Shown here: piece by piece, positions 1 through 64,000 of the stretch
Position numbering within the stretch: position 1 is the first letter of the stretch
Layout: the number at the start of each line of letters is the position of its first letter
Assembly: GCA_005116835.1 (NCBI GenBank)
Contig: SWDM01000016.1
Coordinates: 186,001-250,000, forward strand
DNA from: Nitrospira sp.
Lineage (GTDB): Bacteria > Nitrospirota > Nitrospiria > Nitrospirales > Nitrospiraceae
DNA: 64,000 nucleotides
Direction: 5' to 3'
The notes under the pieces: model-generated
Seen by the model: only the letters and a program-made list of their open reading frames with translations
Told to the model about the DNA's origin: nothing
The model's database searches: none
Position numbers and translations under genes: made by a program

Positions 1-1050
1 GGCTTGGTTCCCTTCCGCCGTCTCGAATTTTTTCAGCGCCTCTCGATACAATCCTGCTTCCTTCAAGCCTAGTCCTTCCCTATACAATTCTGCAGAATTA
101 CTCTCCCTGGCTGAAGCAGTGGGCGAGGGTGGAGTATCCTGTGGCACGGTCTCAGGAACCGGCGTCGGTGCCAGCTTCTGAGATTCCTGGCTGAGCTTGA
201 CCGGATCGAGGAGAATGGTCCTAGGATCGACATGGGCCGGCAGGATGCCGCCCTGCGCACGGTCGGTAGCAGCCTGCAACAACAACGAAGCAGTAATGCG
301 GTCTGCCCCTTCCCCGAAGCCATACATGAGGGCCAGATCGCACAGTTGATTGATCAGGCGGGGATTGCCTCCGCTAAGCTGGTGGACCAGCGAACAGGCA
401 TAGCCTGTCACGAGATAGGGTTCGCCCCCTGCCACGCGGAGACGATGCTGCACATAAGCGCTCACCTCATCTTCACTGAGCGGCTCGAGCGCAAAATCCA
501 CTGCCACCCGTTGGGCCAATTGCAGCATGTCATCTCTGGTGAGCAACGTGCGAAGGTTAGGTTGCCCGGCCAAAATGATTTGTATGCTGCTTTGCCCGCC
601 ATCATTGATGTTGGACAGGAGACGGAGGTCTTCCAGCATTTGGAGGTTGAGGTTTTGGGCCTCATCCACAACGAGGAGCACTTGCTGTCCCGCGGCAAAG
701 GATCGACCGAGAAATGCCGTGAGCGCCCGGAAATAACCCACCGTATCCTGGCCGGAGCAATCCAGCCCGAACGCGTCGGCCACCCATGGCAAAAGGCTGC
801 CGGCATCCGGATGGGTCGTCGCAATGACTCCAACGACACACTGCTCTCTGCTCTGGTCAAGAATCTTGTTCAGCAACGTCGTCTTGCCGGTTCCCGGTTC
901 GCCCGTCAATACGGTGAACACCGCGCGGTTGAATAGTCCGTACTCCAGGAGAGTCAATCCTCTCTTATGCCTCGTGCTCAGGAAGAGAAACTCCGGGTCC
1001 GGCAACAATGAGAACGGTTTTATGCGGAACTGATAGAAAGACTCGTACAT
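1..1050 (-). CDS. AAA ATPase of the exosortase/EPS locus (ExeA-like), partial at left edge
   Basis: ATP-binding protein of the ExeA/AAA_22 type that accompanies exosortase-EPS loci; its exact role is unknown. The visible 350 residues begin at an ATG (1048-1050) preceded by TAGGAGCG. They show Walker A GEPGTGKTT (about residues 50-58), Walker B VLLVVDEAQ (about 107-115) and the motif SGGNPRLIN (about 235). After residue 290 the chain becomes a Pro/Thr/Ser-rich linker and then what looks like the start of a TPR-like helix. The gene continues beyond base 1, so the C-terminus is missing. It starts 7 bases after the upstream tyrosine-kinase-like gene and is probably the distal gene of the EPS operon. 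Confidence 0.85.
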   Translation of the reverse strand, partial: MYESFYQFRIKPFSLLPDPEFLFLSTRHKRGLTLLEYGLFNRAVFTVLTGEPGTGKTTLLNKILDQSREQCVVGVIATTHPDAGSLLPWVADAFGLDCSGQDTVGYFRALTAFLGRSFAAGQQVLLVVDEAQNLNLQMLEDLRLLSNINDGGQSSIQIILAGQPNLRTLLTRDDMLQLAQRVAVDFALEPLSEDEVSAYVQHRLRVAGGEPYLVTGYACSLVHQLSGGNPRLINQLCDLALMYGFGEGADRITASLLLQAATDRAQGGILPAHVDPRTILLDPVKLSQESQKLAPTPVPETVPQDTPPSPTASARESNSAELYREGLGLKEAGLYREALKKFETAEGNQA

Positions 1051-1057
1051 AACGCTC

Positions 1058-1915
1058 CTACCTTTTCTGTTTCACATCCGCCGCATTCGCCCGCTTCAGC
1101 TTAGACAGGCTGAGTTGATCGCGGCCGGCTTTATTGAGCACGGTCCCCAGGATCGGGACGCTGCCTTTTAGGATCTGCATGGCCTGCTGGAGCTCACTCT
1201 CCGTGGTCTTGCCTTCCTCCACAACGAGCAACAGTGCGTCCAATTGAGGCGTAAAGGCCAACACATCCGCCTGGCCGAGCACCGGCGGAAGATCGAAAAT
1301 CACGACGCGCGACGCGTAACGATGCTTCAATTCTTTGCCGAGCGCACTCATGCGGGGAGAAGTGAGCACATCGGAGGAATGGTCCGTTCCCCTGCCACCA
1401 GGCAACACAATCAGACGGCCCAGTCCCGGAGAGACGAGCATGCCCTCGATCGGCCGGTCGTCCAGCAGAAACTCCGTGAGTCCCTCGTTGGATTCCAACC
1501 CCAACTCCTCATGAAGGTGCGGCGCGCGAAGATCGGCATCCACCAGGAGAACTGTTTGGGTGGGCTCAGCCGCCAGGGCGATGGCCAGGTTGATCGACGT
1601 CAGGGTTTTGCCTTCTCCGTCTTTGGGGCTGGTGACTCCCAGCACGTTCCAGTTGTTCTCGCGTAATCGATGGATCACCTGGGTTCTGAGAATTTTATAG
1701 GCATCCGAAATCTGGTTGGATTCCCGGCCGGTCTGAATGCGATGGAGCTGCAATACCTCGTCGGGAATGACGACCGAACGGGTTCGCGAATAGATCACAG
1801 TCGGTGGCGCGGCGGTCTGTGAACCGTTCGGCCTGTGAGGCGCATGCGAAGCATGCTGTTGCTCTTTAAAACGATTCATCGCATTCAACAGTGTGTCTTT
1901 CATGGGAGGAATCAC
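1058..1915 (-). CDS. CpsD/CapB-type tyrosine autokinase of the exosortase/EPS locus
   Basis: Cytoplasmic P-loop kinase of the BY-kinase family, which acts with a Wzz-type chain-length protein in EPS assembly. The 285 residues show Walker A SPKDGEGKT (about 96-104), Walker A' VLLVDADLR (about 122-130) and Walker B VVIFDLPPV (about 204-212). The usual C-terminal tyrosine cluster is not seen; the tail is Lys/Arg rich. The start is a GTG with GGAG five bases upstream; an in-frame ATG four codons later lacks a ribosome site. The cognate Wzz-like gene lies upstream, separated by a 140-base repeat-filled gap. The family call is firm; autophosphorylation is inferred. Confidence 0.87.
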   Translation of the reverse strand: MIPPMKDTLLNAMNRFKEQQHASHAPHRPNGSQTAAPPTVIYSRTRSVVIPDEVLQLHRIQTGRESNQISDAYKILRTQVIHRLRENNWNVLGVTSPKDGEGKTLTSINLAIALAAEPTQTVLLVDADLRAPHLHEELGLESNEGLTEFLLDDRPIEGMLVSPGLGRLIVLPGGRGTDHSSDVLTSPRMSALGKELKHRYASRVVIFDLPPVLGQADVLAFTPQLDALLLVVEEGKTTESELQQAMQILKGSVPILGTVLNKAGRDQLSLSKLKRANAADVKQKR

Positions 1916-1930
1916 TCTTTCTCCGTAAGC

Positions 1931-2045
1931 ATTCAGGGATTCAGGCCGAAGGGGTTCAGGTTGAAGGCGCTTAACCCCTGAATACCTTCAGCCTATTCAC
2001 CTTAACAAGACCTTCAGCCTGAACCCCTTCAGCCTATCTACCTGA
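1931..2045. repeat. Family A repeat (GGTTCAGGCTGAAGG type), copy A1
   Basis: Inverted arrangement of GGTTCAGG/CTGAAGG words, with the forward arm near 1938-1966 and the reverse arm near 1985-2036. It fills most of the gap between the Wzz-like and CpsD-like genes of one operon, so any hairpin would form inside the polycistronic transcript. No gene is visible in the gap. Confidence 0.75.
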
Positions 2046-2055
2046 GCCGTTAGAT

Positions 2056-3801
2056 TCATCCCAGCCCGAACTTTCTAAGCGCTGCAAGCCAGACGACATC
2101 CAACGGATACCCCATTGCCAGCACGGACACGAACAGCACCACCGCCACCCCTGCTCCGGCGACAGCGACCCGGACTCGTTGGCGGATCAATCGCTTGAGA
2201 TCGTCTTGATTAGGGACATAGGGAATGATGGCCAGCGGGGAAAGTCCTGCAAGTCTGCCAAGATGTGCGCCGCCGCGAATCGAGCGATCGAGTTGTTCGA
2301 GTAAAGCGCCGCTGCCTACCCCACCCCCGATCGCGAGAATCAGACCCAGGAACATGATAACAGGCCGATTGGGTTTATCCGGTTTTTGCGGAAGGTCGGG
2401 AGGATCGATCAAAGAAAATCGTTCCCCTTTATGCTGGACTTCCAATTCTTTCGACACCTCCGCTTCCAAGAGCCGGGACACGATCTCCTGGTGCTTCCGG
2501 ACCGATTCTTCACGACTCCGGCTGAGATCCAGGTATGCAGGTTCAAGTTCGATCGTCCGTTCGAGCCGGCTTGCATAGGTATCGACACGGTGCTTAATGT
2601 CCTCGCGTGATTTTCGAATCGATCGGAGCGAGGAGTTGACCGAGGACAGTTGTGAACCAATATTGATATAGGCGGGATTCTCAGGCTTGACGGTGGCAGC
2701 CTGGACCCCGGACGACAAGACACGCTGAAGTTCCTTTTCGAGTGATGGAATGACCTGCCGTGACCGAATTACATCGGGATGATCATCTCCATAACGATCG
2801 ATCAGACTCGCCAGATGGGCCTGTTCCCCGCTCAGCCTCTTGTGTAATTCTTCAGGCGTGGCGCGCCGGCCGGTTTCTCGCTCCAGAGCGGCAATCTCCT
2901 GTTGCAGCTTGAGCAGGTCGGGATGATCGGGCCACAGATACCCGATCGCGCTGGCATATTGAGCCCGAATTGCCTTGAGCCGTTCGGCCGAATCGAGGAT
3001 GCGTTCCCCGCCGGCGGAAATGATGGGGGTATGCGGCTTGAGGGTCGCGAGTTCCCCTTCCAGATACGTTTTTTTCTCCTCTAACGTTCTGATGTCACGG
3101 TCGGCATCCTGAAGTTCTCGTTCGGCCTGATTGAGCATCGACATATTGAGCGCAGTCAGTTCAGGCAAAGCTCCGTCCGCCTTCTGTTTAACTGTGGCAA
3201 GTTGCGACTCCAGCGCCCCGATCTTTTCAGCGAGCTGTTCAGATTCCTTTTTCAAAAAGGAGGTTGTTTCATTGGCGTGTCGCTCGCGCGACTTGAGATT
3301 CTCCCCCAGAAACAGGCTCGTTAGTTCATTGGCCACTTTCTGCGTAACGCCTGGATTCTCTCCCTCGTAGGTCAACGTGAAGGCAATCGTCGCCTGCGAG
3401 GGGCTTTGCGTCCGTTTGTCGATGACTTTCGCATTGATCACATCCACGCGAATGTCCTTGGTAAAACGCTCCAACACTTCTTCCGTAGGGCTATTTTCTC
3501 GCAAGCTCGAATACAGTCCGTATTGCTCAATAATCCTCCACAGAGTCGAGCGGGTCATAACCTGCTGCTTGATAGTCTCGATCCGCTGATCGGCATAACT
3601 GGTGATCGCGGATCTGACGATGTCGGAGGGGATCTCCTGCTCCTCGATCAGAATAGTGGCGGTGGAACGATAAGACGGGGGGAGCAAGAACGCCAGCGCC
3701 ACCCCGGCCAACGAAATGGCAAGGGCGACGAGAGACATCGCCCATTTGCGCCGCCTGACAATTCCCAGAACATCTCTCAAGTCTTTTTTCGGCTGTTCCA
3801 T
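2056..3801 (-). CDS. Wzz/GumC-type polysaccharide chain-length determinant
   Basis: Inner-membrane polysaccharide co-polymerase that controls EPS chain length and partners the CpsD-like kinase. The N-terminal transmembrane segment (about residues 22-42, WAMSLVALAISLAGVALAFL) is followed by a Wzz domain. A long periplasmic region rich in coiled coil spans roughly 170-430, and a second membrane segment lies near 480-500 after the Pro-rich PDLPQKPDKPNRP. A last hydrophobic segment lies near 545-565. The ATG at 3801 is preferred because GGGAGGT lies 9 bases upstream; a TTG seven codons earlier would overlap that site. It is in the EPS operon, downstream of the outer-membrane protein gene. Confidence 0.88.
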   Translation of the reverse strand: MEQPKKDLRDVLGIVRRRKWAMSLVALAISLAGVALAFLLPPSYRSTATILIEEQEIPSDIVRSAITSYADQRIETIKQQVMTRSTLWRIIEQYGLYSSLRENSPTEEVLERFTKDIRVDVINAKVIDKRTQSPSQATIAFTLTYEGENPGVTQKVANELTSLFLGENLKSRERHANETTSFLKKESEQLAEKIGALESQLATVKQKADGALPELTALNMSMLNQAERELQDADRDIRTLEEKKTYLEGELATLKPHTPIISAGGERILDSAERLKAIRAQYASAIGYLWPDHPDLLKLQQEIAALERETGRRATPEELHKRLSGEQAHLASLIDRYGDDHPDVIRSRQVIPSLEKELQRVLSSGVQAATVKPENPAYINIGSQLSSVNSSLRSIRKSREDIKHRVDTYASRLERTIELEPAYLDLSRSREESVRKHQEIVSRLLEAEVSKELEVQHKGERFSLIDPPDLPQKPDKPNRPVIMFLGLILAIGGGVGSGALLEQLDRSIRGGAHLGRLAGLSPLAIIPYVPNQDDLKRLIRQRVRVAVAGAGVAVVLFVSVLAMGYPLDVVWLAALRKFGLG

Positions 3802-3855
3802 GTTCCTATGACCTCCCGGCAAACGCCCCGTACTCCATTTCAGACAGTTTCTTCA

Positions 3856-5043
3856 TCATTGCGATATCGAGAGTTTCGGCATGTTGTATGTCAGCTTCAG
3901 AAATGTTGAATTGCTATAGAAGGAATCATTCGTTACATCAACTTTCCGATCGACATAGCTGTAGGAGGCTTCCAGCGCCCACCACTGGTCCAACTTCCAG
4001 GTGACGGTAGGCGTCGCGAAAATCAGTTGCGTTGAGACAGACTGAGCGGTGCCTGCTTGAACCGGCAGAGCTTGAATCTGGAAGACCTGACCGGCAAGTG
4101 ACACCGTTAGCTCTTCCGTGAGGTCCTTGCTGACCGTTGCCCCCAACCGACTGGTCTTTACCAAGAATCCCAACCCACTGACGTTGACATCCTGACCGCC
4201 GTCAAGGCTGGCCCACGCATCTTCCCATTTTGTTCGAATTGAACCGCCGAACGTCCAAATGAGTTGATTCGCAGATAGGGACGTGCTCCCGATAGTTTGC
4301 GTCTGATCGAGAAACCTCGGCCCTCCGAAGCCCTTGACAGTCGTGGCCTCCGAAAAAACGTGCGTGATCGACAGAGAACCGCCCGCATTGCCGCTCTTCA
4401 ACCCGGCGTCCGGGACATCCAACTTTGTATAAGAGCCGGTCAGCTGTATGTCGTTGCCCTCAGTCAGCTTGTACGATACCCCCAGGTTTCCACCATTGAC
4501 GTCGTAATCGAACAAGCCTAGGGACCTTCCATTCTCGTAGGTGGCATTTGTAAACTGATAGCCGAGCTGGAACGACAAGTTTTCGGTGACCGATCGAGTC
4601 CAGGAGGGACTCATGGATATAAGATTGCGTTGAGTGAAGCCCAAGACCACCCCGGTCTGCTGCAACTCCGTCCTCAGAGTATTGTCTCGAACAAATGAGC
4701 CATCGAGAGTAAAGACGTCTGATTCAGTTGAATATCGAGCCACAACAGGGAAGAACCCGTTGGTGAGAGACCGATTCTGATCTCCATAGTACGTGACAAA
4801 GTCTCCTGCCGCTTTGCCGCTCACCTGCAGCCGCTCCGTCGATCCGGCAAACCGCACCGATGGCGACACCCAGTGGCCCCAGACTTCCCCGGGAATCCGG
4901 GAGAGAGTCAAGTTGCTGTTGTACTCGCCCTTGACGGCAAGCGAGGGCTCTGCCGACCATTCGGCTGCCTGCGCTTCGCGACCGGTCATGCTCAACAGAC
5001 TACCCACGATGACTCCTGCGATCAGTATTTGTCGTCTCGTCAT
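3856..5043 (-). CDS. Outer-membrane beta-barrel protein of the exosortase/EPS locus
   Basis: Predicted outer-membrane protein of 395 residues. The signal peptide is MTRRQILIAGVIVGSLLSMT followed by GREAQA, with cleavage likely after AQA (about residue 26). The rest is a run of alternating hydrophobic and polar beta strands typical of barrels, ending in a short strand with SISQ. Proteins of this kind regularly sit between the Wza- and Wzz-like genes in exosortase loci and are thought to take part in EPS passage through the outer membrane; that role is inferred from context. The ATG has AGGG a few bases upstream. A repeat-filled gap separates it from the Wza-like gene. Confidence 0.75.
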   Translation of the reverse strand: MTRRQILIAGVIVGSLLSMTGREAQAAEWSAEPSLAVKGEYNSNLTLSRIPGEVWGHWVSPSVRFAGSTERLQVSGKAAGDFVTYYGDQNRSLTNGFFPVVARYSTESDVFTLDGSFVRDNTLRTELQQTGVVLGFTQRNLISMSPSWTRSVTENLSFQLGYQFTNATYENGRSLGLFDYDVNGGNLGVSYKLTEGNDIQLTGSYTKLDVPDAGLKSGNAGGSLSITHVFSEATTVKGFGGPRFLDQTQTIGSTSLSANQLIWTFGGSIRTKWEDAWASLDGGQDVNVSGLGFLVKTSRLGATVSKDLTEELTVSLAGQVFQIQALPVQAGTAQSVSTQLIFATPTVTWKLDQWWALEASYSYVDRKVDVTNDSFYSNSTFLKLTYNMPKLSISQ

Positions 5044-5049
5044 GGATCC

Positions 5050-5140
5050 CTGCTCAGAGGTTCAGGCTGAAGGGGTTCAGGGGGTAAGGTCGGAGGAACC
5101 ACCTTCAGTCTAAATGCCTTCAGCCTGAACCCCTGAGCAG
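5050..5140. repeat. Family A repeat, copy A2, long perfect arms
   Basis: Inverted repeat with 24-base arms at 5050-5073 and 5117-5140 that match at 23 of 24 positions (CTGCTCAG, GGTTCAGG, CTGAAGG words). It fills the 116-base gap between the Wza-like stop (5160) and the barrel-protein start (5043), inside the EPS operon. It has no U-run, so it is more likely an mRNA-processing or attenuation hairpin, or a mobile repeat, than a classic terminator. Confidence 0.8.
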
Positions 5141-5159
5141 TTACCTTACTTCAAAAAAA

Positions 5160-5777
5160 TCAGGGAACCACCACTACGTCGCCTCGCTCCAGAATGATGT
5201 TTTGGCCCATGTCTTTTCCCTTGCGGACGTCGCCGTACCGAAACTGAAATACCTGCTGTTCTCCCCGGTTCCGACGCATGACACGGATATCGTTCTCGGC
5301 GGCGAACTGATTCAGTCCGCCGGCCAGACTCAAAGCCTGGAGGACATCGGTATAATGCCCGACCAGGAATTCACCCGGCTTGTGGACCCGTCCGATTACA
5401 TAAATCTTGTAACTCAAAATTTTAGTAGCCATGATCGATACCTGCGGATTCTGCACGAATCTATTGAGGCGCTTGACCAATTCGAGCCGCACATCTTCTA
5501 TCGTTCTTCCGGCGGCAGGAACGTCGCCGACGAGCGGAAATGAGATCATGCCGTCCGGCCGCACGACGACTTCCTGGGTCAGATGCTCGTCCCTCCACAC
5601 GGAAATCTTGACGATATCTTCCGGACCGAGAAGGTAGGGTGCTTCCGCGGCCGGCAGCGGGTCGCTGCCGGCAGGCAAGACGCCGACGAGAGCCTGCACA
5701 CCAGTAACAGCCGAACACATCAGCAACAATCCGCCGAACCTGCAAGCAACCATGCGTATGCAACAGGTCATGCTCAT
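5160..5777 (-). CDS. Wza-type polysaccharide export protein (SLBB domain)
   Basis: Periplasmic/outer-membrane polysaccharide export protein, 205 residues. A signal-type N-terminus (hydrophobic segment about 13-30) precedes the Poly_export domain starting at YLLGPEDIVKISVW (about 48-61). One SLBB beta-grasp domain follows (about 125-205, beginning KIYVIGRVHKPGEF). There is no clear lipobox at the first cysteines, so lipidation is uncertain. The short single-SLBB form is typical of the exosortase-linked branch of the family. The ATG lies 3 bases after the stop of the TPR lipoprotein gene, with AAGGAT as ribosome site inside that gene's end, so the two are translationally coupled. Confidence 0.87.
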   Translation of the reverse strand: MSMTCCIRMVACRFGGLLLMCSAVTGVQALVGVLPAGSDPLPAAEAPYLLGPEDIVKISVWRDEHLTQEVVVRPDGMISFPLVGDVPAAGRTIEDVRLELVKRLNRFVQNPQVSIMATKILSYKIYVIGRVHKPGEFLVGHYTDVLQALSLAGGLNQFAAENDIRVMRRNRGEQQVFQFRYGDVRKGKDMGQNIILERGDVVVVP

Positions 5778-5780
5778 GAC

Positions 5781-8171
5781 TTATCCTTGTAACTGCGCCA
5801 GTACAGCCTTGGCGTCATCGAGACCCTGGAAGATCTTCTGCGAAGCCACGGCCTTCTGGAGATGAGTTTTGGCTTCTGCCGCATGACCGGCCTTGAAGTG
5901 CGCGATGCCCAGATGATAGTTCAGAATTGGATGGTCCGGCGCTTTGGCCGCTGCCAGATGAATAATGCGCAGCGCCTCATCCTGATGACCCAACTTGAGA
6001 TGAACCCACCCGAGCGTATCGAGAAAGTACGGATTCGGCGCGGATGCTTCAAACTCTTTAGAGAGCGCCAGCGCGCGATCCAAACTCTGCGGATCGCCCT
6101 TCTGATCGGCCAGCAGCGACGCCAAGTTATTCGCGGCAACGAGAGCCTTCGGATTCTGCCGTAAGAGCGCTTCATACTCTTGGATAGCCCGGTCAATCTG
6201 TCCCGCCTCATTCAATGTCGTGGCCAACAAGAGGCGCAGTTCTTCGCTCTTGGGAATGGTTTTCACGGCGGTCTCCAGCAGCTCCCGAGCCTCGTCCGCC
6301 TTTTTCTGGGACAGCTTGAGCGTAGCCAAGTGCAGCCAGGGCGTCGGCCAGTTCGGGTTGATCCTGGTCGCTTCCCTGAATCCGCTCTCGGCGCCTGCCT
6401 GGTCACTGTCAAGGAGTGAAATTTCCCCGAGAAGACCGGTGGCGTAGGGGTGAGCCGGATTGCGCGCGAGCACCTGTTCCAATCGCTCCTTGGCTTGGGC
6501 GGTTTTCTTCTGTTTGATATCGAGTTGCACCAAAGCGATCAGCGGTTCCGGCGCATCGGGATGAGCCGTGACGGCCCGGTCGAAGGCCTGCCTTGCCCGG
6601 TCCCATTCCTGCCGCGCCTCTGCGAGACGTCCTTCCGTCATATCCGCCACTGAACTGTCTGCTCCCGCCGAACGAGCCCGAGCCAAAGTTTGCTCTGTGG
6701 CAGTCCAATCTTTCTCAGTTGCTTGAAGATTAAGCAATACGCTCAACGTCTGGAGATTGTTCGGATCGAGTTTGAGCAGCGACTCGAGGCGCGCCCGGGC
6801 TTCCTTGAACTTGCCCGAGGATCCATCGAGCGCGGCTAACGTCATATGGGCTTCGGTCAGTTTCGGATTCAGGAGCACCGCTCTCTCGAAACTTTCCCGT
6901 GCCAGCGCCGCATCGGATGTCGTCAGATAGGCGCGACCGAGCAGCGTGTGGGCCTCCGCCAGTTCCGGACGATCCTTCAAGACTGTACGGAAGGCTTGGA
7001 TAGCATCCTTTCCATTCCCCCGCTGCAATGCGATCTTGCCTTGCAGAAAGATGGCTTCGAAGGATCGAGGATTTTCCTTCAGCACCTCAGCGATCTGTTT
7101 CTCAGCCGCGTCTTGTTTGCCGGCCGACCAATCGAGGGCAGCCAGTTTGACCGTCGCTTCCAGTGCAGCAGGCTTGGTGCGCTGGTCGTCCCGAACCTGG
7201 GCGTACTGAGCTCTTGCCTTGTCCGGCTGTTTGCTCAATTCGTACAACTCACCCAGAGCGAACTGAATAGACGTCGAATGGGGTAAGGCGCGCTTTGCCT
7301 CCAATAGTGCCGCTTCCCCCTGCGAGGCGCCGCGTCGCGACACCAGGAAACTGGCCAAGCCCAAATATCGCTGCTCGTTGTCGGGATCGAGTTTGATCAC
7401 TTCACGGAGGATGGACTCAGCCTTATCGTACTCGCGCCGTTCGTCGTAAAATCCAGCAAGGCGCAACCGGTGGTCGATCACTTTCGGTTCCGCTGTCACG
7501 ATTTTCTTCAAGATTTCCTCGGCCTGTTCCGACTTGTTTAGCCTGAGCAGTGCCGAGGCGAAGGATTCCAACAGAGTAAAATTGTTAGGATTGGCATCCA
7601 CGGCACGTTGCATCACCTGTTCGACCCGATCTCCACGGCCTTGAGCCAGATACAGAGTCGCCAGGATGGTCGCGGCATCGGGATCGGTCGGATGCTTCGT
7701 GCCCAGCGCCTCTGCAGCCAGCGTCGCCTCGCTCATATTCCCCTTCACAGCCTGAACGGCAATATTCAATGCTTCTGCTTCCACCTGACCCGGAGCCTTG
7801 GTTAAGACTCTCTCCGTCATCTCCAACACCTTGTCGACCGCACGGCCTTCGAGATAAAATTTTGCGAGCTTGAGTAGCGCCTTCTCATGGTCTGGTTTGA
7901 GCTCCACTGTTCGCTGATAGTTAGCAAAGGCGGTTCCCCAGTTCTTTTCTTTCTCTTCAACTTCAGCAAATACAAAATACGCTTCAGGATCTTTCGGGTC
8001 GATCTTGAGCACGTTACGAAGGGATACCCGGGCCTTCGGGAGATTCCCCTCGTGGATGTAGTCTTGAGCCTGAGCCAGGTATTTGGCTTTTTTCTCTGCA
8101 GGGCTGCCGCATCCGGCAACGGCAAGCAACAGCAAGAAGGCCACGGCAGCTTTGGAAATGCGAATTAGCAT
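5781..8171 (-). CDS. TPR-repeat lipoprotein of the exosortase/EPS locus (PrsT-like)
   Basis: Lipoprotein of 796 residues made almost entirely of tetratricopeptide repeats (about 20, each around 34 residues with the A-x-x-x-L-x-P/N pattern, for example KDPEAYFVFAEVEEKEKNW). The N-terminus has a signal peptide ending in the lipobox LAVAGC, with Cys near residue 21. The start at 8171 has GGAG 7 bases upstream; the reading frame is open 24 codons further up, but no ribosome site fits there. Family members of this length are found next to exosortase genes and are proposed scaffolds for EPS assembly or export, though the mechanism is unproven. The gene overlaps no neighbour but is closely spaced on both sides. 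Confidence 0.88.
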   Translation of the reverse strand: MLIRISKAAVAFLLLLAVAGCGSPAEKKAKYLAQAQDYIHEGNLPKARVSLRNVLKIDPKDPEAYFVFAEVEEKEKNWGTAFANYQRTVELKPDHEKALLKLAKFYLEGRAVDKVLEMTERVLTKAPGQVEAEALNIAVQAVKGNMSEATLAAEALGTKHPTDPDAATILATLYLAQGRGDRVEQVMQRAVDANPNNFTLLESFASALLRLNKSEQAEEILKKIVTAEPKVIDHRLRLAGFYDERREYDKAESILREVIKLDPDNEQRYLGLASFLVSRRGASQGEAALLEAKRALPHSTSIQFALGELYELSKQPDKARAQYAQVRDDQRTKPAALEATVKLAALDWSAGKQDAAEKQIAEVLKENPRSFEAIFLQGKIALQRGNGKDAIQAFRTVLKDRPELAEAHTLLGRAYLTTSDAALARESFERAVLLNPKLTEAHMTLAALDGSSGKFKEARARLESLLKLDPNNLQTLSVLLNLQATEKDWTATEQTLARARSAGADSSVADMTEGRLAEARQEWDRARQAFDRAVTAHPDAPEPLIALVQLDIKQKKTAQAKERLEQVLARNPAHPYATGLLGEISLLDSDQAGAESGFREATRINPNWPTPWLHLATLKLSQKKADEARELLETAVKTIPKSEELRLLLATTLNEAGQIDRAIQEYEALLRQNPKALVAANNLASLLADQKGDPQSLDRALALSKEFEASAPNPYFLDTLGWVHLKLGHQDEALRIIHLAAAKAPDHPILNYHLGIAHFKAGHAAEAKTHLQKAVASQKIFQGLDDAKAVLAQLQG

Positions 8172-8203
8172 AGTCATTCTCCTTTTCGGCCCGGTAGCGG
8201 GTC

Positions 8204-9832
8204 TCACCACCAGGCACGGAACCCAAGACCCAGTAACACCCATAGCAATACAAACCCGAACGGCTTCAGCCGATCGGCAAACGTGTGTAGCAGCAATTCA
8301 AACGCGAAGAACATGACGATCATCTTGGCGGTCAGAAGACTGATGTTGATCTCCTCGACCCGTATCTCCGGAAGGAATGGTATGACAAACGCCAGAAAGA
8401 TGATCAGGTAGTCCAACGGCGTGGTCTGAAACCGGTGTTCCGATCCAAACCGGATCGTCAACATGATGAGAATTGCCAAACAGAGAAAAAACACATTCAA
8501 CGGGGTATGGAAAATCCCTTGCGCGCCGGACAGCCCTTGATCACTCAAGTACAAGACAAACGTGCCGCCCACATACAGGCCAACCCGGATGAACCAGGCT
8601 GCAGCAGAAGGAAAGACTCTCATTCCAACCGGAAGGAGAAGGAGCAGCAGCAGCGCGACATTGCCCACGTCGAGCGGCACATGAGAAGGCAGGAACACGC
8701 TGCAGAGTAAAAAGACTGTGATGGCGCAGGCGAGAGCGTAAATGGGAAGCATCCTGAACCGATCAGACCCGGCGCGGGCTCCAGCTTCCGGAATCGCCTG
8801 CTGGTCCGTAGGGCGCCGTCGGGGGAAAAGCTGATCGACTCGTGTGACGAATACAGAAAAAATGGCGCAGGCGAAGAAGGCGTAGATCGCCATCACCGCG
8901 ATGTCCGATTCCCAGCGCAATTGAAACGCGAGACTGACGAGAAGGGCCTGAAGCCCATAAATCACCATGACCGCTTCACGATGCGACAATCCGAACCCCA
9001 ACAGTTTGTGGTGCACATGGTTCTTGTCCGCCACGAACGGGGACCGCCGTTCCAGCAATCGCTGGACCATCACACCGGCCGTATCCAGGATCGGGAGCCC
9101 CCAGATGAAACTGATAAGCGCAGGACTGTAGGGTCCGCGCGCCGGATCGGTGAGCACGATGGCGCAAAGGCCAAGATAAAACCCGAGGAACTGACTCCCC
9201 GCATCCCCCATGAAGATACTCGCCGGATAGGTATTGAAGCGGAGGAAACCCAAGAGCCCGCCCAAGACCGCAACCATCATGCTCATCACAACCCAGTCTC
9301 CGGCCAGATAGGCAAGGAAGGCCATCCCCCCGAAACTCAGCAGAGACAATCCGCCTGCCAATCCATCCAACCCGTCTGCAAGGTTCAGGGCATTGGTCAC
9401 AGCGACGAGCAGGAAAAGAGTCACCGGCACAGCAATCCACAGGGGCAGTGGCGTCTCCCCCATAAACGGCAACGAAGTCAGATGCACCCCACCGACCCAG
9501 ACGACGACGGCAGCGGCAATCAATTGTCCCAGGAATTTCGTCTTATACCCGAGTCCGACTCGATCGTCCCAGGCGCCGAACAATAAAATAACTGCGCCGC
9601 CGATCAACCCCGACGTGACGATCGGATCTTTCGGCGCCCACAGCAACATCGCGACAACCGTTCCCACCGCAAACGCAATTCCACCGACCTTGGCCATCGG
9701 CGCATGGTGGATTTTCCGATCGCCAGGCAGGTCGACGAATTGCAGACGCCCGGCAGTCGCCATCAAGACCGGAATCAGCGCCATACAGATGACGAGTGAT
9801 CCGAGAAAGCTGAAAAACAGTTGGCTCGACAT
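8204..9832 (-). CDS. WecA/MraY-family undecaprenyl-phosphate sugar-1-phosphate transferase with extra C-terminal membrane domain
   Basis: Integral membrane enzyme that starts lipid-linked glycan assembly by moving a sugar-1-phosphate (probably GlcNAc-1-P) onto undecaprenyl phosphate. Signatures are DD at 89-90, NALNLADGLDGL (about 147-158), FMGDAG (207-212) and the His motif NHVHHKLL (about 271-278), with about ten membrane helices in between. Residues from about 345 to 542 form an additional hydrophobic domain with five or six helices that is absent from classical WecA (about 360 residues). Its function is unknown. The gene lies 32 bases before the TPR lipoprotein gene. Confidence 0.88.
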   Translation of the reverse strand: MSSQLFFSFLGSLVICMALIPVLMATAGRLQFVDLPGDRKIHHAPMAKVGGIAFAVGTVVAMLLWAPKDPIVTSGLIGGAVILLFGAWDDRVGLGYKTKFLGQLIAAAVVVWVGGVHLTSLPFMGETPLPLWIAVPVTLFLLVAVTNALNLADGLDGLAGGLSLLSFGGMAFLAYLAGDWVVMSMMVAVLGGLLGFLRFNTYPASIFMGDAGSQFLGFYLGLCAIVLTDPARGPYSPALISFIWGLPILDTAGVMVQRLLERRSPFVADKNHVHHKLLGFGLSHREAVMVIYGLQALLVSLAFQLRWESDIAVMAIYAFFACAIFSVFVTRVDQLFPRRRPTDQQAIPEAGARAGSDRFRMLPIYALACAITVFLLCSVFLPSHVPLDVGNVALLLLLLLPVGMRVFPSAAAWFIRVGLYVGGTFVLYLSDQGLSGAQGIFHTPLNVFFLCLAILIMLTIRFGSEHRFQTTPLDYLIIFLAFVIPFLPEIRVEEINISLLTAKMIVMFFAFELLLHTFADRLKPFGFVLLWVLLGLGFRAWW

Positions 9833-9860
9833 AGATTCCGCCTACCCTAACGCCCTACAC

Positions 9861-9938
9861 ACCTTCAACCTATTCACCTGAGTTATCTTGACCCCCCCTA
9901 TCCACCTTCGGCCTGAACCCCTTCAGCCTATCCACCTA
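9861..9938. repeat. Family A repeat, copy A3
   Basis: CCTTCAACC, CCTTCGGCC and CCTTCAGCC words around a GAACCCC spacer fill the 115-base gap between the exosortase gene and the WecA-like gene. It is the same word family as the copies near 2.0 and 5.1 kb, here mostly in one orientation. Confidence 0.6.
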
Positions 9939-9947
9939 CGCAGTCGT

Positions 9948-11579
9948 TCAATCAGGGACATACTGGCTCATCAGAGGATTGACCGATTTGGTGAAATCAG
10001 CCAATACCCTGTCCGCTTCATTTTCCTCATGCCCCGGCTGAACCGAAGCCGTTAATCGAATCAAGGCGCCGTCCGTCCGTTGCTTCGCCAGGGCGTCCCA
10101 GAAGAGAAAGAACTTCACAAGATACTCGTTTGCCAGCACCCGATCCCGCTGCTTGAACCAGTAGTAGACAATTTGCTTTGCGCCCGCCTTTTGAATCACC
10201 AATCGATTGACCTGCAACACCGTCGTTGCCGCATCGTTCGCCGGCACTTCCATCGTCCGCAAGGAGGTAATCTCCCATCCTCCGCCGGGAATGCAGGTTC
10301 GCGGTGAATGGGCCGACTGCCCTTTGCGCTGCGAACCATAATAGGCCACATAGAAGTTCACCGGAGCTCCGTCAGCCACGTGATAATCAGCCAGCAAATA
10401 GTCGTCGAATCGCAAGGTTTCGATATATTCCTTTTCCAACGGAAACGTGCTCCCCTGCCACTGTTGAACCTGCATGGGAAAATTGAGAAGCGCCTGTCGC
10501 TCCGGCACGATTTCATCACGGGAGATGAGGTACGGCGATGCGACGGCGAGGCACACCAACAGACCCACCGAGCAGAAGAATGGCGCCGGCGACGCTTCGG
10601 TAAGAGAAGAAGATCGAACCGCGCCCGGCTGGACGACGGTTTCAGAATCAGACGGCAGACGCAGCAGATCGGAAAAGGACTGTCGCTTATTGCCGGACCC
10701 TATTCTCGCCAGTCCCCACATCACGAGAGCGAGAATCGCCAGACTTATGAGGAAGATGACCCAGCCTTCGAAGAGGTGGAGAAATCCATCGGCAGCGCCT
10801 GCTCCGAAGTACTCGACCAGCACTCCGATGACGCCGATGCGGAAACCGTTTAAAACGATCGCGATCGGCATGCTGGACAAAAACACCACGGCGCGCTTCC
10901 ACATCGGCCCCTGAAACAGGTAGGCGCAGAGCAACGCCAGCGACATCAGGGGGAACAGGTATCGCAAGCCGCTGCAGGCCTCCACCACTTGCAATTGGAT
11001 CGGGCCGAGATCGATCACGTTCCCTTCACGGAAGGCGGTAATGCCGACGACTTGCAGGCACCCGACCCCCAAAGCCGAGGAGAGCAACTGTAGTTGGCCG
11101 GAAAGCCCCTGCAAGAGGAATTGCGGCAGCGGAATCATCGTGAGGAGGTACAGCAGCGGAAAACTCAACGCCCGAACGATTTGCCCTCCTAGAGTGGCCC
11201 AGCACAGGCCCACCAACACAAGCCAGAACGACAGCTGCAGGAGAGGGGCAAGGGTGCCCAGTTCACCCATAACGTATAATGCGAGACCCACCAGAACGAG
11301 CGACAGGCCCCACCAGGATCCCCGCGGCTCAAGCGCCCGAAGCTTGTCGCGCTTCATCCAGATCAAGAACAGCGAGATGAAGGGTACAAAGAAACCATGA
11401 CCATAATTTTCATCATCGACCCATATGCCGACCATGAGTGCAAGAGCGTCGTAGTAAATCACTCCCAACAATCCCGCGCAGAGAGCCGCGACGATCCACC
11501 AGATCCCGTTCCGGCTCCAGGCCGGCGCCACCGGAACGTCATCGACTGCGGACGACAAGGCCTTCGTATGCAAGCCCAT
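9948..11579 (-). CDS. Exosortase fused to an EpsI domain (XrtA/XrtD type)
   Basis: Membrane cysteine transpeptidase that recognises PEP-CTERM-like tails. The N-terminal 300 residues form about eight membrane helices carrying the catalytic triad: Cys202 (VVEACSGLRYL), Arg247 (NGFRIGV) and His268 (FLHLFEGW). From about residue 325 a single membrane segment leads into an EpsI-type domain with the signature RTCIPGGGWEI (about 427-437). The total length of 543 residues fits exosortase-EpsI fusions. The sorting tails found at 37-45 kb are of the VPLPA kind, which is described for XrtD, while the neighbourhood resembles XrtA loci, so the subclass is left open. The gene starts 2 bases after the WecG-like stop. 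Confidence 0.9.
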   Translation of the reverse strand: MGLHTKALSSAVDDVPVAPAWSRNGIWWIVAALCAGLLGVIYYDALALMVGIWVDDENYGHGFFVPFISLFLIWMKRDKLRALEPRGSWWGLSLVLVGLALYVMGELGTLAPLLQLSFWLVLVGLCWATLGGQIVRALSFPLLYLLTMIPLPQFLLQGLSGQLQLLSSALGVGCLQVVGITAFREGNVIDLGPIQLQVVEACSGLRYLFPLMSLALLCAYLFQGPMWKRAVVFLSSMPIAIVLNGFRIGVIGVLVEYFGAGAADGFLHLFEGWVIFLISLAILALVMWGLARIGSGNKRQSFSDLLRLPSDSETVVQPGAVRSSSLTEASPAPFFCSVGLLVCLAVASPYLISRDEIVPERQALLNFPMQVQQWQGSTFPLEKEYIETLRFDDYLLADYHVADGAPVNFYVAYYGSQRKGQSAHSPRTCIPGGGWEITSLRTMEVPANDAATTVLQVNRLVIQKAGAKQIVYYWFKQRDRVLANEYLVKFFLFWDALAKQRTDGALIRLTASVQPGHEENEADRVLADFTKSVNPLMSQYVPD

Positions 11580-11581
11580 GT

Positions 11582-12325
11582 TCAGTTCGCCTTTCCTTCG
11601 AGCCGCTGTTTGAATACCTGGAATACAAATCCCGGCAGGGCGGACTGACGAGCGAGACGATTCGGATTAGCCGCCAGCCGGTAGAACCATTCGAGGTGAA
11701 CCGCCCGGAACGCAGCGGGAGCCCGATTTACATGACCGGAGATAACATCGAACGTACCCCCGACACCCTGGCAAAGTTTGACGTTCAACTGCGGCAGATA
11801 CCGGTCGATCCAGGCTTCCTGCTTCGGGCTGCCGAGCGCCACGAATACAATATCGGTCTTCGACCTATTGATGCGGTCGATCAGACCAGGCATCTCCTCG
11901 TCCTTTAGATACCCGTGCTGCGCGCCGGAGATCTTCAGACCCCGATAGCGTTCGCCCAGCACCTTCACAGTGCGCTCGTTGACCTCGGGGCTGGCGCCGT
12001 ACAAAAACACACGGCGACCGGTGCGAGCAGCCAATTCACAGAGCTTGGGCATCAATTCCGATCCGGGAACCCGGTCGAAGTGGCCCAAGCCAAGCATACG
12101 GGCGGCAGCAACCACGCCGATGCCATCCGGAATGAGAACGGCGGCCCGTTGCATTTGGCCGCGTAATCCAGCATCGATACGAGCCCGCATGACTTTCTCC
12201 GGATTGACCGCGACGATACTCTGCGCCACATCGCCGGTGAGCGCCAAGTCGGCAAGTTCGATCGTTCTATCCATGGTCAGACAGTCCACCGGCACACCGA
12301 GAATCTCAATGCGCTTGGGCTTCAT
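11582..12325 (-). CDS. WecG/TagA/CpsF-family glycosyltransferase
   Basis: GT26 glycosyltransferase, about 247 residues, that adds a second sugar to the lipid-linked primer made by the WecA-like enzyme. Visible family motifs are VAVNPEKVM (about 37), IPDGIGVVAAAR (about 66) and the C-terminal DIVFVALGSPKQE (about 157-169) with its PKQE. The ATG at 12325 is chosen because AGGAAG lies 7 bases upstream and the product then starts MKPKRIEILGVPVD, as usual for the family. This start overlaps the heparinase-like gene by 20 bases, which suggests coupling. A longer reading frame up to 12373 has no ribosome site. Confidence 0.88.
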   Translation of the reverse strand: MKPKRIEILGVPVDCLTMDRTIELADLALTGDVAQSIVAVNPEKVMRARIDAGLRGQMQRAAVLIPDGIGVVAAARMLGLGHFDRVPGSELMPKLCELAARTGRRVFLYGASPEVNERTVKVLGERYRGLKISGAQHGYLKDEEMPGLIDRINRSKTDIVFVALGSPKQEAWIDRYLPQLNVKLCQGVGGTFDVISGHVNRAPAAFRAVHLEWFYRLAANPNRLARQSALPGFVFQVFKQRLEGKAN

Positions 12326-14219
12326 ACATCGACTTCCTAAGGGACGACTGAGCGGCATGCCGCGCCCGGGCATCGTCCTGACCCATGATCAGACAGGTCA
12401 CAAATTCGTGCTGGAGCGGCCCCCGATAGGTCGTGTGCAGCGTATCTATCGGCTCTTTCACTCCGTAGGACCGAGAACGCCAGCCCAGGATGGGAGCTGT
12501 CATCCCGCGGTGAACGGCGACCTCGCCTCCTTCGATTGTCAGACGAATTCTCGATTCCGCTCCTTCGAGCAGGTATCCGTTTCCATCCGGAATCGGCGTG
12601 AGGCCAAGATGCCAGTACAACTCAAGATCGTGGATCCCGGAGCCGGTCAGCCGGTCAATGATGACCCACAGACCGGGAGGCCGATACAGTAAACCGCGCC
12701 AATGGATGACGCCGGTGCGTTGCAGATACCCGTCGTGCATGGCAACCAGGACCGTCTCACCATCCGCATGCTCTGCGCGGATCACCAAGCGGGAGTTGAA
12801 GGGAGAAGACCATTGAAATCCCGACTCCTGGACCGCCTGATCCAGCCCGTCTACGACCACGGTGTTGTGCGCGCTGGTTCCCCTGAAGTACCGCCGCCAA
12901 TCCGGATGTCCCGAGTAGGCAAAGGTGCCCGTATCGGCCAAGACGTCCTGCCCGCCTGTTTGGAACAGAATTGAGAGGGCATCGGCGTGACCATGCGCGT
13001 AGCAGGGAGGCATTCCCAGCGGGCCGTGATCCAGAATCAGACGAGCCGGAGAAACACCGACTGTCTTCAGCACGGAGTAACCGGAATCCTCGAAGGTCGT
13101 GAGCCCTGGCGCAGGAGGGGGCTCGATCAGAGAGAAATTGAGCACCGGACCGAGCGCGAATCCTCCGTCGCTGTCGCAGATCGAAGCAAGCCTGCCCGCA
13201 TCGTCGGTCATCGCCGCAAGAAATGTTCGGCTCTTGGCACAGGCCCGTTGTACCGCGCCGGGAACTCGTTCACCGCGCGCTTCAAGAAACGCCACGACGA
13301 GGCCGTAGAGATCCGAAATAAACTGTAGGTACCACACCCCCTGTTCGATCCCCCCGCCGTCTGCGACGACTTGGTGAGCGGATTCGGACTCCAACAGGGT
13401 GAGCCCGTCCATGCGCCACTCTGACGCGTTCGGCATTTCCGGGAACAGCATGCCGGCATAGACCAGGGCGGACGCCTCCGCGATCGTGTGGTTGCCCAGC
13501 GATGAGTGGAGTGAGACCCGTCGCTGAATGAGATCGGCATGGCCATCGACGAGCTGGACGACGGACGCCCAGATCAGATCGGGCTGTCGAAGCCAGGCTC
13601 GAACCAGGTCGAACGCATGGCACACAGCAATGAGCCGAAGGCCGCATTCCATTGCCGAAACATAATGCACCCCGGTTAGATAGGGATTGGCATCCATCCA
13701 GGAGAGGAACTGCGCCTCCATCGCCGCCACCGCCCGTTCCCGCAGAGAGGCATCCCCCTGCGCAGCGATGTGAGCAAGCGCCACAAGCTGCTGTAACCGC
13801 GAGGGCTCCCACAACAGACGGACATCGCCGTAGGGGTTCCCCTCGCGATAGGGAATCGAACCGAAAAATCGCCGAGGCCATGTTCTCCCTGTGTCGGGCG
13901 CCTTGTGCCATACCTCGGAGTCCTGAGTCCAGGACCATGTCCAGTGGTCTTCAGGCAACCCGCCGGCCAGCACCCTGGCGCTCATCGCCTCATCGAGCTG
14001 TGTTTTGTAGAACCACAGAGGCAATCGCGGCTCGCGCGCACTACAGAAGCCAGAGCGTTGAAAATCAAGCTGGTCCTTGTGCGCGGACGTCAATCCGAGA
14101 CGATGCCGGAGGGAAAGAACGGCCAGCTCGTACTGTGAACCGACTCGCGACAGCACTTCGCCAGGCTGCATCACGCTGAGCCGTCTGACATACCAGGCAA
14201 GCGCCCGTCCTGAAATCAT
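12306..14219 (-). CDS. Heparinase II/III-like polysaccharide lyase domain protein
   Basis: About 637 residues with an alpha-toroid N-terminal half and a heparinase II/III-type C-terminal half. Candidate signatures are LILDHGPLGMPPCYAHGHAD (about 421-440) with a His-rich YAHGHAD, and RGTSAHNTVVVDG (about 465). Enzymes of this family cleave uronic-acid-containing polysaccharides, and homologues are common in O-antigen/EPS clusters where they may trim the polymer; the substrate is unknown. No signal peptide is obvious. The start is uncertain: ATG 14219 has AGGA 11 bases upstream, while ATG 14243 and GTG 14252 lie inside the end of the upstream gene and give 8-11 more residues. Confidence 0.8.
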   Translation of the reverse strand: MISGRALAWYVRRLSVMQPGEVLSRVGSQYELAVLSLRHRLGLTSAHKDQLDFQRSGFCSAREPRLPLWFYKTQLDEAMSARVLAGGLPEDHWTWSWTQDSEVWHKAPDTGRTWPRRFFGSIPYREGNPYGDVRLLWEPSRLQQLVALAHIAAQGDASLRERAVAAMEAQFLSWMDANPYLTGVHYVSAMECGLRLIAVCHAFDLVRAWLRQPDLIWASVVQLVDGHADLIQRRVSLHSSLGNHTIAEASALVYAGMLFPEMPNASEWRMDGLTLLESESAHQVVADGGGIEQGVWYLQFISDLYGLVVAFLEARGERVPGAVQRACAKSRTFLAAMTDDAGRLASICDSDGGFALGPVLNFSLIEPPPAPGLTTFEDSGYSVLKTVGVSPARLILDHGPLGMPPCYAHGHADALSILFQTGGQDVLADTGTFAYSGHPDWRRYFRGTSAHNTVVVDGLDQAVQESGFQWSSPFNSRLVIRAEHADGETVLVAMHDGYLQRTGVIHWRGLLYRPPGLWVIIDRLTGSGIHDLELYWHLGLTPIPDGNGYLLEGAESRIRLTIEGGEVAVHRGMTAPILGWRSRSYGVKEPIDTLHTTYRGPLQHEFVTCLIMGQDDARARHAAQSSLRKSMYEAQAH

Positions 14220-14232
14220 GTTGGTCGATGTC

Positions 14233-16383
14233 CTAGACGTCATAGACTGCACCGGTTTTCAGCCCACCGGCCGCCAGAAGACAGGCCCGAGTCACGGCAT
14301 AGATCTCGTCGAATCGCATGGCAGGCTCAGCGCCCTGCGCCACGCTTGCGGTGAACATACGCATTTCCTGCTCAAAACCCTTGTCTCGAACATTGGTCTT
14401 GTACTTCGACCTCTTTCCCTGGGCGTAGAACTCGGTCACCGCAAAATCGTCGAGCGTGACGGCCTTGCCGTCTCCGAAGGCTTCGAACCGCTCCTTGGCC
14501 AAACCGGTATCCCCACCGGCGGTATAGACGACCGTGCCGATCGAACCGTCGTTGAAGGTGAGTGAAATCAGACTCTGGTCGTCCGCCAAGCCGGAGGTAT
14601 GGCTGCCGATGCGCGCCGCATGAACTGAGATCGGCCGCGCCCCGCAAATGGCTTGCATGAAATCGACAAAATGGCAGGCCTCCCCGATAATCCGCCCGCC
14701 GCCGACTTCAGGATCCTGCACCCAATGAGTGGGAGGCAAAGATCCGGCATTGACGCGATAGACCATCACCAGGGGATTTCTTCGCCCCTGGAAGAACTCG
14801 ACGATCTTGGTTGCGTGCGAGGAGAATCGCCGGTTGAATCCGACCCACAGCTGCAAGCCGCGCGTTGCAGCATCCTCGTAGGACCGCGCAATCACATCGA
14901 GTTCGTCATGGGTCAGACAGAGCGGTTTCTCGACGAACACGTGTTTGCCTGCCTTCAAGGCTTCGTCCACAATCTCTGCGTGGGTATCGTGCCGCGTCCC
15001 GATGAGCACCGTATTGATGGCATCGTCGCGGAGCACGGAACGAAAATCGGTGGTGCAATAAGCCGCCTTGCACTTGTCCCCGACCATCTTGGCGGTGATG
15101 CCCGATCCTGTGCAGACTGCCGCGATTGTCACGTCGGACAGACCGGACAAGACCGGCAGCAGCATGTCCCGCACATGCTGACCAGCTCCGATCAGCCCGA
15201 GCGTGACAGGCCCGGACGAACGAGCCGGCGCCAGACGGCAGATCTGCGATGCGCTGTCTGAAATTTCAGCGGAATAAGAAATGAGCAGGCCCAGTGAGGC
15301 GGCTGACCCGTCCGTCAGACGTTTATAGGCAATTTCGGCCTCTTCGATCGGATAGCGGTCCGTGACGAGCCGCGCCACCTTCACAGAGCCCTGCAGGAGT
15401 AAGTGGAGAAACGCCTCGATGTTCCGCTGCTCGGTCCAACGGACATACCCGAATGGATAGTCGCGTCCCTGCTCTTCATACGAACGGTCGTACCGGCCCG
15501 GTCCGTAGGACATCGACAGGCGGAACTCCAGCTCTTTCTTGTAATAGGGCTCACGCGGCAGCGTCATGCCGACCGAACCGACGACCACAACCCTCCCCTT
15601 CTGTCGAGCGATCTCACCAGCCGCCTCCACCGGTTCATTCGATTTGGTACTGGCGGTAATGATGACACTGTCGACGCCCTGTCCCTGGCTGAAGGCCTTG
15701 GCTGCTTCGATAAGCTCTGCCGCATCCGCCACAACATCCGCGCCCAGTTCTGCGGCAAGTTCACGCCTGGAACGGTCGAGGTCGGAACCCAACACCCGGC
15801 ATCCGGAGGCCTTGAGCAATTGCACCGTCAGTTGTCCGAGCAATCCCAATCCAATCACGGCCACCCGGTCGCCCAACCGTGGTTCGGCCTGCCTCACTCC
15901 TTGCAGCGCGATGGCGCCCAACGTGACGAAGGAGGCATCTTCGAAGCTCACACCGTCAGGAATCTTGACGCAGAGATGCTTCGGCACGGAAACGATCTCG
16001 GCGTGGGACGCATAATTCTGGCCCGCGCAGGCCACCCGATCGCCGACGGACAGTCCGGATACGTCTTTCCCCATGGCCAGCACGACACCCGCACAGCTGT
16101 AGCCGAGCGCGGCAGGGGTATCGAGCCGATCGAATACGCGGTGCAGGGTCGCGAATACTCCGTCTTTCTGCATAGCAGCAACGACTTTTCGAGCCATCTC
16201 CGGCCGGTCGAGCGCTTTGCCGAGCAAATTCTTTTGCGCCACTTGCACGGTGGATCGCTCAGTACCTGGACTGATCAACGACACACGATTGGCGACTAAG
16301 ACCTCACCGGCGGACAAAGTCGGAGCGGGAACCGACTCGACTTTGAGGACACCGGTCCTGAAGTTCTGGACGACTTGCTTCAT
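14233..16383 (-). CDS. Bi-domain oxidoreductase: zinc-type alcohol dehydrogenase fused to Gfo/Idh/MocA domain
   Basis: Cytoplasmic fusion of 716 residues. Residues 1-355 are a medium-chain dehydrogenase-like domain with the N-terminal GroES-like part (SLISPGTERS) and the NAD-binding VAVIGLGLLGQLTVQLL (about 167-183). Residues about 380-716 are a Gfo/Idh/MocA domain beginning VTLGLIGAGQHVRDMLL, with HVFVEKPLCL (the EKP motif) near 488. Such fusions occur in polysaccharide loci next to heparinase-like genes and presumably modify a nucleotide sugar; the substrate is unknown. It is the first gene of the EPS operon, with a conserved upstream element at 16420-16489. Confidence 0.87.
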   Translation of the reverse strand: MKQVVQNFRTGVLKVESVPAPTLSAGEVLVANRVSLISPGTERSTVQVAQKNLLGKALDRPEMARKVVAAMQKDGVFATLHRVFDRLDTPAALGYSCAGVVLAMGKDVSGLSVGDRVACAGQNYASHAEIVSVPKHLCVKIPDGVSFEDASFVTLGAIALQGVRQAEPRLGDRVAVIGLGLLGQLTVQLLKASGCRVLGSDLDRSRRELAAELGADVVADAAELIEAAKAFSQGQGVDSVIITASTKSNEPVEAAGEIARQKGRVVVVGSVGMTLPREPYYKKELEFRLSMSYGPGRYDRSYEEQGRDYPFGYVRWTEQRNIEAFLHLLLQGSVKVARLVTDRYPIEEAEIAYKRLTDGSAASLGLLISYSAEISDSASQICRLAPARSSGPVTLGLIGAGQHVRDMLLPVLSGLSDVTIAAVCTGSGITAKMVGDKCKAAYCTTDFRSVLRDDAINTVLIGTRHDTHAEIVDEALKAGKHVFVEKPLCLTHDELDVIARSYEDAATRGLQLWVGFNRRFSSHATKIVEFFQGRRNPLVMVYRVNAGSLPPTHWVQDPEVGGGRIIGEACHFVDFMQAICGARPISVHAARIGSHTSGLADDQSLISLTFNDGSIGTVVYTAGGDTGLAKERFEAFGDGKAVTLDDFAVTEFYAQGKRSKYKTNVRDKGFEQEMRMFTASVAQGAEPAMRFDEIYAVTRACLLAAGGLKTGAVYDV

Positions 16384-16419
16384 AGGGAATACTCAATAGA
16401 TTGGTTCATTTAGGGACAT

Positions 16420-16489
16420 GGAATTCTAGTCCATGGGACGGTCCCATGGGGTACGCTGAGGTCAAGATTGAGTTAACGAATTGTTAAAA
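16420..16489 (-). promoter_or_regulatory. Upstream regulatory element and probable promoter of the exosortase/EPS operon
   Basis: Reading the minus strand, three heptamers TTTAACA, GTTAACT and CTTGACC are separated by 4 bases each (11-bp phase; 16488 down to 16460). TAGAATTCC follows at 16428-16420, about 37 bases before the start codon. A near-identical arrangement lies upstream of the operon starting at 36006. The 11-bp phase is what OmpR/PhoB-type regulators use, and the lack of a good -35 box 17 bases before TAGAAT fits an activated promoter. The regulator itself is unknown. Confidence 0.55.
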
Positions 16490-16506
16490 TGGATCAGGGC
16501 GGAGCA

Positions 16507-16584
16507 GGGGGTAAGGCTGAAGGGGTTCAGGCTGAAGGGGGTAAGTTAAAGGGATTCAGGCCGAAGGGGTTCAGGCTGAAGGAT
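16507..16584. repeat. Family A repeat, copy A4, left boundary of the RelE/Phd module
   Basis: Two tandem blocks of GGCTGAAGGGGTTCAGGCTGAAGG words. The second block (16551-16582) recurs as a direct repeat at 17364-17395 with 29 of 32 bases identical, on the other side of the RelE/Phd genes. Confidence 0.75.
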
Positions 16585-16587
16585 AAT

Positions 16588-16673
16588 ATGGTTGATTTGG
16601 TTCATCTGCTTGATTTCGTTCAACTAAATAAACAAAAGAACCAGACAAACTAAACAAACCAAATCAACCAGCT
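16588..16673. repeat. Family B hairpin (9-bp periodic arms), copy B1
   Basis: Imperfect inverted repeat. The left arm is 9-base units TGGTTGATT, TGGTTCATC and TGCTTGATT, then the core TCGTTCAAC; the right arm is the complementary series ending AAATCAACC. It ends about 20 bases from the stop codon of the RelE-like gene, on its 3' side. Confidence 0.85.
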
Positions 16674-16692
16674 AGAGGTGTTGTGGATAAGG

Positions 16693-17007
16693 TTACAAGA
16701 GGCGAAGACGTAGTAGCTTCCGTGCCAGCATATAGATATCCTTTCCGCTCCCTTCCTTCAGGATTCCCAAAGCCGGCACGAGTACAAGAACCTTGCCTTC
16801 ATCAATCCGGTAAATGATCCGGTAGCGTTGCCCAACGGCACGGAAGCTCCGTGATCCGGTCAGCTCCCCTGTTAAAGGTTTGCCTTGTTTCTCCGGCTCT
16901 TCAGCAAGGCCGTCAATTCGGTCTCGAATTTTTTCCCGGATGCGACGATCCTGAATCGTTTCCAACATGACCCGCGCATGTGGGGTCAAACCGACTTGCC
17001 ACCTCAC
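16693..17007 (-). CDS. RelE/ParE-family toxin
   Basis: A 104-residue ribosome-dependent mRNA interferase or gyrase-toxin fold protein. It shows the family pattern: a basic helix EKIRDRIDGLAEEP (about 27-40), then GKPLTGELTGSRSFRAV and the strand RYRIIYRIDEGKVLVLVPAL (about 61-80). It overlaps the upstream antitoxin gene by 4 bases (ATGA), the usual antitoxin-toxin coupling. RelE and ParE activities cannot be told apart from sequence alone. Confidence 0.87.
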   Translation of the reverse strand: MRWQVGLTPHARVMLETIQDRRIREKIRDRIDGLAEEPEKQGKPLTGELTGSRSFRAVGQRYRIIYRIDEGKVLVLVPALGILKEGSGKDIYMLARKLLRLRLL

Positions 17008-17273
17008 AGGCCAAGATCTTTCTTGACCCGCTCCCAGGGAATGACCTTCCCCTCTTCTGCTTCCTTGACGCTTTTGCGCAGAGCGGCCATGAGGTCTTCG
17101 TCCCCCATGATTTCCAGAGTCTCAACAATGGATTGGTACAACTCCCATGGCATAACGGCCAAGACGGGCTTTCCTCGCCGTGTGACGGCCACAGCTCCAG
17201 GTTCTTTGGCTAAGCGCTCCGGCAGGGAAGTGAGTTCGTGACGGGCTTCAGTAATGGGAATATCTTTCAGCAT
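17004..17273 (-). CDS. Phd/YefM-family antitoxin
   Basis: An 89-residue antitoxin with an N-terminal DNA-binding Phd/YefM fold: MLKDIPITEARHELTSLPERL, then AVAVTRRGKPVLAVMPW (about 32-48). A charged C-terminal helix would wrap the toxin. The ATG at 17273 sits 8 bases after a G-rich AGGGGGG; the frame is open 17 codons further, but that would read through the promoter. It is expected to repress its own promoter together with the RelE-like toxin. Confidence 0.88.
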   Translation of the reverse strand: MLKDIPITEARHELTSLPERLAKEPGAVAVTRRGKPVLAVMPWELYQSIVETLEIMGDEDLMAALRKSVKEAEEGKVIPWERVKKDLGL

Positions 17274-17300
17274 GCTCGTGCCCCCCCTGTTGTCCCTATT

Positions 17301-17329
17301 ACTGTACATTTTGAGGGGCACCATGTCAA
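17301..17329 (-). promoter_or_regulatory. Promoter of the phd-relE operon
   Basis: On the minus strand a perfect -35 TTGACA (17329-17324) and a -10 TACAGT (17306-17301) are separated by 17 bases, 28 bases before the antitoxin ATG. AATGTACAGT overlaps the -10 and may be part of the autorepression operator. Confidence 0.7.
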
Positions 17330-17340
17330 TCCCGCATCGC

Positions 17341-17395
17341 GTAGGCTGAAGGGACCCTACTCAGGGATTCAGGCTGAAGGGGTTCAGGCCGAAAG
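17341..17395. repeat. Family A repeat, copy A5, between RelE/Phd and AbiE modules
   Basis: Contains GGGATTCAGGCTGAAGGGG and GTTCAGGCCGAA (17364-17395), a direct repeat of 16551-16582. The first 15 bases, CAGGGATTCAGGCTG, recur exactly at 19660-19674 beyond the AbiE genes. The following stretch 17396-17711 contains only short reading frames with no recognisable protein features. Confidence 0.7.
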
Positions 17396-17711
17396 CTAAA
17401 AATCTAAGAAAACCGCGTTGCGTAGCGAACAGATCCTAAAATGTCATAGGTAATGCAACCAATCGGATTGACAATCTATCTCCCCCAGACCATCCTTCTT
17501 GCTCGCAGAGGGTAGGGGAGGAATGATACCCCTGCTGATATCCCTTGCTCCCGGAACGCGCACAATCAGAATGTGCACGTTCGACGGCCGCAGTGGGACC
17601 AACAGGGGTTCCATTCCTGGTGAAGTGAAACGAGCGAGCTTGGAGGGGGGAAGGAGAGGGCAGACTCGATGGTCTTCTGTGCTCATGCAACGCGTGGCCT
17701 CACTACAGAAA

Positions 17712-17793
17712 AAGGTTAAGGTTGAGGCTTAGGTTGAGCACCGACCAATCCGACTCGGCGTCGACCCTCAACCTCGACCTAAGCCTCGGCCTT
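17712..17793. repeat. Inverted repeat with 6-bp periodic arms
   Basis: The left arm (17712-17738) reads as hexamers GGTTAA, GGTTGA, GGCTTA, GGTTGA; the right arm (17767-17793) is its imperfect complement, with GGCCGA, GGCTTA, GGTCGA, GGTTGA when reversed. It lies 22 bases beyond the stop of the AbiEii-like gene, where a 3' mRNA hairpin would form. Confidence 0.7.
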
Positions 17794-17815
17794 CCGATGA
17801 GACGTGCGCAGTGTC

Positions 17816-18766
17816 TTATCCGTACAGCGCCAGACGCAGACGTTCAAGCGCCTGCCCGCGCTTCGCGGGCGTCATGCGCCGGACATTCTGCAACTTCCAC
17901 TGAACAGCCGGTAGATCGGCCACATTGCGCAGATTCAAGAGGCTCCAATCCGGCTCACCTCCTTTGAAGCTCATCAGGAACTGGCGCTGGCGTTCTGTCA
18001 GCTTAGCTCGAATGAGGGAAATCATGGTTTCGCGCGTCTGTTCCAGTTCTTCCACAGTGACCGGCCTTAACGCCATACCCCTAAACTGTTCTTCGAACGT
18101 CTCGGCAATCGGCTGCCGGCTGGGCGCCAGCATGTCCGCAAGAGATCGATCGCTGCTAATCAGGTAGATGACAAACACCTCCAGTAGACCGTCGCTGAAA
18201 CCCTCGTGTTCCAACAACAATTGCACATCGAACAAGTCGCGCGGGTGCTGTCGGTCGAGCGCCGCACAAAGCTTGCCTGCATACAGATCGTCCAGATGAA
18301 CGACCTGCGCCTCGGTATATCCAAACTGTGCCTCTACCACATGACTGACACCTCGCATGGCCGGCTCGCGCACACAACCGCGCAACACGGGTGAGACCTC
18401 AATCTTCACGCGCACCGGCCCACGCCATGCGACCAGTTTGATGACCTGTCTCTCGGTTTCTGTGCGGTCTACACGAATGTTTTTCGATTGTCCTTCAATC
18501 GAAGACGCCATGCGTTCCAGCGCCGCACCCACCTCCGCCAAGCTGGTTACCCGGTCCTGCACCGGTAAATAGATTAGATCGATATCCACTGACAAACGCG
18601 GCAAATTCCGCACAAACAGATTGATCGCTGTCCCGCCCTTGAGCGCAAAGCAATGCTCGTTTGCCACGAGCGGCAATACATCCAGCAAGAGCACCACTTG
18701 TGAGTAGTATGGATTATCTTCGGCTAGCACTGAACTGCTCCGGAACGGTGATCGAGAAGCGTACAT
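17816..18766 (-). CDS. AbiEii/AbiGii-family nucleotidyltransferase toxin
   Basis: A 316-residue toxin of the type IV AbiE system; members of this family transfer nucleotides, for example onto tRNA acceptor ends. Visible nucleotidyltransferase motifs are FALKGGTAINLFV (about 40-52) and RLSVDIDLIYLP (about 57-68) with its D-x-D, followed by the helical C-terminal half. The start lies inside the antitoxin gene (53-base overlap), and the first few residues are uncertain. Reports describe AbiE pairs as bacteriostatic phage-abortive systems. Confidence 0.87.
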   Translation of the reverse strand: MYASRSPFRSSSVLAEDNPYYSQVVLLLDVLPLVANEHCFALKGGTAINLFVRNLPRLSVDIDLIYLPVQDRVTSLAEVGAALERMASSIEGQSKNIRVDRTETERQVIKLVAWRGPVRVKIEVSPVLRGCVREPAMRGVSHVVEAQFGYTEAQVVHLDDLYAGKLCAALDRQHPRDLFDVQLLLEHEGFSDGLLEVFVIYLISSDRSLADMLAPSRQPIAETFEEQFRGMALRPVTVEELEQTRETMISLIRAKLTERQRQFLMSFKGGEPDWSLLNLRNVADLPAVQWKLQNVRRMTPAKRGQALERLRLALYG

Positions 18767-19526
18767 TTAACCGGCCACCGCGCGTCACCTGCCGTTTGCC
18801 ATACCCAAGCGCCACACGCTCTACTTTCAACTTGCGGCTCCATGGAGCATCTTGACGCGCGGCCAGAAAGAAAAATAGCCGTTTCACTTTGATGCTGGCA
18901 CACCCTTCCAGCAGCGACTGCACCAGCGCGGGCCGCAGCGCGGGCAAGCCTTCGAACAACTCCGCCGCGTGAGTGAAGCTGGCCGACGTGTTCCCCACCA
19001 GACTCAGCACTTCCAAGATTGCCCGCTCCGGCGAAGACGCAGTCAGTGTCCAGTCGCGCACACGCGTCGGCAAGCGTGCCAGTCCCTCGCCCACTACGGC
19101 GGCATCGAAGAGCCGCTGACGATGGAAAACAAACTGCTGCGAGAGGGAAATGGCCAAAACCCAGGCCGGGAGACGTGTGAACCCTCTCCCATGGTTCCAG
19201 AGATGAATGCTCGACTCGCCGCCCAGCGGCAAGTAGTGAGCAAGTCCTTGCAGATTGAGCGCGGAGAGCCCACCCACATGGATAGGCTGTTGCGCCAACC
19301 GTTGGAGAGCTATCACCACCCCCTGCCAGTTAACAGGCGAGACCTGGCGGGAATAGGCGCCATGAGCCAGCGCGGTGAGCCAGCCGCTCGTCACATACTT
19401 ACGGACCAGTTGCGGTGAGATCCCTCGCTCCGATAGCCAGGCGCTCGGAACAGCCACCCCTTCAGGCAAGTCCTTGAGTAGACGATTTAGCAGCCGGTTC
19501 GGGATTGCCTTCTTTTGTATACCCAT
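18714..19526 (-). CDS. AbiEi-family antitoxin
   Basis: A 270-residue antitoxin with an N-terminal winged helix-turn-helix (VAVPSAWLSERGISPQLVRK, about 25-44, then YVTSGWLTALAHGAYSR) and the AbiEi core (HVGGLSALNLQGLAHYLPLG, about 103-122). It would repress the operon by binding inverted repeats upstream; suitable repeats are visible at 19584-19621. The ATG at 19526 has no strong ribosome site. The pair with AbiEii is typical in order and overlap. Confidence 0.83.
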   Translation of the reverse strand: MGIQKKAIPNRLLNRLLKDLPEGVAVPSAWLSERGISPQLVRKYVTSGWLTALAHGAYSRQVSPVNWQGVVIALQRLAQQPIHVGGLSALNLQGLAHYLPLGGESSIHLWNHGRGFTRLPAWVLAISLSQQFVFHRQRLFDAAVVGEGLARLPTRVRDWTLTASSPERAILEVLSLVGNTSASFTHAAELFEGLPALRPALVQSLLEGCASIKVKRLFFFLAARQDAPWSRKLKVERVALGYGKRQVTRGGRLNVRFSITVPEQFSASRR

Positions 19527-19583
19527 GGTGTATCTATTCCCAAAACTTTGAACCAGCGCGCTATTCGCTATTCAAAGCCCAGG

Positions 19584-19621
19584 AGGTTTACGATTTATCA
19601 GAATAGTAAACCTGAGGTTTA
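19584..19621 (-). promoter_or_regulatory. Probable AbiEi operator (AGGTTTAC repeats)
   Basis: Three copies of AGGTTTA(C) lie within 38 bases: 19584-19591, its inverse GTAAACCT at 19606-19613, and AGGTTTA again at 19615-19621. The last two form the perfect palindrome TAAACCTGAGGTTTA. It is located about 60-95 bases upstream of the antitoxin start. AbiEi-type antitoxins are known to bind inverted repeats in their promoters. Confidence 0.6.
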
Positions 19622-19661
19622 TGAATGTCTATATCTGTAAACTAATGACAGTATCTGTTCA

Positions 19662-19809
19662 GGGATTCAGGCTGCGAACTGGTTGATTTGGTTCATCTGG
19701 TTGGTCTGGTTTGTTTTGTTCATCTAGCTGATTTCGTTCAACCAAATAAACGAAACAAATCAAATAAACAAGATAGACCAGACCGTCTGACGGTCTCCAG
19801 AATCCTGCT
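19662..19809. repeat. 148-bp composite repeat (families A + B2), left flank of the DUF5615/DUF433 module
   Basis: Begins GGGATTCAGGCTG, continues with seven 9-base units (TGGTTCATC, TGGTTTGTT and similar), the core TTTCGTTCAACC, the complementary arm, and ends in the small hairpin AGACCGT-CTG-ACGGTCT plus CCAGAATCCTGCT. A colinear copy of equal length lies at 20581-20728. The right halves (from 19732 and 20651) match at 77 of 78 bases, the left halves at about 83 percent. The rest of the gap to 19890 holds no gene. Confidence 0.88.
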
Positions 19810-19890
19810 AACAACGTAGCAACTCAGAGGTTCGGGCTGAAGGTTGGTCTGTGCAGTAGTTCCTGAGGACTTGAACGATGATGGGGGAGG

Positions 19891-20259
19891 TTATGAGAAC
19901 TCAGGATTAGAAGCCGCGGGACGAACACGGACTCGTCCAGGCTCAACTGTGACGATCGCACCTGATTGAAGTTCTGTTCCGTAGCGATTCATGACCATCA
20001 AGCAGGTGGGTGCTTGTTGGGAGGCAGGCAAGACCACCAGTCGGATAATTCCCGCGTGAGCTTGTTCGCGCACCACTGCCAGCTCACCGAAGTCTTTGTC
20101 GAGCGTGATGAGAATCCGGCCCTCCTGATGAGCCATGGACAAGATCTCATAATCGCCAGGATCAGTCGGCCAGTCTCCAGCCCAGATGACATCGTGCCCT
20201 GCGGCCTTCAGCGGATCTACGACGCCACCCCAGACGCAGGTATCGAGCAGAATTTTCAC
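19891..20259 (-). CDS. DUF5615 PIN-like protein (probable toxin)
   Basis: A 122-residue protein of the PIN-like DUF5615 family. Acidic PIN-type residues are visible in MKILLDTCVWG (Asp6), PGDYEIL (about 34-40) and ILITLDKDFGELA (about 49-61, with the D-x-D). Such proteins pair with DUF433 antitoxins and are presumed RNases. The start is GTG, overlapping the DUF433 stop by 4 bases. The C-terminus VEPGRVRVRP is typical of the family. Confidence 0.85.
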   Translation of the reverse strand: MKILLDTCVWGGVVDPLKAAGHDVIWAGDWPTDPGDYEILSMAHQEGRILITLDKDFGELAVVREQAHAGIIRLVVLPASQQAPTCLMVMNRYGTELQSGAIVTVEPGRVRVRPAASNPEFS

Positions 20260-20507
20260 GAGGCGGATTCAAGAGGCAGGGGGTTAATCCGCTCATGGCC
20301 GACGAGCCGATGGGCATAGGTAAGGCAGGCTTGAATATCCTCACGCTCCAGCCACGGATAGCCACGAAGGATCGTCTCAGGTGTATCGCCGGCAGCCAAC
20401 ATGCCAAGGACATGTTCAACGGCGAGTCGCCGACCTCGGATAATTGGCTTCCCGCCGAAAATATTCTGGTTCACCGTAATGCGCTTGAGAAGAAGTTGCT
20501 CGTCCAT
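20256..20507 (-). CDS. DUF433 antitoxin (VapB45-like)
   Basis: An 83-residue antitoxin with the DUF433 signature ITVNQNIFGGKPIIRGRRLA (about 10-29), a helix-turn-helix-like middle (VEHVLGMLAAGDTPETIL) and YPWLEREDIQACLTYA (about 51-66). It lies directly upstream of, and overlaps, the PIN-like partner. The ATG has GAGG upstream. Confidence 0.87.
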   Translation of the reverse strand: MDEQLLLKRITVNQNIFGGKPIIRGRRLAVEHVLGMLAAGDTPETILRGYPWLEREDIQACLTYAHRLVGHERINPLPLESAS

Positions 20508-20567
20508 GGCTCTACCTCACATGAGCACATGATAGCGCACTTGGGCATAGAAGAAAACCTGCTCATG

Positions 20568-20764
20568 GATTCAGGCTGAAGGGATTCAGGCTGAAAACTG
20601 GTTGGTTTGGTTCATCTGGTTTCTTTGGTTCATTTTGTTGATCTTGTTCATTTCGTTCAACCAAATAAACGAAACAAACCAAATAAACAAGATAGACCAG
20701 ACCGTCTGACGGTCTCCAGAATCCTGCTGAATCAGCCTAAAACCCCTTCAGCCTGAACACCTGA
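20568..20764. repeat. 148-bp composite repeat (families A + B3), right flank of the DUF5615/DUF433 module
   Basis: The 148-base element at 20581-20728 is the direct copy of 19662-19809. It is preceded by one extra GGATTCAGGCTGAAG word and followed by an inverted family A word pair (CCTAAAACCCCTTCAGCC, up to 20764). The pair of direct repeats brackets the toxin-antitoxin genes with a period of 919 bases. Confidence 0.88.
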
Positions 20765-20789
20765 GTCTCTAACTAAAACTTGAGCCCAA

Positions 20790-20829
20790 TGTAACAGGGC
20801 CACTGAACCAGCCATGTTACACTGCGCCC
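20790..20829 (+). promoter_or_regulatory. Possible leaderless promoter and TGTTACA inverted repeat before wecB
   Basis: TGTAACA at 20790-20796 and TGTTACA at 20815-20821 are perfect inverted heptamers. TACACT (20818-20823) could be a -10 box that places the transcription start at or next to the A of the wecB ATG (20830). No Shine-Dalgarno sequence precedes the ATG, which agrees with a leaderless transcript. Confidence 0.35.
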
Positions 20830-22044
20830 ATGAAGCTGCTCCTTGTCGCCGGTGCGCGACCGAATTTCATGAAGATCGCCTCGATCGTCGCGGCGCTCGA
20901 CGCGCATAATCTTGCCGCGAAGAAACGGATCGACTATCTTCTGATCCATACGGGTCAGCATTACGACGAGAAGATGTCCCAAACCTTCTTCCGTGAGCTG
21001 GACCTGCCAAGGCCGGCTGTGGACTTGGAGGTCGGATCCGGAACGCACGCGGCTCAGACCGCAGAGATCATGAAACGGTTCGAACCGGTGCTGGTCAAAG
21101 AGCGCCCGGATGCAGTCCTCCTCGTCGGCGACGTCAATTCAACCATCGCCTGCGCGCTCGTCGCAGCGAAAATCTCCTACCCGGATGGGACGGACGCATC
21201 AGACCGCACCCGCCCGCTCATCGTTCATGTCGAGGCGGGGTTGCGCAGCCGGGACCGCTCGATGCCGGAGGAGATCAACCGGATATTGACCGACGCCCTG
21301 TCGGATCTGCTCTTCGTGACGGAGCAGAGCGCCGTTCGTAATTTGCGCAGCGAAGGCATCGCCCTCAACCGCATCCACCTGGTCGGGAACACGATGGTGG
21401 ATACGTTACTGCGCCATCGTGACCGGGCAGCACAATCTGCCATTCTGCAACGGCTCGGCCTTGCAGTATCCGATTCAGACAATCAGACGGCACTGCCCTA
21501 TGGCGTCGTGACGCTGCATCGACCGGGCAACGTCGACGATCCAACCACCTTTCGAAACATTCTCGACGCCTTGCTCACCATCGGAAAGACGCTGCCCCTC
21601 GTGTTTCCAGTTCATCCGCGAACCGTCTCCCGCATCCAGGAGTTCGACTTTACGGGCCAATGCAAAATGCTGGAACCGCATGAGACAATCCCGGACACTA
21701 AAGCAGGCTTATATTTCATCGAGCCGCTGGGCTATCTCCATTTTCTCAGGCTGATGTCGAAAGCGAGAATCGTCCTCACGGACTCGGGAGGGATCCAGGA
21801 AGAAACAACGATGCTGGGAGTCCCTTGCGTCACCCTGCGAAACAACACAGAACGTCCGGTAACAATCTCCGAAGGCACGAACGTGCTGGCGGGAATGTCC
21901 AAAGAGGCCATCGTGCGGCAGGCCATCAGGCAGTCGAAACGACGCGTGAAATCAAAGAAGCCCTACCGGTGGGATGGAAAAGCAGGAGCACGAATTGTCA
22001 GGATTCTTTCAACGACGGTTTCGAAGCAATACCAACGGATTTAG
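20830..22044 (+). CDS. wecB: UDP-N-acetylglucosamine 2-epimerase (non-hydrolysing)
   Basis: Cytoplasmic enzyme converting UDP-GlcNAc to UDP-ManNAc for surface polysaccharide synthesis, 404 residues. Family motifs are LLLVAGARPNFMKIASI (about 3-19), LIHTGQHYDEKMS (about 38-50), VHVEAGLRSRDRSMPEEINR (about 132-151, with the E-AGLRS and PEE-NR patterns) and LTDSGGIQEE (about 316-325). It is the first gene of the second polysaccharide locus and lies divergent from the toxin-antitoxin array. The product would feed a ManNAc-containing repeat unit, matching the WecG-type transferase at 11.6-12.3 kb. Confidence 0.93.
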   Translation: MKLLLVAGARPNFMKIASIVAALDAHNLAAKKRIDYLLIHTGQHYDEKMSQTFFRELDLPRPAVDLEVGSGTHAAQTAEIMKRFEPVLVKERPDAVLLVGDVNSTIACALVAAKISYPDGTDASDRTRPLIVHVEAGLRSRDRSMPEEINRILTDALSDLLFVTEQSAVRNLRSEGIALNRIHLVGNTMVDTLLRHRDRAAQSAILQRLGLAVSDSDNQTALPYGVVTLHRPGNVDDPTTFRNILDALLTIGKTLPLVFPVHPRTVSRIQEFDFTGQCKMLEPHETIPDTKAGLYFIEPLGYLHFLRLMSKARIVLTDSGGIQEETTMLGVPCVTLRNNTERPVTISEGTNVLAGMSKEAIVRQAIRQSKRRVKSKKPYRWDGKAGARIVRILSTTVSKQYQRI

Positions 22045-22086
22045 TAAAAGAATGTAGCGGGACAGATCAGGGCTCTTCATTATAAA

Positions 22087-23352
22087 ATGCAAACCGAGCT
22101 TTCACGAGATAACCACCAAATCTGGCAGCAGCATCAAGCAGAAATACCAGCCATGGTGCGAGAAAGGAACAGGGATGTGAAGGCCTGGCTGATCCAGCCG
22201 GCAATCGCTCCCTATCGTGTACCACTATTTCAAGAGATCGGCAGCACTCCCGGTATAGACCTTACAGTCGTTGTCCAGGCAGAAACCCTGGCGGGACACC
22301 CTTGGAAGATCGACATCAATCAGCTGCCGTTTCAAGTGCTGCGCGTTCCCGCCATGAGATGGCAACGAAATTTTGAGAGCGAGGCGTTTATAAGCCCCGC
22401 CATTATCCGGGAGTTTATTCGGCATCGTCCGGATGTCGTCATTTGCAGCGGATTTACCATGTCCACGATGCTGCTGTTCCTACCTATGCTGCTGTTCGGT
22501 ACTCCCTTTATCATCTGGAACGAGGGAACCTGCTCTACGGACGGCAACATCTCCCCCATCAAGCTACGCATCAGACGTGCACTCGCACGCCGGGCCAGCG
22601 GTTTTCTTGTTGCCGGAAGTCTCTCGCGACAATATATAGAAGGACTGCTTCCAAGACCTGAAAATGGTCTCTTCCATCTGGCCTACAACTGCATCGACAA
22701 CGCGCATTTCATGCGCGACATGTCAAATGAGGACGATCGCGCGCACTTGAATCAGTTGAAGCAACGGTTCGCTCCAAGGAATTTGCTTCACGTCGGGAAG
22801 CTGGGCGAGCGCAAAGGGATCAAACAGTTACTGGAGGCCTACCGCCGTTTGGTGCATGACCGTGGTATGCAGGATGTGGGGCTTATTCTGCTGGGGGATG
22901 GACCATTGCGGCAGTACATTTGCGATTTTGCCGAACAACATAAGCTCGACAAGATTCATGTGGGAGGATTCGTTCCCCAGGATCAGATCCCTGCCTACTA
23001 CGCACTTGCGGATGTGTTCGTGCTTTTGAGCATCGCGGATCCGAACCCACTGGTGATCTTTGAAGCACTCGCCACCGGTCTTCCCATTGTATGTTCGTCT
23101 CGCGCCGGCAACGCGGTGGACTTCATCGTCAACGGATCCAATGGATATCAAGTCGACCCTCTGGATACTGATGCCGTGGTCGACAAGATGGCCCTGGCCC
23201 TCACCACCATCGACCGTACAACTTCGACGTGTGTATCGAGGAAGCTGGTGATGAAAGCAACCTACCAGGACGTCGCCAAGGTTTTCGCTGACGCTGTGAT
23301 CATTGCAGGTCGAGCAGGTGGACAATCCCTCGGATCTTCGGTTTCCGGGTAA
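22087..23352 (+). CDS. Glycosyltransferase family 4 (GT-B fold)
   Basis: Glycosyltransferase of 421 residues. The N-terminal Rossmann half begins KAWLIQPAIAPYRVPLFQEI. The C-terminal GT1-type domain shows LHVGKLGERKGIKQLLEAYR (about 236-255), VGLILLGDGPLRQYI and the nucleotide-sugar binding signature NPLVIFEALATGLPIV (about 320-335, with the E-x7-E-like pattern). The donor and acceptor are unknown. The start is uncertain: ATG 22087 and ATG 22153 lack a ribosome site, and GTG 22177, preceded by AGGAACAGGG, is also possible. The gene is 42 bases downstream of wecB and converges with the methyltransferase gene. Confidence 0.85.
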   Translation: MQTELSRDNHQIWQQHQAEIPAMVRERNRDVKAWLIQPAIAPYRVPLFQEIGSTPGIDLTVVVQAETLAGHPWKIDINQLPFQVLRVPAMRWQRNFESEAFISPAIIREFIRHRPDVVICSGFTMSTMLLFLPMLLFGTPFIIWNEGTCSTDGNISPIKLRIRRALARRASGFLVAGSLSRQYIEGLLPRPENGLFHLAYNCIDNAHFMRDMSNEDDRAHLNQLKQRFAPRNLLHVGKLGERKGIKQLLEAYRRLVHDRGMQDVGLILLGDGPLRQYICDFAEQHKLDKIHVGGFVPQDQIPAYYALADVFVLLSIADPNPLVIFEALATGLPIVCSSRAGNAVDFIVNGSNGYQVDPLDTDAVVDKMALALTTIDRTTSTCVSRKLVMKATYQDVAKVFADAVIIAGRAGGQSLGSSVSG

Positions 23353-23366
23353 TTCTCACGGAAGAT

Positions 23367-24143
23367 TCAACAGGGCGGCGCAGGTTTTTCTGCAACTACC
23401 AGCACCATCGTCGCCAACAGCTGACCCCGGTAACGGCCAAAGGCTTTTTCGCTGACCCGCTGAAGGGGCAAGGCGAAAAATGTTCGCCTTGAAATTCGAT
23501 ACCCCAAGTGCTCCAGTAACACCTCTAAATCAGACGCATTAAATTGATGCCGTTGATGTCGGAGATAAGAAGACCGCAAGGGAAGAAGGAGTCGGCAGAT
23601 GCGCTGCATAATCCGATAGACCGAACTTCGATTGGGAACCGATAGAATGAGCCTGCCGCCTGGCTTTAGTAAGCGAAAAAACTGGGCAAGCACCTGCTCA
23701 TAGTCCATGACGTATTCCAGAACACTGGAACACAGGATCAGCCCAGCCTTTCCTTTATAACAGGTCTCAAGCTCTACCGGAAGAGGAAGGGAAGCATGAA
23801 GATAAGTCCCCCATTGGCCGACACCTGCTTCATCGGCCCTGCGTCTGGCTAAGGATAACATCTTGTCGCTTTGATCGATCCCAACGGTCTGAAAGCCTTT
23901 GGCTGCAACTGATCGACTTAACGTACCGTCACCGCATCCCAGGTCCAAACAGATTCCTCCATCGGCCAATCGATCGAGACTCTCACCTATCACCCGTTGC
24001 CAAATTCGCTGGCGTTCATGAAAATCGGCTTTCGCCTGATAGTTTTGTCCAAACTGTTCCGCAGCTTGGTTGAAATGCTCCTCAACAGTGTTGGGGTTAC
24101 TAGGGCTTCCTGTCAATTCAGCAGATCCACGCACTTCATCCAC
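23367..24143 (-). CDS. Class I SAM-dependent methyltransferase
   Basis: A 258-residue methyltransferase with motif I ICLDLGCGDGTLSRSVA (about 63-79), the acidic VGIDQSDKML (about 87-96), LILCSSVLEYV (about 130) and LLKPGGRLILSVPN (motif post-II, about 155-168). It is the last gene of the minus-strand polysaccharide operon and may O-methylate a sugar or lipid intermediate; the target is unknown. The start is taken as the GTG at 24143, without a convincing ribosome site. Confidence 0.82.
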   Translation of the reverse strand: MDEVRGSAELTGSPSNPNTVEEHFNQAAEQFGQNYQAKADFHERQRIWQRVIGESLDRLADGGICLDLGCGDGTLSRSVAAKGFQTVGIDQSDKMLSLARRRADEAGVGQWGTYLHASLPLPVELETCYKGKAGLILCSSVLEYVMDYEQVLAQFFRLLKPGGRLILSVPNRSSVYRIMQRICRLLLPLRSSYLRHQRHQFNASDLEVLLEHLGYRISRRTFFALPLQRVSEKAFGRYRGQLLATMVLVVAEKPAPPC

Positions 24144-24191
24144 AAGGCACCGGTGTGTAGTTAGCCATTTGGAATAACACTCCCATCGAAC

Positions 24192-25400
24192 CTATCGCGA
24201 TCCAGGCTTCTGCTCACTAACCAATGCTACGGAGGAGACTCGGGAAAGAGGGTGGCACCCTCCAGACGCCAGCGTAAAGAGATCGCCCAGGCAGAGAACC
24301 AATCGTTCGCTTGTATAGAACCGCTCGAAGCGTTCTCGCGCATTTCGGCCCATACGTTCAACCTCTTTAGGATGGTCGAGGCACCAGAGAAGGCGATCGG
24401 CCAGATGTTGAGGATCGTTGGACCGCACTTCGAGCCCACATTCTCCTTCGATCACGGTATCCCTCAAGCAGCCTCGGTCCGTAAACAGCACCGGCAAGCC
24501 GGAAGCCATGGCCTCGAGCACGACGAGGGGCTGACCCTCTTGTTGTATGCCGGGAAACACAAACAGGTCTGCCGATGAGTAGATCGACCATTTGTGTTCG
24601 AGAGTGGAGACCGGTCCGGTGAAGACAACCTGCCCACTCAGTCCATGGCGCAGGATGAAGGATTCCGCCTCCCGTCGATCTTCTTCATTCAGCCAGGGAC
24701 CGGCTAGCATGAATTCGACGTCCTGCCTGATCTTCAATACCATCGGGATCGCAGCCAACAGAACCAGCGCGCCCTTCAACCGGCTCAAGGTGCTCAAATG
24801 TAAAATCCGATACCGGCGTGGTTTGTGTGACTCGTGTGCCGGCTTGTGGACAGCCGGCCAGTCGATTCCATTTGGCACAACGGCAACGCGATTAGAAGTA
24901 ATCAGACCATCGAAGAGCTGGCGAAACGACTCGCCAAGGACTGCCACATAGGACACACGCCGGAATACCATCCGTACATACATTCTCACCAGGAATGAAC
25001 GGCTCTCATACCAGGCTTTGAAATTCCCGCCGTGCAGATGCAGTACCACGTGAGCGCCAGCAATCCAGACCGGCAGCATCAAGAGACTGTCACGCAGGAA
25101 ACCGACGGTCGATTGGGAGATGGCAAGATATGCTACTGTCGGACGTTCTTGCCGCAATAACGATATTAAACTCCACCATTGTTTCAGAAAAAGCACGACG
25201 TCGTGCAAGTCCGGCTTGTCCACATGTTCGATGCCTCTTCGATCGGCCAGATCGACGTGCAAGAGATCGAACTTGGTCCCAAGTGACGATTCGAGGATGG
25301 CTTTCATGGCCACACTGACACCGTGGTACGGAGGTGGCGTCGGGCCGATGATCAGCACGGGTTGCTTATCAAGATGGTCTGGATTACTAGTGAAACGCAT
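24192..25400 (-). CDS. Glycosyltransferase family 4
   Basis: A 402-residue GT-B glycosyltransferase. It shows the N-terminal VLIIGPTPPPYHGVSVAMKA (about 15-34, the glycine-rich loop), VVLHLHGGNFKAWYESR (about 118), the hinge YRILHLSTLSRLKGALVLLA and the C-terminal donor site FPGIQQEGQPLVVLEAMASG (about 290-309). It overlaps the upstream acyltransferase gene by 14 bases, so the two are co-expressed. Sugar specificity is unknown. Confidence 0.87.
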   Translation of the reverse strand: MRFTSNPDHLDKQPVLIIGPTPPPYHGVSVAMKAILESSLGTKFDLLHVDLADRRGIEHVDKPDLHDVVLFLKQWWSLISLLRQERPTVAYLAISQSTVGFLRDSLLMLPVWIAGAHVVLHLHGGNFKAWYESRSFLVRMYVRMVFRRVSYVAVLGESFRQLFDGLITSNRVAVVPNGIDWPAVHKPAHESHKPRRYRILHLSTLSRLKGALVLLAAIPMVLKIRQDVEFMLAGPWLNEEDRREAESFILRHGLSGQVVFTGPVSTLEHKWSIYSSADLFVFPGIQQEGQPLVVLEAMASGLPVLFTDRGCLRDTVIEGECGLEVRSNDPQHLADRLLWCLDHPKEVERMGRNARERFERFYTSERLVLCLGDLFTLASGGCHPLSRVSSVALVSEQKPGSR

Positions 25401-26406
25401 AACCGTAAACCTTTTTGAATGCTTGATGCTCAGAGATAAGCCGATCCATCAGCCACACAATCGCGATGAGAATCACCAGAGACGTAGCCAGTGCCAGGGT
25501 AAAAGAGACCGTTATGGCCAACAAGGACATCAGCCACCACAGTCCCCATAGAATTCCCATCTGTAAGACATAACAAATAAGAGAATACCGCCCGAGCAGC
25601 CGTGACCATTCATCGATGTACGAATGCGGCCGACACCACCGATGGCTGATATAGAGCAGTGTGACTATGCTGACGACACCCAGCAGGTAGACAAAGAGAT
25701 TGTCCCGGGTAAATGCCGACAGGAAAAGCAGTGTGAAGTGAGTAGTAGCGCCAACCAGGCTATAAACCAGCAGAAGCGTCAATCTGACAGTCGTTCGTGT
25801 CATCCGTGCGATCATGGCGGCATCGAGCCAAAATCCAAGTGTCATGCCTGCTAAACCACAAAGTATCAGCCAAAGGTTTGGAGGAACACTGATGGGAACA
25901 ATACTGGCAATGGAAGTTCCGATGAGCACAAACCATGTAAGCATTCCCGTCTTATGCTGAAGGTAGAGAAAAAACGGAGCACAAATGAGGAAATAGCCTA
26001 TTCCCAGTAACACCCCGAAGGAGGTGGCCTCCCCGCCACCATAGAGCATGGTGCGAACGATCGTCGGAATGTCGAAGTGACCTGTAAATCCAGGATGCAA
26101 CCTGAGTCCTGCAATTCCGACATTTAACAGCGTATAAATCACGATGAGTTTCGCTCCCCGAAACATCAGGTGTTTTCGAGCTCCGGATATGTCTGATTGC
26201 ACCCTGTTCCCGTATCGCACAGCCACAAGGTACCCGCTCAAGAAAACCCAACTGCCGCTCACAAAATTGAGTAAGACTTCATCGAGTATCCATAGGCCAT
26301 GACTATCCGCCATGAAAAGGCTACCGGTGTGAAAAGTCAACATCAGGACCACCAGAAGGCCCTTGACGAAATCCAGACTAAGATCGCGCTTGCTGTCGAC
26401 TATCAT
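25387..26406 (-). CDS. Acyltransferase family 3 membrane protein
   Basis: A 339-residue integral membrane protein with about ten hydrophobic helices. It starts RDLSLDFVKGLLVVLMLTFH (about 7-26), the typical acyltransferase_3 opening (R-x-x-x-L-D-x-x-K-G) with the conserved His after helix 1. Members O-acetylate or O-succinylate polysaccharides; an OpgC-like role is possible. The ATG has GAGGAA immediately upstream. Confidence 0.82.
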   Translation of the reverse strand: MIVDSKRDLSLDFVKGLLVVLMLTFHTGSLFMADSHGLWILDEVLLNFVSGSWVFLSGYLVAVRYGNRVQSDISGARKHLMFRGAKLIVIYTLLNVGIAGLRLHPGFTGHFDIPTIVRTMLYGGGEATSFGVLLGIGYFLICAPFFLYLQHKTGMLTWFVLIGTSIASIVPISVPPNLWLILCGLAGMTLGFWLDAAMIARMTRTTVRLTLLLVYSLVGATTHFTLLFLSAFTRDNLFVYLLGVVSIVTLLYISHRWCRPHSYIDEWSRLLGRYSLICYVLQMGILWGLWWLMSLLAITVSFTLALATSLVILIAIVWLMDRLISEHQAFKKVYGYAFH

Positions 26407-26532
26407 TTCCTCAGATCCTCGACCGGGCGAGAAGTTGCAAGATTTCCCGGTCGTGCCTGAGTAACCAAACGCAGGTGAAGAAGGGGACCTCTATAGCTCT
26501 CGCGATATCTGGTGTAAGAGATCCGGTGTAAT

Positions 26533-27219
26533 TCATTTCCTGGCCTCTATAAACAGCGTCTCATCGGGACGGTTATCGAGTATATTCGCATCACGCATAG
26601 CCCCCTGTCTAAAACCACAACGCTGAACCTCGACGAATCCTACCTTCTCCAACAGGTTTTTCAACAGCTCAAAATCGTACATGTAATGGTGATGATTCAA
26701 ATACCCGCTGCGATTCCGGCTGAAGAAAAATTCCAACGCCTGCTCCTTCGCCCCTGTCTGATACAGGCGAAGCGCATATTCAAGGTCAGGCACAGCCAAC
26801 CTGATCACTCCCCCCGGTTTTAGTGCTCGGTAGGTGTCCTGCAGCAACGCTTGGGCTTCTTCCGGAAAAATGTGCTCGAGCGCATGTGACGAGTAGATGA
26901 CATCCACAGTATCGTCGCCCAAAGGCACACCATACTGTAGCCGATGGTGGACGAATCGATGCTCGGTCAAAATCCGGACGTACTGCTCACGGGAAAACCA
27001 TTGCCGGTTATCAGACCATTGATAGAGTATCTTCAGCAATGGTTTTGGTAACCGGGAGACCAGTGCATTCAAACTTCCGTCCACATGGATCCATCCTGGG
27101 GCGACTGTGAGGCCTGACCCCAGGTTGACCATGACCGGACTCCCCTTCGATGCAACTCGTTGCCCTCTCTTCAGCCATGTACTGAGGAGTATCAGGCTCT
27201 CGATAACGTTGCTCAACAC
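26533..27219 (-). CDS. Methyltransferase-domain protein (Methyltransf_11 type)
   Basis: A 228-residue protein. The glycine motif VMVNLGSGLTVAPGWIHVDG (about 29-48) replaces the classical GxGxG, followed by VDVIYSSHALEHIFPEEA (about 104-121) and ALKPGGVIRLAVPDLE (about 131-146). This variant is frequent in polysaccharide clusters. Whether it methylates a glycan or acts otherwise is not clear. The start GTG has GGAG close upstream. Confidence 0.8.
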   Translation of the reverse strand: MLSNVIESLILLSTWLKRGQRVASKGSPVMVNLGSGLTVAPGWIHVDGSLNALVSRLPKPLLKILYQWSDNRQWFSREQYVRILTEHRFVHHRLQYGVPLGDDTVDVIYSSHALEHIFPEEAQALLQDTYRALKPGGVIRLAVPDLEYALRLYQTGAKEQALEFFFSRNRSGYLNHHHYMYDFELLKNLLEKVGFVEVQRCGFRQGAMRDANILDNRPDETLFIEARK

Positions 27220-27307
27220 TGTCTCCCCCGTTCGTGCATATTCCCCAGGATCCTCGAAGGCACTCCATTCAACTCAAGGCCTTCATCGGGACGCTTCGTC
27301 TGTCAGG

Positions 27308-28852
27308 TCAACTCGATTGAACAACTCGTCGCCTCAATTGTAAGAGCATAGTTCTATCTCCTTCAGGGAGGCCAAACATCAGCAGTAATGCGAGATACGT
27401 AATTACAAACAATCCCACTAGAACCACTGCCATGGAAGCGGGGAGGACCACTCTGACCATCAAGATCAGCGCAAGGGACAGGAGCCCGGATACCAGCGGC
27501 TTTATAATCGTGGAGTCGTACGGCCAAATGTTAAGGACATGATGGACCTGAACAATTCTCAAAATTGTCGTGAGCACAAGACTCGCACTGGCGGCAATCG
27601 CTGCGCCGACAATCCCGTAGGAAGGGATCAAGATCAGATAGAGCCCAATTTGGGTTCCAGAAGCCACGACACTGTTCCACATGACGAGTTTCGAGTGCCC
27701 AGACCATAACAACATGCCGTTACTGCACCCAGTCACGGAGTTGGCGAATTGTCCAACCGTAAGAATGACGAGACAGACCCAGCCCGATGCGAATTGTTTT
27801 CCGAACAAATCCATCACATCCGTTGCAAACACCGCCATGATAATGCAGAGAGGAAGCGTGACCATCATCGTCCAACGTAACACTGTGCCGGCAAGCGAAC
27901 GAACGTCCGCTCGATTGTTCATCGAGATGCTTTCCGAGAGAAACGGGGTCGCGACCGATTCCAATGTGCCCAGCACCACAGCCATGATGGCGGCTGTCTG
28001 GAACGCGGCGCTGTAGATGCCGACCTGTGCGACGGGGACCCAATAACCGAGGAAGAACACATCGGATCTCGTGGCAATGCTGTTTAAAAATAGTCCACCG
28101 AGAAGCGGTAATGAATACGTGATGACACCGCTATAATACTTATTCGAAAAAAATGGCACTTTCACCTTGAGCCAAAAGTGCCGTAGCGGAAACAGCGCCA
28201 AAACTGCCGTGAGAAGAAGTGCGACCGGAAGGGCCACTACAGCCGACGTCAGACCCCAGCCTACCCAGATGAATCCCATCGTGATTGCGAACTTCATAAT
28301 CGGTTCGCAGAGATACTTGACGAATGTCCGCCAGCGAACCTCTCCAAAGGCTTGCAACGCCGAAATGGCGACCGTGGAAACAACGAACAATGGAATCGAT
28401 AAGGCGAAAAGCTGTAGCACTGTAGTTGCATCGGGGTGGTGCAAGAACTGAGTGGCGAGCATGTCGGAACTCAGCAACAAGACGGCGGCAAATATGACAC
28501 CGAGTCCGGATGACAGAACAAGGGCCGCTCGTATGATACCCCCGATACCGGCGGCATCACTCTGGGCACGCAGCGCCGGGACGAATCGAAGTACGGCTGT
28601 ATCGAGGCCGGCCAGGGCAATCACGGACAGCAGGTTGAAGCAACCGAGCCCGATCGCATACAGCCCGAATTGCTCCGGCCCAAGCAGCCTGGCAAGTACA
28701 ATGGCATAGACATAGTTAAGACCAAGCCCCAGGAAAGTCCCGACAAAGAAGAGCGCTGAACCGCTTGCGATGCGGGTCAGCGTCTGATCGGAAGCCAGCT
28801 GTCCGGATGCTATGTCGATGCTTGGCATACCGATGCCGCGATCAATTGCCAT
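27308..28852 (-). CDS. Wzx-type polysaccharide flippase
   Basis: Membrane transporter of the polysaccharide transporter/MOP superfamily, 514 residues and about 12-14 helices, expected to flip undecaprenyl-linked oligosaccharide across the inner membrane. It opens ASGSALFFVGTFLGLGLNYV (about 30-49), and each half ends in charged loops typical of Wzx. The Wzy-like gene lies one gene upstream, which supports a Wzx/Wzy-dependent pathway. It starts 6 bases after the GH-like gene's stop. Confidence 0.87.
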   Translation of the reverse strand: MAIDRGIGMPSIDIASGQLASDQTLTRIASGSALFFVGTFLGLGLNYVYAIVLARLLGPEQFGLYAIGLGCFNLLSVIALAGLDTAVLRFVPALRAQSDAAGIGGIIRAALVLSSGLGVIFAAVLLLSSDMLATQFLHHPDATTVLQLFALSIPLFVVSTVAISALQAFGEVRWRTFVKYLCEPIMKFAITMGFIWVGWGLTSAVVALPVALLLTAVLALFPLRHFWLKVKVPFFSNKYYSGVITYSLPLLGGLFLNSIATRSDVFFLGYWVPVAQVGIYSAAFQTAAIMAVVLGTLESVATPFLSESISMNNRADVRSLAGTVLRWTMMVTLPLCIIMAVFATDVMDLFGKQFASGWVCLVILTVGQFANSVTGCSNGMLLWSGHSKLVMWNSVVASGTQIGLYLILIPSYGIVGAAIAASASLVLTTILRIVQVHHVLNIWPYDSTIIKPLVSGLLSLALILMVRVVLPASMAVVLVGLFVITYLALLLMFGLPEGDRTMLLQLRRRVVQSS

Positions 28853-28858
28853 AATTAG

Positions 28859-29974
28859 TTACTTCACTCCTAGACCCGTTGGAGGGGGGAGAGGCTTAAA
28901 TGGACCGGCTTTGACGGCTGCAATCTGTTCATCCGATAGCCACCGATACTCATAAACACCGACTCCCGTCATCGGCCAACGCTGCTGAATCATCCTGATC
29001 GTGTCCGCGAGCCATTTCCCATCACGGGAGAAATGTGCTTGGGAGGGCGAGTTCTCCCCGTGTGAAACATTTGAGATAACCACTGTCAGTGCGTCGGGGT
29101 TCCTCAACAGACCGCGGATCTTATCTGTCAGTGCGACATCGATATCCAGGTAGTAGGCCATCCGGCAAAGTACATCCACCAGCCCCATGTTCTCCCAGCC
29201 AATGCTGTTATGGCCTTGCTCTGTGCTTTCGTAGAATGGGATCACATCGGCGCTGATGACAATGTTCGGCTTGATCGCCCTGACTCGCTGTGAAATTTCC
29301 AGCACCATCGCGGTGACGTCAGATTCCTGATACTCCACCAGCGTCGGCACTCGTCCGAACGTTAGTTTGAATTGGGCCGTATCTAGTAACAGATTGCGGT
29401 CAAAGCGCCTCCTATAGTCTGCTTGACAGAAATCACTCGTGCACAACCCGATTGCTCTCACATAATCGAGATTAATCCCATCTACGTCATACCGGGTGAC
29501 CACCTCTGCGATGAGATTTGCCACCATATGTCGAAACTCCGGCTTGTGAACGTCGAAGGCACCATTCGGAGTTCCGGAGGGGGCGAATTGCGGCATGAAG
29601 TCCCCTTCCCGCAAGGTGAGAGTAAACCAGGGATGTACCTCGATCCCCATCTCATGAGCCCGGTCGATGAGATATTTCAGCGGATCATAACCAAGCTTGG
29701 GATAGGCTTTGAGCCAGCTATCCCATTCGGCATAGGCCGAGGGCCATGTGGTTCCTCTCCCGTGCCAGACAATCGGACCGAATGCATTAAACCCTGCGAG
29801 TCTAATTCTAGCTAGCAGCGCATCCGTCGCCTCTTTACTCGTCCAACTGAGCACATCTTCCTCAAAGATGATCCGCTTTCCAGCAAAGGTCTTTGACGCT
29901 GCGGCACTATGTTCCGAAGGAACAATAAGTCCAACCACCAGCAGCCATGCAAACAAGAATGGACGGAACGGCAT
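28859..29974 (-). CDS. Secreted glycoside-hydrolase-like (GHL10/DUF187-type) protein
   Basis: A 371-residue protein with a signal peptide (hydrophobic 7-19, cleavage near SAAA at about 26) and a TIM-barrel-like domain of the glycosyl-hydrolase-like 10 family. Visible are NAFGPIVWHGRGTTWPS (about 62-78), MGIEVHPWFTLTLREGD (about 109) and RYDVDGINLDYVRAIG (about 159-174), where Asp residues are candidate catalytic acids. A hydrolase inside a Wzx/Wzy cluster may trim or release the polymer; the substrate is unknown. It is tightly linked to its neighbours (6-7 bases). Confidence 0.78.
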   Translation of the reverse strand: MPFRPFLFAWLLVVGLIVPSEHSAAASKTFAGKRIIFEEDVLSWTSKEATDALLARIRLAGFNAFGPIVWHGRGTTWPSAYAEWDSWLKAYPKLGYDPLKYLIDRAHEMGIEVHPWFTLTLREGDFMPQFAPSGTPNGAFDVHKPEFRHMVANLIAEVVTRYDVDGINLDYVRAIGLCTSDFCQADYRRRFDRNLLLDTAQFKLTFGRVPTLVEYQESDVTAMVLEISQRVRAIKPNIVISADVIPFYESTEQGHNSIGWENMGLVDVLCRMAYYLDIDVALTDKIRGLLRNPDALTVVISNVSHGENSPSQAHFSRDGKWLADTIRMIQQRWPMTGVGVYEYRWLSDEQIAAVKAGPFKPLPPPTGLGVK

Positions 29975-29981
29975 GCTTGCC

Positions 29982-31343
29982 TCACCTTAAGTCTGATAGA
30001 AGTGGATACCGGTGCTGAACTTTTGTCTTAATGAGCGAAGCTTCAAGGGGAAGGTCTTCCCGATCAACAACTTCTTCCTTCACTGGTTGCAGGCTCGCTG
30101 CATCGGCGCGCATTCTCAAGCTCATGCCGATCAATCCCCAGACAAGCCACTGTTCCGCTGGGTAGGCGCTTGGGACGAGCCCAACCGCATCTATCAGCCA
30201 CATGAGATACACCATCAAGGCTGCCACGGCCATTTCGTCCGCCTTGGCGAGTAGATTCCGACCGATCCTGACACCGATGACGATCAACAATGACAGGTAA
30301 ATCACCAGGCCCACGACCCCTCCGTGAAACAGCATTTGAAGAAAATCGTTGTGCGCGCCTGTAGCGATTATCCCGCTGCCGAACAGTTGGCTCATCGCGG
30401 GAAGACGTTCCCACTCAGTCATCATCTCCACCCACCCGAACCAGCGTCCCTGAAACGTCATCTTCCCATCGACCTTCCCTGAAACGAATCCAAGTTCCTT
30501 GTGGAAGAGTGTCCCGATCTGATCAATGAGATTGTCGGCAAAATACGTCGTGATCAGCAAGCCCGCAACGGCGAGCACAGCGAGTACCGCGAACTGACGC
30601 CGGAGGATTGTCCAGCAGAGCACCCAGATGGCGAAGGTCAGCATTGCGGCTTTGCTGTACACCCTCACCATAACAACCGTGGAGAGGGCCAAATAAGACA
30701 GCGTCATGACCTTCAGCGGAATATTCCATGCTTTGACGTACAAAGCCGAATAGAGCAGCAATCCCAGAATGGTTTGAATCGCATAGGTTCGCATGTTGAC
30801 GCCGTCGTGCCAGATGCCAATGTTCCGCACAAGCCCTTCTGCTTGTGCCTGCTGCCACTGGAATCCTGTCATAGCCTGATAGAGTCCGAGGCTCATTGGA
30901 AACAGACCACCCAGGATCAAAGCCCAAAGGAACCATTTAAACCGGTTACCCTCGCGAAAGTATGCTTGAATGAAGTAAAATCCGATGATCCCATTGATGT
31001 ATCGAAAGAACACGCTGGCGCCAGACTTGGAGTCACCACCATAAGCGATGATGAATGAAAAAATCAGGATATAGGTCGAATATGCGAGCCACAAACCTTT
31101 TAGGGGCATCCGGGCAAGCGAGTTCTCTCGTTTACTGATCGCCATGTGCCCTAATAAGATGATTGGGATGAGACCGGAATATACTTCAGGAACGCGAAGC
31201 CCCAGGAACAGGAAATGTTCCCAGGACGCATCGATGAGCGGTTTGATGATGAACACGATCACCATCCCGACTGCAGGGTTGGCAATAAGCGCTAGTATGG
31301 AAATGAAGCCCAAACCCATTGCGACAGGAAGGATTGAATCCAT
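29982..31343 (-). CDS. Wzy-type O-antigen/EPS polymerase or ligase
   Basis: A 453-residue polytopic membrane protein with about 11-12 helices. It carries a large central loop and the signature of the O-antigen ligase/Wzy family near residue 325: GSGIIATGAHNDFLQMLFHG (the H-N-x-x-L-Q motif). In a locus with Wzx it is best read as the polymerase of the repeat unit. The cytoplasmic tail after about 420 is charged. An 86-base gap separates it from the FabG-like gene upstream. Confidence 0.82.
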   Translation of the reverse strand: MDSILPVAMGLGFISILALIANPAVGMVIVFIIKPLIDASWEHFLFLGLRVPEVYSGLIPIILLGHMAISKRENSLARMPLKGLWLAYSTYILIFSFIIAYGGDSKSGASVFFRYINGIIGFYFIQAYFREGNRFKWFLWALILGGLFPMSLGLYQAMTGFQWQQAQAEGLVRNIGIWHDGVNMRTYAIQTILGLLLYSALYVKAWNIPLKVMTLSYLALSTVVMVRVYSKAAMLTFAIWVLCWTILRRQFAVLAVLAVAGLLITTYFADNLIDQIGTLFHKELGFVSGKVDGKMTFQGRWFGWVEMMTEWERLPAMSQLFGSGIIATGAHNDFLQMLFHGGVVGLVIYLSLLIVIGVRIGRNLLAKADEMAVAALMVYLMWLIDAVGLVPSAYPAEQWLVWGLIGMSLRMRADAASLQPVKEEVVDREDLPLEASLIKTKVQHRYPLLSDLR

Positions 31344-31429
31344 TGAGATTACTCACAACATCGTAATAGTTAATACGCTTTTCCCTGACGCTCCTCGCAC
31401 AATGCATGGAGGGCGAACCACCAGAGATT

Positions 31430-32161
31430 TCAGCACGTGATTCCCCCATCGATCGTCAGTACCTGCCCGGTGATGAAGCCTGCTGCGGGCGACAGCAGAA
31501 AATGGACGGCGCCGACGACATCATCGGGTGTTCCCAACCGGCCGAGCGGCGTCCGCCGGACAATCTGATTGCGCTGGGTGTCGCCAAGCCCATGCGTCAT
31601 CTCGGTCTCGAGATAGCCGGGGGCGATGGAGTTCACCCGGATGTTCCGCGGGCCTAGTTCGCGGGCCAAACCTCTGGTCATGCCGTCCAGGCCCGCCTTC
31701 GTCGCGGAGTAGGCGGCGAGACCTGCGTAGCCGCGCAATCCGATGATCGACGAAATGTTGATGATGCTCCCGCGTGAGCGGACGACCATCTGTCTCACCA
31801 CCAGGCGTGTCAGCAGCAGTGTGCCCGTGAGATTCACGGCAATTACCTGTTCGATCTGACCAGGCTGCATGGTCGCGAGCACTCCGTCGGTTGCGATGCC
31901 GGCATTGTTGATGAGCACGTCAATCGGCCCGCAGTCCTTTTCCACGCGCTTGACCACCGAGCCGAGCGAGGCTTGGTCGGACATGTCGCCCTCGAAAAAA
32001 CTGAACCTCTCGCCGTGTTTCTCCTTCAGCCGCTCGATTGCCTCTCCCGGGCGCCGGCTGAAGGTCGCCACCCTGTAACCATGTTCCAGGAGACTTGTCA
32101 CCATGGCCAACCCGAGCCCACGGCTGCCTCCGCTGATGAGCGCGACCCCGTTGCTTTTCAC
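31430..32161 (-). CDS. FabG-like 3-oxoacyl-ACP reductase (SDR)
   Basis: Short-chain dehydrogenase of 243 residues. It shows the NADP-binding SGGSRGLGLAM (about 9-19), the NNAG motif (about 84-87), catalytic Ser in SIINISSIIG (about 135), YSATK (Tyr/Lys, about 151-155) and the C-terminal GQVLTIDGGITC typical of FabG. It would reduce an acyl chain carried on the ACP encoded two genes upstream. It overlaps the acyl-ligase gene by 4 bases. The surrounding genes suggest a dedicated acyl modification rather than housekeeping fatty-acid synthesis. Confidence 0.88.
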   Translation of the reverse strand: MKSNGVALISGGSRGLGLAMVTSLLEHGYRVATFSRRPGEAIERLKEKHGERFSFFEGDMSDQASLGSVVKRVEKDCGPIDVLINNAGIATDGVLATMQPGQIEQVIAVNLTGTLLLTRLVVRQMVVRSRGSIINISSIIGLRGYAGLAAYSATKAGLDGMTRGLARELGPRNIRVNSIAPGYLETEMTHGLGDTQRNQIVRRTPLGRLGTPDDVVGAVHFLLSPAAGFITGQVLTIDGGITC

Positions 32162-33519
32162 TCCGCCTCCGACCGCACGACCTTCATCGCGCCGTTCTGA
32201 GCAATCGATTTGACCACACGAAGCAGGCGCGGCACTTCGTGCTGAGCAAGCCGACCGCGCGCAATCCGATTAATTTCTCCTCGCACCGCATGCTCATCGC
32301 TCCCGCGTGCCAACACAATATCCGCCGCGACGAGCTGCCCGACGAGCGAACTGCTTTTGCCGTATACCCGCACATCACCGACTCCCGTGGCCTCGCGCAA
32401 CACCGTTTCTACCGTTGAGGGCATCACCTTTCGCCCTCCTACATTAATGACGTCGGTCTTGCGTCCTTGGAACAGCACACGGTCTCCATGACGCTCAACG
32501 AGATCACCTGTTGCCACCCATCCATCTAGAGCGGCAGCGGTGAGCTGACCGGAATCCCCTGCCGCCCGAGGGTCGTACCCGAGCATGGCATTGTGGGAAC
32601 GAGCCAGGAGTTCGCTCTCGACGATGCGCAGTTCAATCCCCTTCTCTTGTGATTGATCCAGCCATTCGGCGGGAAAGCCCTCACGCTTGTCTGTCACCGA
32701 AAAAAGCCGTCCCAGTTCAGTAGAGGCATAAATGTGCACGAGCCTGGTCTGCGGGAACAGCCCGGATAACTGATCGAGCAACCCTTGCGTGACCGCCTCG
32801 CCACCCATCGTGATCTGTTCGAGTCTGCATGCGCACAGTTCTTCATAAGGCGCTAACAACAAGAGCTGCCGCCAGAAGGTCGGCGTACCAGACGCATGCG
32901 TGACCGAAGCTGCGCGCATCGTTTTCGCGACGGTTGTTGGATCAAGTGAGGACGGCGTCACCAGAGTCGACCAATTGAGCAGCGCCTGCAACATCACCTG
33001 CGTACCCGCATACAAATTGAGCGGATAGGCGCACATCCAGCGATTCCGTTCGTACCGAGGGTCCCGCCTGACCGGCGAGGCCAGCGTGGCCCAGGTATGA
33101 TTCGCCGCCTTGGGGCGGCCGGTGGTTCCCGATGTCAGCATGGTCACGATTCCCTCACTGTGAGAATCGATATCGACAGGCACTGCCGAAGCACTATGGA
33201 TCTGCGGAGAGTCAATCAGATTCCACAGGATTACGTTCCATTGCAGCCGGTCCGCCAGCTCCATAATCTCCCTTGGACTGCGGCGTCCAGCGAGAAACAC
33301 ATGGCAACGCAATGCTTCGAGCGCTGCTGCCGCCGGAACGAACTCCGTGGGTTCGTTGAGCGCGAGTCCGACGCGGAGCCCCGCAAGCGATCGCCACCTG
33401 ACCGAAAGCTCATGTACACGGGTGGCAAGTCCCGCATAGGTCACCACCAGATCGCCGGCGATCAGCGCCGCAGTATCTCGACGATCTGCCGGCACAGCCT
33501 GAAGATGTTCAGCCAACAT
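32158..33519 (-). CDS. AMP-dependent acyl ligase (adenylate-forming enzyme)
   Basis: A 453-residue ANL-superfamily enzyme, a little short for the family. It shows the P-loop VTMLTSGTTGRPKAANHT (about 125-142), IYASTELGRLF (the A5-like motif, about 263), WVATGDLVERHGDRV (about 333-347) and GRKTDVINVGGRKVMPSTVE (about 352-371, hinge plus Gly motif). It would activate a fatty or hydroxy acid and load it onto the adjacent ACP. Exosortase-linked EPS loci often carry an acyl-ligase/ACP pair of unknown purpose. It is coupled to FabG by overlap. Confidence 0.85.
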   Translation of the reverse strand: MLAEHLQAVPADRRDTAALIAGDLVVTYAGLATRVHELSVRWRSLAGLRVGLALNEPTEFVPAAAALEALRCHVFLAGRRSPREIMELADRLQWNVILWNLIDSPQIHSASAVPVDIDSHSEGIVTMLTSGTTGRPKAANHTWATLASPVRRDPRYERNRWMCAYPLNLYAGTQVMLQALLNWSTLVTPSSLDPTTVAKTMRAASVTHASGTPTFWRQLLLLAPYEELCACRLEQITMGGEAVTQGLLDQLSGLFPQTRLVHIYASTELGRLFSVTDKREGFPAEWLDQSQEKGIELRIVESELLARSHNAMLGYDPRAAGDSGQLTAAALDGWVATGDLVERHGDRVLFQGRKTDVINVGGRKVMPSTVETVLREATGVGDVRVYGKSSSLVGQLVAADIVLARGSDEHAVRGEINRIARGRLAQHEVPRLLRVVKSIAQNGAMKVVRSEAE

Positions 33520-33537
33520 TGCCGGATTCCCCAGAAA

Positions 33538-33795
33538 TTACACTGCCGCCTTCACGTAGAGATCGATCAGGTCGGAGACTGTCTTCAACCTGCCGATCGT
33601 ACCTTCGGCAAACGGATCGATACCCGTCTCCAACTCAATCCTGACGACCACGGCTGCCCAGTCGAGTGAGTCCAAGCCGAGGCTGGAATCGACCGGTGAA
33701 TCGAGTTCAAGCCCCTGCGCGGTCAGGTCTTTGGCGACCAGCGTTTCACCGATGATCTGAAGAATGGCTCGCGTGAGGTCGTCTTTGGATGGCAT
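33538..33795 (-). CDS. Acyl carrier protein
   Basis: An 85-residue carrier protein with the phosphopantetheine site GLDSLDW (Ser43) and an acidic helix II, as in ACPs. The ATG at 33795 is chosen because AGGGG lies 6 bases upstream and the usual ACP length results; the frame is open further up into the deacetylase gene. It lies between the acyl ligase (18 bases) and the deacetylase (14 bases), so it presumably carries the chain activated by the ligase and reduced by FabG. Confidence 0.88.
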   Translation of the reverse strand: MPSKDDLTRAILQIIGETLVAKDLTAQGLELDSPVDSSLGLDSLDWAAVVVRIELETGIDPFAEGTIGRLKTVSDLIDLYVKAAV

Positions 33796-33809
33796 GTTTT
33801 CCCCTTCTG

Positions 33810-34739
33810 TCAGCACGCGGCCAACGACGCCCGGGCTTCTCTCTCCGGACAGGCCTGCCGCCCGGCATACTGCGACATGGTCATGAAACGCACCCCCTCG
33901 AAACCTGCCATGTATCTCCAAAGACTGAGATTCCAGTCGAGCTTGGACGCGGAGTCACCGCGATACAGATACCGGCGAAACCGCAGCCCATGAACCTTGA
34001 GGTTGCTGCTGTAATCCTTCGCTCCCTCGATCTCCTCGGCAAATTCATAGGGATGAAACAGGTACACGATCGGCTTTCCAGTTCGCCGTGATTCTGAATA
34101 GAGCGCGCGGAAGAGCGCCTTCATGAACCGCAGCCCGAAGACATATAACGTGCTGGAGATGAACGGGATTGCGAGGGCCGACACAGGGACTTCCAGTATC
34201 TCAAGATTGCCTCGTCCATAGGCATCGTCTGCGCTCGGATGATACGGAAGTCGGGGGGCGCGGAGCCACCCAGGATGAACAAGATTCGAGCTGATCACAT
34301 CGAAACGTTGGGAACAGACCGTTGAATCTGCGAGGTAGCCCATGCGGGACAGGATCTTGAGCGTCGGGCCGGAGACCTTTACGCGAGGGCCCCGGAACGA
34401 CAGGATCTCGCAGTCGCCCAGCTTGCTGAGCACACCCGTCGCCTTTTCCAGATACTCTTCCTGCATGCTCAACGGCATCGAATCATACTCTTCTTCGTTG
34501 CCGTGCGTGAGCCCATGGCAGCCGATCTCGTGTCCCGCCTCCCGCAAGATGCGGGGATAGATGGGAACCTGTTCCGCCTCCCGGGCGACGAAAAAGAACG
34601 TCAGGCCTCCGGCAAGTTCACGACCGGCCTGCAACATCTGGTCGAAAGCCCGACTCTTATCCTGGTCGCGGTGATGGGTGGAGTAGTCCACATCTCCCGT
34701 CAGGAGGACTGGTACGGTGCTCTCGCTTTGGGTTCTCAT
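33810..34739 (-). CDS. NodB-type polysaccharide deacetylase
   Basis: A 309-residue deacetylase. It shows VPVLLTGDVDYSTHHRDQD (about 9-27, the metal-binding Asp region), EIGCHGLTHGNEEEY (about 73-87, the H-x3-H metal ligands) and LSFRGPRVKVSGPTL (about 114-128, the RxP motif). It probably removes N-acetyl groups from the polymer or a precursor. The ATG at 34739 has GGAG 7 bases upstream. The reading frame stays open for 50 codons further upstream only because a family B repeat there has no stops. Confidence 0.85.
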   Translation of the reverse strand: MRTQSESTVPVLLTGDVDYSTHHRDQDKSRAFDQMLQAGRELAGGLTFFFVAREAEQVPIYPRILREAGHEIGCHGLTHGNEEEYDSMPLSMQEEYLEKATGVLSKLGDCEILSFRGPRVKVSGPTLKILSRMGYLADSTVCSQRFDVISSNLVHPGWLRAPRLPYHPSADDAYGRGNLEILEVPVSALAIPFISSTLYVFGLRFMKALFRALYSESRRTGKPIVYLFHPYEFAEEIEGAKDYSSNLKVHGLRFRRYLYRGDSASKLDWNLSLWRYMAGFEGVRFMTMSQYAGRQACPEREARASLAAC

Positions 34740-34756
34740 CGATGATCTCCAGACTA

Positions 34757-34851
34757 ATTCGTTTATTTGGTTTGTTTTGTTTATTTGGTTCATCTGGTTA
34801 GTTTCATTCAACCAAACAAACCAAATAGACCAAATGAACCAAACAAACCAG
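34757..34851. repeat. Family B hairpin, copy B4, inside an operon gap
   Basis: Nine-base units TCGTTTATT, TGGTTTGTT, TTGTTTATT, TGGTTCATC, TGGTTAGTT, then the core TCATTCAACC and the complementary arm. It fills the 121-base space between the GNAT-like stop (34861) and the deacetylase start (34739), so it lies within a polycistronic unit and immediately 3' of a stop codon. Confidence 0.88.
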
Positions 34852-34860
34852 TTTCGTCTG

Positions 34861-36006
34861 TTAAAACGTGTCGTGGTCGCCGAAACCAAATCGCCAGGAT
34901 CTGAGATCCTGAGGAAGGCACAACGGATCCATTCCTCGATCCGTCCACATCAGCAACGAGTACTTTTCCGGCGACTTCAGATAGGCGCGGCTTTTGACCA
35001 GACGAGCGTCATCGGACGAGAGGCCGTCGAGTAACAACACACCCTCGCACCCGCTCGCCAACGCTAGACGCTCGACCCCGGCCAGCGCCATCTTGGCCGC
35101 GCGATCCGAATTTGGTTCATGGATGAGATCCATGATGACAGCCGCCCGAATCCCTTCAGAACGCTCGACCATCCGGACAATCGCCGCAGCAAGCAACCTG
35201 TCTTGATGCCGTACTGCGAGCAACCGATAATCTGAACCCTCTCCCGCATAGCGCGCCCGAAGCAACTCGACGTTCCAAGTCTGGGTTGTCTGTCCGACAT
35301 GGGCTTGTTCGTAGAGGCGGGCAAGGTCGGCAATTTCGTCGGAACCCCACGGAGCTTCGCTCACCTCCCACGGCGCACCAGCGTTAAGCCCTTGAAAACG
35401 GATACCCATTCCGACCACCGCATCCGGAACGCTGCAAAGAGCCCGAAGGAATCGTTGGTCTCCGTCACGGCGGATGAACTTTTTGTACTTGGCAAATAAC
35501 AGAGCCGGCCTCAGCGGTTTGGCTAAAACAGTCATGTCGCCGATCTTTGTGAATCCAATCTTCAGATGCGCTTGGGCGATTTGCTGCCTACGCACTGCCG
35601 CATAGAGTCGGTGAATCCCTATCTCTCGGAGTCCGACGTACATCGCCGAGATCAGCCGTGGGTAGATGAAGAAGCTTCGATACGACGGATCGATGAATAA
35701 GCCAGTCCAGTAGGCAATCCGGAGTTCTTCATCTCCGCTACGTAGTTGCCGCTCTTGCACACTGGTCATTCCAACCGCTCGATCTCCATCGAACGCAAGC
35801 CACACGGCGCGGGCCGGGTTTGTGAGATCAGGCCCCTTGGCGTCAGACGATGTCGCCTCCTCTGCTTGCCGGCGCACGGCGAACAGCAATCGCGCCGCAT
35901 CTTCATCGAACTGCGTTGCTCTTCTGATCACGATGCGATTGCGACCGGCCTGCAGGACACCGATCCCAGCATGTTCATGCAGTAATTCCCCAGAGATGCT
36001 ACTCAT
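34861..36006 (-). CDS. GNAT-family acetyltransferase
   Basis: A 381-residue protein. Residues about 25-165 show the GNAT pattern RIAYWTGLFIDPSYRSFFIY and HLKIGFTKIGDMTVL (acetyl-CoA-binding and final strand). The second half may hold a degenerate second GNAT unit (ARLYEQAHVG, DYRLLAVRHQDRLLAAAIV). It is the first gene of the second EPS operon, with the shared upstream element at 36075-36145. It may N- or O-acetylate a sugar nucleotide; the substrate is unknown. Confidence 0.72.
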   Translation of the reverse strand: MSSISGELLHEHAGIGVLQAGRNRIVIRRATQFDEDAARLLFAVRRQAEEATSSDAKGPDLTNPARAVWLAFDGDRAVGMTSVQERQLRSGDEELRIAYWTGLFIDPSYRSFFIYPRLISAMYVGLREIGIHRLYAAVRRQQIAQAHLKIGFTKIGDMTVLAKPLRPALLFAKYKKFIRRDGDQRFLRALCSVPDAVVGMGIRFQGLNAGAPWEVSEAPWGSDEIADLARLYEQAHVGQTTQTWNVELLRARYAGEGSDYRLLAVRHQDRLLAAAIVRMVERSEGIRAAVIMDLIHEPNSDRAAKMALAGVERLALASGCEGVLLLDGLSSDDARLVKSRAYLKSPEKYSLLMWTDRGMDPLCLPQDLRSWRFGFGDHDTF

Positions 36007-36074
36007 GGCTTCTCATTCCTACTCACACGTCAATATCCTATTGGCCAGGCGGTCGCAGAGATACCCACGGGAGC

Positions 36075-36145
36075 GGAATTCTACCGCAGTTGGCTCTACG
36101 ATCCGGCAACGGAACCGTCAAGCCTCTGTTAACAAATTGTTAAAA
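36075..36145 (-). promoter_or_regulatory. Upstream regulatory element and probable promoter of the second EPS operon
   Basis: On the minus strand, heptamers TTTAACA, GTTAACA and CTTGACG lie at 36144 down to 36116 with 4-base spacers, and TAGAATTCC lies at 36083-36075. The distance from the first heptamer to TAGAAT (55 bases) matches that of the element at 16420-16489 (54 bases). The 18-base block GTTAACAAATTGTTAAAA differs from its counterpart at one base. Confidence 0.6.
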
Positions 36146-36173
36146 CCGGGGGGGGCATGGGGAAGGGGGGACT

Positions 36174-36328
36174 AGGGATACAGACTGAAGGGGTTCAGGC
36201 TGAAGGTTGTAGGCCAATGACAAGATTGGTCTGTCTGGTCTATTCGGTCTATCTGGTCTGATCAGTATGCCTTGTATGTTTGGTTGAACGAAAGCAAGCA
36301 GATAGGCCAAACAGACCAGATGAACCAG
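36174..36328. repeat. Family A word plus family B hairpin (copy B5) beside vapC
   Basis: GGGATACAGACTGAAGGGG, then GTTCAGGCTGAAGG (36174-36206), then a B element from about 36226 with units TGGTCTATT, CGGTCTATC, TGGTCTGAT, core TGGTTGAACGAA and a complementary arm ending GATGAACCAG next to the vapC stop codon. Here the core is in the reverse orientation (GGTTGAACG). Confidence 0.82.
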
Positions 36329-36718
36329 CTAGTGGTCGAGAACGATAAGAGCTTTCAGCCCAGCTATCTGCCTGAAAATTTTGAAATCGCGGTCGCGGGT
36401 GACCAAAGTCGCGTGATGGTCAAGGCATTGTTGTGCGATCAGCGTATCGGCGAGCCTCGCCTTTGCTCCTCTTCGCAATAGGCTCGCCCGCAGCAAGCCA
36501 GCCCGTTCCCAATAGCTGTCTGTCAGCGGAAGCATCGGAAGGCCGAGGATGGTGGCTCTTGTCTCGACCGGAAGATCAGGGTCGCTCAGGAGCTCAGTAA
36601 TCGTGACGCAAGCCAAGACGACCGCCTGATCTGCCAACGCTTGGTCAATTAACTCGACGTCCTTTCCCTTGCTGCCCTGCAAGTACGCAATCAGGGAACT
36701 GGTATCGACGCAGAGCAT
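36329..36718 (-). CDS. vapC: VapC-family PIN-domain toxin
   Basis: A 129-residue PIN RNase. Acidic residues are in MLCVDTSSLIAYL (Asp5), CVTITELLSD (Glu about 42), ARLADTLIAQQCL (Asp about 91) and LVTRDRDF (Asp about 108/110), as expected for the Mg-binding pocket. The stop codon abuts a family B hairpin. Start and antitoxin stop overlap by one base (TGATG). Confidence 0.88.
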   Translation of the reverse strand: MLCVDTSSLIAYLQGSKGKDVELIDQALADQAVVLACVTITELLSDPDLPVETRATILGLPMLPLTDSYWERAGLLRASLLRRGAKARLADTLIAQQCLDHHATLVTRDRDFKIFRQIAGLKALIVLDH

Positions 36719-36915
36719 CAGTCTTCTCGCAACTTGGCGAGATCGACAGAGAAGGTGACTTTGCCTTTGAGACGTCGCAATGCCGCATAGGCTCCCGTCG
36801 TCGCCACTAATTCGAGCCCTTTTCGAACCGTTGGAGTAATGCCTTGTCCGGTTGCCGCCGTGGCCTTAGCCAGGAGTTCTTCCGGTACTTCAATGGTCAA
36901 TTTCTTGGTTTTCAT
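36718..36915 (-). CDS. vapB: VapB-type antitoxin
   Basis: A 65-residue antitoxin. The N-terminus KKLTIEVPEELLAKATAATG resembles a ribbon-helix-helix DNA-binding fold, and the C-terminus ALRRLKGKVTFSVDLAKLRED is the toxin-binding tail. The ATG at 36915 has AAGGAG 8 bases upstream. It is expected to repress its own promoter; candidate operators lie at 36955-36989. Confidence 0.85.
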   Translation of the reverse strand: MKTKKLTIEVPEELLAKATAATGQGITPTVRKGLELVATTGAYAALRRLKGKVTFSVDLAKLRED

Positions 36916-36954
36916 GGCCTGCACTCCTTTTAATCGTGATACGTCGCTGGATGT

Positions 36955-36989
36955 CCTATGTACCATAGGCGAGGCCGTATGTACATATG
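36955..36989 (-). promoter_or_regulatory. Probable VapB operator: two ATGTAC palindromes
   Basis: CCTATG-TAC-CATAGG (36955-36969) is a perfect 15-base palindrome, and TATGTACATA follows about 24 bases later (36979-36988). Both share the core ATGTAC and sit 40-75 bases upstream of the antitoxin start, as expected for autoregulated TA operons. Confidence 0.6.
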
Positions 36990-37014
36990 GTGAGTTAACA
37001 GGGGCAAGGGGGGC

Positions 37015-37048
37015 AGGGATTCAGCCTGAACCCCTGAATCGTGACAAA
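37015..37048. repeat. Family A word, inverted, right side of vapBC
   Basis: GGGATTCAGCCTGAACCCC followed by TGAATC, itself palindromic (GATTCAG/CTGAATC). Further words occur to about 37205 (CTGAAGACTGAAAGCTTCAG, CCTTCAGCCTGAGCAG). The rest of the 36990-37227 gap holds no gene, apart from the ribosome site GGAGG of the next gene. Confidence 0.55.
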
Positions 37049-37227
37049 AAACAATCGAAATCTGAACTCGTTGTAACACTACGTAGATACCTTGGTGACG
37101 GTGCGCGCGAGGAACGAGACTCGCGTGACTTGCGCGAAAAGCGAGACGAAGGAGGCGGCCTGAAGACTGAAAGCTTCAGAACTTCGAACCCCGACCTTCA
37201 GCCTGAGCAGACATACAGGAGGACATC

Positions 37228-38745
37228 ATGACACGAATTGCGGCAAGTCTGATTGGTCTGACCTTCTTCCTCTCTCTTTCGCCCGCGGCTCAGGCCTCCT
37301 ACATCACCGATATCGGGTACGGGACTCTTCAGGCTCAACTCGGCGCCGCAACGCCGACTGGCGCAGGAGTGCGCGTGGCGCAGATCGAAGCGCCAATCAA
37401 CGATGTGAGCGGTGGCGCCGCACCCATCTTCATGCCGGATCCGAGTAATGGCCAGTTCATCGGCAAGACGATCACGGCGATCAACGGAAATACTTCCGGC
37501 AATTTTTCCGGCCATGCCACGGGCGTTGGAGAATTATTTTACGGCAATGGCAGTTCCATCGCACCCGGCGTAACTCAGATCGACAGCTACGAGGCCAACA
37601 GCTGGATCAACAGCCTGTCTACGGCGTTCGGCACGGCCACCACCAACCCCAACCGCGTGGCCAACCATAGTTGGGTCGGAGGCAGCGGGAGCGATCCGGG
37701 ACTTGGCGATATTCTTCGTCTTGTGGACCGGCAGGTGACGTTGAACGAATACATCCAAGTCGTCGGCCTCACGAATGGACTGGGGGACTCACCCTTGTTG
37801 GGCGGGAGCGCCTACAACGTGATCTCAGTTGGCCGCACCGACGGCGTCCATCAACAGGGCTCGGTGCCCGTCTCGGGGGACAGTTTGTACGGAACAGGAC
37901 GCACGGTCCCCACGCTCGTCGCGCCGCAAGGCTCGACGAGCGCCGCCACGCCCGTGGTCGCTGCCGCAGCGGCGGTCCTGGTGCAAACAGGTCATGAGGG
38001 AGGGCTGACCCTCTCGGAGGGCTCCACGACCATTGCCGGGGTGGGGACGATTTATAACGCCGAGCGATCGGAAACCGTGAAGACGGCTCTCATGGCAGGA
38101 GCGGATCGCCAGACCGCCAATACCAGCACCTACGCCAATATCACGGACTATCGCAGCCCCGGTCATGAGACCGCCAATGGCCTGGACAGTCGTTATGGGG
38201 CAGGCCAGGTCAATATCTATAACAGTTACCGCATTCTCGCGGGAGGAGAGCAGAGGAGTGTTCAAAACGGAGGAAGCGACATTTCCTCGTTCGGGTTCGA
38301 CCACGTCACTATCGGAGGACTCAGCGGCTCCGGGCAAACCGCCTCCTATTTCTTTGACGCCCCGGCAGGCGAGGTCTCCTTATTCGCCTCCCTGGTCTGG
38401 AACCTGGATGTCTCAAACAATTCGCAACTGACTTCACGACTGTACAATTTGGACTTGTCGCTATTCGACGTTACCACCAACAGTCTCGTCGCTTCCTCTG
38501 CCAGTCTGTTAGACAACACGGAAAATCTCTATTTCAAGCTGCTGTTGGGAAACCGCTACGAAATGCGAGTGACCACGAACGAGACTACGCCCTGGGATTA
38601 TGCCTTGGCCTGGCGAATCGATGCTAACCCTTCTCCTGTTCCAGTTCCCCCAACAGCCTGGCTGTTTGTCACTGGGGCGATCGGTCTCATACTAGCGACT
38701 CGCGCGACGAGCGGGAAAGGCGCGAATCGAAGTTCTGAGTTCTGA
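37228..38745 (+). CDS. Subtilase-like serine peptidase with PEP-CTERM-type sorting tail
   Basis: Secreted 505-residue protein with a signal peptide (hydrophobic 7-22, cleavage near AQA at 24) and an S8-like domain. It shows GVRVAQIEAP, with Glu54 where subtilases have Asp, GHATGVG with His96, VANHSWVGG (oxyanion-region Asn) and STSAATPVVA with Ser238. A beta-rich domain follows, and the exosortase tail begins PVPVPPTAWLFVTGAIGLIL (about 467) and ends in basic residues. It is likely exported, processed by the exosortase and held at the surface. GGAGG lies 6 bases before the ATG. The Asp-to-Glu change makes activity uncertain. Confidence 0.82.
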   Translation: MTRIAASLIGLTFFLSLSPAAQASYITDIGYGTLQAQLGAATPTGAGVRVAQIEAPINDVSGGAAPIFMPDPSNGQFIGKTITAINGNTSGNFSGHATGVGELFYGNGSSIAPGVTQIDSYEANSWINSLSTAFGTATTNPNRVANHSWVGGSGSDPGLGDILRLVDRQVTLNEYIQVVGLTNGLGDSPLLGGSAYNVISVGRTDGVHQQGSVPVSGDSLYGTGRTVPTLVAPQGSTSAATPVVAAAAAVLVQTGHEGGLTLSEGSTTIAGVGTIYNAERSETVKTALMAGADRQTANTSTYANITDYRSPGHETANGLDSRYGAGQVNIYNSYRILAGGEQRSVQNGGSDISSFGFDHVTIGGLSGSGQTASYFFDAPAGEVSLFASLVWNLDVSNNSQLTSRLYNLDLSLFDVTTNSLVASSASLLDNTENLYFKLLLGNRYEMRVTTNETTPWDYALAWRIDANPSPVPVPPTAWLFVTGAIGLILATRATSGKGANRSSEF

Positions 38746-38899
38746 GTTCTGAGTCCTGGGTTCCAAACACTTCGGTCTTTAGACCGCCTCGCCCATCACG
38801 CGCATCCGGCGCGTGCCAGGCCAAGGATCGCGCTTCACAGGGTCTGCCAAACAACAGGGCTGAGATGTAGATATTGGTATCGGCAACGGCGGTGGTCAC
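38687..38899 (-). pseudogene. Truncated PIN-domain toxin
   Basis: The first 18-20 residues (MTTAVADTNIYISALLFGRP) are the start of a PIN toxin with its Asp. After CEARSLAWHAPDARDG the frame runs into unrelated and repeat-derived sequence (the GTTCTGA heptamers at 38736-38765) and stops inside the end of the convergent PEP-CTERM gene. The remaining PIN motifs are absent. The ATG overlaps the antitoxin stop by 4 bases, so the original operon junction is intact while the toxin body is lost. Confidence 0.75.
38736..38765. repeat. 7-bp periodic repeat (GTTCTGA units)
   Basis: GTTCTGA, GTTCTGA, GTTCTGA, GTCCTGG, GTTCCAA in tandem around the stop codon of the subtilase-like gene. Related heptamers occur at 46446-46530. 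Confidence 0.75.
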
Positions 38900-39153
38900 C
38901 GCCGTCTCAATCGAGAATGGGTGCGGTCACGTGCGAGAAACCGTTCAAGGTCGGCTTCATTTTTCAAGCCCAGTTGCTTCGCGGTTTCCGTGCCCCACTG
39001 GCGTAAGCGCTGCCAGCGATGAGACGTGATGTATTGGCGCAAGGCGTCTTCGATCAGATTATTGGGCGTAGTGGCCTCCGAGCTGGCCAAACGTAGGGTT
39101 TCACGCAGGAGGTCGGGGGGAAGCGTCACGGTCAAAGGTTTCGTCGCGGCCAT
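38896..39153 (-). CDS. Ribbon-helix-helix (CopG-like) antitoxin, partner truncated
   Basis: An 85-residue protein opening KPLTVTLPPDLLRETLRLAS (about 5-24), a ribbon-helix-helix pattern, followed by TPNNLIEDALRQYI and a basic tail. It is the antitoxin half of a type II pair whose PIN toxin downstream is truncated, so it is now orphaned. Confidence 0.8.
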   Translation of the reverse strand: MAATKPLTVTLPPDLLRETLRLASSEATTPNNLIEDALRQYITSHRWQRLRQWGTETAKQLGLKNEADLERFLARDRTHSRLRRR

Positions 39154-39269
39154 TACATCGGTCTCCGTGGCTCAGTCCCGTCGCTAGCTTTATCTATCTC
39201 CCATGCATCTATCAAGCATCGATTGGGATCCGGAAAAAGAATAGGTCACGCGGAAGCACGGGACAGGTA

Positions 39270-39431
39270 AGGCGGACTGAAGGCTGAAGTGTTCGGAACT
39301 TTGAACCTCGACCTTCAGCCTTCGGACCGTGTCTGCCTCGTTTAAATTGGTTAGCTTGGTTTGTCTTGTTTATTTAGTTGAACGAAGCTCACCAGATAAC
39401 AAAATAAACCAGATCAACCAGACAGACCAGA
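39270..39431. repeat. Family A words plus family B hairpin (copy B6)
   Basis: GACTGAAGGCTGAAG, then CCTTCAGCC (39270-39325), followed by the B element 39345-39431: TGGTTAGCT, TGGTTTGTC, TTGTTTATT, core TAGTTGAACGAA, and the complementary arm ending CAGACAGACCAGA. Its last base touches the stop codon of the PEP-CTERM gene at 39432. The gap 39154-39269 holds no gene. Confidence 0.82.
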
Positions 39432-40100
39432 CTACGCCGACTGGACCATGTTTCCCATTTGAGTGGTTCCTTTCCGGCGCCATACCGCTATCAGCACAGC
39501 AAGTCCGGTGCTGAACAGCACTGCCGTAGTGGCGAGCGGTACTGCCGCCACATCGACCATATTCACTTTTCCGTAGAGGGAAAAGGTCGCCAGTCCAGAC
39601 TTCTGCCGCTCTCCGAACAGATGATCCCAGGTCAGATAGAATTCTCGCGTGTCAGGATTGAAGATCCCCCTCGCGATGCCGCCGATGTTCCGGGCGATGA
39701 AGCTGTCTCCGCGTGAATCAGCGAAATACAGCGAGGAGAGATCGGCCGTGATCGACGATCCATCGATTGTGGCGGAAGGAGCCGACGCGCCCTGGACTCC
39801 GCTCGTGAAGAGAGAATAGGTTCGCTGGCCCCGCGTGATAGGATCGACGATGTCCGGCCCCGGTTGATACTCTCCCATGACCAAGAGACCAGGCTCATCC
39901 ATCAGTCTATCTAACTTGTGGCCGAACAGGTTCTCCAGCTTGTGGCCATGCCTGCCTCGCCAATCCATGTCGCCATTGGTGAATTCCAGGCTGAGAATTT
40001 CAGACGGCTGGACAACCACCGCATAGGCGGGCGCCTGCCAGAAAAACCCCGGCAGCGCCAGCATGAGACAAAACAGAGCAGCTTGCTTCATTTTTTTCAT
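39432..40100 (-). CDS. VPLPA/PEP-CTERM-type secreted protein, paralogue of the 41859-42506 gene
   Basis: A 222-residue exported protein with a signal peptide (KQAALFCLMLALPGFFWQ, cleavage near AYA at 28) and a sorting tail AAVPLATTAVLFSTGLAVLI followed by VWRRK. The body shares PGLLVMGEYQPGP, ADLSSLYF, NIGGIARGIFN and ATFSLYG with the product of 41859-42506 at matching positions, so the two form a family of unknown function. The ATG at 40100 has AAAGGA 8 bases upstream. It is a likely substrate of the exosortase at 9.9-11.6 kb. Confidence 0.83.
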   Translation of the reverse strand: MKKMKQAALFCLMLALPGFFWQAPAYAVVVQPSEILSLEFTNGDMDWRGRHGHKLENLFGHKLDRLMDEPGLLVMGEYQPGPDIVDPITRGQRTYSLFTSGVQGASAPSATIDGSSITADLSSLYFADSRGDSFIARNIGGIARGIFNPDTREFYLTWDHLFGERQKSGLATFSLYGKVNMVDVAAVPLATTAVLFSTGLAVLIAVWRRKGTTQMGNMVQSA

Positions 40101-40169
40101 ATGCCTGTTCCTTTCTGTAACGAACAGAAGATAATAATAATCCCGGCAAAGTGTTGATACAAGCCGTAG

Positions 40170-40187
40170 ATAACAACCGTGTAACAA
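40170..40187 (-). promoter_or_regulatory. 11-bp-phased TTGTTAY pair upstream of a PEP-CTERM gene
   Basis: On the minus strand, TTGTTAC (40187-40181) and TTGTTAT (40176-40170) are spaced 11 bases apart, about 70-87 bases before the start at 40100. It is the same phase and similar core as the elements at 53991-54008 and 36116-36145. Confidence 0.45.
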
Positions 40188-40234
40188 ACTCGTTTGTCTT
40201 TCATTAATAGTTCATCAAGATTTTTGAGGCGAGT

Positions 40235-40318
40235 CAGGGGGTTAGGCTGAAGGGGTTCAGGCTGAAGGAGTTTAGGCTGAAGGTTTCGGAGTTCGGAACC
40301 CCCGACCATCAGGCCTCA
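40235..40318. repeat. Family A repeat
   Basis: GGTTAGGCTGAAGGGG, TTCAGGCTGAAGG and TTTAGGCTGAAGG in tandem, then GGAACCCCCGACCATCAGGCC. The remainder of the gap up to 40426 and from 40460 to 40615 shows no gene, apart from the short mntA-like remnant. Confidence 0.65.
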
Positions 40319-40426
40319 TCCATTACATGAAATGTTTACTAGAAGGCCATTGAATACTTGCGCTTAATTTGATTAATAGCAGGGTAGCCAAGAGAGACAG
40401 ATCGAGGCTGAAGTCAGGGAGGAACT

Positions 40427-40459
40427 GCGGCGAGAGCGGCATATTCCACTTCACCCATA
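40427..40459 (-). repeat. 33-bp direct repeat of the mntA-like 3' end (remnant copy)
   Basis: Matches 41208-41240 at 32 of 33 bases. On the minus strand it encodes MGEVEYAALAA, the last residues of the nucleotidyltransferase at 41204-41521. The two copies are in the same orientation and bracket the DUF4258/YgiT genes. Confidence 0.8.
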
Positions 40460-40615
40460 CTCGACAGTTTTGTTGCGAACGGCAAGCCGGATAGGTCATC
40501 TTTCCCTCTGCAAGCCAAAGGGCAATACTGGCGAGGCCATTCGGTGGAGAAACCATAAGTGGCTAGACGCACGCTCGAGTGAATAAGAGGGACGATACGC
40601 AAGAGCGGTTATGAT

Positions 40616-40849
40616 ATGACAGTCCATGCCGTCGAAGAAATGGCTGAGGATGATCTCGATAAGATCGATGTGGAAATCTCGATTCAGAACGGCCAGATCA
40701 TGAAGACCGAAAGAGATGATCCTCGCGGCGCGAGGCACACGATTCATGGGGCAAGCGCTGATCGTGCAATAAGGGTGGGGACCGTCGGTCGTTTTACCTG
40801 GACCGATCGTTACCTGATCGTCACCGTGTACAAGGTTACGGAGACATAG
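40616..40849 (+). CDS. DUF4258 protein (probable toxin)
   Basis: A 77-residue protein with the DUF4258 pattern: MTVHAVEEMAEDDLDKIDVE (His4, then the E-x-x-x-E region), ISIQNGQIMKTERDD, and a C-terminal strand GRFTWTDRYLIVTVYKV. Members of the family stand next to YgiT-type zinc-finger antitoxins and are presumed mRNA-targeting toxins related in fold to RelE/MqsR. No good ribosome site is visible, and the frame is open 12 codons upstream without another start. The partner begins 4 bases later. Confidence 0.78.
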   Translation: MTVHAVEEMAEDDLDKIDVEISIQNGQIMKTERDDPRGARHTIHGASADRAIRVGTVGRFTWTDRYLIVTVYKVTET

Positions 40850-40853
40850 CTCA

Positions 40854-41084
40854 ATGAAGAAACAATTTGGCTATCACTGCGAATACTGCGAAGGCATAGT
40901 CAGGGCAAAGCGTGTCGAATGCGAGGCATTTAAGCATAAGGCAGGATTTGTGATTCTCAAGCCGATGACCATTGGTATCTGCGATCAGTGCGGTAACCAC
41001 TATTACTCGGTGGAGGTGCTTCAGCGCGTGCAGGCGATTGCCACAGGAAAATCAAGGCCGAACGAATTCAGCGTGTTCCTGTAG
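40854..41084 (+). CDS. YgiT-type zinc-finger antitoxin (MqsA N-domain-like)
   Basis: A 76-residue protein with two Cys pairs, YHCEYCEG (about 8-15) and ICDQCGNHYYS (about 43-53), forming a YgiT/MqsA-type zinc finger. There is no HTH domain, so it is the short form. It lies 4 bases after the DUF4258 gene (toxin first, antitoxin second, as in mqsRA). GGAG lies 10 bases before the ATG. Confidence 0.82.
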   Translation: MKKQFGYHCEYCEGIVRAKRVECEAFKHKAGFVILKPMTIGICDQCGNHYYSVEVLQRVQAIATGKSRPNEFSVFL

Positions 41085-41203
41085 CCCGTGCGGGATAAGT
41101 CACAGTGCACACCTTCTTGTTCTAAACCGATGCGTCACAGAAGGCTGCGGCGGAGAAAAGGCCTGACCTTCTTCCGTTGTCGGCCTGTTTCTGGCGAAGA
41201 TGC

Positions 41204-41521
41204 TCAAGCGGCGAGAGCGACATATTCCACTTCACCCATAATATGCGGACCAATGTAGGGGCTGAGCGCCTCTGTCGTCACGAGCTCAATCCGTCTGTGC
41301 AAGAGATCCTCCAGCAAGACCGCGAGGTTCATGAAGTGGTCGAAGGTCTTCTGGTATGGTTCGAATTCGACGAGAAAATCTACGTCGCTGTCAACGCGCT
41401 GTTCCCCCCTCACGAATGAACCGAAGGGTCCCAGTCGTCGCACACCCAGCGATTTGAGCTGGGCGCGATTTTCATAAAGAACGGCGAAAATATCCTGTTT
41501 TGTCGAAAGGGCCATACTCAT
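41204..41521 (-). CDS. MNT-type minimal nucleotidyltransferase (MntA-like antitoxin)
   Basis: A 105-residue nucleotidyltransferase with GPFGSFVRGE (about 31-40) and the catalytic DSDVDFLVEF (about 44-53). MntA proteins AMPylate and silence HEPN RNase toxins. No HEPN gene is seen on either side, so the antitoxin looks orphaned, possibly after insertion of the DUF4258/YgiT pair. GAGGAG precedes the ATG; a second ATG two codons later is possible. Its 3' end (41208-41240) is duplicated at 40427-40459. Confidence 0.82.
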   Translation of the reverse strand: MSMALSTKQDIFAVLYENRAQLKSLGVRRLGPFGSFVRGEQRVDSDVDFLVEFEPYQKTFDHFMNLAVLLEDLLHRRIELVTTEALSPYIGPHIMGEVEYVALAA

Positions 41522-41651
41522 CGACTCCTCATCGAACCTGCCAGGATGTTGAAAACGTCCCCCAGCGGCCAGGAAGGTTTGCTAAACCTCGACCTTAGCC
41601 TTCTCAATATGATGGAGCCTAGTAGAAAGCGCCCTTAGAGGTCAAGTGAGC

Positions 41652-41773
41652 CAGGTCTGTCTGGTTTATTTGGTTTGTCTCTCTTGTTTGGTTGATCTGG
41701 TTGATTTGGTTCAGCTGATTAGTTTCGTTCGACCCAAATATCAAACAAACTAAACAAACCGAATAAACCAATT
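41652..41773. repeat. Family B hairpin, copy B7 (longest)
   Basis: Units TGGTTTATT, TGGTTTGTC, TCTCTTGTT, TGGTTGATC, TGGTTGATT, TGGTTCAGC, TGATTAGTT, core TCGTTCGACC, then complementary units AAACAAACT, AAACAAACC, GAATAAACC: a strict 9-base period over about 120 bases. The rest of the gap 41522-41858 carries no gene. Confidence 0.88.
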
Positions 41774-41858
41774 ATGAGGGGTGGGGCACCCACTTCCCTG
41801 CCGCAGGATCGCTACGACAGGCAAGTGGGTTGAGGCCGATCAGGCCTGGGAGGAGAAG

Positions 41859-42506
41859 TTAGGCGGGAGTGAGTTTTTTGCGCAAGATGCCTATGAGACC
41901 GACGAGTCCGCTGCCGAACAAGAGCGCTGCCGCCGGCAACGGCACCGGTGCCGCCGCCACCTGCGCCGTCCCCTGCAGCGAAAACGTTCCGCTGGTCAGG
42001 AATGGAATCCCTGTGAACGCATGTGTCCAGGAGAGATTGAACGCGTTGGTCGCCTGATTGAACGACCCGATCGCGATTCCACCGATGTTCAGCGAGCCGA
42101 ATGTGGCAGGAGTCATCCAACTTCCCCACGACGTGCTGCTCAAGCCAGCGAAGAGGGAAGAGAGATCGACTGTCATGGTATTGCCCGTCGTCGTCCCAGA
42201 AGGCGGTAGGAGATTCAGTACGGGCTGACCGGAACTTGAAAAAATGGAAAACGCGAGATGAGAACCCAACTGAACCGGTTGGAAAATGTTGGGCGTCGGT
42301 TGAAACTGGCCCATAATCAACTGGCCCGGCTGATTGAACGTGCCAGCAAGAGTACCCAAGACCGGACCGAAATTCAAACTCACCGATTCACTCGTGATGT
42401 TAAGCTGCGTCACGGTCGCCGCCTGCGCAGGCAAAGCTGCGAGGCAGAGAGCCAGCCCGGCACAGAGGCCCATCGCGCTCCGTTTTATTGTTGATCTGTT
42501 TCTCAT
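41859..42506 (-). CDS. VPLPA-CTERM secreted protein, paralogue of the 39432-40100 gene
   Basis: A 215-residue exported protein. It has a signal peptide ending PAQAA (about 29), then a beta-rich body with PGQLIMGQFQPTP, TVDLSSLF, NIGGIAIGSFN and GTFSLQG, matching the protein at 39432-40100. The tail APVPLPAAALLFGSGLVGLI is followed by GILRKK, a textbook VPLPA sorting signal for exosortase. The function of the body is unknown. AGGAG lies 11 bases before the ATG. Confidence 0.87.
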   Translation of the reverse strand: MRNRSTIKRSAMGLCAGLALCLAALPAQAATVTQLNITSESVSLNFGPVLGTLAGTFNQPGQLIMGQFQPTPNIFQPVQLGSHLAFSIFSSSGQPVLNLLPPSGTTTGNTMTVDLSSLFAGLSSTSWGSWMTPATFGSLNIGGIAIGSFNQATNAFNLSWTHAFTGIPFLTSGTFSLQGTAQVAAAPVPLPAAALLFGSGLVGLIGILRKKLTPA

Positions 42507-42564
42507 TCTGTATCCTGCTCCTATTTCTTCTCACTACCAACGGTGCGCCATCACTGATATTCGC

Positions 42565-42593
42565 CGCGCCGGACGGTCTTTCCGTCCGGCGCG
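42565..42593 (-). terminator. Strong GC hairpin after the PstS-like gene
   Basis: CGCGCCGGACGG and CCGTCCGGCGCG form a perfect 12-bp stem with the loop TCTTT, 19 bases after the stop of the PstS-like gene and 59 bases before the next ATG. There is no clear U-run, so it may be a partial terminator or 3' stabiliser that separates expression of the two genes. Confidence 0.65.
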
Positions 42594-42611
42594 CAAGGCT
42601 TTAACTCACAA

Positions 42612-43859
42612 CTACTGACAGACAGCCGCGATATTCGCGCCATTGTTGCTGGGGGTAAACCAGTTGTGCGGACCACGATCGTCGTTTTTGAAAACAAACG
42701 TGTCGTTCTCCGACAACCAGAAATCCGGCAGGGGGTTGTTGTTCAACATGGCAGTCTGCAAGGCGGTGATCGCCGCGTTCGTTCCGGAGACGGCATTGAC
42801 TGGGGCCACTTCCACCCCAGCTGTGCGGGTGATGACGTTCCAATCTGCCCAGTAGGGGTACCGGCCACAACGAAGAGCCGTTAACCGAGCCACTCCGGTG
42901 CCAAGCGCTCCCGCGTTGACCGGCTGCCCGCCGATGGCGACTTGATAGGCGCCGTTGGGGAAGTTCGTCGCATTCACCGAGTCACTGTCGACGTAGCCGA
43001 TCGAGTTTTGATTGGTGTTGATGCAGGTCACCACGTTTGAAGAACTGGCATTGGCGATGTTGGTCGCGCTCGCGGTTCCGTTGATCCCCCCGCTCCAGAA
43101 CTTGGTGCGCATGAGGGTTTCATCCAGCGTGGCCAATGTGCCTGAGCCAACCGTCCTCTGGCAGGTAACAATCGCGCCCGATCCCGCAGATACTGAGTAG
43201 CCGAGGTCGGCCCAGTTGAGCACGTTCCCGGCAAGGATCTGCCGGATTTCATTCTCGCTCAGCGACGTCAGGTTTGTCCCACTTCCATTCCGCACGTTGC
43301 CGCCCACCACGATGGAAAAGGGAACGATCACCGTCGGCGTGGTGGTCAAATGACCGGATGCCGGTGGGTTAAGCGTAGTCCCAAACGCCGACTGATGAAT
43401 GGAACTCGCCTGGACATCGGATGCTCCCCAATGTACCGGCAAGGATTGCGTGGGAGTGGCGGCCGGGCATACGGACCGATTGACAGTCTTGCCGAGGATG
43501 GTGACGGGAGTCCCGGCTGGGCAGGTTGCGACATTGAGGTAGACCGCGGTGCCGACTGCCCCGTTCGGTTGGAACAGATAGCCATCAGCCGAAGCGGTGG
43601 CGCTGTATCGAATACGGGAATTTGCGACTCCGTTCACGGTGCACTGCCACTCATACCTGTTGGGCGTTCCCTCGCTGGACACGAATAGGAGCGGCGTGGG
43701 AGTGGCCGCACAGATAGAGGCAGGGCTTGTCCCAGCAAACAGACGCCCCGCTGACGAGCCTGCTCCGTTGAGGACGAGTTGCGCCTGGGCACTTTCCGCC
43801 GCCAGCGCAAGCCCTGCCGCGCCCACGAGGGCTATGGCTACTTTCGACATGGTTTTCAT
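42612..43859 (-). CDS. PstS-like periplasmic substrate-binding protein
   Basis: A 415-residue exported protein with a signal peptide (VAIALVGAAGLALAAESAQA, cleavage near 26) and a PBP-like domain. It shows LNGAGSSAGRLFAG (about 30-43), PVHWGASDVQASS (about 142-154), LSENEIRQILAGNVLNWADL (about 202-221, typical of PstS-type proteins) and SIGYVDSDSVN. No permease or ATPase genes are near, so it is not an ordinary transport operon; it may be a secreted phosphate- or ligand-binding protein. There is no exosortase tail. AAGGAG lies 6 bases before the ATG. Confidence 0.8.
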   Translation of the reverse strand: MKTMSKVAIALVGAAGLALAAESAQAQLVLNGAGSSAGRLFAGTSPASICAATPTPLLFVSSEGTPNRYEWQCTVNGVANSRIRYSATASADGYLFQPNGAVGTAVYLNVATCPAGTPVTILGKTVNRSVCPAATPTQSLPVHWGASDVQASSIHQSAFGTTLNPPASGHLTTTPTVIVPFSIVVGGNVRNGSGTNLTSLSENEIRQILAGNVLNWADLGYSVSAGSGAIVTCQRTVGSGTLATLDETLMRTKFWSGGINGTASATNIANASSSNVVTCINTNQNSIGYVDSDSVNATNFPNGAYQVAIGGQPVNAGALGTGVARLTALRCGRYPYWADWNVITRTAGVEVAPVNAVSGTNAAITALQTAMLNNNPLPDFWLSENDTFVFKNDDRGPHNWFTPSNNGANIAAVCQ

Positions 43860-43921
43860 ACAGTACTCCTTAGACGTGATAAATAATCTGATCTGCTATC
43901 CTTTGAAATCTTGAATCCGAA

Positions 43922-44662
43922 CTATGCCGCATCCGGCCGCGCGCCAGACATACGGCGACGAGCCATACCCACGAGTCCGATCACACCAGTCGCAAAAAGC
44001 ACCACCGCCGCCGGCACCGGCACTGCGCTAACTACGAAGGTACCGTTCGCCTGACTCAGGAAGGCCGACCCAACCGTGGTCAGGGTGTTTGCCGCCCCAT
44101 TTCGTTGAAGCAGATTGAGGACGGTATTGATGTCCGCCGATCCCCTGCGCGCGGCAGGAATGGAGGCGCCAAGGCTGTCGTTTCCCGAAGCATTCATGTT
44201 CGTGCTAAAGGATAGGGCATCGGTCGCCAAATACAGGTTCCTCGCCGGATCGGCTGCTACGCCTAACGGCCCCCTCCAGTTCAAAAGCACGTTTTCGTAG
44301 TTGGCCGGCAGAACCTGGTTCAGTTGCTGCGCGGTAAATTGGGCCGCGGTGGAGGCACTCCCAAAGAACATCGAGGTGTTACTGTTGTTTCCGACAATCG
44401 TGTATTCGATCGTGTTGGGACCTCCCACTCCAGTCGGGCTGAGTGCGCCAAGGACGCTCGATAGGTTGAGGTTGATACCGTTCGTGAGCAAGCTCGAGAA
44501 CGAACCCAGGTTCCTGATATACTCAGTGCCATTGCCGTAGAGAACGAGCACTGCATCGCCCGGTGCAAATGTCACCGCATGCGCCGACGTCACAGGGCCG
44601 GCAAGCGCCGCTGCCGCAACCGCCGCAACCGCCATACGTTTCACTATTGATAGACTCTTCAT
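43922..44662 (-). CDS. VPLPA/PEP-CTERM-type secreted protein
   Basis: A 246-residue exported protein with a signal peptide (AVAAVAAAALAGPVTSAHA, cleavage near 28) and a beta-rich, Asn/Ser-rich body of unknown function. The tail SAVPVPAAVVLFATGVIGLV is followed by GMARRRMSG (about 214-242), an exosortase sorting signal. The ATG at 44662 has GGAGG about 8 bases upstream; the frame is open 24 more codons without a ribosome site. It is 63 bases upstream of the PstS-like gene. Confidence 0.85.
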   Translation of the reverse strand: MKSLSIVKRMAVAAVAAAALAGPVTSAHAVTFAPGDAVLVLYGNGTEYIRNLGSFSSLLTNGINLNLSSVLGALSPTGVGGPNTIEYTIVGNNSNTSMFFGSASTAAQFTAQQLNQVLPANYENVLLNWRGPLGVAADPARNLYLATDALSFSTNMNASGNDSLGASIPAARRGSADINTVLNLLQRNGAANTLTTVGSAFLSQANGTFVVSAVPVPAAVVLFATGVIGLVGMARRRMSGARPDAA

Positions 44663-44984
44663 CGTCGGCTCCTCCTTGTTAAGATAAAACCTGACTTTCC
44701 CTTGTCCATGAATTTCCTCCGCTGCTTCTCCCAATCACCTCCTTTTGGTTTCCTGCAGCCGTCGAACTGGTAGGTTTTGCCCACTCTGATAGCTATCTAT
44801 GTGACAGTCTGGTGTTACAGACTCCTCAGCACTCAGTTGGAAGACGGTAAACCTTAAAGGGTCTGCCAAAGAGGCAACTTGTGAGTCCAAGCCCTTACAG
44901 GGTCTTTTTATCCGGCAGAAGTTACAGGAGTGTCTGGGTTTGCTTCTCAGAGTGGAAACAGTGCGTTAAGAAAGCGATGCTCTG
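44663..44984. other. Intergenic leader region without a gene
   Basis: No coding region is seen. On the minus strand it contains CTGTAAC and CTGTCAC (44820-44801, spaced 13 bases) just before ATAGATAGCTATC. A similar TAGCTAT block lies upstream of the TpsB gene near 53975. It is possibly the promoter of the 43922-44662 gene; the evidence is weak. Confidence 0.3.
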
Positions 44985-45083
44985 GCTGGTTGGTCTGGTC
45001 TATTTGGTTTGTTTAGTTGATTTGGTTCATTTAGTTTGTCTGGTTCAACCAAATAAACCAGATAAACCAGACAAACCAAAGAA
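44985..45083. repeat. Family B hairpin, copy B8
   Basis: Units CTGGTTGGTC, TGGTCTATT, TGGTTTGTT, TAGTTGATT, TGGTTCATT, TAGTTTGTC, core TGGTTCAACC, then complementary units. It ends 9 bases from the stop codon of the TonB-like gene. Confidence 0.88.
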
Positions 45084-45091
45084 CAGTCTTC

Positions 45092-45730
45092 TTAAGCTGG
45101 AGGGAAGAACTTGACGATCACAGAATTCCGGTCCATGCCCTCAGGAGGAGGCCTGACTTGGACGAGTTTCGACAGGGCATCGAGCGCGGATTGGTCGAAG
45201 AGCATACTCCCGGAGGAATTGAGCAGACGGTACTGCAACACGCGCCCTTGCTCATCCAGCACCAGTTCGCACATCACTGCATATTCCAGATCGTCGGAGA
45301 GCGTCGGCGGCTGTTGATACTTCTCTTGAATCGTGGCGGTCAGAATGTCCGTGTAGCCGGCAAACTTGCCGCGGCTCTTCCCGATTGCGAAGGGGTTGGC
45401 GTCCAGTTGCGGCGGACCGGTCGGCGCATCGACCGCTTTTGGCGGAGGAGGCGCTTCGGCTGTCGGCGGTGGTGGAGGCGGCGCTTCCTGAGGTTTGGGC
45501 TCAGGTTTCGGCGGTTCCGGTTCCGGCTCCGGTTCAGGCTCTTTTTCAGGCGGTGGAGGCGGTTCTTCCTTCTTGAATGCGTTGAGCTTGTAGACCTTGA
45601 TGAGATTCTGGCCCCAATCGGTCTGCGAGACCCAATAGAGACCGCCACCGATCCCAAGATGGATCACCCCGACGATCAACAGCGTCGTCCCGAGCTTGCT
45701 CTTCTTCTTTTCAAAGCCTTTGTAGCCCAT
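45092..45730 (-). CDS. TonB-like energy-transducing protein
   Basis: A 212-residue inner-membrane protein: a basic N-terminus, one membrane segment (LGTTLLIVGVIHLGIGGGLY, about 13-32), and a Pro/Glu/Lys-rich periplasmic spacer (about 55-105). The C-terminal TonB-like domain includes YTDILTATIQEKYQQPP and VMCELVLDEQGRVLQYRLL (about 152-170). It would work with ExbB and ExbD encoded upstream. Its C-terminus resembles TonB/TolA C-domains of the TIGR01352 kind. A 289-base repeat-rich gap separates it from exbD. Confidence 0.83.
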   Translation of the reverse strand: MGYKGFEKKKSKLGTTLLIVGVIHLGIGGGLYWVSQTDWGQNLIKVYKLNAFKKEEPPPPPEKEPEPEPEPEPPKPEPKPQEAPPPPPPTAEAPPPPKAVDAPTGPPQLDANPFAIGKSRGKFAGYTDILTATIQEKYQQPPTLSDDLEYAVMCELVLDEQGRVLQYRLLNSSGSMLFDQSALDALSKLVQVRPPPEGMDRNSVIVKFFPPA

Positions 45731-45736
45731 TGTGAG

Positions 45737-45897
45737 ACTCGTGAAACGTCAAACGTGAAACGTGAAGCGTTGATCGGGAATGGAGTTTCTAGTTTCAGGT
45801 TTCATGTTGCAGGGATCATCCTTCGAAAACTTGAAACAAGAAACTTACAACCTGAAACGCTTTAACGAGATACGTTTCACTCTTCACGAATCACTTG
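45737..45897. repeat. 7-bp periodic inverted repeats (GTGAAAC and GTTTCAN units)
   Basis: GTGAAAC, GTCAAAC, GTGAAAC, GTGAAGC at the left pair with ACGTTTCACTCTTCAC at the right. Nested inside, GTTTCTA, GTTTCAG, GTTTCAT, GTTGCAG pairs with the reverse series near 45828-45862. The whole is a double nested hairpin in the exbD-tonB gap. Confidence 0.75.
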
Positions 45898-46019
45898 CAG
45901 GATGCTCAAAAAGTTCGTCAGCAAGGCCGCAGCGAGTGAAGACCCGAGGCGTACCCTTGCGGTACGTTGAGGGTCTAAACGATGCGAGAACGAAGCTGGC
46001 GGGCTTTTTCAGCATCCTG
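45898..46019. repeat. 122-bp imperfect palindrome abutting the exbD stop codon
   Basis: CAGGATGCTCAAAAAG at the left end mirrors CTTTTTCAGCATCCTG at the right, with further pairing inward to GCGTACC/GGTACGT around a short CTTGC loop. The last base is next to the exbD stop codon (46020). Short reading frames inside it are artefacts. Confidence 0.85.
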
Positions 46020-46436
46020 CTAAGGCTCATTGATTGGTTTCGTTGCGATAGCCAACTCTTCAACCGGAATCCGCTGGAGAATGTCCAATACAGCCACAAC
46101 ATGTTTGTACTCCACGCCGGAATCGCCGCGGAGCACGAGCGGTAGCTTGCCGCCCTTGGCCGCTTTCAAATCTCGAATCAGTTTTTCCAATTCCCCGAGC
46201 TTGATCTTTTCCTCATCCATATATATGTCGCCGCCCTTTTTCACCGAGATGGTCGGCGTGTTGCTCTCCATTTCAGTTTCATGCGGCGTAGCCTCCGGCA
46301 ACTTTAGTTCGATGCCTTGTACCATCGCCGTTGTGGTAATAATGAAAATCACGAGCAGCACCCAGGCCAGGTCGAGCAACGGGGTCATGTTGATATCCGA
46401 CACCGCAGCGTAACTCTTTTTCGAAAAACGTCTCAT
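46020..46436 (-). CDS. exbD: ExbD/TolR-family protein
   Basis: A 138-residue inner-membrane protein with a single N-terminal membrane segment containing the proton-path Asp (INMTPLLDLAWVLLVIFIIT, about 15-34, Asp22) and a periplasmic domain with SVKKGGDIYMDEEKI and LVLRGDSGVEYKHVVAVLDI (about 101-120). With ExbB it forms the proton-driven motor that energises TonB. GGGAG lies 5 bases before the ATG. Confidence 0.88.
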   Translation of the reverse strand: MRRFSKKSYAAVSDINMTPLLDLAWVLLVIFIITTTAMVQGIELKLPEATPHETEMESNTPTISVKKGGDIYMDEEKIKLGELEKLIRDLKAAKGGKLPLVLRGDSGVEYKHVVAVLDILQRIPVEELAIATKPINEP

Positions 46437-46445
46437 CTTTTCTCC

Positions 46446-46614
46446 CAGTAAGGTTCTAAGTTCTAAGTTCTGGGTTCTGAGTTTTGGAAGCGTCCTTCAA
46501 CTCAGAACTTCCAACTCAAAACTCAGCACTTCTCTCTTTCGCCTCACGATTAACGCTTCACGTCATTCATCCATCGCCTAACGCTTAACGCTTCACGAAT
46601 AACGTTTCACGTCT
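46446..46614. repeat. 7-bp periodic repeats (GTTCTGA and GCTTMAC units) between exbB and exbD
   Basis: GTTCTAA, GTTCTAA, GTTCTGG, GTTCTGA, GTTTTGG at 46452-46486 face the complementary series at 46497-46530. A second set (46548-46614) has CGCTTAACGCTTCACG heptamers. They fill the whole 178-base gap between exbB and exbD. Confidence 0.75.
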
Positions 46615-47397
46615 TTAATGTCCTGTCGCCGCGCCGGACGGTTCCGACTCTTGACGGTGACCGCCAGGCCGGTAGTCTTCAGGATCTTCTTCCGCGGACG
46701 ACGCGCCGTTCTTCTCACGGAGAAAGTCTGTGATGAACACGGTCTCGAGATGGGCTGCGAAGTTATCGAGTTCCATCGTGAGGGTTTTCGTCTTGGTCAC
46801 GAGAAAGTTGTAGCAAAAGAGCGAGGGGATCGCGACCATGAGGCCCGCGACCGTCGCGATGAGCGCCGAGGCAACGCCAGGCGCCATGGTCGCGAGGGTG
46901 GCCTGCTGGGCTCTGCCGATACCGGCAAAGGTGTCCATCACCCCCCAGACCGTCCCGAGCAACCCGATAAAGGGTCCGCCGCTGATCGCCGTCGCCAGCA
47001 CGATCATCCCCGATTCCAACCCCACCGCCGCCTCACCGAGCACACGCTCCAGTGCGATCCTCACGGCGCTCATGCCGTGATTCGGGATCTTGTCGGTCCC
47101 ATACTTATCCTGCTGTACTTTTAGTTCCTCGCAGCCTCCAAAATAGAGCTCGTACATAGGAGAGCCCTGGAGCTGTTTGATCGGTCCCTTACTGAAGATC
47201 ACCAGGGGGCTCTTCGCTTTGGAATAGAGATCGAGAAAGGTTCCGTTCCGCTGCTTGGCCTTCGCCAGTTGGCGGAACTTGTTGATGATGACCGTCCAGC
47301 TGACCAACGAAAACACCAGCAAGACCCCGATCGTGATCTTGCCTTCCAGCGTCGCGTGATTCAACGCAAACGCCACTCCACCCGAACTCATATCCAT
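46615..47397 (-). CDS. exbB: ExbB/TolQ/MotA-family proton channel protein
   Basis: A 260-residue inner-membrane protein with three membrane helices: about 17-37 (ITIGVLLVFSLVSWTVIINK), about 128-150 and about 170-195. It has the family core GPFIGLLGTVWGVMDTFAGI (about 140-159) and TMAPGVASALIATVAGLMVA (about 168-187). The C-terminus is a charged Glu/Gly-rich tail. It starts 12 bases after the TpsA stop with AGGAG upstream, which ties the Ton motor to the two-partner secretion genes. Confidence 0.9.
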   Translation of the reverse strand: MDMSSGGVAFALNHATLEGKITIGVLLVFSLVSWTVIINKFRQLAKAKQRNGTFLDLYSKAKSPLVIFSKGPIKQLQGSPMYELYFGGCEELKVQQDKYGTDKIPNHGMSAVRIALERVLGEAAVGLESGMIVLATAISGGPFIGLLGTVWGVMDTFAGIGRAQQATLATMAPGVASALIATVAGLMVAIPSLFCYNFLVTKTKTLTMELDNFAAHLETVFITDFLREKNGASSAEEDPEDYRPGGHRQESEPSGAATGH

Positions 47398-47409
47398 ATC
47401 AAGAATCTC

Positions 47410-50400
47410 CTATCCGCCTGACTGCGGTTTCACATCCACTTGAATGATGACACCATGTTTCATCTTGATCGACTGGGCGACGGTGGTCCCCTTCTTGTCC
47501 TTATCGTTCGATTTGGATGCCACCTGTTTCGCCTTGGCATCCGACCCCTGATCTGCCGCCCCGTCCTGCGCGTCTGAACTCGCTTTCACGGCGCTGCTCG
47601 TCGTTGCCACCGTCGAGGAACTGGAGGCGGCGGAAACGGAACCGGTTGTGCCGGTAATGCCGCCCAAGCTGCCGCCGCCCGCGCTGCTCGAGCCGCTCAC
47701 GCTGCCGCCGCTGCTCGACCCTGTGACCGAACCGCTGAAGCTGCCGCTCAAACTGCCAGTCACAGCTCCCGCAGCAAAACGGGTCAGGCCGGCAATGAGA
47801 CCGCCCTGGAGATCCAGCGTTCCGTTCGGCGCCAGGAGATCGATGCGGCGGCCCCTGATCCCCGCCACCGGCACGACAATGTCGCCTTGCCGAGCCTCCA
47901 GCCTCACATTCCCCAATTGCTTGCTCAGGATGAAGTTCTCGAACACTTGGCTGAAAATGGGTTCTTGTTCCGCCAGCAACTGCCTTTCCTTCGCCCGCAG
48001 AGCGGTCGTATCCTGACCCAGGAACCCCAACTTGGCAATTTCATTTCGTACCTTATTGATCTCATCATTGTCGAATCGAGGGAAGTTCAGCGATTCCCCT
48101 CTCGGCTGGTCACCCGCGTGGTAGGTAAAGATCCCGCTCCCTGGTACGTCGACTTCGATGAACTGACTAGGCAACGGTCTTCCTGTCACCGGATCGATTT
48201 GCTTAATTTCGATGATCTGTGTGATGACCTCGTTTCTGCCACCGCTACCGGCGCTAATGTTGCCCCGGAGACTTATCAGATTGATGTCCCCAGCCTGGTA
48301 CGGCTCAGTGCCTGGTTGGGGAAATGCCATTGTAGCAATGCGCGATTTATCGACATCGATATCTCCAGTCGCCTTGATGTCGATCGCGCCGCCGAAACCA
48401 GTCACGATCCCTTTTAAATCCTTAGGACCTGCTAGATCGGCCACGTTAGACCCAACCTTGATCCCACCCCCTGTCGCTCCCACTTCGGACACGTTCGAGG
48501 CCTGGACCAGCACTACGGTCCCCCCATCACGCACAACCGTGCCGTCAGGCTGAACATGCACCACCGGTTTCACGAGCACTAGATCGCCATTGTAAATGAC
48601 CGCCTTGCCGTCGACACGGAGGACTTCCAGCCGAGCGCCGTTGGGCACGACATTCCCGCTGTTATCGAGCATGACCAACTGACCATTTTGCTCGACAAGC
48701 GCCACATGCACTGTCACCGGCCCATCCAGCCTTTTTTCATTTCCTGTCAGGACCAGGGTCTTCCCTTCGAATTTCACCTCTTGGGGGACAATCTGGCCAT
48801 CTGCATTTCTCGCCATGACGGAAATTCTCGTCCCGTCGGAACCGACTACCCCTGTACCGGGCAATGTATTGGCAATCCCGCTCTTGGTGGGCCCATGGAT
48901 CGAAATGGAGGCCCCGTTATAGGTCGCGATCCTGGACCGATCCATGATAATGTCGCCCCCGACCGCAATATCCAAAAACCCTCCTTGGTTCTGGTCGGTG
49001 CTGGGGGTGGGAAAACGACGGAAACGGATTCCATCGCTGGATCCGAGGTCGAGATTGCCGCCGACGCGGACCCTGCCAGTCCCGGTTCCTGCAAAAGCAA
49101 TCTGTCCCGTTCCGCTGGCCAGGTTGATCGTACCACCGACATCCACGAGCGACTCCACTCCTCCCGGCGCAGCCAGCGTGGCAGTGACTGTATCAAGATT
49201 GCCTGGCGCTGAGATCGTCACCTTCTTCTTAAATAGAGCGCTCCCAAAGTTCAGAATGAGACCTGCGATATTGCCATCGCCGTCGATCTTGGCTTGCTGA
49301 GCAGTCTTGGTAGTGGGATGGCCATCTGTAATACCGGTAAAGCCGGCCGTAAGGCTGACCTCGGTCGGAGCATGGTCCGCTATCGCGTTCGTCTCCTGGA
49401 AAGTTGCCAGCAGCAGATTAAGGAACGGAATCCCACCATTTTGCGCAGAAGGTCTGACCCCGTTCAAACGCGCTGGGTCGGCCTGCAACAGTGTGATGCT
49501 CCGTTGTGCAAGGGGCGCAGGACCTACAGGGAATGTAACCGGATCCCCCACCGGAACCGGACTGGGCGGAGCCCCTTGAGGGACAGCTCTTGTCAAATAG
49601 GGAGCGAGATAGGGATTGAAACTGACGAGAGGGTCGGTCTTGTCGACGAGGACCCACTGCCCTCCTCGACCCACCTCACCCACAAATACATATTCGGACG
49701 CCTGGGGGATAAAACTCGCACCCTGCCCGTTTTTCTCATTGGGAGGAAGAGGCGCCGCCTCCCTGCCAGGTACGGAAGGTGGGGTTTTTCTCCCGACCGC
49801 TTTGTCCGCTGTATTGAGGAATGAGGATAGGACCGGACTCTTCGCCGCTTGGGCGAGATCAACCAGGACCCAGGTTCCTCCCTTTCCAAACGTCCCGACA
49901 TAGATCCATTGGTATTGGCTGTCCAAGAGCGGGGGGGTCCCGAACGCGGTTCCCTGGATATTCTTTCCAGCTTGAAAGGCCACAGTTCCGGTAGGTGATC
50001 CCCAGAAGGAGAGATTGTTTTCGACAAAAATATTTCCCTTCGTCACGATCGCCTCAAACGAAGCTGGGTAGACCGTAACCCCCGAGTTCTTGTTACTCAC
50101 TGCAAACAAGGACGTCGGGTTCAGGAACAGATCTCCTTGATCGACCTTCACCGACACCTTGTTGTTCGGGTCTACGGATATCGTCTGGTTGGTTTGTGGA
50201 TCTGAGGCCTTATCCGTCAGTCCTTTGTCCTGAATCCGGCCGAGATAGACATTCCCTGTCGTTGCATGCAGCGTAATCTGGCCCGATGCCATCGTGAGCT
50301 GCGCGTACTGATCGTTCGAGCTAGCGCCGCTTCCCCTCAGGGGCCCACCTATCTGCTGCGCGGTAACCACGGCTTTCCCGTTGGTGAGGAGAAAGCCTGG

Positions 50401-52071
50401 TCCGAATAACCGGCCATTGATGAGTCCTCCACCGACAAAATTCCCACCGGCAGTGATGGTCAAGTCCCCGACCCCGTCGAGTCGAATTCCCCCGAACCTG
50501 TCTATGGCTACTCCCGATGCAAGTCTGTGATCCTTGACGAACACGCTGGGGCTTATGACATCCTGCCCCGCCGTCAGCGTGATATTGCCACCGGCTTCTG
50601 AGGTGCGGATCGTCGAGAGGGCACCCTGCGCGACCAGGTTCCCACCGACATTCGTCGATTGCATGAGGCTGATGCTGCCTCTGGTGGCGGTGAAGTCCAG
50701 GTTTCCACCGAACCCTGTCTCGATGAACGATTGGTTGAACCGTACGTGGTTATCCGCCGTGCCGACGTAATCCCAAGCCACACCGGACCCGGTGTTCCTG
50801 AGCGAAAAGTTATCAAAGAGGAGATCGCCGGTGGAGGCGGTAAATTTGATCGTGCCGCGTTGGCCGACCGGGAGCTGCCACTCACCTGCAGCTAAGTCAT
50901 AGGCTCCTGTGACTGTGAGGCCGCTCCCGGGAGCCGACTGAAATTCCACCAGACTTGCGCCGCTGTTGGCGAACGAGTGGATCTCCGCCGCATCGACGGA
51001 ACAAACACTGCCGTCCAGACAGGTCGGGTCGATGAGGAAGCGGCCGCCTGTATAGCCTTGTGACGCGCGACCATAGAATTGGCCGCGGAGACTGACGCTC
51101 GCTGCGCTGATCTCCGCAAAACCTGCGTGCCCTCCATTCTTACCGCCCGAAACATCGACGACGGCACCCTTCTGAAAGGTGGCTGTGCCATTAATTAAAT
51201 TGGCAATCGCGCGGATTGTCCCCCCGGCCGAGACTCCCTCGTCGCTGCCTCTGGCGATGGTGCGGCTGCCGTCCTTGAGGGTTACCGCGTTGGTGGCCAA
51301 CAACTCAATTGTTCCGTTCCGCTCTTTCACACTGTTCGCTTGAATGAGCCCCTCTTGATTCACAACGCGGCCGGCTAAGGTGATGTTGCCGCCATCGGCA
51401 ATGAGATCCTTGAGGTTCACCGCCCGTCCGACTGGGTTGGAGAGTTCGGCGAGAAACCCTCGCCCATCCGGCCGGTTCGACAGAAAGGCTGTCGTGCCGG
51501 CGGCCAAGACGATATTGCCTCCGGGACTCCTAATCACCCCGCTGTTTTCGACGTTGGGCGCGAGCAGATAGACGCCATGGTGCGATGCATTGATGAGGCC
51601 CATGTTTTTCACCGGGCCTTCGAGACCAGTTCCCTGAAACAGATAGTGGCCGGCGAGAAAATTCGCGCTCGATATATTCAGAGACGACGCCACCAGCCCG
51701 CCCACATTGAGCTGCGAATTAGGACCGAACAGGATGCCGTTCGGGTTCAACAGGAACAGCCGGCCCGTGGCATTGAGCGTCCCGTCAAAGCTTGTGGGAT
51801 TGATATCGCCGATCCTGACGAGCATCGACGCATTGGCCCCTTGGACGACGTTGACCGTTTCATTGTGCAGGGTATTGAACCCCTGAGCATGGACGATCGA
51901 ACTAAGCGCAGAGGATGTGATGGTCAAGTTTGATGTGCCGACACCGTCGAACGATACTCCGGTGGTCGGGCTGCTCAGACCGACAGGGCTGGCCAACACG
52001 ACTGGTACGATCGCCAGCTGGAACAGATATGCGCAGAGGATGACGCTCGCAAGGATCCGTAGTTTGTTCAT
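47410..52071 (-). CDS. TpsA exoprotein (filamentous-haemagglutinin-type N-terminal domain)
   Basis: A 1553-residue secreted protein. The signal peptide spans 1-28, and the TPS secretion domain includes NPTSFDGTLNATGRLFLLNP (91-110) and NGILFGPNSQ (111-120). A long beta-helix-like region with G-N-I-T-L, G-T-I and G-D-I repeats follows. Two near-copies of QWIYVGTFGKGGTWVLVDLA / EYVFVGEVGRGGQWVLVDKT lie near 740 and 822. The end is low-complexity Ser/Gly (about 1440-1510) with a Lys-rich tail. It is expected to be exported by the TpsB protein encoded upstream, remaining attached or released. Unlike classical adhesins it is followed by exbB-exbD-tonB. Confidence 0.88.
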   Translation of the reverse strand: MNKLRILASVILCAYLFQLAIVPVVLASPVGLSSPTTGVSFDGVGTSNLTITSSALSSIVHAQGFNTLHNETVNVVQGANASMLVRIGDINPTSFDGTLNATGRLFLLNPNGILFGPNSQLNVGGLVASSLNISSANFLAGHYLFQGTGLEGPVKNMGLINASHHGVYLLAPNVENSGVIRSPGGNIVLAAGTTAFLSNRPDGRGFLAELSNPVGRAVNLKDLIADGGNITLAGRVVNQEGLIQANSVKERNGTIELLATNAVTLKDGSRTIARGSDEGVSAGGTIRAIANLINGTATFQKGAVVDVSGGKNGGHAGFAEISAASVSLRGQFYGRASQGYTGGRFLIDPTCLDGSVCSVDAAEIHSFANSGASLVEFQSAPGSGLTVTGAYDLAAGEWQLPVGQRGTIKFTASTGDLLFDNFSLRNTGSGVAWDYVGTADNHVRFNQSFIETGFGGNLDFTATRGSISLMQSTNVGGNLVAQGALSTIRTSEAGGNITLTAGQDVISPSVFVKDHRLASGVAIDRFGGIRLDGVGDLTITAGGNFVGGGLINGRLFGPGFLLTNGKAVVTAQQIGGPLRGSGASSNDQYAQLTMASGQITLHATTGNVYLGRIQDKGLTDKASDPQTNQTISVDPNNKVSVKVDQGDLFLNPTSLFAVSNKNSGVTVYPASFEAIVTKGNIFVENNLSFWGSPTGTVAFQAGKNIQGTAFGTPPLLDSQYQWIYVGTFGKGGTWVLVDLAQAAKSPVLSSFLNTADKAVGRKTPPSVPGREAAPLPPNEKNGQGASFIPQASEYVFVGEVGRGGQWVLVDKTDPLVSFNPYLAPYLTRAVPQGAPPSPVPVGDPVTFPVGPAPLAQRSITLLQADPARLNGVRPSAQNGGIPFLNLLLATFQETNAIADHAPTEVSLTAGFTGITDGHPTTKTAQQAKIDGDGNIAGLILNFGSALFKKKVTISAPGNLDTVTATLAAPGGVESLVDVGGTINLASGTGQIAFAGTGTGRVRVGGNLDLGSSDGIRFRRFPTPSTDQNQGGFLDIAVGGDIIMDRSRIATYNGASISIHGPTKSGIANTLPGTGVVGSDGTRISVMARNADGQIVPQEVKFEGKTLVLTGNEKRLDGPVTVHVALVEQNGQLVMLDNSGNVVPNGARLEVLRVDGKAVIYNGDLVLVKPVVHVQPDGTVVRDGGTVVLVQASNVSEVGATGGGIKVGSNVADLAGPKDLKGIVTGFGGAIDIKATGDIDVDKSRIATMAFPQPGTEPYQAGDINLISLRGNISAGSGGRNEVITQIIEIKQIDPVTGRPLPSQFIEVDVPGSGIFTYHAGDQPRGESLNFPRFDNDEINKVRNEIAKLGFLGQDTTALRAKERQLLAEQEPIFSQVFENFILSKQLGNVRLEARQGDIVVPVAGIRGRRIDLLAPNGTLDLQGGLIAGLTRFAAGAVTGSLSGSFSGSVTGSSSGGSVSGSSSAGGGSLGGITGTTGSVSAASSSSTVATTSSAVKASSDAQDGAADQGSDAKAKQVASKSNDKDKKGTTVAQSIKMKHGVIIQVDVKPQSGG

Positions 52072-52086
52072 GGCAGCATGTTCCAG

Positions 52087-53922
52087 TTAAAATGCCAGGC
52101 CGACGGAGAAATGCACGAACGTGTCGCCTTGTTGCGTGAGCGCTGTATCTCTGAGCGCGAAGCCTTGATCGATGATGAGCTGCCCTACATCCTTGGGAAA
52201 CTTCACTCGAATCCCGGCCCCCACCCCTTCGAGCCGGAACTTCGACGTCTGCCCTAGCTGCGCCTGCTGCACCCAGAGTTGGGCTGCATCGTAGAAGGCC
52301 GCGAACTTTACTCTGATGGTGTAATCGGCGCTGCGACGGCGCTGCCACATCCGATCGATCGGGATCTCGATGAGTTCCGGGGTCGTCAGTTCCGCTCGGC
52401 CGCGGACGGCATTGTCGCCAAGCGATTCGAACTGGCCGTAGCCGCGGACCGTATCGAAGCCTCCGGCAAAATACTGCTCTGCTGGAATCAGCGGCTGGCT
52501 CCCCCATTGACCGTCAGCGTGAAGCGCCAGCATAAAATCTCCCGGCAACGACTGAATGCGGTCGAGCCCGCCCTGTAGCACGGCAAACGTCCCAGTCGAT
52601 CCTCTGCGCTGGCCCGGCGGGGCGAACGGATTGCTTGGATCCCCGGAGAAATCCTCTTTCGATCCCCCTGGAATCATTCCCGCCACATAGCCCTTGGCCG
52701 TCGCGGTCAGTCGTGTGTAGCCCCAGGCATCGTAATAGGTTCCGGTGTAGTTCACGCTGGCCGGGGTGTATTGAATAGGCCCCAGTACTGTGGCGGTACC
52801 AAGGTTGCCGGGAAAGGTTGCCTCGGTAGCCTTCAGGTGTTTGTAATCCATTCCCAGTGACAACGAATGGGTGCCGGGAAGGTCTTTCGCGATCGGCATA
52901 AAGTACCGGAACCCCGAGACTGTGGCATTACCGGAAACCGATATATTGCCGCCGCCGACAAACGCCGACCCACCTGCCAGCACCGATTTACTGGCCGATT
53001 GCGACCCATACAGACTCAGCAAGTGGTCGGGCCAGACAATGGGGACGACGAAGCTTGCGCTGTAGCTTTGTACCTGCCCCCAGTCGGTCGGTGTCTGCAC
53101 GGTGCTGACCGTGAAGATTTCGTCTCCGCCCAACAGGTTGGTATGCTGTAGCTCCGCCACTAAGCGATTTGCAGGTGTCGAGATCGCCCCTCTATTGTCT
53201 CCCTCGATCTTTCCGTGAACCGGAAGCCGGTCTTTTACTTTCAATTCCAGACTGATCAAGCCCTTCGATTCCCCTGGCTTGAGCACCGGTACAACCTTCC
53301 GATCCGGATGGACGTTGAGGAGATTCAATTCTTTCATGAACGTCGGTTCATACAACACATTCCCTTGTGACAACGATGGCAGTTTATCTAGGATTTCGTA
53401 TTGCCTAAAATACTGATTGCCGGTCACGGCGATCGATCCGATCCGCCCCTCCACGACAAGTAGACGAACCGTCCCTCCTTCAATCGTTTGTTCAGGAATC
53501 GTGACGAGGACGGTCGGATAGCCGGCGTCACGATAGGCCTTCTCCAGCTCATTCTTGGCCTGTTCGATATCTTTCAGAATCAATCCCTTGCGTTTATACT
53601 TCGCAAGAATGGCATCAACTTTTTCGGTCGGAAGCAGGCTATTTCCCTCAACAAGATACTGATCCACCGCGAAGCCCGATGATTCTGGTTGAATTTTCGG
53701 TTCTTGCCCCTGAGCTGGTTGCGAGACTTCCGACGAACTGGACTGGGTGGCTGCTATCGATTCTCGCGACACTGCCCCACCCACGGCTTGCGCCATGCGA
53801 ATGCCGGGAGCGGACGAGGATGCCCGTTGCCTAGATTCCCCTCCAAATGACACGCTCGGAAGGGCCAGGGCCTCACCCATAACCGCCCCGCTCAACATGA
53901 CGATCACGATCCATGTGAACAA
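52087..53922 (-). CDS. TpsB outer-membrane transporter (FhaC/ShlB family)
   Basis: A 611-residue outer-membrane translocator: a signal-like N-terminus, a linker of 80 residues, then POTRA domains (VDQYLVEGNSLLPTEKVDAI, about 85-104, and VEGRIGSIAVTGNQYFRQYE, about 156-175). The 16-strand barrel includes the FhaC-type motifs VRGYGQFESLGDNAVRGRAE (about 490-509) and GAGIRVKFP (about 576). The last residues form a beta strand ending in Phe. The start is read as TTG with GGGAG 9 bases upstream; ATG at 53898 is an alternative. It is 15 bases upstream of its substrate gene. Confidence 0.88.
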   Translation of the reverse strand: MFTWIVIVMLSGAVMGEALALPSVSFGGESRQRASSSAPGIRMAQAVGGAVSRESIAATQSSSSEVSQPAQGQEPKIQPESSGFAVDQYLVEGNSLLPTEKVDAILAKYKRKGLILKDIEQAKNELEKAYRDAGYPTVLVTIPEQTIEGGTVRLLVVEGRIGSIAVTGNQYFRQYEILDKLPSLSQGNVLYEPTFMKELNLLNVHPDRKVVPVLKPGESKGLISLELKVKDRLPVHGKIEGDNRGAISTPANRLVAELQHTNLLGGDEIFTVSTVQTPTDWGQVQSYSASFVVPIVWPDHLLSLYGSQSASKSVLAGGSAFVGGGNISVSGNATVSGFRYFMPIAKDLPGTHSLSLGMDYKHLKATEATFPGNLGTATVLGPIQYTPASVNYTGTYYDAWGYTRLTATAKGYVAGMIPGGSKEDFSGDPSNPFAPPGQRRGSTGTFAVLQGGLDRIQSLPGDFMLALHADGQWGSQPLIPAEQYFAGGFDTVRGYGQFESLGDNAVRGRAELTTPELIEIPIDRMWQRRRSADYTIRVKFAAFYDAAQLWVQQAQLGQTSKFRLEGVGAGIRVKFPKDVGQLIIDQGFALRDTALTQQGDTFVHFSVGLAF

Positions 53923-53990
53923 CTACCTCATCTCCCATCGCTTGGTTGAGCGAACCTAGATACCGGCACAGGATATAGCTATCTGGGGGA

Positions 53991-54008
53991 TGTTACGGAA
54001 GTGTTATC
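53991..54008. promoter_or_regulatory. 11-bp-phased TGTTAY pair in the divergent TpsB/GspC-like region
   Basis: TGTTACG (53991-53997) and TGTTATC (54002-54008) are spaced exactly 11 bases. They lie 70-86 bases upstream of the TpsB start and about 120 bases upstream of the GspC-like start, in a divergent promoter region of 202 bases with no other gene. Confidence 0.4.
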
Positions 54009-54124
54009 AATCGATTCGTGCGCCGTTAACTTCACCGAACGTATCGAAACAGGCGCTCAGCAAGGGATAAAGTCAGGTATGATCGCTTCCTCAAACCAGC
54101 AACCCATTACGAAGGACTGCGAAA

Positions 54125-55045
54125 ATGAATCGGCATCAGTGGGTACGCCGCGCGCTGCTCGGTACGTTCGTCACGGCGTTCACATTTATTCTCGCGCACT
54201 CCATCAATGCGTTTGTCTCTCATTCGCTCACAACATCGACGGATTCAGTCCTGCCTGTGATGGCGCAGAAGAAAGCATCATCAGAAACATACGACGCGAA
54301 TGCTCTTGCGGAATCTATTCTAGCTGCACGCCTGTTCCCGCTCCCTTCCGATGCAGGCTCGCTATCGGGCGGCGGTCAAGCCACTTCTCCTCCGGCTCCG
54401 CCACTCAATGTCGCGAAAACGATTCTCTTGGCTGGCACTGCCATGAATTCGTCTACCGGCGGGTTTGCGATTATTGAAGATCTCTCATCGAAAAAACAGA
54501 CGCTCTACCGTATTCAGGAGACTGTGCCTGGTATCGGGATGATTGCCCAGATTGAAAAGGACAGGGTTCTCTTCCGTCAGGGTTCACAGGAAGAATGGCT
54601 GAACCTTGCTATTGGAAAACTCAGCGCCGGTTTCGAACGCACAATTTCCGCTTCAGCGCAACTTGCCTCTCCACGACCGGTTTCTAAGCCAATTGCTGTT
54701 CTCCCTGTTTCGCAGGTGTCATCAAGGGGCAGGAGAACTCTCGCACGGCAAATATTGATCGACACGGCAAATAACCCGGCCCAGGTGAGTCAGCATGCCC
54801 GGCTGGTTCCCTTGATTGTAAACGAGCGGCCTCAGGGCATCATGCTGGAAGCTGTCAATCACTACAGCTTGTACGGGGAGCTAGGATTTCAGTCCGGCGA
54901 TGTTCTGAAGCGGATCAATGGGGTGGAACTCCATGATCCCACCCTGTTTGCCTCGCTATTCCAACAATTGAAGAATGAGCGGACGATCAAGATCGACATC
55001 ATCCGAGACGACCAACCCAAGACCTTGGCCCTCGACGTGCAGTGA
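54125..55045 (+). CDS. GspC-like type II secretion protein with PDZ domain
   Basis: A 306-residue inner-membrane protein with a short cytoplasmic start and a membrane segment ALLGTFVTAFTFILAHSI (about 10-27). The periplasmic homology region (about 98-160) contains KTILLAGTAMNSSTGGFAII. The C-terminal PDZ domain (about 235-306) contains QSGDVLKRINGVELHD. GspC links the inner-membrane platform to the secretin and helps choose substrates. No other type II genes are near, so it is either an outlying member of a distant cluster or an independent PDZ protein. AAGGA lies 8 bases before the ATG. Confidence 0.78.
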   Translation: MNRHQWVRRALLGTFVTAFTFILAHSINAFVSHSLTTSTDSVLPVMAQKKASSETYDANALAESILAARLFPLPSDAGSLSGGGQATSPPAPPLNVAKTILLAGTAMNSSTGGFAIIEDLSSKKQTLYRIQETVPGIGMIAQIEKDRVLFRQGSQEEWLNLAIGKLSAGFERTISASAQLASPRPVSKPIAVLPVSQVSSRGRRTLARQILIDTANNPAQVSQHARLVPLIVNERPQGIMLEAVNHYSLYGELGFQSGDVLKRINGVELHDPTLFASLFQQLKNERTIKIDIIRDDQPKTLALDVQ

Positions 55046-55059
55046 GAACCCCAGCCTGA

Positions 55060-55153
55060 CTGGTTCATTTGGTCTATTTGGTTTGTTTTGTGTATTTGGT
55101 TGAACGAAACTAACCAGATAAACCAGATCAACCAAATAAACAAAAGAAACCAG
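55060..55153. repeat. Family B hairpin, copy B9
   Basis: Units TGGTTCATT, TGGTCTATT, TGGTTTGTT, TTGTGTATT, core TGGTTGAACGAA, then complementary units ending AAAGAAACCAG. It starts 15 bases after the stop codon of the GspC-like gene. Confidence 0.88.
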
Positions 55154-55160
55154 TTTGAGT

Positions 55161-55200
55161 GTTAACCGAAAGTTAATACGTGCGTAATGAACTTGTCATG
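55161..55200 (+). promoter_or_regulatory. Four heptamers phased at 11 bp upstream of the porin-like gene
   Basis: GTTAACC (55161), GTTAATA (55172), CGTAATG (55183) and TGTCATG (55194) each begin 11 bases apart, 57-96 bases before the TTG start at 55257. The last unit resembles a PhoB half-site (TGTCAT) and the first two resemble the elements before the EPS operons. Confidence 0.5.
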
Positions 55201-55256
55201 AGAGGTGGGCAAGGTGCTGAACTGTTCATCCACCATTCGCATGGGGGTAGAAGAAA

Positions 55257-56042
55257 TTGCGCTTTCGGCATGTGATCGTTCTCCTGGTTTTCAGTAGCTG
55301 CATCTCTCTGCTAATGGCGATGTCGCCTCAACGGAGCGAAGCCGAATGGTACGTTGGAGCCTATGGGGGTTACAGCATGCCGGGGAAGTTGAGCGACGTA
55401 CAGATGCCCCTCCTTGGTGAGCGGCAGGCTCAAGCGCAGTTTCCTCAGTTCAGTCCACTTCCTCCTAATTTAGACAAACTCACCAGTTCGTTGAGCGGGT
55501 CGGACATTTCGCTGAAAAGCTCGGCGATGTTCGGAGGGAAGGCTGGGTATTTTTTCAAGGACGAAGGGTTTAATTGGCTGGGTGTAGAACTTGAAGCCTT
55601 TACCAGTCAGCCGACTATCAAGCAGCAAACTGTGGCAACCACCCTCGATGCCACCTATATCCCAGGCAGTCCAAGCGCAGGAAACCAAGCCACCTCCATC
55701 AGCCAACCCAGTACACTCCAGTTGGAGGAGTCGAGCATGCGGCTGATCACCGTCCTCTTCAATGTGGTGGCTCGTTATCCAGGGACCACCTTCCAACCCT
55801 ATGTCGGTATCGGCGGCGGCGCCTTCCATTTCAGCAGCTCGGGTCAAATTGACGGACGTCAAGTGGTGCCAGGACTCAACGCACAGTTAGGATTGAAGGT
55901 GCTGGCAACTGAGGAATGGGCGCTCTTTGTGGAAGGGAAGTACAATTACGCCACGATCACAAACCTCGATCCTGCCGGCTTTGGGCTCAGCGGCACATAC
56001 AGCGCCTTCAATGCCGTGGCCGGCATCGCGTACCATTTCTAG
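55257..56042 (+). CDS. Porin-like outer-membrane beta-barrel protein (OmpA/OmpW-type fold)
   Basis: A 261-residue outer-membrane protein. It has a signal peptide (HVIVLLVFSSCISLLMAMS, cleavage near SEA at about 29), then WYVGAYGGYSMPG and eight-strand-barrel features: FGGKAGYFFKDEGFNWLGVE (about 97-116), TFQPYVGIGGGAFHFSS (about 179) and a C-terminal strand ending GIAYHF with terminal Phe. The start is TTG, since the signal peptide requires it and no ATG fits; GGGGG precedes it. Confidence 0.82.
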   Translation: MRFRHVIVLLVFSSCISLLMAMSPQRSEAEWYVGAYGGYSMPGKLSDVQMPLLGERQAQAQFPQFSPLPPNLDKLTSSLSGSDISLKSSAMFGGKAGYFFKDEGFNWLGVELEAFTSQPTIKQQTVATTLDATYIPGSPSAGNQATSISQPSTLQLEESSMRLITVLFNVVARYPGTTFQPYVGIGGGAFHFSSSGQIDGRQVVPGLNAQLGLKVLATEEWALFVEGKYNYATITNLDPAGFGLSGTYSAFNAVAGIAYHF

Positions 56043-56054
56043 CGAACAAAGATC

Positions 56055-56144
56055 GTTATTTGGTTTGTTTGGTTTGTCTCGTTTATTTGGTTGAACCAAA
56101 CTAACCAGATAAACCAAACAAACAAAATGAACCAAATAAACCAG
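56055..56144. repeat. Family B hairpin, copy B10
   Basis: Units TGGTTTGTT, TGGTTTGTC, TCGTTTATT, core TGGTTGAACCAA, then complementary units AACCAGATAAACCAAAC and AATGAACC, ending AATAAACCAG. It starts about 12 bases after the stop codon of the porin-like gene. Confidence 0.88.
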
Positions 56145-56205
56145 TTCTGGATTGCTTCCTTCCTCTTCCATCTGCCAGAGTTATTACTCCTGTAAGGAGA
56201 CCACG

Positions 56206-57699
56206 ATGACTCGTGCCGACAAGTCTTCCTTGAAACTGCCGGATTCCGTTACTGACAACCCGACTGTTACATCAACAGTTGAGCGTGAAATGAAACTGGC
56301 GGTTGATGACCATTTTCGTCTGCCCAAACTCCCCGGTACCCCGATTCCACGACGCCTGCTGACCTCGACGTACTACGACACCGCCCAGTTGGACCTGGCC
56401 CATGCTGGGATCACGCTCCGGCATCGTGTCGAGCGGGGACAACAGGCCTGGCAACTGAAACTTCCTTTGATGAAAGACCGGTTAGAAGTTGAACTGGTCA
56501 ACCGCGAGACTATTCCTCCGGCCACGTTCCGTGATCTGCTCTTTCTCCACGTCAGACAGAAGGCACTCTTGCCTGTGGCGACCTTGCGAGTCTGGCGGGC
56601 CGGCATTCGTGTCCACATAGACCGTGCCCCTGTCACAGCGGTCACGATTGACCAAGTATCCGTCATCAAGGACGGAGCCATGATCCAATCCTTTCGAGAA
56701 CTCGAAATCGAACAGGTCAATGGGAAGGATGACAGCTTGCCCGACCTCGAACGGCAGCTTCGTCGAGCGGGAGCCGAAGATCATGACGGACGACCCAAGC
56801 TCTTTCGCGCGCTGTCTTTGGCGGGTCCAGATCCTGATCCAGCGCCGGCATCGGATGCGCCGGCCGTGGACTATGTGCGGTGGGCTCTCGGACGCCATGG
56901 CAGATGGCTGCTGGCGCACGACCCAGGCGCCAGGCTCGGGAAGGAACCGGAAAGTCTGCATCAAATGCGGGTGGCCACGAGACAGTTGCGCGCCATTCTG
57001 CGGGCCGCCAAGCCGCTGCTGATTCCTGAATGGGCAGACTCGCTCCGGGATGAATTGCGCTGGCTCGGACAACTCCTGGGACAGGCCCGTGACCTCGATG
57101 TACAACTCGCCTACTTTTGCAAAGAATCTGCTGCGATGGATGCGCAAGACCGCAAGCCGCTCACCGCGTTCATCGCCCATCTGGAAGCCCAGAGGAGCAG
57201 CGCCCAGGAAGGCCTCTTGAAAGAGCTGAGAAGCGGACGATACCTCGACCTGATCAGGCGGCTCCAGGAAGCGCCGCGCGACCCGATCACTGAATCGACC
57301 ATGACGTTGCGTGATCTCGCCAAGAAGGAATTCACCAAGCTGCGCCAGGCCATTCACCAGCCTGGCCACACGCTTAAGAATGCCGCAATTCACGAGATTA
57401 GGATTAAAACCAAACGAGCCCGCTATGCCGCCGAACTCTCGGAGCCGGCGGTCGGCAAGCCAGCCATCCGCTTTATCAATAAGGCCCGTGTTATACAAGA
57501 CGTCTTAGGCATCCACCAAGACGCTATCCAAGCCGAAGTGTATATCCGGGCATTCCTCAAGCACTCGACCAGTGCGCGGGCCGCTTTTGTTGCCGGACGC
57601 ATGGTCGAACGCCAGCGTCGGCGTCGGAAGAAGGCCAAGGAAAAGATGAAGCGGCTCCTGAGCAGTCTCCTGAAACGTGGCGAAAAGGCATGGGGATAA
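56206..57699 (+). CDS. CYTH-CHAD domain protein
   Basis: A 497-residue cytoplasmic protein. The N-terminal CYTH domain carries the ExExK signature EREMK (26-30) and LTSTYYDTAQLDLAHAGITL (about 50-69), which belong to triphosphate-processing enzymes. The C-terminal CHAD domain (about 215-497) contains ESLHQMRVATRQLRAILRAA (about 248-267) and basic helices HEIRIKTKRARYAAEL, which bind polyphosphate in known members. AAGGAG lies 6 bases before the ATG; the open frame 18 codons upstream is ignored. A role in polyphosphate handling is inferred from the family. Confidence 0.87.
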   Translation: MTRADKSSLKLPDSVTDNPTVTSTVEREMKLAVDDHFRLPKLPGTPIPRRLLTSTYYDTAQLDLAHAGITLRHRVERGQQAWQLKLPLMKDRLEVELVNRETIPPATFRDLLFLHVRQKALLPVATLRVWRAGIRVHIDRAPVTAVTIDQVSVIKDGAMIQSFRELEIEQVNGKDDSLPDLERQLRRAGAEDHDGRPKLFRALSLAGPDPDPAPASDAPAVDYVRWALGRHGRWLLAHDPGARLGKEPESLHQMRVATRQLRAILRAAKPLLIPEWADSLRDELRWLGQLLGQARDLDVQLAYFCKESAAMDAQDRKPLTAFIAHLEAQRSSAQEGLLKELRSGRYLDLIRRLQEAPRDPITESTMTLRDLAKKEFTKLRQAIHQPGHTLKNAAIHEIRIKTKRARYAAELSEPAVGKPAIRFINKARVIQDVLGIHQDAIQAEVYIRAFLKHSTSARAAFVAGRMVERQRRRRKKAKEKMKRLLSSLLKRGEKAWG

Positions 57700-58213
57700 A
57701 CAAAGCGAACGCATAGGAAATGACGGAGCACCCTCCATGAGAGTCATTCCCTGTTACTTCCCTGTTCTTACGAACACGTTGACTTCATGGTGTCTGTCGA
57801 AATCCGCGCGGGATCGGTCGTTCCCTGGAATGAGCCTGCGAATGAACGCGCGGCACATGCGATTTTCCCTGTATATTTCCCTGATACAGGGAACTTTCTG
57901 CGGAGAGGATTTAGCTGCAGACTGGCTCCACCGCCAATCAGTCTGGACAAGAGAGAAACATTCTCTGTTTCTCGAAGATTGTCACGATGTTCCGCCAGGA
58001 TAGCACGCGCGTGTTCCCCATGTCCGTCCCCATCTGAGGCAACTTCTCGGGTATTGGGCGTGGCGGATTGAACTATCAGTCCCCACCCCGCTGGTTCCTA
58101 CTTCCGACTCGCAGTGTCACATTACGCAGCGACCCCGATCAAGAACTCTTGGTTTGTCTTTATCGACAGGGGCGTATGATGGCGCGAGAAACCAGGAAAT
58201 GACTCTCGACCCC
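57700..58213. other. Intergenic region without a convincing gene, with one perfect hairpin
   Basis: A frame of about 108 codons (57677-58003) has no domain features and overlaps repeats. TTCCCTGTAT (57865-57874) and ATACAGGGAA (57884-57893) form a perfect 10-bp inverted repeat around ATTTCCCTG. A second TTCCCTGTT stands near 57762. Such TTCCCTG-rich stretches may be a remnant of a mobile element, but no transposase is visible. Confidence 0.5.
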
Positions 58214-58456
58214 TTATTCTGACCCATGGGCCATCACATGGTACCAATGGCAGGCCGAGTACCTGACCGACAAGAGAATCGGCTTGTCTTCGGCTTTCGC
58301 CCGCGACAAAGCTTCCTCGCCCCAGGGATACCACTCCACAGGATTCTCCGCATGCTGCAGGAGATAAGGACTGGCTTCCCTGGCCAGCCGATTTGTGAAA
58401 TGCTGCGCTGGTGTGGTTGAATCTGTCATCGACGTGTCATGCTCACAATTTGGCAT
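58214..58456 (-). pseudogene. Truncated YyaL/DUF255 thioredoxin-like protein
   Basis: An 80-codon fragment that matches the conserved start of the YyaL (spermatogenesis-associated protein 20) family: [40 protein letters not shown] and [11 protein letters not shown]. Full proteins are near 700 residues and have CHWC; here the second cysteine is Tyr and a stop follows four residues after VMAH. Nothing recognisable of the remaining domain is found downstream. It overlaps the upstream region of the M28 gene. Confidence 0.82.
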
Positions 58457-58537
58457 GGCACCTTAGCCTGCAGCCGCTCTGCAACGGACCTGTCAGTCTA
58501 TGCTATAGTGCGCGCCACACCTCGAAAGGCTCACTTC

Positions 58538-60091
58538 ATGAACGACTCAACGCGCTGCGGCTCTCCCTCATTTGTTGTGGTCATTCTTCTGGGCGTTATC
58601 CTCGCTCTGCTCCCCATAGGAACCCAAGTCTTTGCGCAATCGGAGGAAGACCAGCGTGCATGGCTTCGAGCCCTCGATAGCGTGTCGAGCGAGCGCATGC
58701 TCGCCGACGTGCGCACGTTAAGCAGCCCGGCTTTCAACGGACGGCAAGCCGGATCCGACGATGACCTGCGATCCGCACAATGGGTTGCACGGGAATTGAC
58801 TTTGGCAGGGGTACAACTACCGCTCATTGACAACAAGGGAATCGCCTTCCCCGCTCCAGGGGCCGGGAAGGAAGAGCCCGTTGGCATCATGGCCTCGATG
58901 GTCTCCACGCCACTCATCGAACCCGACCCGATCCTTCGCACCGGCGCAGCGGACCAGTTGGTCACAGCGCAGTTGAGTCGAGACTACCTCCCAGTCTTTG
59001 ACTCCCCCTCTGCCGATCTTCAGGGTCAGGTCGTCTTCGTCGGTTACGGCATTGTCGATCCCGCTCAAGGAATCGACGATTACGCCGGCGTCGATGTGAA
59101 GAACTGCATCGTGCTCTTCCTGCGTGGCAAACCGGATCACTACCCAAGCCCCGTTAGCCATGCAGATAAGATCCGCTTCGCACGAGATCGAGGAGCCATG
59201 GCCTATCTGACTGCAACAGGGCCGATTCTCAGCCCATATGAAATTCGCCGGGGCGCCACGGGAAGGCCCAGCGCCTTGTATGGGCAGCTCTCCCCTGACC
59301 AAGCCCTCCCTGGCGCATGGATCAGCACGAAATTGGCCGAGACTCTCCTCGCCGGAAGCGGCGATGAGTCCAATCCTGACCGCCTTCGCACCTTCCAAGA
59401 ACAACTCAATAACGCCCCATCAGCGCGATCGCGCCTAGTCAATCGATATGCATCTCTCCATTGGAAAACTACGATAGCGGACGGCTTGCTGACGAACGTG
59501 GTAGGGATGATTCCTGGTACAGGGCCGGAGACCATCGTCATCGGCGCCCATCGCGACCATTTCGGACGTCCAGCGGGCCTCTGGTTTCCTGGCGCTGACG
59601 ACAATGCATCAGGAACGGCCATAGTCCTGGAGGTCGCACGGGCCCTTGGGAAAATCGGCGTACGTCCTCAACGGACGATCCTCTTTCTATCATTCAGTGG
59701 ACAGGAGAGAGATTTGCTCGGGTCACGCCTCTATACATCGAGACCCGTCATCCCCCTCAGCTCAACGAAGGCCATGGTCAACATCGACCATGTTGGAGTG
59801 GGAGACGGAGTGTTAATCCTCCGTGGCACAGAGCTTAAGAAATCCATATTAAAAGAAGCAGGGTGGGCAGTGGGTTTGGTCAGGAAGCTTGACTATTACG
59901 GATTCTTGCCCGGCGGCGACGACGGACCGTTCAAAGAGGCAGGAATTCCAACCGTCAGCATCGCAATCGGCGGGGTCCACCCGCACATGCAGCAGCCCAC
60001 CGACACCGCCGACACGATCAATCCGGAAATTCTGCACACCGTGGCTCGGTACGTCCTCGCCCTCACTTGGCAGCTGGCGAATGCCCCTTGA
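58538..60091 (+). CDS. M28-family metallopeptidase-like protein with PA domain
   Basis: A 517-residue exported protein. The signal peptide spans about 1-33 (VVVILLGVILALLP, cleavage near VFA), and the inserted protease-associated domain covers about 140-270. The catalytic domain contains IVIGAHRDHFGR (zinc His/Asp), FPGADDNASGTAIVLEVARA (bridging Asp), FLSFSGQERDLLGSRLY, MVNIDHVGVGD and VHPHMQQPTDTADTI (zinc His). In family members the motif is GEE, the first Glu being the general base; here it is GQE, so activity may be lost or altered. AAAGG lies 9 bases before the ATG. Confidence 0.85.
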   Translation: MNDSTRCGSPSFVVVILLGVILALLPIGTQVFAQSEEDQRAWLRALDSVSSERMLADVRTLSSPAFNGRQAGSDDDLRSAQWVARELTLAGVQLPLIDNKGIAFPAPGAGKEEPVGIMASMVSTPLIEPDPILRTGAADQLVTAQLSRDYLPVFDSPSADLQGQVVFVGYGIVDPAQGIDDYAGVDVKNCIVLFLRGKPDHYPSPVSHADKIRFARDRGAMAYLTATGPILSPYEIRRGATGRPSALYGQLSPDQALPGAWISTKLAETLLAGSGDESNPDRLRTFQEQLNNAPSARSRLVNRYASLHWKTTIADGLLTNVVGMIPGTGPETIVIGAHRDHFGRPAGLWFPGADDNASGTAIVLEVARALGKIGVRPQRTILFLSFSGQERDLLGSRLYTSRPVIPLSSTKAMVNIDHVGVGDGVLILRGTELKKSILKEAGWAVGLVRKLDYYGFLPGGDDGPFKEAGIPTVSIAIGGVHPHMQQPTDTADTINPEILHTVARYVLALTWQLANAP

Positions 60092-60102
60092 TACTGTTAT
60101 GC

Positions 60103-60357
60103 CTATTCAGTCGGCACATAAATGCTTTCGTCCAAACCGAGGTTCCACTCCGACTTCAGATCGATGTCAACCGTCATCGGAGCATCGCTTGGTTTAGGTC
60201 TATCCACCGGCTGCACAACGTACTCAAGCCATGAGACCAGCCACGAATCGGTCTTGAGGGCCCCGGATACCTCGATCAGGGTGCCTTTGGGAAGGTTCTC
60301 CCTCGTGACGACCTCCGGACCAGAAAAACCAGGCGACAGAACCGCACACTCGCTCTG
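60103..60357 (-). pseudogene. In-frame 84-codon segment directly after the universal stress protein stop
   Basis: After the TGA at 60358-60360 the same frame stays open for 84 codons and looks like genuine protein: ENLPKGTLIEVSGALKTDSW (about 20-39), LVSWLEYVVQPVDRPKP, LKSEWNLGLDESIYVPTE. No ATG or GTG lies near its start, and the family is not recognised; the first strands could suit an OB-like fold. It is probably the 3' end of a gene whose start was replaced when the stress-protein gene was duplicated. Translation by readthrough or from a rare start cannot be excluded. Confidence 0.45.
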
Positions 60358-61221
60358 TCATCGAACAACGAGCACGGCACAGTTCGCGTGCTGCACCACC
60401 CGCGTCGACACGCTCCCAATGAGAAATCGGGCGATCGCGCCTAGCCCCTTGGCCCCCATCACGATCAGATCCGCTTTCTGTCTGGAAGCTGCCTTCATGA
60501 TCTCTTCGGCTGGATTCCCCAGGTAACAGAGAGGCTCGGCCGTAAACCCCGCCTTAATCAGCTTCTGCACGCTCTGTTCGAGTAATGTCTTACTTGCCTC
60601 CTTCAACCCGGGATACATGACCAACGGCAACACATGGAACAGGCATACGTGAATCGGCGCGCCCCCGCCCTTGCCGGTCGAACGATCAGGACGAAACTTG
60701 GCCAGCACAAACTTCAGGGCTTTGGCCGATGAGTCCGATCCATCGGTTGCCAAGAGAATCCGCCGCAACGGCGGCACTTCGCCCTTGACGACAAGGACCG
60801 GGCAGGACGCATGGTGGATGAGATTCGTCGAGACGCTCCCGAGCATGAAGCGATCAAGGGCGTCGAGGCCCTGACTGCCCACCACCAGGAGCCCATCCCG
60901 TTTCGGCGCCAGTTTGAGGATCGTCGGTGCTACCGGTCCCTGCTCCTTACGGGCGGCGCCTTTGAGTTTCAGCGAGGCTAACTGCTGGGTGGCCTCTTCG
61001 AGGGTTTTGGCCGAATGCGCTTCCATACGTTGGATTTCTTCCTGTATGTACCGCTCAGTGCCTGCCATGACCGGCTGAGAGAGAAAAGGCGCGCGAAGCG
61101 CGCCGACATCCTGCACATGCAGCGCTGTGACCTTTGCGGGCCCGACAAGCGGCAGCTTGCCCACCCAGTTCAGCGCCCATCGTCCATACTTCGATCCGTC
61201 CGTCGCCACAAGCACATTCAT
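60358..61221 (-). CDS. Tandem-domain universal stress protein
   Basis: A 287-residue cytoplasmic protein with two UspA domains (about 1-140 and 145-287). Each ends with the ATP-binding pattern G-x2-G-x9-G-S: GSQGLDALDRFMLGSVS and GAKGLGAIARFLIGSVS. The start MNVLVATDGS aligns with the paralogue upstream, and AAAGGA lies 9-10 bases before it; an ATG three codons earlier is less likely. Its sequence and flank closely resemble 61264-62142, indicating tandem duplication. Confidence 0.9.
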   Translation of the reverse strand: MNVLVATDGSKYGRWALNWVGKLPLVGPAKVTALHVQDVGALRAPFLSQPVMAGTERYIQEEIQRMEAHSAKTLEEATQQLASLKLKGAARKEQGPVAPTILKLAPKRDGLLVVGSQGLDALDRFMLGSVSTNLIHHASCPVLVVKGEVPPLRRILLATDGSDSSAKALKFVLAKFRPDRSTGKGGGAPIHVCLFHVLPLVMYPGLKEASKTLLEQSVQKLIKAGFTAEPLCYLGNPAEEIMKAASRQKADLIVMGAKGLGAIARFLIGSVSTRVVQHANCAVLVVR

Positions 61222-61263
61222 GTTGCCCATCCTTTCATCAAATCTCTCAGCACGTTCGCTCTG

Positions 61264-62142
61264 TCATCGAACAACGAGCACGGAACTGTTCGCGTGCTGC
61301 ACCACCCGCGTCGACACGCTCCCGAGGAGAAACCGGTCAATGGCGGCCAGCCCTTTGGCTCCCATCACGATCAAATCGACATGCTGCTTGGAAGCTACTT
61401 GCAAGATCTTTTCAGCGGGATTGCCATGCTGACAGAGCGCGTCGGCCGTAAATCCCGCCTCGATCAGTTTCTGTGCGCTTTGTTCAACTAACCTCCGACC
61501 TGAGTCCTTTTCCTTCAACCTCCGCTGCTTGATCCAGGGTACTGTCGTTCCGACTTCCAGGGGAGCCAAGGGACTGGATGCCATGACATGGATCACGCTC
61601 ACATGAATCGGTACCTGCCTGCCCTTGCGAGCCGCACGAACAGGCTGAAATGTGGTCAACACAAATTCCAGCGCCTTGGCCGATGCGGGCGATCCATCAA
61701 TCGCCAGGGCGACACGCCGCAACAGCGGCGCATCGCCCTTGACGACAAGCACAGGGCAGGTTGCATGCTGGATGAGTTTCGTCGACACGCTACCGAGCGT
61801 AAAGCGGTCGAGAGCGTCGAGGCCCTTGCTACCCACGACCAGAAACCCGTCCCGTTTCGGCGCGCGTTTCAAGATCGTTGGCGCGATGGCTCCTTTCTCC
61901 TTGCGGACCGTACCGTCGAGCTTCAGCGCTGCCAATTGTTCTGTGGCCTTCTTGAGGGCTCTTTCCGAACGAGCTTCCACGCGCTGAATCTCCACCTTCG
62001 TCCGAAATGGCAAAAGAAGCTTGGCGTGATCGAGCACATGCAGCACCGTGACCTTGGCCGGCTCGACGAACGGCAATTTGGCCGCCCAGTTCAGCCCCCA
62101 TCGCCCATAGTCCGAGCCATCGGTCGCCACAAGCACGTTCAT
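61264..62142 (-). CDS. Tandem-domain universal stress protein (paralogue)
   Basis: A 292-residue protein with two UspA domains and ATP-binding motifs GSKGLDALDRFTLGSVS and GAKGLAAIDRFLLGSVS. The N-terminus MNVLVATDGSDYGRWGLNWA is nearly the same as in the downstream copy. GGAGGAG precedes the ATG, which overlaps the phosphofructokinase stop by 4 bases (ATGA), so it is translationally coupled to energy metabolism genes. It likely responds to energy or redox stress. Confidence 0.9.
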   Translation of the reverse strand: MNVLVATDGSDYGRWGLNWAAKLPFVEPAKVTVLHVLDHAKLLLPFRTKVEIQRVEARSERALKKATEQLAALKLDGTVRKEKGAIAPTILKRAPKRDGFLVVGSKGLDALDRFTLGSVSTKLIQHATCPVLVVKGDAPLLRRVALAIDGSPASAKALEFVLTTFQPVRAARKGRQVPIHVSVIHVMASSPLAPLEVGTTVPWIKQRRLKEKDSGRRLVEQSAQKLIEAGFTADALCQHGNPAEKILQVASKQHVDLIVMGAKGLAAIDRFLLGSVSTRVVQHANSSVLVVR

Positions 62143-63425
62143 ATTGCTCCTCCATTGAATTGAGTGCCCATCACATTCGAAACGACAGGCTGAAACCGGC
62201 TGTAAAAAGCCTCTGTCGACAGCCCCGCGAGAGTCGCATAGCGGCTTAGCGTCACCGGATCGTTAACGTCTTCGTCGGAGAGGCGGATCATGTACTGGCG
62301 CGCAATCTGGTACGACTGCGCCGCGACATCTACCATCCGCACCTTCGCTCTGCCCGTGAGAGGATCCAGCATCTGTGTGAACGGAATCGGCGTACAGCGT
62401 CCATCCTGAATCGATACCATCGCCGCCGTCCCTCCATCGAGCAGGAACTGCGCCGCACAATAGCCAAGATCGCGCGTGTATTCCATATCGAACGGAATCG
62501 GATCCGCGCAGCGCAATTCATACCCCACATTCTTCGAGACAATCGATGTGGCTAATCCCAAAGCCTTCATGCCCTTCGTCACTTCACGCCGAAGTACATC
62601 GCCGATATCGATGTCCGCCAATCGCAGGTGACCATGTTCATCCCGCTCAACATGGTCTAATCCACCCAAATCTCGCGGATCGAGAATCTCGATCAATCCT
62701 TCCGCCAATACCACCACTCCGTCGGAACGTCCTGCGCTGAGCCGTTTGATCATCGTCCCGATCACAAGATCCACCAGGCGCTGCAGTCTCACTGGCCGCT
62801 GTTCAAATTCTTCGGGAATGACGGTGAGTGTGGCGCCGGAGGCCTTGCCGATTCCAAGGGCCAAATGACCGGCCTTGCGTCCCATGGTGACGGCAAAATA
62901 CCAGCGTGCTGTAGTGTGGGCATCCACCATGAGATTCTTGACGATCTCAACCGCCACATGCCGGGCCGTTTGAAAGCCGAACGTTGGAATACCGGCAGGA
63001 AGATCGAGGTCGTTATCGATAGTCTTCGGCACATGGACGATAAGAACGGCCCCAGCCGCCTGCTCTTCCAGTTTGAGCGAGGAGAAGGCCGTATCGTCTC
63101 CACCGATAGTGACCAGGCGTGTGATGCCTAGTTTCCTCAAGGAGGATAAGACGTTGACCATAGACTCGGTCTTCTTCGTCGGGTTCGCCCGCGAGGTACC
63201 CAGAGACGACCCGCCTCGAAAATGAATGCGACTGACTTCATCGATGGCGAGGGGTCGGACCTGGCTCGTATTCCCCTCCATGAGCCATTTGAATCCGTCG
63301 AGGATTCCGATCACGTCACACCCGCCGAGGATACTGCGGATCGTGGCGGCACTGATGACACTGTTGATCCCTGGAGCCGGCCCGCCCCCAACTAAGATGC
63401 CGACAATCGTGCGGGAAGAATTCAT
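62139..63425 (-). CDS. 6-phosphofructokinase, pyrophosphate-type residues
   Basis: A 428-residue PfkA-family enzyme phosphorylating fructose-6-phosphate. The N-terminal loop is GILVGGGPAPGINSVI (about 9-24). At the phosphoryl-donor site it has GGDD (108-111), with Asp where ATP enzymes have Gly, and PKTIDND (133-139), with Lys where ATP enzymes have Gly. Both are the known marks of PPi-dependent enzymes. MGRKAGHLAL (about 181) is the substrate region. It may work reversibly in glycolysis and gluconeogenesis. It overlaps both neighbours by 4 bases (formate/nitrite channel upstream, stress protein downstream). Confidence 0.88.
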   Translation of the reverse strand: MNSSRTIVGILVGGGPAPGINSVISAATIRSILGGCDVIGILDGFKWLMEGNTSQVRPLAIDEVSRIHFRGGSSLGTSRANPTKKTESMVNVLSSLRKLGITRLVTIGGDDTAFSSLKLEEQAAGAVLIVHVPKTIDNDLDLPAGIPTFGFQTARHVAVEIVKNLMVDAHTTARWYFAVTMGRKAGHLALGIGKASGATLTVIPEEFEQRPVRLQRLVDLVIGTMIKRLSAGRSDGVVVLAEGLIEILDPRDLGGLDHVERDEHGHLRLADIDIGDVLRREVTKGMKALGLATSIVSKNVGYELRCADPIPFDMEYTRDLGYCAAQFLLDGGTAAMVSIQDGRCTPIPFTQMLDPLTGRAKVRMVDVAAQSYQIARQYMIRLSDEDVNDPVTLSRYATLAGLSTEAFYSRFQPVVSNVMGTQFNGGAI

Positions 63426-64000
63426 CCTGCGATGGTTCCTTTACGTTCATTTGAACTTCTTAAATACACCGACCAATACACCAGGGCCACGAGGATTGTC
63501 CCTCCAAGAACGTTACCGATCGTCACCAGCACAAGATTGTTCACGGCTCCGAACACTGAAAGCGGGGCTGAGCCTCCAGCTGCCAATGCGATGCCGATCG
63601 GAAGAAAATACATATTGGCAACGGAATGCTCAAATCCGCAAGCGACGAACCCAGTGATGGGAAACAGTATAGCCAGAACCTTATCGGTCACGCTCCGCGC
63701 GCCCATGCATAACCAGACGGCCAGACAAACCAGCACGTTGCAGAGAACCCCGCGCGCAACGGTGGAGACCGGATCGAGCGACATCTTGCTACGCGCGATC
63801 TGAACCATCGTCTCCCCAACCGCGCCATCACCCATGTTTTGTATGCCGGCCAGCCATACCAAAGCCGCTGTTCCGACTGCTCCAACAAGGTTGCCGAGAT
63901 AGACCCACCCCCAATTCCGCATAATTTGTTGGGTCGTCACCCGGCCGGAAGCCCAGGCCATGGCGATCAAGTTGTTACCGGTAAAGAGTTCCGCTCCGCC
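63422..64000 (-). CDS. Formate/nitrite transporter (FocA/NirC family), partial at right edge
   Basis: The last 192 residues of a six-helix FNT channel. At the window edge it reads GGAELFTGNNLIAMAWASGR, the family loop after helix 2. Further on are WVYLGNLVGAVGTAAL, GVLCNVLVCLAVWLC (about 95-109) and GFEHSVANMYFLPIG (about 129-143), with the pore His. The start lies beyond base 64000. In a nitrite oxidiser such a channel could move nitrite; the substrate is not certain. The stop overlaps the phosphofructokinase start by 4 bases. Confidence 0.9.
   Translation of the reverse strand, partial: GGAELFTGNNLIAMAWASGRVTTQQIMRNWGWVYLGNLVGAVGTAALVWLAGIQNMGDGAVGETMVQIARSKMSLDPVSTVARGVLCNVLVCLAVWLCMGARSVTDKVLAILFPITGFVACGFEHSVANMYFLPIGIALAAGGSAPLSVFGAVNNLVLVTIGNVLGGTILVALVYWSVYLRSSNERKGTIAG

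Follow-up and report, generated by a model that had tools for sequence, protein, structure and literature searches.

A possible mupirocin-type priming cassette in a surface polysaccharide locus of a Nitrospira relative

The window, a 64,000-nucleotide stretch of DNA from a Nitrospira relative, carries three adjacent genes for a stand-alone ACP, an adenylate-forming ligase and an SDR annotated as FabG. We assign a probability of roughly 0.53 to the reading that this trio is a priming cassette of the mupirocin type, which supplies a short omega-hydroxyacyl-ACP for an amino sugar of a surface polysaccharide. This analysis establishes which genes are present and in what order, that the trio is conserved, and that its SDR and ACP are akin to MupS and MacpD.

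The chemistry is taken from published mupirocin work. In the part of that paper available (PMC10098928), MupQ, MupS and MacpD make 3-hydroxypropanoyl-ACP from malonyl-CoA without condensation or a ketosynthase, and thiomarinol is primed by 4HB. By analogy, the ligase would adenylate the free carboxylate of malonyl-CoA or succinyl-CoA and load the dedicated ACP. The SDR, with NAD(P)H, would then convert the CoA-thioester end to an alcohol, giving 3-hydroxypropanoyl-ACP or 4-hydroxybutanoyl-ACP with no ketosynthase involved. A NodB-type deacetylase would free the amino group of an N-acetylated sugar in the cytosol and a GNAT protein would move the hydroxyacyl group onto it, after which a flippase would export the unit. 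Here, we infer the MupQ-like action of the ligase, the choice of acid, the role of the GNAT protein as transferase and the receiving sugar. 4-Hydroxybutanoyl amides do occur on bacterial sugars (PMC3210612 and PMC9912281, each in excerpt; also a title cited in PMC7281560).

The module and its polysaccharide locus

The genes considered here all lie on the minus strand:

9948..11579, minus: XrtD-type exosortase fused to EpsI (TIGR04152, 550 bits, cut-off 400)
25387..26406, minus: possible acyltransferase_3 membrane protein, weak (PF01757, E 0.00095)
27308..28852, minus: Wzx-type flippase (PF01943, 3.8e-26)
28859..29974, minus: GHL10 glycosyl-hydrolase-like protein (PF02638, 3.8e-25)
29982..31343, minus: multi-pass membrane protein, Wzy/O-antigen-ligase-like by eye from its sequence, without a Pfam or NCBIfam match
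31430..32161, minus: SDR, annotated FabG, of MupS type (PF13561, 1.6e-62; best PDB match MupS)
32158..33519, minus: adenylate-forming ligase, 453 aa, proposed MupQ-like ACP loader (PF00501, 2.6e-22; PF13193, 1.2e-6)
33538..33795, minus: stand-alone ACP, 85 aa, with an xDPF motif (PF00550, 4.2e-5)
33810..34739, minus: NodB-type polysaccharide deacetylase, 309 aa (PF01522, 3.9e-8)
34861..36006, minus: GNAT-family protein, 381 aa, proposed acyltransferase (PF00583, 5.9e-5, residues 57-146)

The initial annotation had linked an ACP, a ligase and a ketoreductase to a NodB-type deacetylase and a GNAT protein within a polysaccharide locus, and all five genes are confirmed, with exact coordinates, on one strand. 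The ligase and SDR genes overlap by 4 nt, 18 nt separate ACP from ligase, and 14 nt separate deacetylase from ACP. The gene that it had taken for an acyltransferase_3 downstream is also present, but its family match falls below the cut-off, at 18.8 versus 31 bits. The exosortase-EpsI gene marks the surroundings as an XrtD-type polysaccharide locus. In addition, a 68% homologue of the GHL10-like gene lies near the trio in genome G027, and flippase homologues adjoin the trio in G027 and G280. As the same arrangement recurs in related loci, that of the module is not due to chance.

The deacetylase has the active-site motifs GDVD, HGLTH, RGP and LFHP, scores 46.6 bits with TIGR03006, which is under the cut-off, and shows no signal peptide by eye. 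A deacetylase also stands beside the trio in G027 (79% identical) and in G064 (same superfamily, PF01522 7.4e-15). It is not a fixed part of the cassette: tblastn detects NodB at 2 of 80 related loci, and Polysacc_deac_1 is matched by 3 of the 76 genes lying directly upstream.

The GNAT protein perhaps consists of two GNAT-like domains. Its AF2 model is poor (mean pLDDT 48) and flawed, the alignment having mixed in proteins without detectable kinship; the top Foldseek matches of this model are GNAT enzymes, a result of low weight. Adjacency and this model suggest that the protein is perhaps the transferase. A 60% identical fragment adjoins the deacetylase at a contig edge in G027. The window type occurs in only 2 of 147 family genomes, which argues against a fixed place in the cassette. 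In G064 and in acidobacterial loci, the GNAT position is occupied by proteins of about 370 aa (L005, the G064 locus, L028, L029 and L078) that form a separate family with 32-52% mutual identity. Pfam gives no convincing match for this family, and no relationship to the window GNAT could be detected (best E 0.9).

Conservation of the trio in related loci

A total of 123 loci were found, and 80 related loci from 14 phyla were analysed. The SDR gene lies directly downstream of the ligase in 79 of the 80, and an ACP gene directly upstream in 76, as scored by HMMs that were built from ACPs of the same loci. A cruder motif screen placed an ACP upstream in 49 of 80, since actinobacterial ACPs read RSL instead of DSL; the DPF motif is likewise found in none of 21 actinobacterial ACPs. 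The four loci missed by the HMMs are one with the ACP on the other strand (L043), one that starts at a contig edge (L050) and two without a match (L059, L072). ACP, ligase and SDR thus form one unit. The L027 locus is identical to the G027 contig and is counted in both sets; of nine family matches, that in G140, a 1047-aa frame, was left out of the analysis. Small genes labelled ACP in variant loci (L017, L018) give no PF00550 match.

The directly upstream gene encodes a GNAT of the Acetyltransf_3 family in 14 of 76 cases and a Hexapep protein in 10, and neither family is among the 25 commonest of 70 genes at locus ends. A Fisher test of upstream acyltransferase families against this control gives p 4.8e-5, from a lower bound of 24/76 and an assumed ceiling of 4/70, with loci that are related and not independent. 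The upstream pool comprises 76 of 80 genes (L035 is among those left out), the downstream pool 79 of 80, and the control 70 of 103 eligible outer genes, one of L081 being left out. Genes of the hexapeptide cluster are on the ligase's strand in 12 of 13 cases. Both upstream families, this shared strand and the presence of NeuB speak for use of the trio on glycans. The main GNAT neighbour cluster lies on the opposite strand in 21 of 22 loci, most of them actinobacterial, as does the NeuB cluster in 14 of 21, again mostly actinobacterial (NeuB itself is found in 29 of 80 loci). Being mostly on the opposite strand, these two clusters are neighbours and not operon partners.

Kinship of the trio and competing readings

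The SDR, with motifs GGSRGLG, NNAG and YSATK, has MupS (4yxf) as its best match among PDB sequences at 7.4e-66, the runner-up scoring 1.5e-52. In an IQ-TREE phylogeny of 94 SDRs, 82 cassette SDRs, MupS and two SDRs of PKS-linked cassettes fall on one side of a branch (100/98), the PKS-linked pair being sister to MupS; on the other side are the canonical FabGs (100/97), only five in number and including that of the genome's own FAS. The cassette rows are 78 of the 79 downstream SDRs (at least 190 aa in the tblastn piece; that of L027, split in two pieces, is left out) together with those of the window, G064, G099 and Azospirillum. For 76 of the 82 the match to MupS beats that to any of the five FabGs, for 4 a FabG scores higher, and 2 are tied. 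Further support comes from R36 and R203, which are common to MupS and all 82 cassette SDRs and occur in none of the five FabGs. By PDB ranking, tree and these residues, the window SDR belongs to the MupS clade. Two SDRs from Nitrospiraceae variant loci (L018-L020) are placed outside the MupS-type group.

The ACP, whose serine lies in LGLDSLDW, is a discrete protein of the MacpD kind with a DPF motif. Its best PDB match is MacpD (6tg5), weakly with the single sequence (1.9e-5) and at 3.9e-14 with a 20-sequence family profile, where the next match scores 4.3e-8. The window ACP stops where the MacpD match stops and so lacks the C-terminal extension of MacpD. Two of the three members of the mupirocin cassette, MupS and MacpD, were thereby found independently.

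The initial annotation saw no ketosynthase near FabG, with which a PF00109 search of the genome agrees. Neither the window nor the 48 kb beyond its end contains a match. The genome has four. The two strong ones lie next to ACP genes of their own on other contigs (C12, C15); the remaining two, partial and weak at 21-22 bits, are on the window's contig at least 48 kb beyond the window's end. Three PF00550 matches occur in the genome, and that of the window is the only one with no adjoining ketosynthase. Queries with KAS III, FabF and PKS match in 1 of 80 loci within the flanks available; only 52 of the 80 loci span 15 kb or more, so a more distant ketosynthase would escape. Ligase, SDR and ACP are adjacent, with no ketosynthase among them. 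The further claim that FabG's substrate must come from a ketosynthase elsewhere is not supported, as both SDR and ACP resemble the MupS and MacpD pair, whose published chemistry needs no condensation.

Ordinary FabG chemistry, in which a 3-ketoacyl-ACP is the SDR's substrate and the resulting 3-hydroxybutanoyl-ACP supplies the sugar's acyl group, is unlikely, at about one chance in five. The substrate could be, for instance, acetoacetyl-ACP made by the cell's FabH or ligase-loaded acetoacetate. Its precedent is the viosamine island of Pseudomonas syringae (vioS, vioR, acp, vioB), which shares with the window an ACP, a 3-oxoacyl-ACP-reductase-like SDR and the N-acylation of an amino sugar; in the part of PMC3927599 available, the 3-hydroxybutanoyl group of modified viosamine is attributed to VioS (a KAS III), VioR and the ACP, and that sugar is missing from a vioR mutant. 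The two were likened by gene content: the island has a KAS III but lacks a ligase, and the reverse holds for the window, where a ligase is present and no KAS III adjoins reductase and ACP. NCBIfam also names the SDR by NF009466 (3-oxoacyl-ACP reductase, FabG subfamily), with a score just over the cut-off, and Azospirillum has a KAS III just after the cassette, next to the SDR, an arrangement that fits ketoacyl reduction or chain extension equally. However, this chemistry would make the ligase superfluous, ketosynthase queries match in the single locus given above, and the SDR groups with MupS. A canonical FAS II FabG that awaits the host's ketosynthase is disfavored by the tree, the PDB ranking and the lack of an adjoining ketosynthase.

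The ligase has the motifs TSGTTGRPK, YASTE, TGD and GRKTDVINVGGRK and a C-terminal Lys. Over 80 gene calls, A3 is found in 71, A5 in 80, A7 in 61 and a loose A8 in 48, counts affected by the narrowness of the patterns and by incomplete gene calls. A first scan of genome contigs for the ligase gave 12 stretches, none confirmed. The ligase scores below the NCBIfam cut-off for each of the best 25 families listed. TIGR03098 is similar in being an adenylating ligase of exosortase polysaccharide loci, but it is linked to exosortase A (XrtA) and the window's exosortase is XrtD-type; the comparison with exosortase-linked acyl ligases proposed earlier ends in 76.2 bits against a cut-off of 592.35. A MupQ-like role as ACP loader is proposed by analogy.

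As unlikely as ordinary FabG chemistry is that the ligase loads another acid (hydroxy, amino or longer fatty), with the SDR acting on the sugar or the acid, to give an unusual N- or O-acyl product that is possibly lipid-like. Substrates of such ligases are unreadable from sequence, and relatives in the PDB include ligases as different as those for succinylbenzoate and for fatty acids. Similar trios are found in the group II polar-flagellin islands of Aeromonas (orf1-3, luxE, luxC), a glycan locus with pse genes, where an ACP, a 3-oxoacyl-ACP reductase and an AMP-dependent synthetase are described and a liposugar is suggested (PMC7874193, in the part available). Their order, ACP-reductase-synthetase, resembles that of the variant loci L018-L020 by listed order alone, and LuxE and LuxC are not seen at the window locus. 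Against another acid are the kinship of SDR and ACP to MupS and MacpD, the absence of elongation genes nearby, and the recognisable transferases beside related trios, which are of GNAT and hexapeptide types. Such transferases as a rule carry short acyl groups.

The mupirocin-type reading compares the window with a cassette that likewise combines an adenylating ligase, an SDR and a discrete ACP to make a primer without a ketosynthase, but which serves a PKS, whereas the window trio has a GNAT protein and a deacetylase for neighbours in a polysaccharide locus. Cassettes on plasmids of Bradyrhizobium (L116) and Burkholderia stagnalis (L123) have SDRs 50-51% identical to the window's, and that of Bradyrhizobium has a homologous ligase (33.5%) and an ACP with a DPF motif; they differ in that the ACP comes last and a PKS gene (KS, AT, DH, KR, ACP and TE domains) is next. 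That the window trio, too, serves a secondary metabolite or other pathway and is merely located among glycan genes is very improbable, given that no PKS match lies near it, that the PKS query matches in none of 80 loci, and that glycan genes are all around, with deacetylase, GHL10 and flippase accompanying the trio in G027.

The acyl product and its meaning

The initial annotation had foreseen a fatty, lipo-oligosaccharide product like that of Nod-factor synthesis (NodA, NodB, NodC, NodF, NodE), with which the proposed pathway shares the deacetylation of an amino sugar and its re-acylation from an ACP. The likeness of the deacetylase to NodB is at the level of the superfamily (PF01522 and motifs), none of 20 window proteins scanned with Pfam matches NodA, a GNAT protein being present instead, and no elongation enzymes are seen. 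The kinship of SDR and ACP to MupS and MacpD points to short-chain priming, which makes a fatty product less likely than a short hydroxyacyl group.

In a broader and more tentative view, which we hold at somewhat under even odds, a ketosynthase-free cassette is widespread, and in at least 14 phyla its product, omega-hydroxyacyl-ACP (3-hydroxypropanoyl or 4-hydroxybutanoyl), serves to acylate surface glycans. The open-licence PMC papers searched, in the parts available, name no genes for the 4-hydroxybutanoyl group of glycans. If true, the trio would supply the genes so far missing for 4-hydroxybutanoyl amino sugars and nonulosonic acids, and its signature of three genes would allow a defined chemical decoration to be predicted from sequence in 123 loci and beyond, those with NeuB (nonulosonic acid synthase) among them. 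The priming cassettes of mupirocin and thiomarinol would then be a side branch of glycan machinery, linking the priming chemistry of antibiotics to the sugars of the cell surface.

The locus and its genes

The genome that holds the window is 3.94 Mb in size and belongs to the same family as G027, one of the 147 genomes in the family set. The exosortase at 9948-11579, which is of the XrtD type and carries a fused EpsI, identifies the window region as a polysaccharide locus, together with XrtA-like proteins (chain-length, export and TPR), the epimerase WecB, GT4 enzymes and a transferase of the WecG/TagA type. The genes of interest are:

34861-36006, minus strand, GNAT protein
33810-34739, minus strand, NodB-type deacetylase
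33538-33795, minus strand, acyl carrier protein (ACP)
32158-33519, minus strand, adenylate-forming ligase
31430-32161, minus strand, SDR (annotated FabG)

Three further minus-strand genes follow the SDR, encoding Wzy-like, GHL10 and Wzx flippase proteins in that order. The initial annotation had placed an ACP, ligase and FabG module at 31430-34739, and this interval is exact, with the SDR at one end and the deacetylase start at the other. The catalytic motifs of the ligase, SDR and deacetylase are all found.

Several other features lie in the region. These include an AbiEi/AbiEii type IV toxin-antitoxin pair (PF08843, PF11459; 17816-19526) and, near the exosortase, a heparinase II/III-like protein adjoining a fused zinc-alcohol-dehydrogenase/GFO-IDH-MocA protein (12306-16383). 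A possible PEP-CTERM-type secreted protein, a candidate exosortase substrate, is encoded at 41859-42506 (the PepA-like match is weak and below the cut-off). In addition, repeats with a 9-base period (TTGGTTTRT-like) are dispersed over about ten places (16641, 19742, 20607-20700, 34756-34853, 36226-36328, 39356, 41652-41771, 44986-45079, 55060-55153 and 56060-56144), with 39 matches in the window versus none in 100 shuffles. Several form facing pairs that could fold into long hairpins; the pair between the GNAT and deacetylase genes has 44-nt arms that are 77% complementary.

The trio as a unit

The ACP, ligase and SDR are one unit. A ligase of the window type is present in 8 of the 147 family genomes (E <= 1e-20), and the order ACP-ligase-SDR occurs in G000, G027, G064 and G099. 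A scan with an alignment of five ligases produced 123 loci, 80 of which were kept. Here, the SDR lies directly 3' of the ligase in 79/80 loci and the ACP directly 5' in 76/80, counts which, given the kinship among the loci, represent non-independent events. Carriers that can be cultivated include a Kribbella strain (L083) and Asticcacaulis machinosus (L036). The 80 loci span 14 phylum labels, as listed with the SDR tree: Acidobacteriota, Actinomycetota, Balneolota, Chlorobiota, Chloroflexota, Gemmatimonadota, Ignavibacteriota, Myxococcota, Nitrospirota, Planctomycetota, Pseudomonadota, Thermodesulfobacteriota, Verrucomicrobiota and Candidatus Zixiibacteriota.

The neighbours of the trio in G027 are a deacetylase, a methyltransferase, a GHL10 protein and a flippase (its contig C297 is identical to L027, a public contig of a Nitrospira MAG). 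In G064, a polysaccharide deacetylase (PF01522, 7.4e-15) adjoins it along with a protein that has no assigned family, and in G280, a flippase does. In G099 (L014, 12868-19519, and L015), an Antibiotic_NAT-type N-acyltransferase is encoded directly downstream of the trio; this segment is bordered on both sides by members of a single sequence cluster (291 aa; by eye they resemble transposases), in the fashion of a mobile island. Proteins of ~370 aa, 32-52% identical to one another, are encoded beside the trio in G064 (L005, 30-1145), two acidobacterial loci and one Chloroflexota locus (L028, 387-1547; L029, 330-1427; L078, 8257-9390). A Pfam search returned no convincing match for this family, which is a candidate transferase.

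A second type of trio has the order ACP-like gene, SDR, ligase (L017, L018, L019 and L020). G124 carries it at two loci, and it is also found in G059 and, apparently, in G079. Its ACP-like genes have the DS motif and, where checked, no PF00550 match. In L018 and L020, YdjC-type deacetylases are encoded close to the trio.

Kinship of the SDR and ACP with the mupirocin priming cassette

In a comparison covering 177,635 distinct PDB sequences, the best match of the window SDR is MupS, the SDR of the mupirocin priming cassette (4yxf, 7.4e-66, 225 bits; next 1.5e-52, 182 bits), and that of the ACP is MacpD, the ACP of the same cassette (6tg5, 1.9e-5). A profile of 20 cassette ACPs matches MacpD at 3.9e-14, with the next PDB match at 4.3e-8. 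The DPF motif that follows the serine helix is invariant in these 20 and present in MacpD; by ACP cluster, it occurs in 25/25 and 26/26 members of two clusters and in 0/21 of an actinobacterial one.

An IQ-TREE tree of 94 SDRs has a branch that separates MupS, 82 cassette SDRs and those of L116 and L123 (100/98) from five canonical FabGs (100/97), among them those of E. coli and of the genome itself. The variant-order SDRs tested (L018, L020) fall outside the MupS-type group. On plasmids of Bradyrhizobium (L116, 9674-18241) and Burkholderia stagnalis (L123, 8631-17411), large PKS genes come immediately after the cassette, whose order is ligase-SDR-ACP and whose SDR lies closest to MupS in the tree. 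R36 and R203 are common to MupS and 82/82 cassette SDRs and occur in 0/5 FabGs. L148 is present in 76/82 where all five FabGs have Gln and the two PKS-linked SDRs have Val. BLAST scores against MupS exceed the highest score among the five FabGs for 76 of the 82 cassette SDRs, equal it for 2 and fall below it for 4. For the ligase, we infer a link to MupQ, the mupirocin ligase, from gene position and from a PKS-linked cassette.

The enzyme set is of a known kind and its setting is new. Aeromonas flagellar glycosylation islands are described as carrying ACP/reductase/synthetase genes (PMC7874193). Searches of open-licence PMC papers returned separate work on the antibiotic cassette, and among the papers listed none was found that joins it with such genes of glycan loci.

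Proposed product and acceptor

The priming chemistry reportedly involves a bis-CoA/ACP thioester, and the thiomarinol enzymes reportedly use succinyl-CoA (Walker and colleagues, 2020). Queries with KAS III, FabF and PKS match in 1/80 loci within the flanks covered, 52 of the 80 loci having a length of at least 15 kb, and the window ACP is the sole one of the genome's three ACPs that lacks an adjoining ketosynthase. Together with mupirocin-type chemistry, in which MupQ, MupS and MacpD convert malonyl-CoA to 3-hydroxypropanoyl-ACP and whose thiomarinol counterpart starts from 4-hydroxybutanoate (PMC10098928), and which runs without a ketosynthase, these observations lead to the proposal that the trio would make 3-hydroxypropanoyl-ACP or 4-hydroxybutanoyl-ACP. 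In Azospirillum, genes for pseudaminic acid synthase and flagellin flank the trio and a KAS III is also there, so primer extension or ketoacyl chemistry may take place with some cassettes.

Acyltransferase families recur beside the cassette. The directly upstream genes (n=76) include 14 Acetyltransf_3 (GNAT), 11 Acetyltransf_8 (the two may overlap) and 10 Hexapep matches, and those directly downstream (n=79), 8 Hexapep and 4 Acetyltransf_1. Among 70 control genes from locus ends, the 25 commonest families include glycosyltransferases and neither GNAT nor Hexapep. Strand tempers this pattern: genes of the hexapeptide cluster share that of the ligase in 12/13 cases, but the main GNAT cluster is opposite to the ligase in 21/22 loci. 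In the window, the acceptor would presumably be a HexNAc deacetylated by the neighbouring NodB-type deacetylase, and the GNAT protein, whose structure model is poor and flawed, may act as the transferase.

NeuB is encoded in 29/80 loci, 22 of the 29 labelled actinobacterial. Sugars with a 4-hydroxybutanoyl group feature in structures published for Pseudoalteromonas and Idiomarina. The 4-hydroxybutanoyl amide is known on Fuc3N (PMC3210612), on Qui3N (a title cited in PMC7281560) and on pseudaminic acid (PMC9912281). Given these sugar amides and the acyltransferase and NeuB neighbours, the cassette fits the role of an acyl donor for the N-acylation of sugars.

Follow-up and report, generated by a model that had tools for sequence, protein, structure and literature searches.

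A two-partner secretion (TPS) pair in the window, by which we mean the whole 64,000-nucleotide stretch of Nitrospira sp. DNA analyzed here, stands in one row with the genes of a complete ExbB-ExbD-TonB motor. Judged by its genes and protein families, the locus is a Nitrospirota variant of the Pdt-like (DUF3739-type) TPS with motor. The explanation we favor is a Pdt-like TPS with its own proton-driven ExbB-ExbD-TonB motor, which would act as a third partner on the TPS and not on a nutrient receptor. Our confidence in this explanation is evenly divided.

Locus layout and motor proteins

All five genes are on the minus strand, in the order TpsB, TpsA, ExbB, ExbD, and TonB-like, with families assigned by HMM (Pfam and NCBIfam). 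The first gene, tpsB (52087..53922, 611 aa; POTRA_2 4.6e-19, ShlB 6.6e-17), encodes an Omp85/FhaC-type outer-membrane pore composed of a signal peptide, a predicted disordered linker, two POTRA domains, and a barrel. The product of tpsA (47410..52071, 1553 aa) has an N-terminal TPS domain (PF05860, 1.4e-13) with an NPxG motif, a DUF3739-like region near the C-terminus, and a predicted disordered tail ending in VIIQVDVKP; this domain, its motif and the adjacent tpsB place the pair in type Vb secretion. The motor is encoded by an exbB/tolQ-like gene for the proton-channel subunit (46615..47397, 260 aa; MotA_ExbB 6e-29), an exbD/tolR-like gene (46020..46436, 138 aa; ExbD 2.7e-25), and a tonB-like gene for the energy transducer (45092..45730, 212 aa; TonB_2 9.3e-11, TonB_C 1e-7). 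The intergenic gaps are 15 bp (tpsB-tpsA) and 12 bp (tpsA-exbB), as the initial annotation had described for five genes in series on one strand and as coordinates and HMM families confirmed, and then 178 bp (exbB-exbD) and 289 bp (exbD-tonB). All five genes likely form one transcription unit, and the two last gaps are long. The exbD-tonB gap holds a 124-bp palindromic dispersed repeat (45897..46020, no strand assigned; RNA fold -61.9 kcal/mol, z -5.2) with 42 matches across the genome; the long gaps and the repeat count against the favored explanation. A scan for sigma-70-like promoters gave no site above chance.

Several neighboring genes are conserved. A gspC-like type II secretion gene (54125..55045, plus strand; T2SSC 2.1e-9) is divergent from tpsB and adjoins the TPS and motor genes at almost every Nitrospira locus; its own conserved neighbor is a small outer-membrane beta-barrel gene (55257..56042, plus strand; OMP_b-brl 1.6e-7). 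Downstream of tonB lies a gene for a VPLPA/PEP-CTERM-type protein (43922..44734, minus strand), identified by NCBIfam and by its orthologs, which either follow tonB likewise or separate tpsA from tpsB. A PstS-like substrate-binding protein (42612..43859, minus strand; PBP_like_2 5.2e-11) is also a conserved neighbor, and PstS-like proteins occur beside other motor-linked TPS loci as well.

The best NCBIfam and PDB matches of ExbB and ExbD are TolQ and TolR. ExbB matched TolQ structures at 6.9e-28, with the motifs GTVWG and ALIAT conserved, and the transmembrane Asp of ExbD is present (PLLDLAWVLL) in the alignment to TolR structures. The proton-path residues familiar from TolQ/TolR, namely the transmembrane Asp and the Thr-bearing helices, are intact in these alignments. 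In the TonB-like protein, a single transmembrane helix containing a conserved His is followed by a spacer rich in Pro and Glu and by a TonB_2 C-domain, all of them conserved in orthologs; the profile match of this protein to the PDB was weak.

At 3.94 Mb, the Nitrospira-type assembly of the source genome is near-complete; it contains other Ton, Tol, TPS, and type II secretion (T2SS) genes. Two further Ton/Exb sets lie beside TonB-dependent receptors (contig C14) and beside iron-transport-like genes (C16), and a third (C10) is read as Tol-Pal since TolB-like and Pal-like proteins, recognized by inspection and not by HMM, come next. None of the seven TonB-dependent receptor barrels (PF00593) in the genome is in the window; all are on other contigs. 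With separate Tol-Pal and Ton sets elsewhere and the receptors outside the window, the motor of the locus is not the general Ton/Tol set of the cell. The two further TPS loci of the genome (C17) have no ExbB or ExbD within approximately 9 kb. A separate T2SS at C8:113 kb has its own gspC, and the copy beside tpsB is therefore a second one.

Conservation in Nitrospirota and other phyla

Flanking regions were taken for 66 TpsB loci out of 148 sampled Nitrospirota genomes. All five genes are present at four of these loci (L071, L075, L076, and L077), which are orthologous to the window locus, and two more distant ones (L070 and L072) carry ExbB-ExbD-TonB-porin just beyond a giant TpsA. No motor was found within approximately 9 kb of the remaining TpsB loci (about 60, including the two of the source genome), some of which are on short contigs. 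One locus, L056, was considered as a second independent TPS-motor pairing and rejected as coincidental: its TpsB is outside the motor-linked clade, its ExbBD-TonB genes are on the opposite strand 2.5 kb away, and its TpsA has no tail.

A scan of GTDB contigs gave 20 orthologs, 19 titled Nitrospira and one from a Planctomycetales MAG, which is probably mis-binned. All 14 ortholog contigs that were long enough carry the five genes; one further contig stops just past exbB, and none contradicts the pattern. The order is rearranged in L076 and L117 (TpsA-...-TpsB-ExbB-ExbD-TonB-GspC, with the PEP-CTERM gene in both and the PstS-like gene in L076 between tpsA and tpsB), and the set is intact, so the genes have been retained despite rearrangement. 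The pattern that the initial annotation had named as speaking against a link, close relatives consistently without exb/ton genes, was the opposite of the one found: the relatives keep the motor.

Outside Nitrospirota we searched 72,556 plasmids, and 11 of them encode a TpsB close to that of Cupriavidus (E ≤2e-73; the next match was 2e-44). An ExbB of the DUF2341 type was present on exactly the same 11 plasmids. TpsB and ExbB stand in one row on 10 of the 11; the exception is the Methylomagnum plasmid, where about 26 kb separates them, which counts against the favored explanation and allows for a looser link. The usual order, seen in Klebsiella, Cupriavidus, Methylosinus, and Aquabacterium, is TpsB, (TpsA), ExbB, ExbD, TonB, Porin_5, a hypothetical gene, and YbjN/PpiC. 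Five sampled plasmids with weaker TpsB matches, and Variovorax SRS16, had no motor.

Among 96 TpsBs placed in a tree, the motor-linked sequences and Methylomagnum formed one exact clade (31 rows, SH-aLRT 95), with only L056 outside; the tree was built by a quick method and has long branches, and we place moderate trust in it. The clade covers Nitrospirota and alpha-, beta-, and gammaproteobacteria. TpsB and ExbB distances were correlated over 30 loci (Mantel r 0.89, 0/2000 permutations), as expected where the two proteins were inherited together. The core common to the phyla consists of TpsA, TpsB, ExbB, ExbD, and TonB, and the porin, PstS-like, PEP-CTERM, and T2SS neighbors are variable. Conservation of the five-gene order across Nitrospirota and in other phyla had been proposed as a check; the gene set is kept in the 14 Nitrospira contigs, with the order changed in L076 and L117, and its core recurs in the plasmid operons of Pseudomonadota. 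From the ortholog contigs and the single-clade distribution, the TPS-motor linkage is more than chance, and the pairing is ancient and recurrent in other phyla. The cross-phylum conservation, the single TpsB clade, the intact proton-path residues, and the separate Tol-Pal and Ton sets elsewhere support the earlier proposal that the motor is dedicated to the TPS. The comparison also ties TPS, type II secretion, and PstS-like proteins into one recurring neighborhood.

Possible partners of the motor

Instead of acting on the TPS, the motor might energize the uptake of a substrate such as phosphate or a phosphorylated compound. An outer-membrane protein under common regulation would provide the route, and the PstS-like protein and secreted enzymes would take part; the TPS would then be a neighbor through a shared starvation regulon, with no contact. 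We consider this unlikely, yet it deserves to be taken seriously. In the operons of Pseudomonadota and deep Nitrospirota, Porin_5 comes directly after tonB, PstS-like proteins are nearby (in Methylomagnum together with phosphatases and PhoU), the Methylomagnum motor lies apart from the TPS, and the P. aeruginosa locus is controlled by PhoB and sigma-VreI (PMC4971064). However, the Nitrospira loci keep TPS and motor with no Porin_5 found among the neighbors, and it is TPS and motor that form the shared core. Nor does the window contain a TonB-dependent receptor or, near its genes, a pho box better than chance: six weak matches were found in the window against 5.2 expected by chance, none of them near the operon, and PhoB sites of Nitrospira may differ.

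Through the GspC-like protein, the motor might connect the TPS with the type II secretion machinery or with a Tol-Pal-like tethering of the envelope. The gspC-like gene is near in the Nitrospira loci, T2SS genes adjoin those of the TPS and motor in Cupriavidus, Aquabacterium, Burkholderia, Variovorax VAI-C, and the Nitrospirota genome G127 and also in P. aeruginosa, and TolQ and TolR are the best matches of ExbB and ExbD. Set against this are the separate Tol-Pal locus and the separate T2SS with its own gspC in the genome, and operons in Klebsiella and Methylosinus near which no T2SS genes were found. We regard such coupling as improbable.

The initial annotation had allowed for a contact in TpsB: it saw no obvious TonB box there but considered the 80-residue N-terminal linker long enough to hold one. 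If TonB engaged such a box it could gate the barrel, and TpsB and the motor are indeed co-inherited; an ETVVDA-like string also happens to occur in the Klebsiella TpsB. The linker itself argues in the other direction. The AlphaFold2 (AF2) model of TpsB (mean pLDDT 74) matches CdiB (6wim) and FhaC (4ql0), but residues 21-83 are predicted to be disordered (pLDDT about 20-35 over residues 21-81, on a 15-sequence alignment), and it is the rest that is FhaC/CdiB-like. No FhaC-type N-terminal plug helix H1 was predicted from the same alignment, and outside the main Nitrospira group the linkers of the other motor-linked TpsBs are too short for one. A long stretch is present in the window TpsB as described, but the count of 80 residues includes the signal peptide, and the remaining 60 or so are ordinary for TpsBs. 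Between signal peptide and first POTRA the linker is not conserved among orthologs. In a survey of 96 TpsBs with roughly estimated signal-peptide ends, 11 motor-linked TpsBs from Pseudomonadota and deep Nitrospirota, which do not belong to the main Nitrospira group, had 11-37 residues up to the POTRA motif; the Nitrospira group had 40-99, and motor-less TpsBs a median of 62. No conserved TonB box was found in TpsB by ortholog alignment, linker-length survey, or AF2 model. With a linker that is unconserved, predicted to be disordered, and almost lacking in many relatives that keep the motor, the TonB box proposed there was rejected, and we think gating through TpsB very improbable.

Chance neighborhood without any functional link, which the L056 set on the other strand seems to exemplify, is next to negligible given the cross-phylum conservation, the single-clade distribution, and the one-to-one co-occurrence on plasmids.

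For a motor that acts on the TPS as a third partner, a strand motif in the tail of TpsA is a better candidate contact than the TpsB linker. DUF3739 was found near the C-terminus of the motor-linked TpsAs that were scanned (Pseudomonadota and deep Nitrospirota). It occurs in six of the 148 Nitrospirota genomes, in five of them at motor-linked TPS loci, and the sixth case is weak. The window TpsA is below Pfam reporting for DUF3739 and has a C-terminal profile match of 99.3%; two orthologs (in genomes G085 and G088) pass the cut-off. Past this region TpsA has an A/S/T/G-rich stretch, which is probably disordered according to a low-confidence model of the C-terminus that we used solely for this purpose, and then a short strand-like motif. 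The motif reads, for example, VIIQVDVKP in the window (tail peptide SIKMKHGVIIQVDVKPQ); Methylosinus has ITVEVLGYG, and LDVKVIDFV occurs in deep Nitrospirota. When the final 115 residues were compared, the pattern [VILFM]xV[EDQRK][VILT] was present in 34/34 motor-linked TpsAs and in 4/45 motor-less ones, a difference for which the Fisher p is descriptive only, as the pattern was picked after looking and many rows are related. The four motor-less cases are FLVRT or FLVQT strings in a different context. Motifs of Nitrospira and Pseudomonadota are short and only loosely alignable, and in most Pseudomonadota they lie 36-67 residues before the C-terminus. Since TonB-type domains are able to take up an additional strand by pairing, this motif is our leading candidate for the contact.

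Under the favored explanation, TpsA would pass through TpsB as TPS substrates normally do, and the flexible tail of TpsA would remain, at least temporarily, on the periplasmic side. The TonB C-domain would contact the TPS complex, most simply by strand pairing with the conserved tail, and ExbB-ExbD would pull on the complex using the proton gradient. The pull could power the final step of export, keep the surface protein in place or let it go, or exert force on it. More tentatively, we suggest a cross-phylum class of TPS in which a TonB-like protein might grip a conserved strand at the C-terminus of the exported TpsA itself, with late export, retention, or mechanical pulling of a surface protein powered by the proton motive force; this is a possibility that we rate well below even. 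If true, it would be the first energized type V system, with a secreted substrate and not a receptor as the TonB client. The usual teaching is that type V secretion requires no external energy; a TPS clade that has retained its own proton motor in different phyla argues for motor use in at least one branch. According to a review of TPS, type V translocation is powered by no energy source or gradient, and that TPS in general works without external energy counts against the favored explanation (PMC5422565).

Comparison with known systems

FhaC/CdiB-type TPS share the TpsB fold and TPS domain with the window locus but have no motor genes, and FhaC-type TpsBs have the N-terminal plug helix that is not predicted here. 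The haemopexin system Hxu (HxuA-HxuB-HxuC) is likewise a TPS operon linked to TonB-dependent energy use; there the TonB client is the receptor HxuC, whereas the window locus has no receptor and carries the motor genes itself. Ton and Tol-Pal motors consist of the same ExbB/TolQ, ExbD/TolR, and TonB/TolA-like set with the key residues, and differ in the TonB-dependent receptor, TolB, and Pal, which in this genome are encoded elsewhere.

Closer are the DUF3739 TPS operons of Pseudomonadota (Klebsiella, Cupriavidus, Burkholderia, Variovorax, Aquabacterium, and Methylosinus plasmids), with the same TpsB clade, the same core genes, a DUF3739-type TpsA, and the tail strand motif. Their ExbB carries DUF2341 and LamG-type lectin domains and has about 550-655 aa, whereas the window ExbB is MotA_ExbB only, and their TpsA exceeds 3000 aa where complete, against 1553 aa in the window. 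Their downstream Porin_5 - YbjN - PpiC genes are replaced at the window locus by the PEP-CTERM and PstS-like genes.

The P. aeruginosa PdtA/PdtB-ExbB2-ExbD2-TonB4 locus (PA0690-PA0701, the PUMA3/PhoB regulon) likewise has TpsB, ExbB, ExbD, and TonB in one row with TpsA nearby, T2SS genes near and, in its relatives, a PstS-like protein. Its downstream order (porin-like PA0696, PA0697, YbjN PA0698, PpiC PA0699, and LysR-type PA0701) is that of the plasmid operons. The window locus differs in a tpsA that is short and inside the operon, in its PEP-CTERM neighbor, and in having only GspC of the T2SS; PhdA, VreA/I/R, Porin_5, YbjN, and PpiC were not found there, and no pho box lies near the genes. 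The C-terminal part of PdtA is reportedly associated with the outer membrane, which would fit the tail model.

The arrangement of TPS and motor is thus already known: pdtB-exbB2-exbD2-tonB4 and conserved neighborhoods were published between 2009 and 2020. The 2009 paper described the association of TPS and ExbBD with PUMA3 in several other bacteria, with the Hxc T2SS as a neighbor (PMC2729926). The genes phdA, pdtB, exbB2D2, tonB4, and PA0696-PA0701 are transcribed from a single promoter (PMC4971064), and in 2020 the motor was still called 'uncharacterized' (PMC7035377). A tonB-homologue mutant of P. aeruginosa had no virulence phenotype in zebrafish embryos, where secretion was not the readout; this null result counts against the favored explanation (PMC2729926). 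In the open-access literature we found no paper on an energized TPS or on DUF3739, and it seems not to have reported the extension to Nitrospirota, the distribution in a single clade, the link to DUF3739, or the tail motif. The comparison turns exbB2-exbD2-tonB4 into a specific question, whether the motor acts on PdtA/PdtB and whether the TpsA tail binds TonB4.

Repeat elements in the operon gaps

The gap between exbD and tonB contains a palindromic element of 124 bp (45897-46020), which has 42 matches in the genome; approximately 40 are nearly complete copies, sharing 85-96% identity. In the orthologous locus L071, from the same genus, the exbD-tonB gap retains a translated remnant of this element. 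The operon's two long gaps also each contain short dispersed repeats resembling CGTGAAACGTGAAG / TCGCCTCACGATTAACGCTTCACG (45740-45770 and 46539-46611).

Type II secretion genes and other neighbors

The TPS-motor operon adjoins a second gspC-like gene (54125-55045; see also L165, 8541-9437). Besides this operon-side gene, the same genome carries a type II secretion system with its own gspC (contig C8, 113 kb). For the Nitrospirota orthologue L077, the operon adjoins gspC-D-E-F instead. Downstream of the operon, the region 24192-44734 encodes polysaccharide-type functions (glycosyltransferase, flippase-like, deacetylase, and AMP-binding) and three PEP-CTERM-type proteins.

Loci in other genomes

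The TpsB of locus L103, from a MAG titled Planctomycetales, is 63% identical to the window TpsB, and the contig is probably mis-binned Nitrospira. Within the Nitrospirota genome G144 (locus L056), an unrelated TpsB/TpsA pair has an ExbB-ExbD-TonB set approximately 2.5 kb away, on the opposite strand.

Klebsiella plasmids, one of them typed as conjugative, carry the operon (L124 and L131); tpsB and ppi are each broken into two reading frames in K. pneumoniae L131. On a Methylomagnum plasmid (L123, L147), TPS, motor, a PstS-like protein, PhoU, PhoX, a second alkaline phosphatase, and a porin are grouped together. The Pseudomonadota motor-linked ExbBs carry N-terminal DUF2341 and LamG/ConA-like domains (L134, 16503-18407; L135, 31016-32677); a lectin-like domain is joined to the proton channel in these proteins.
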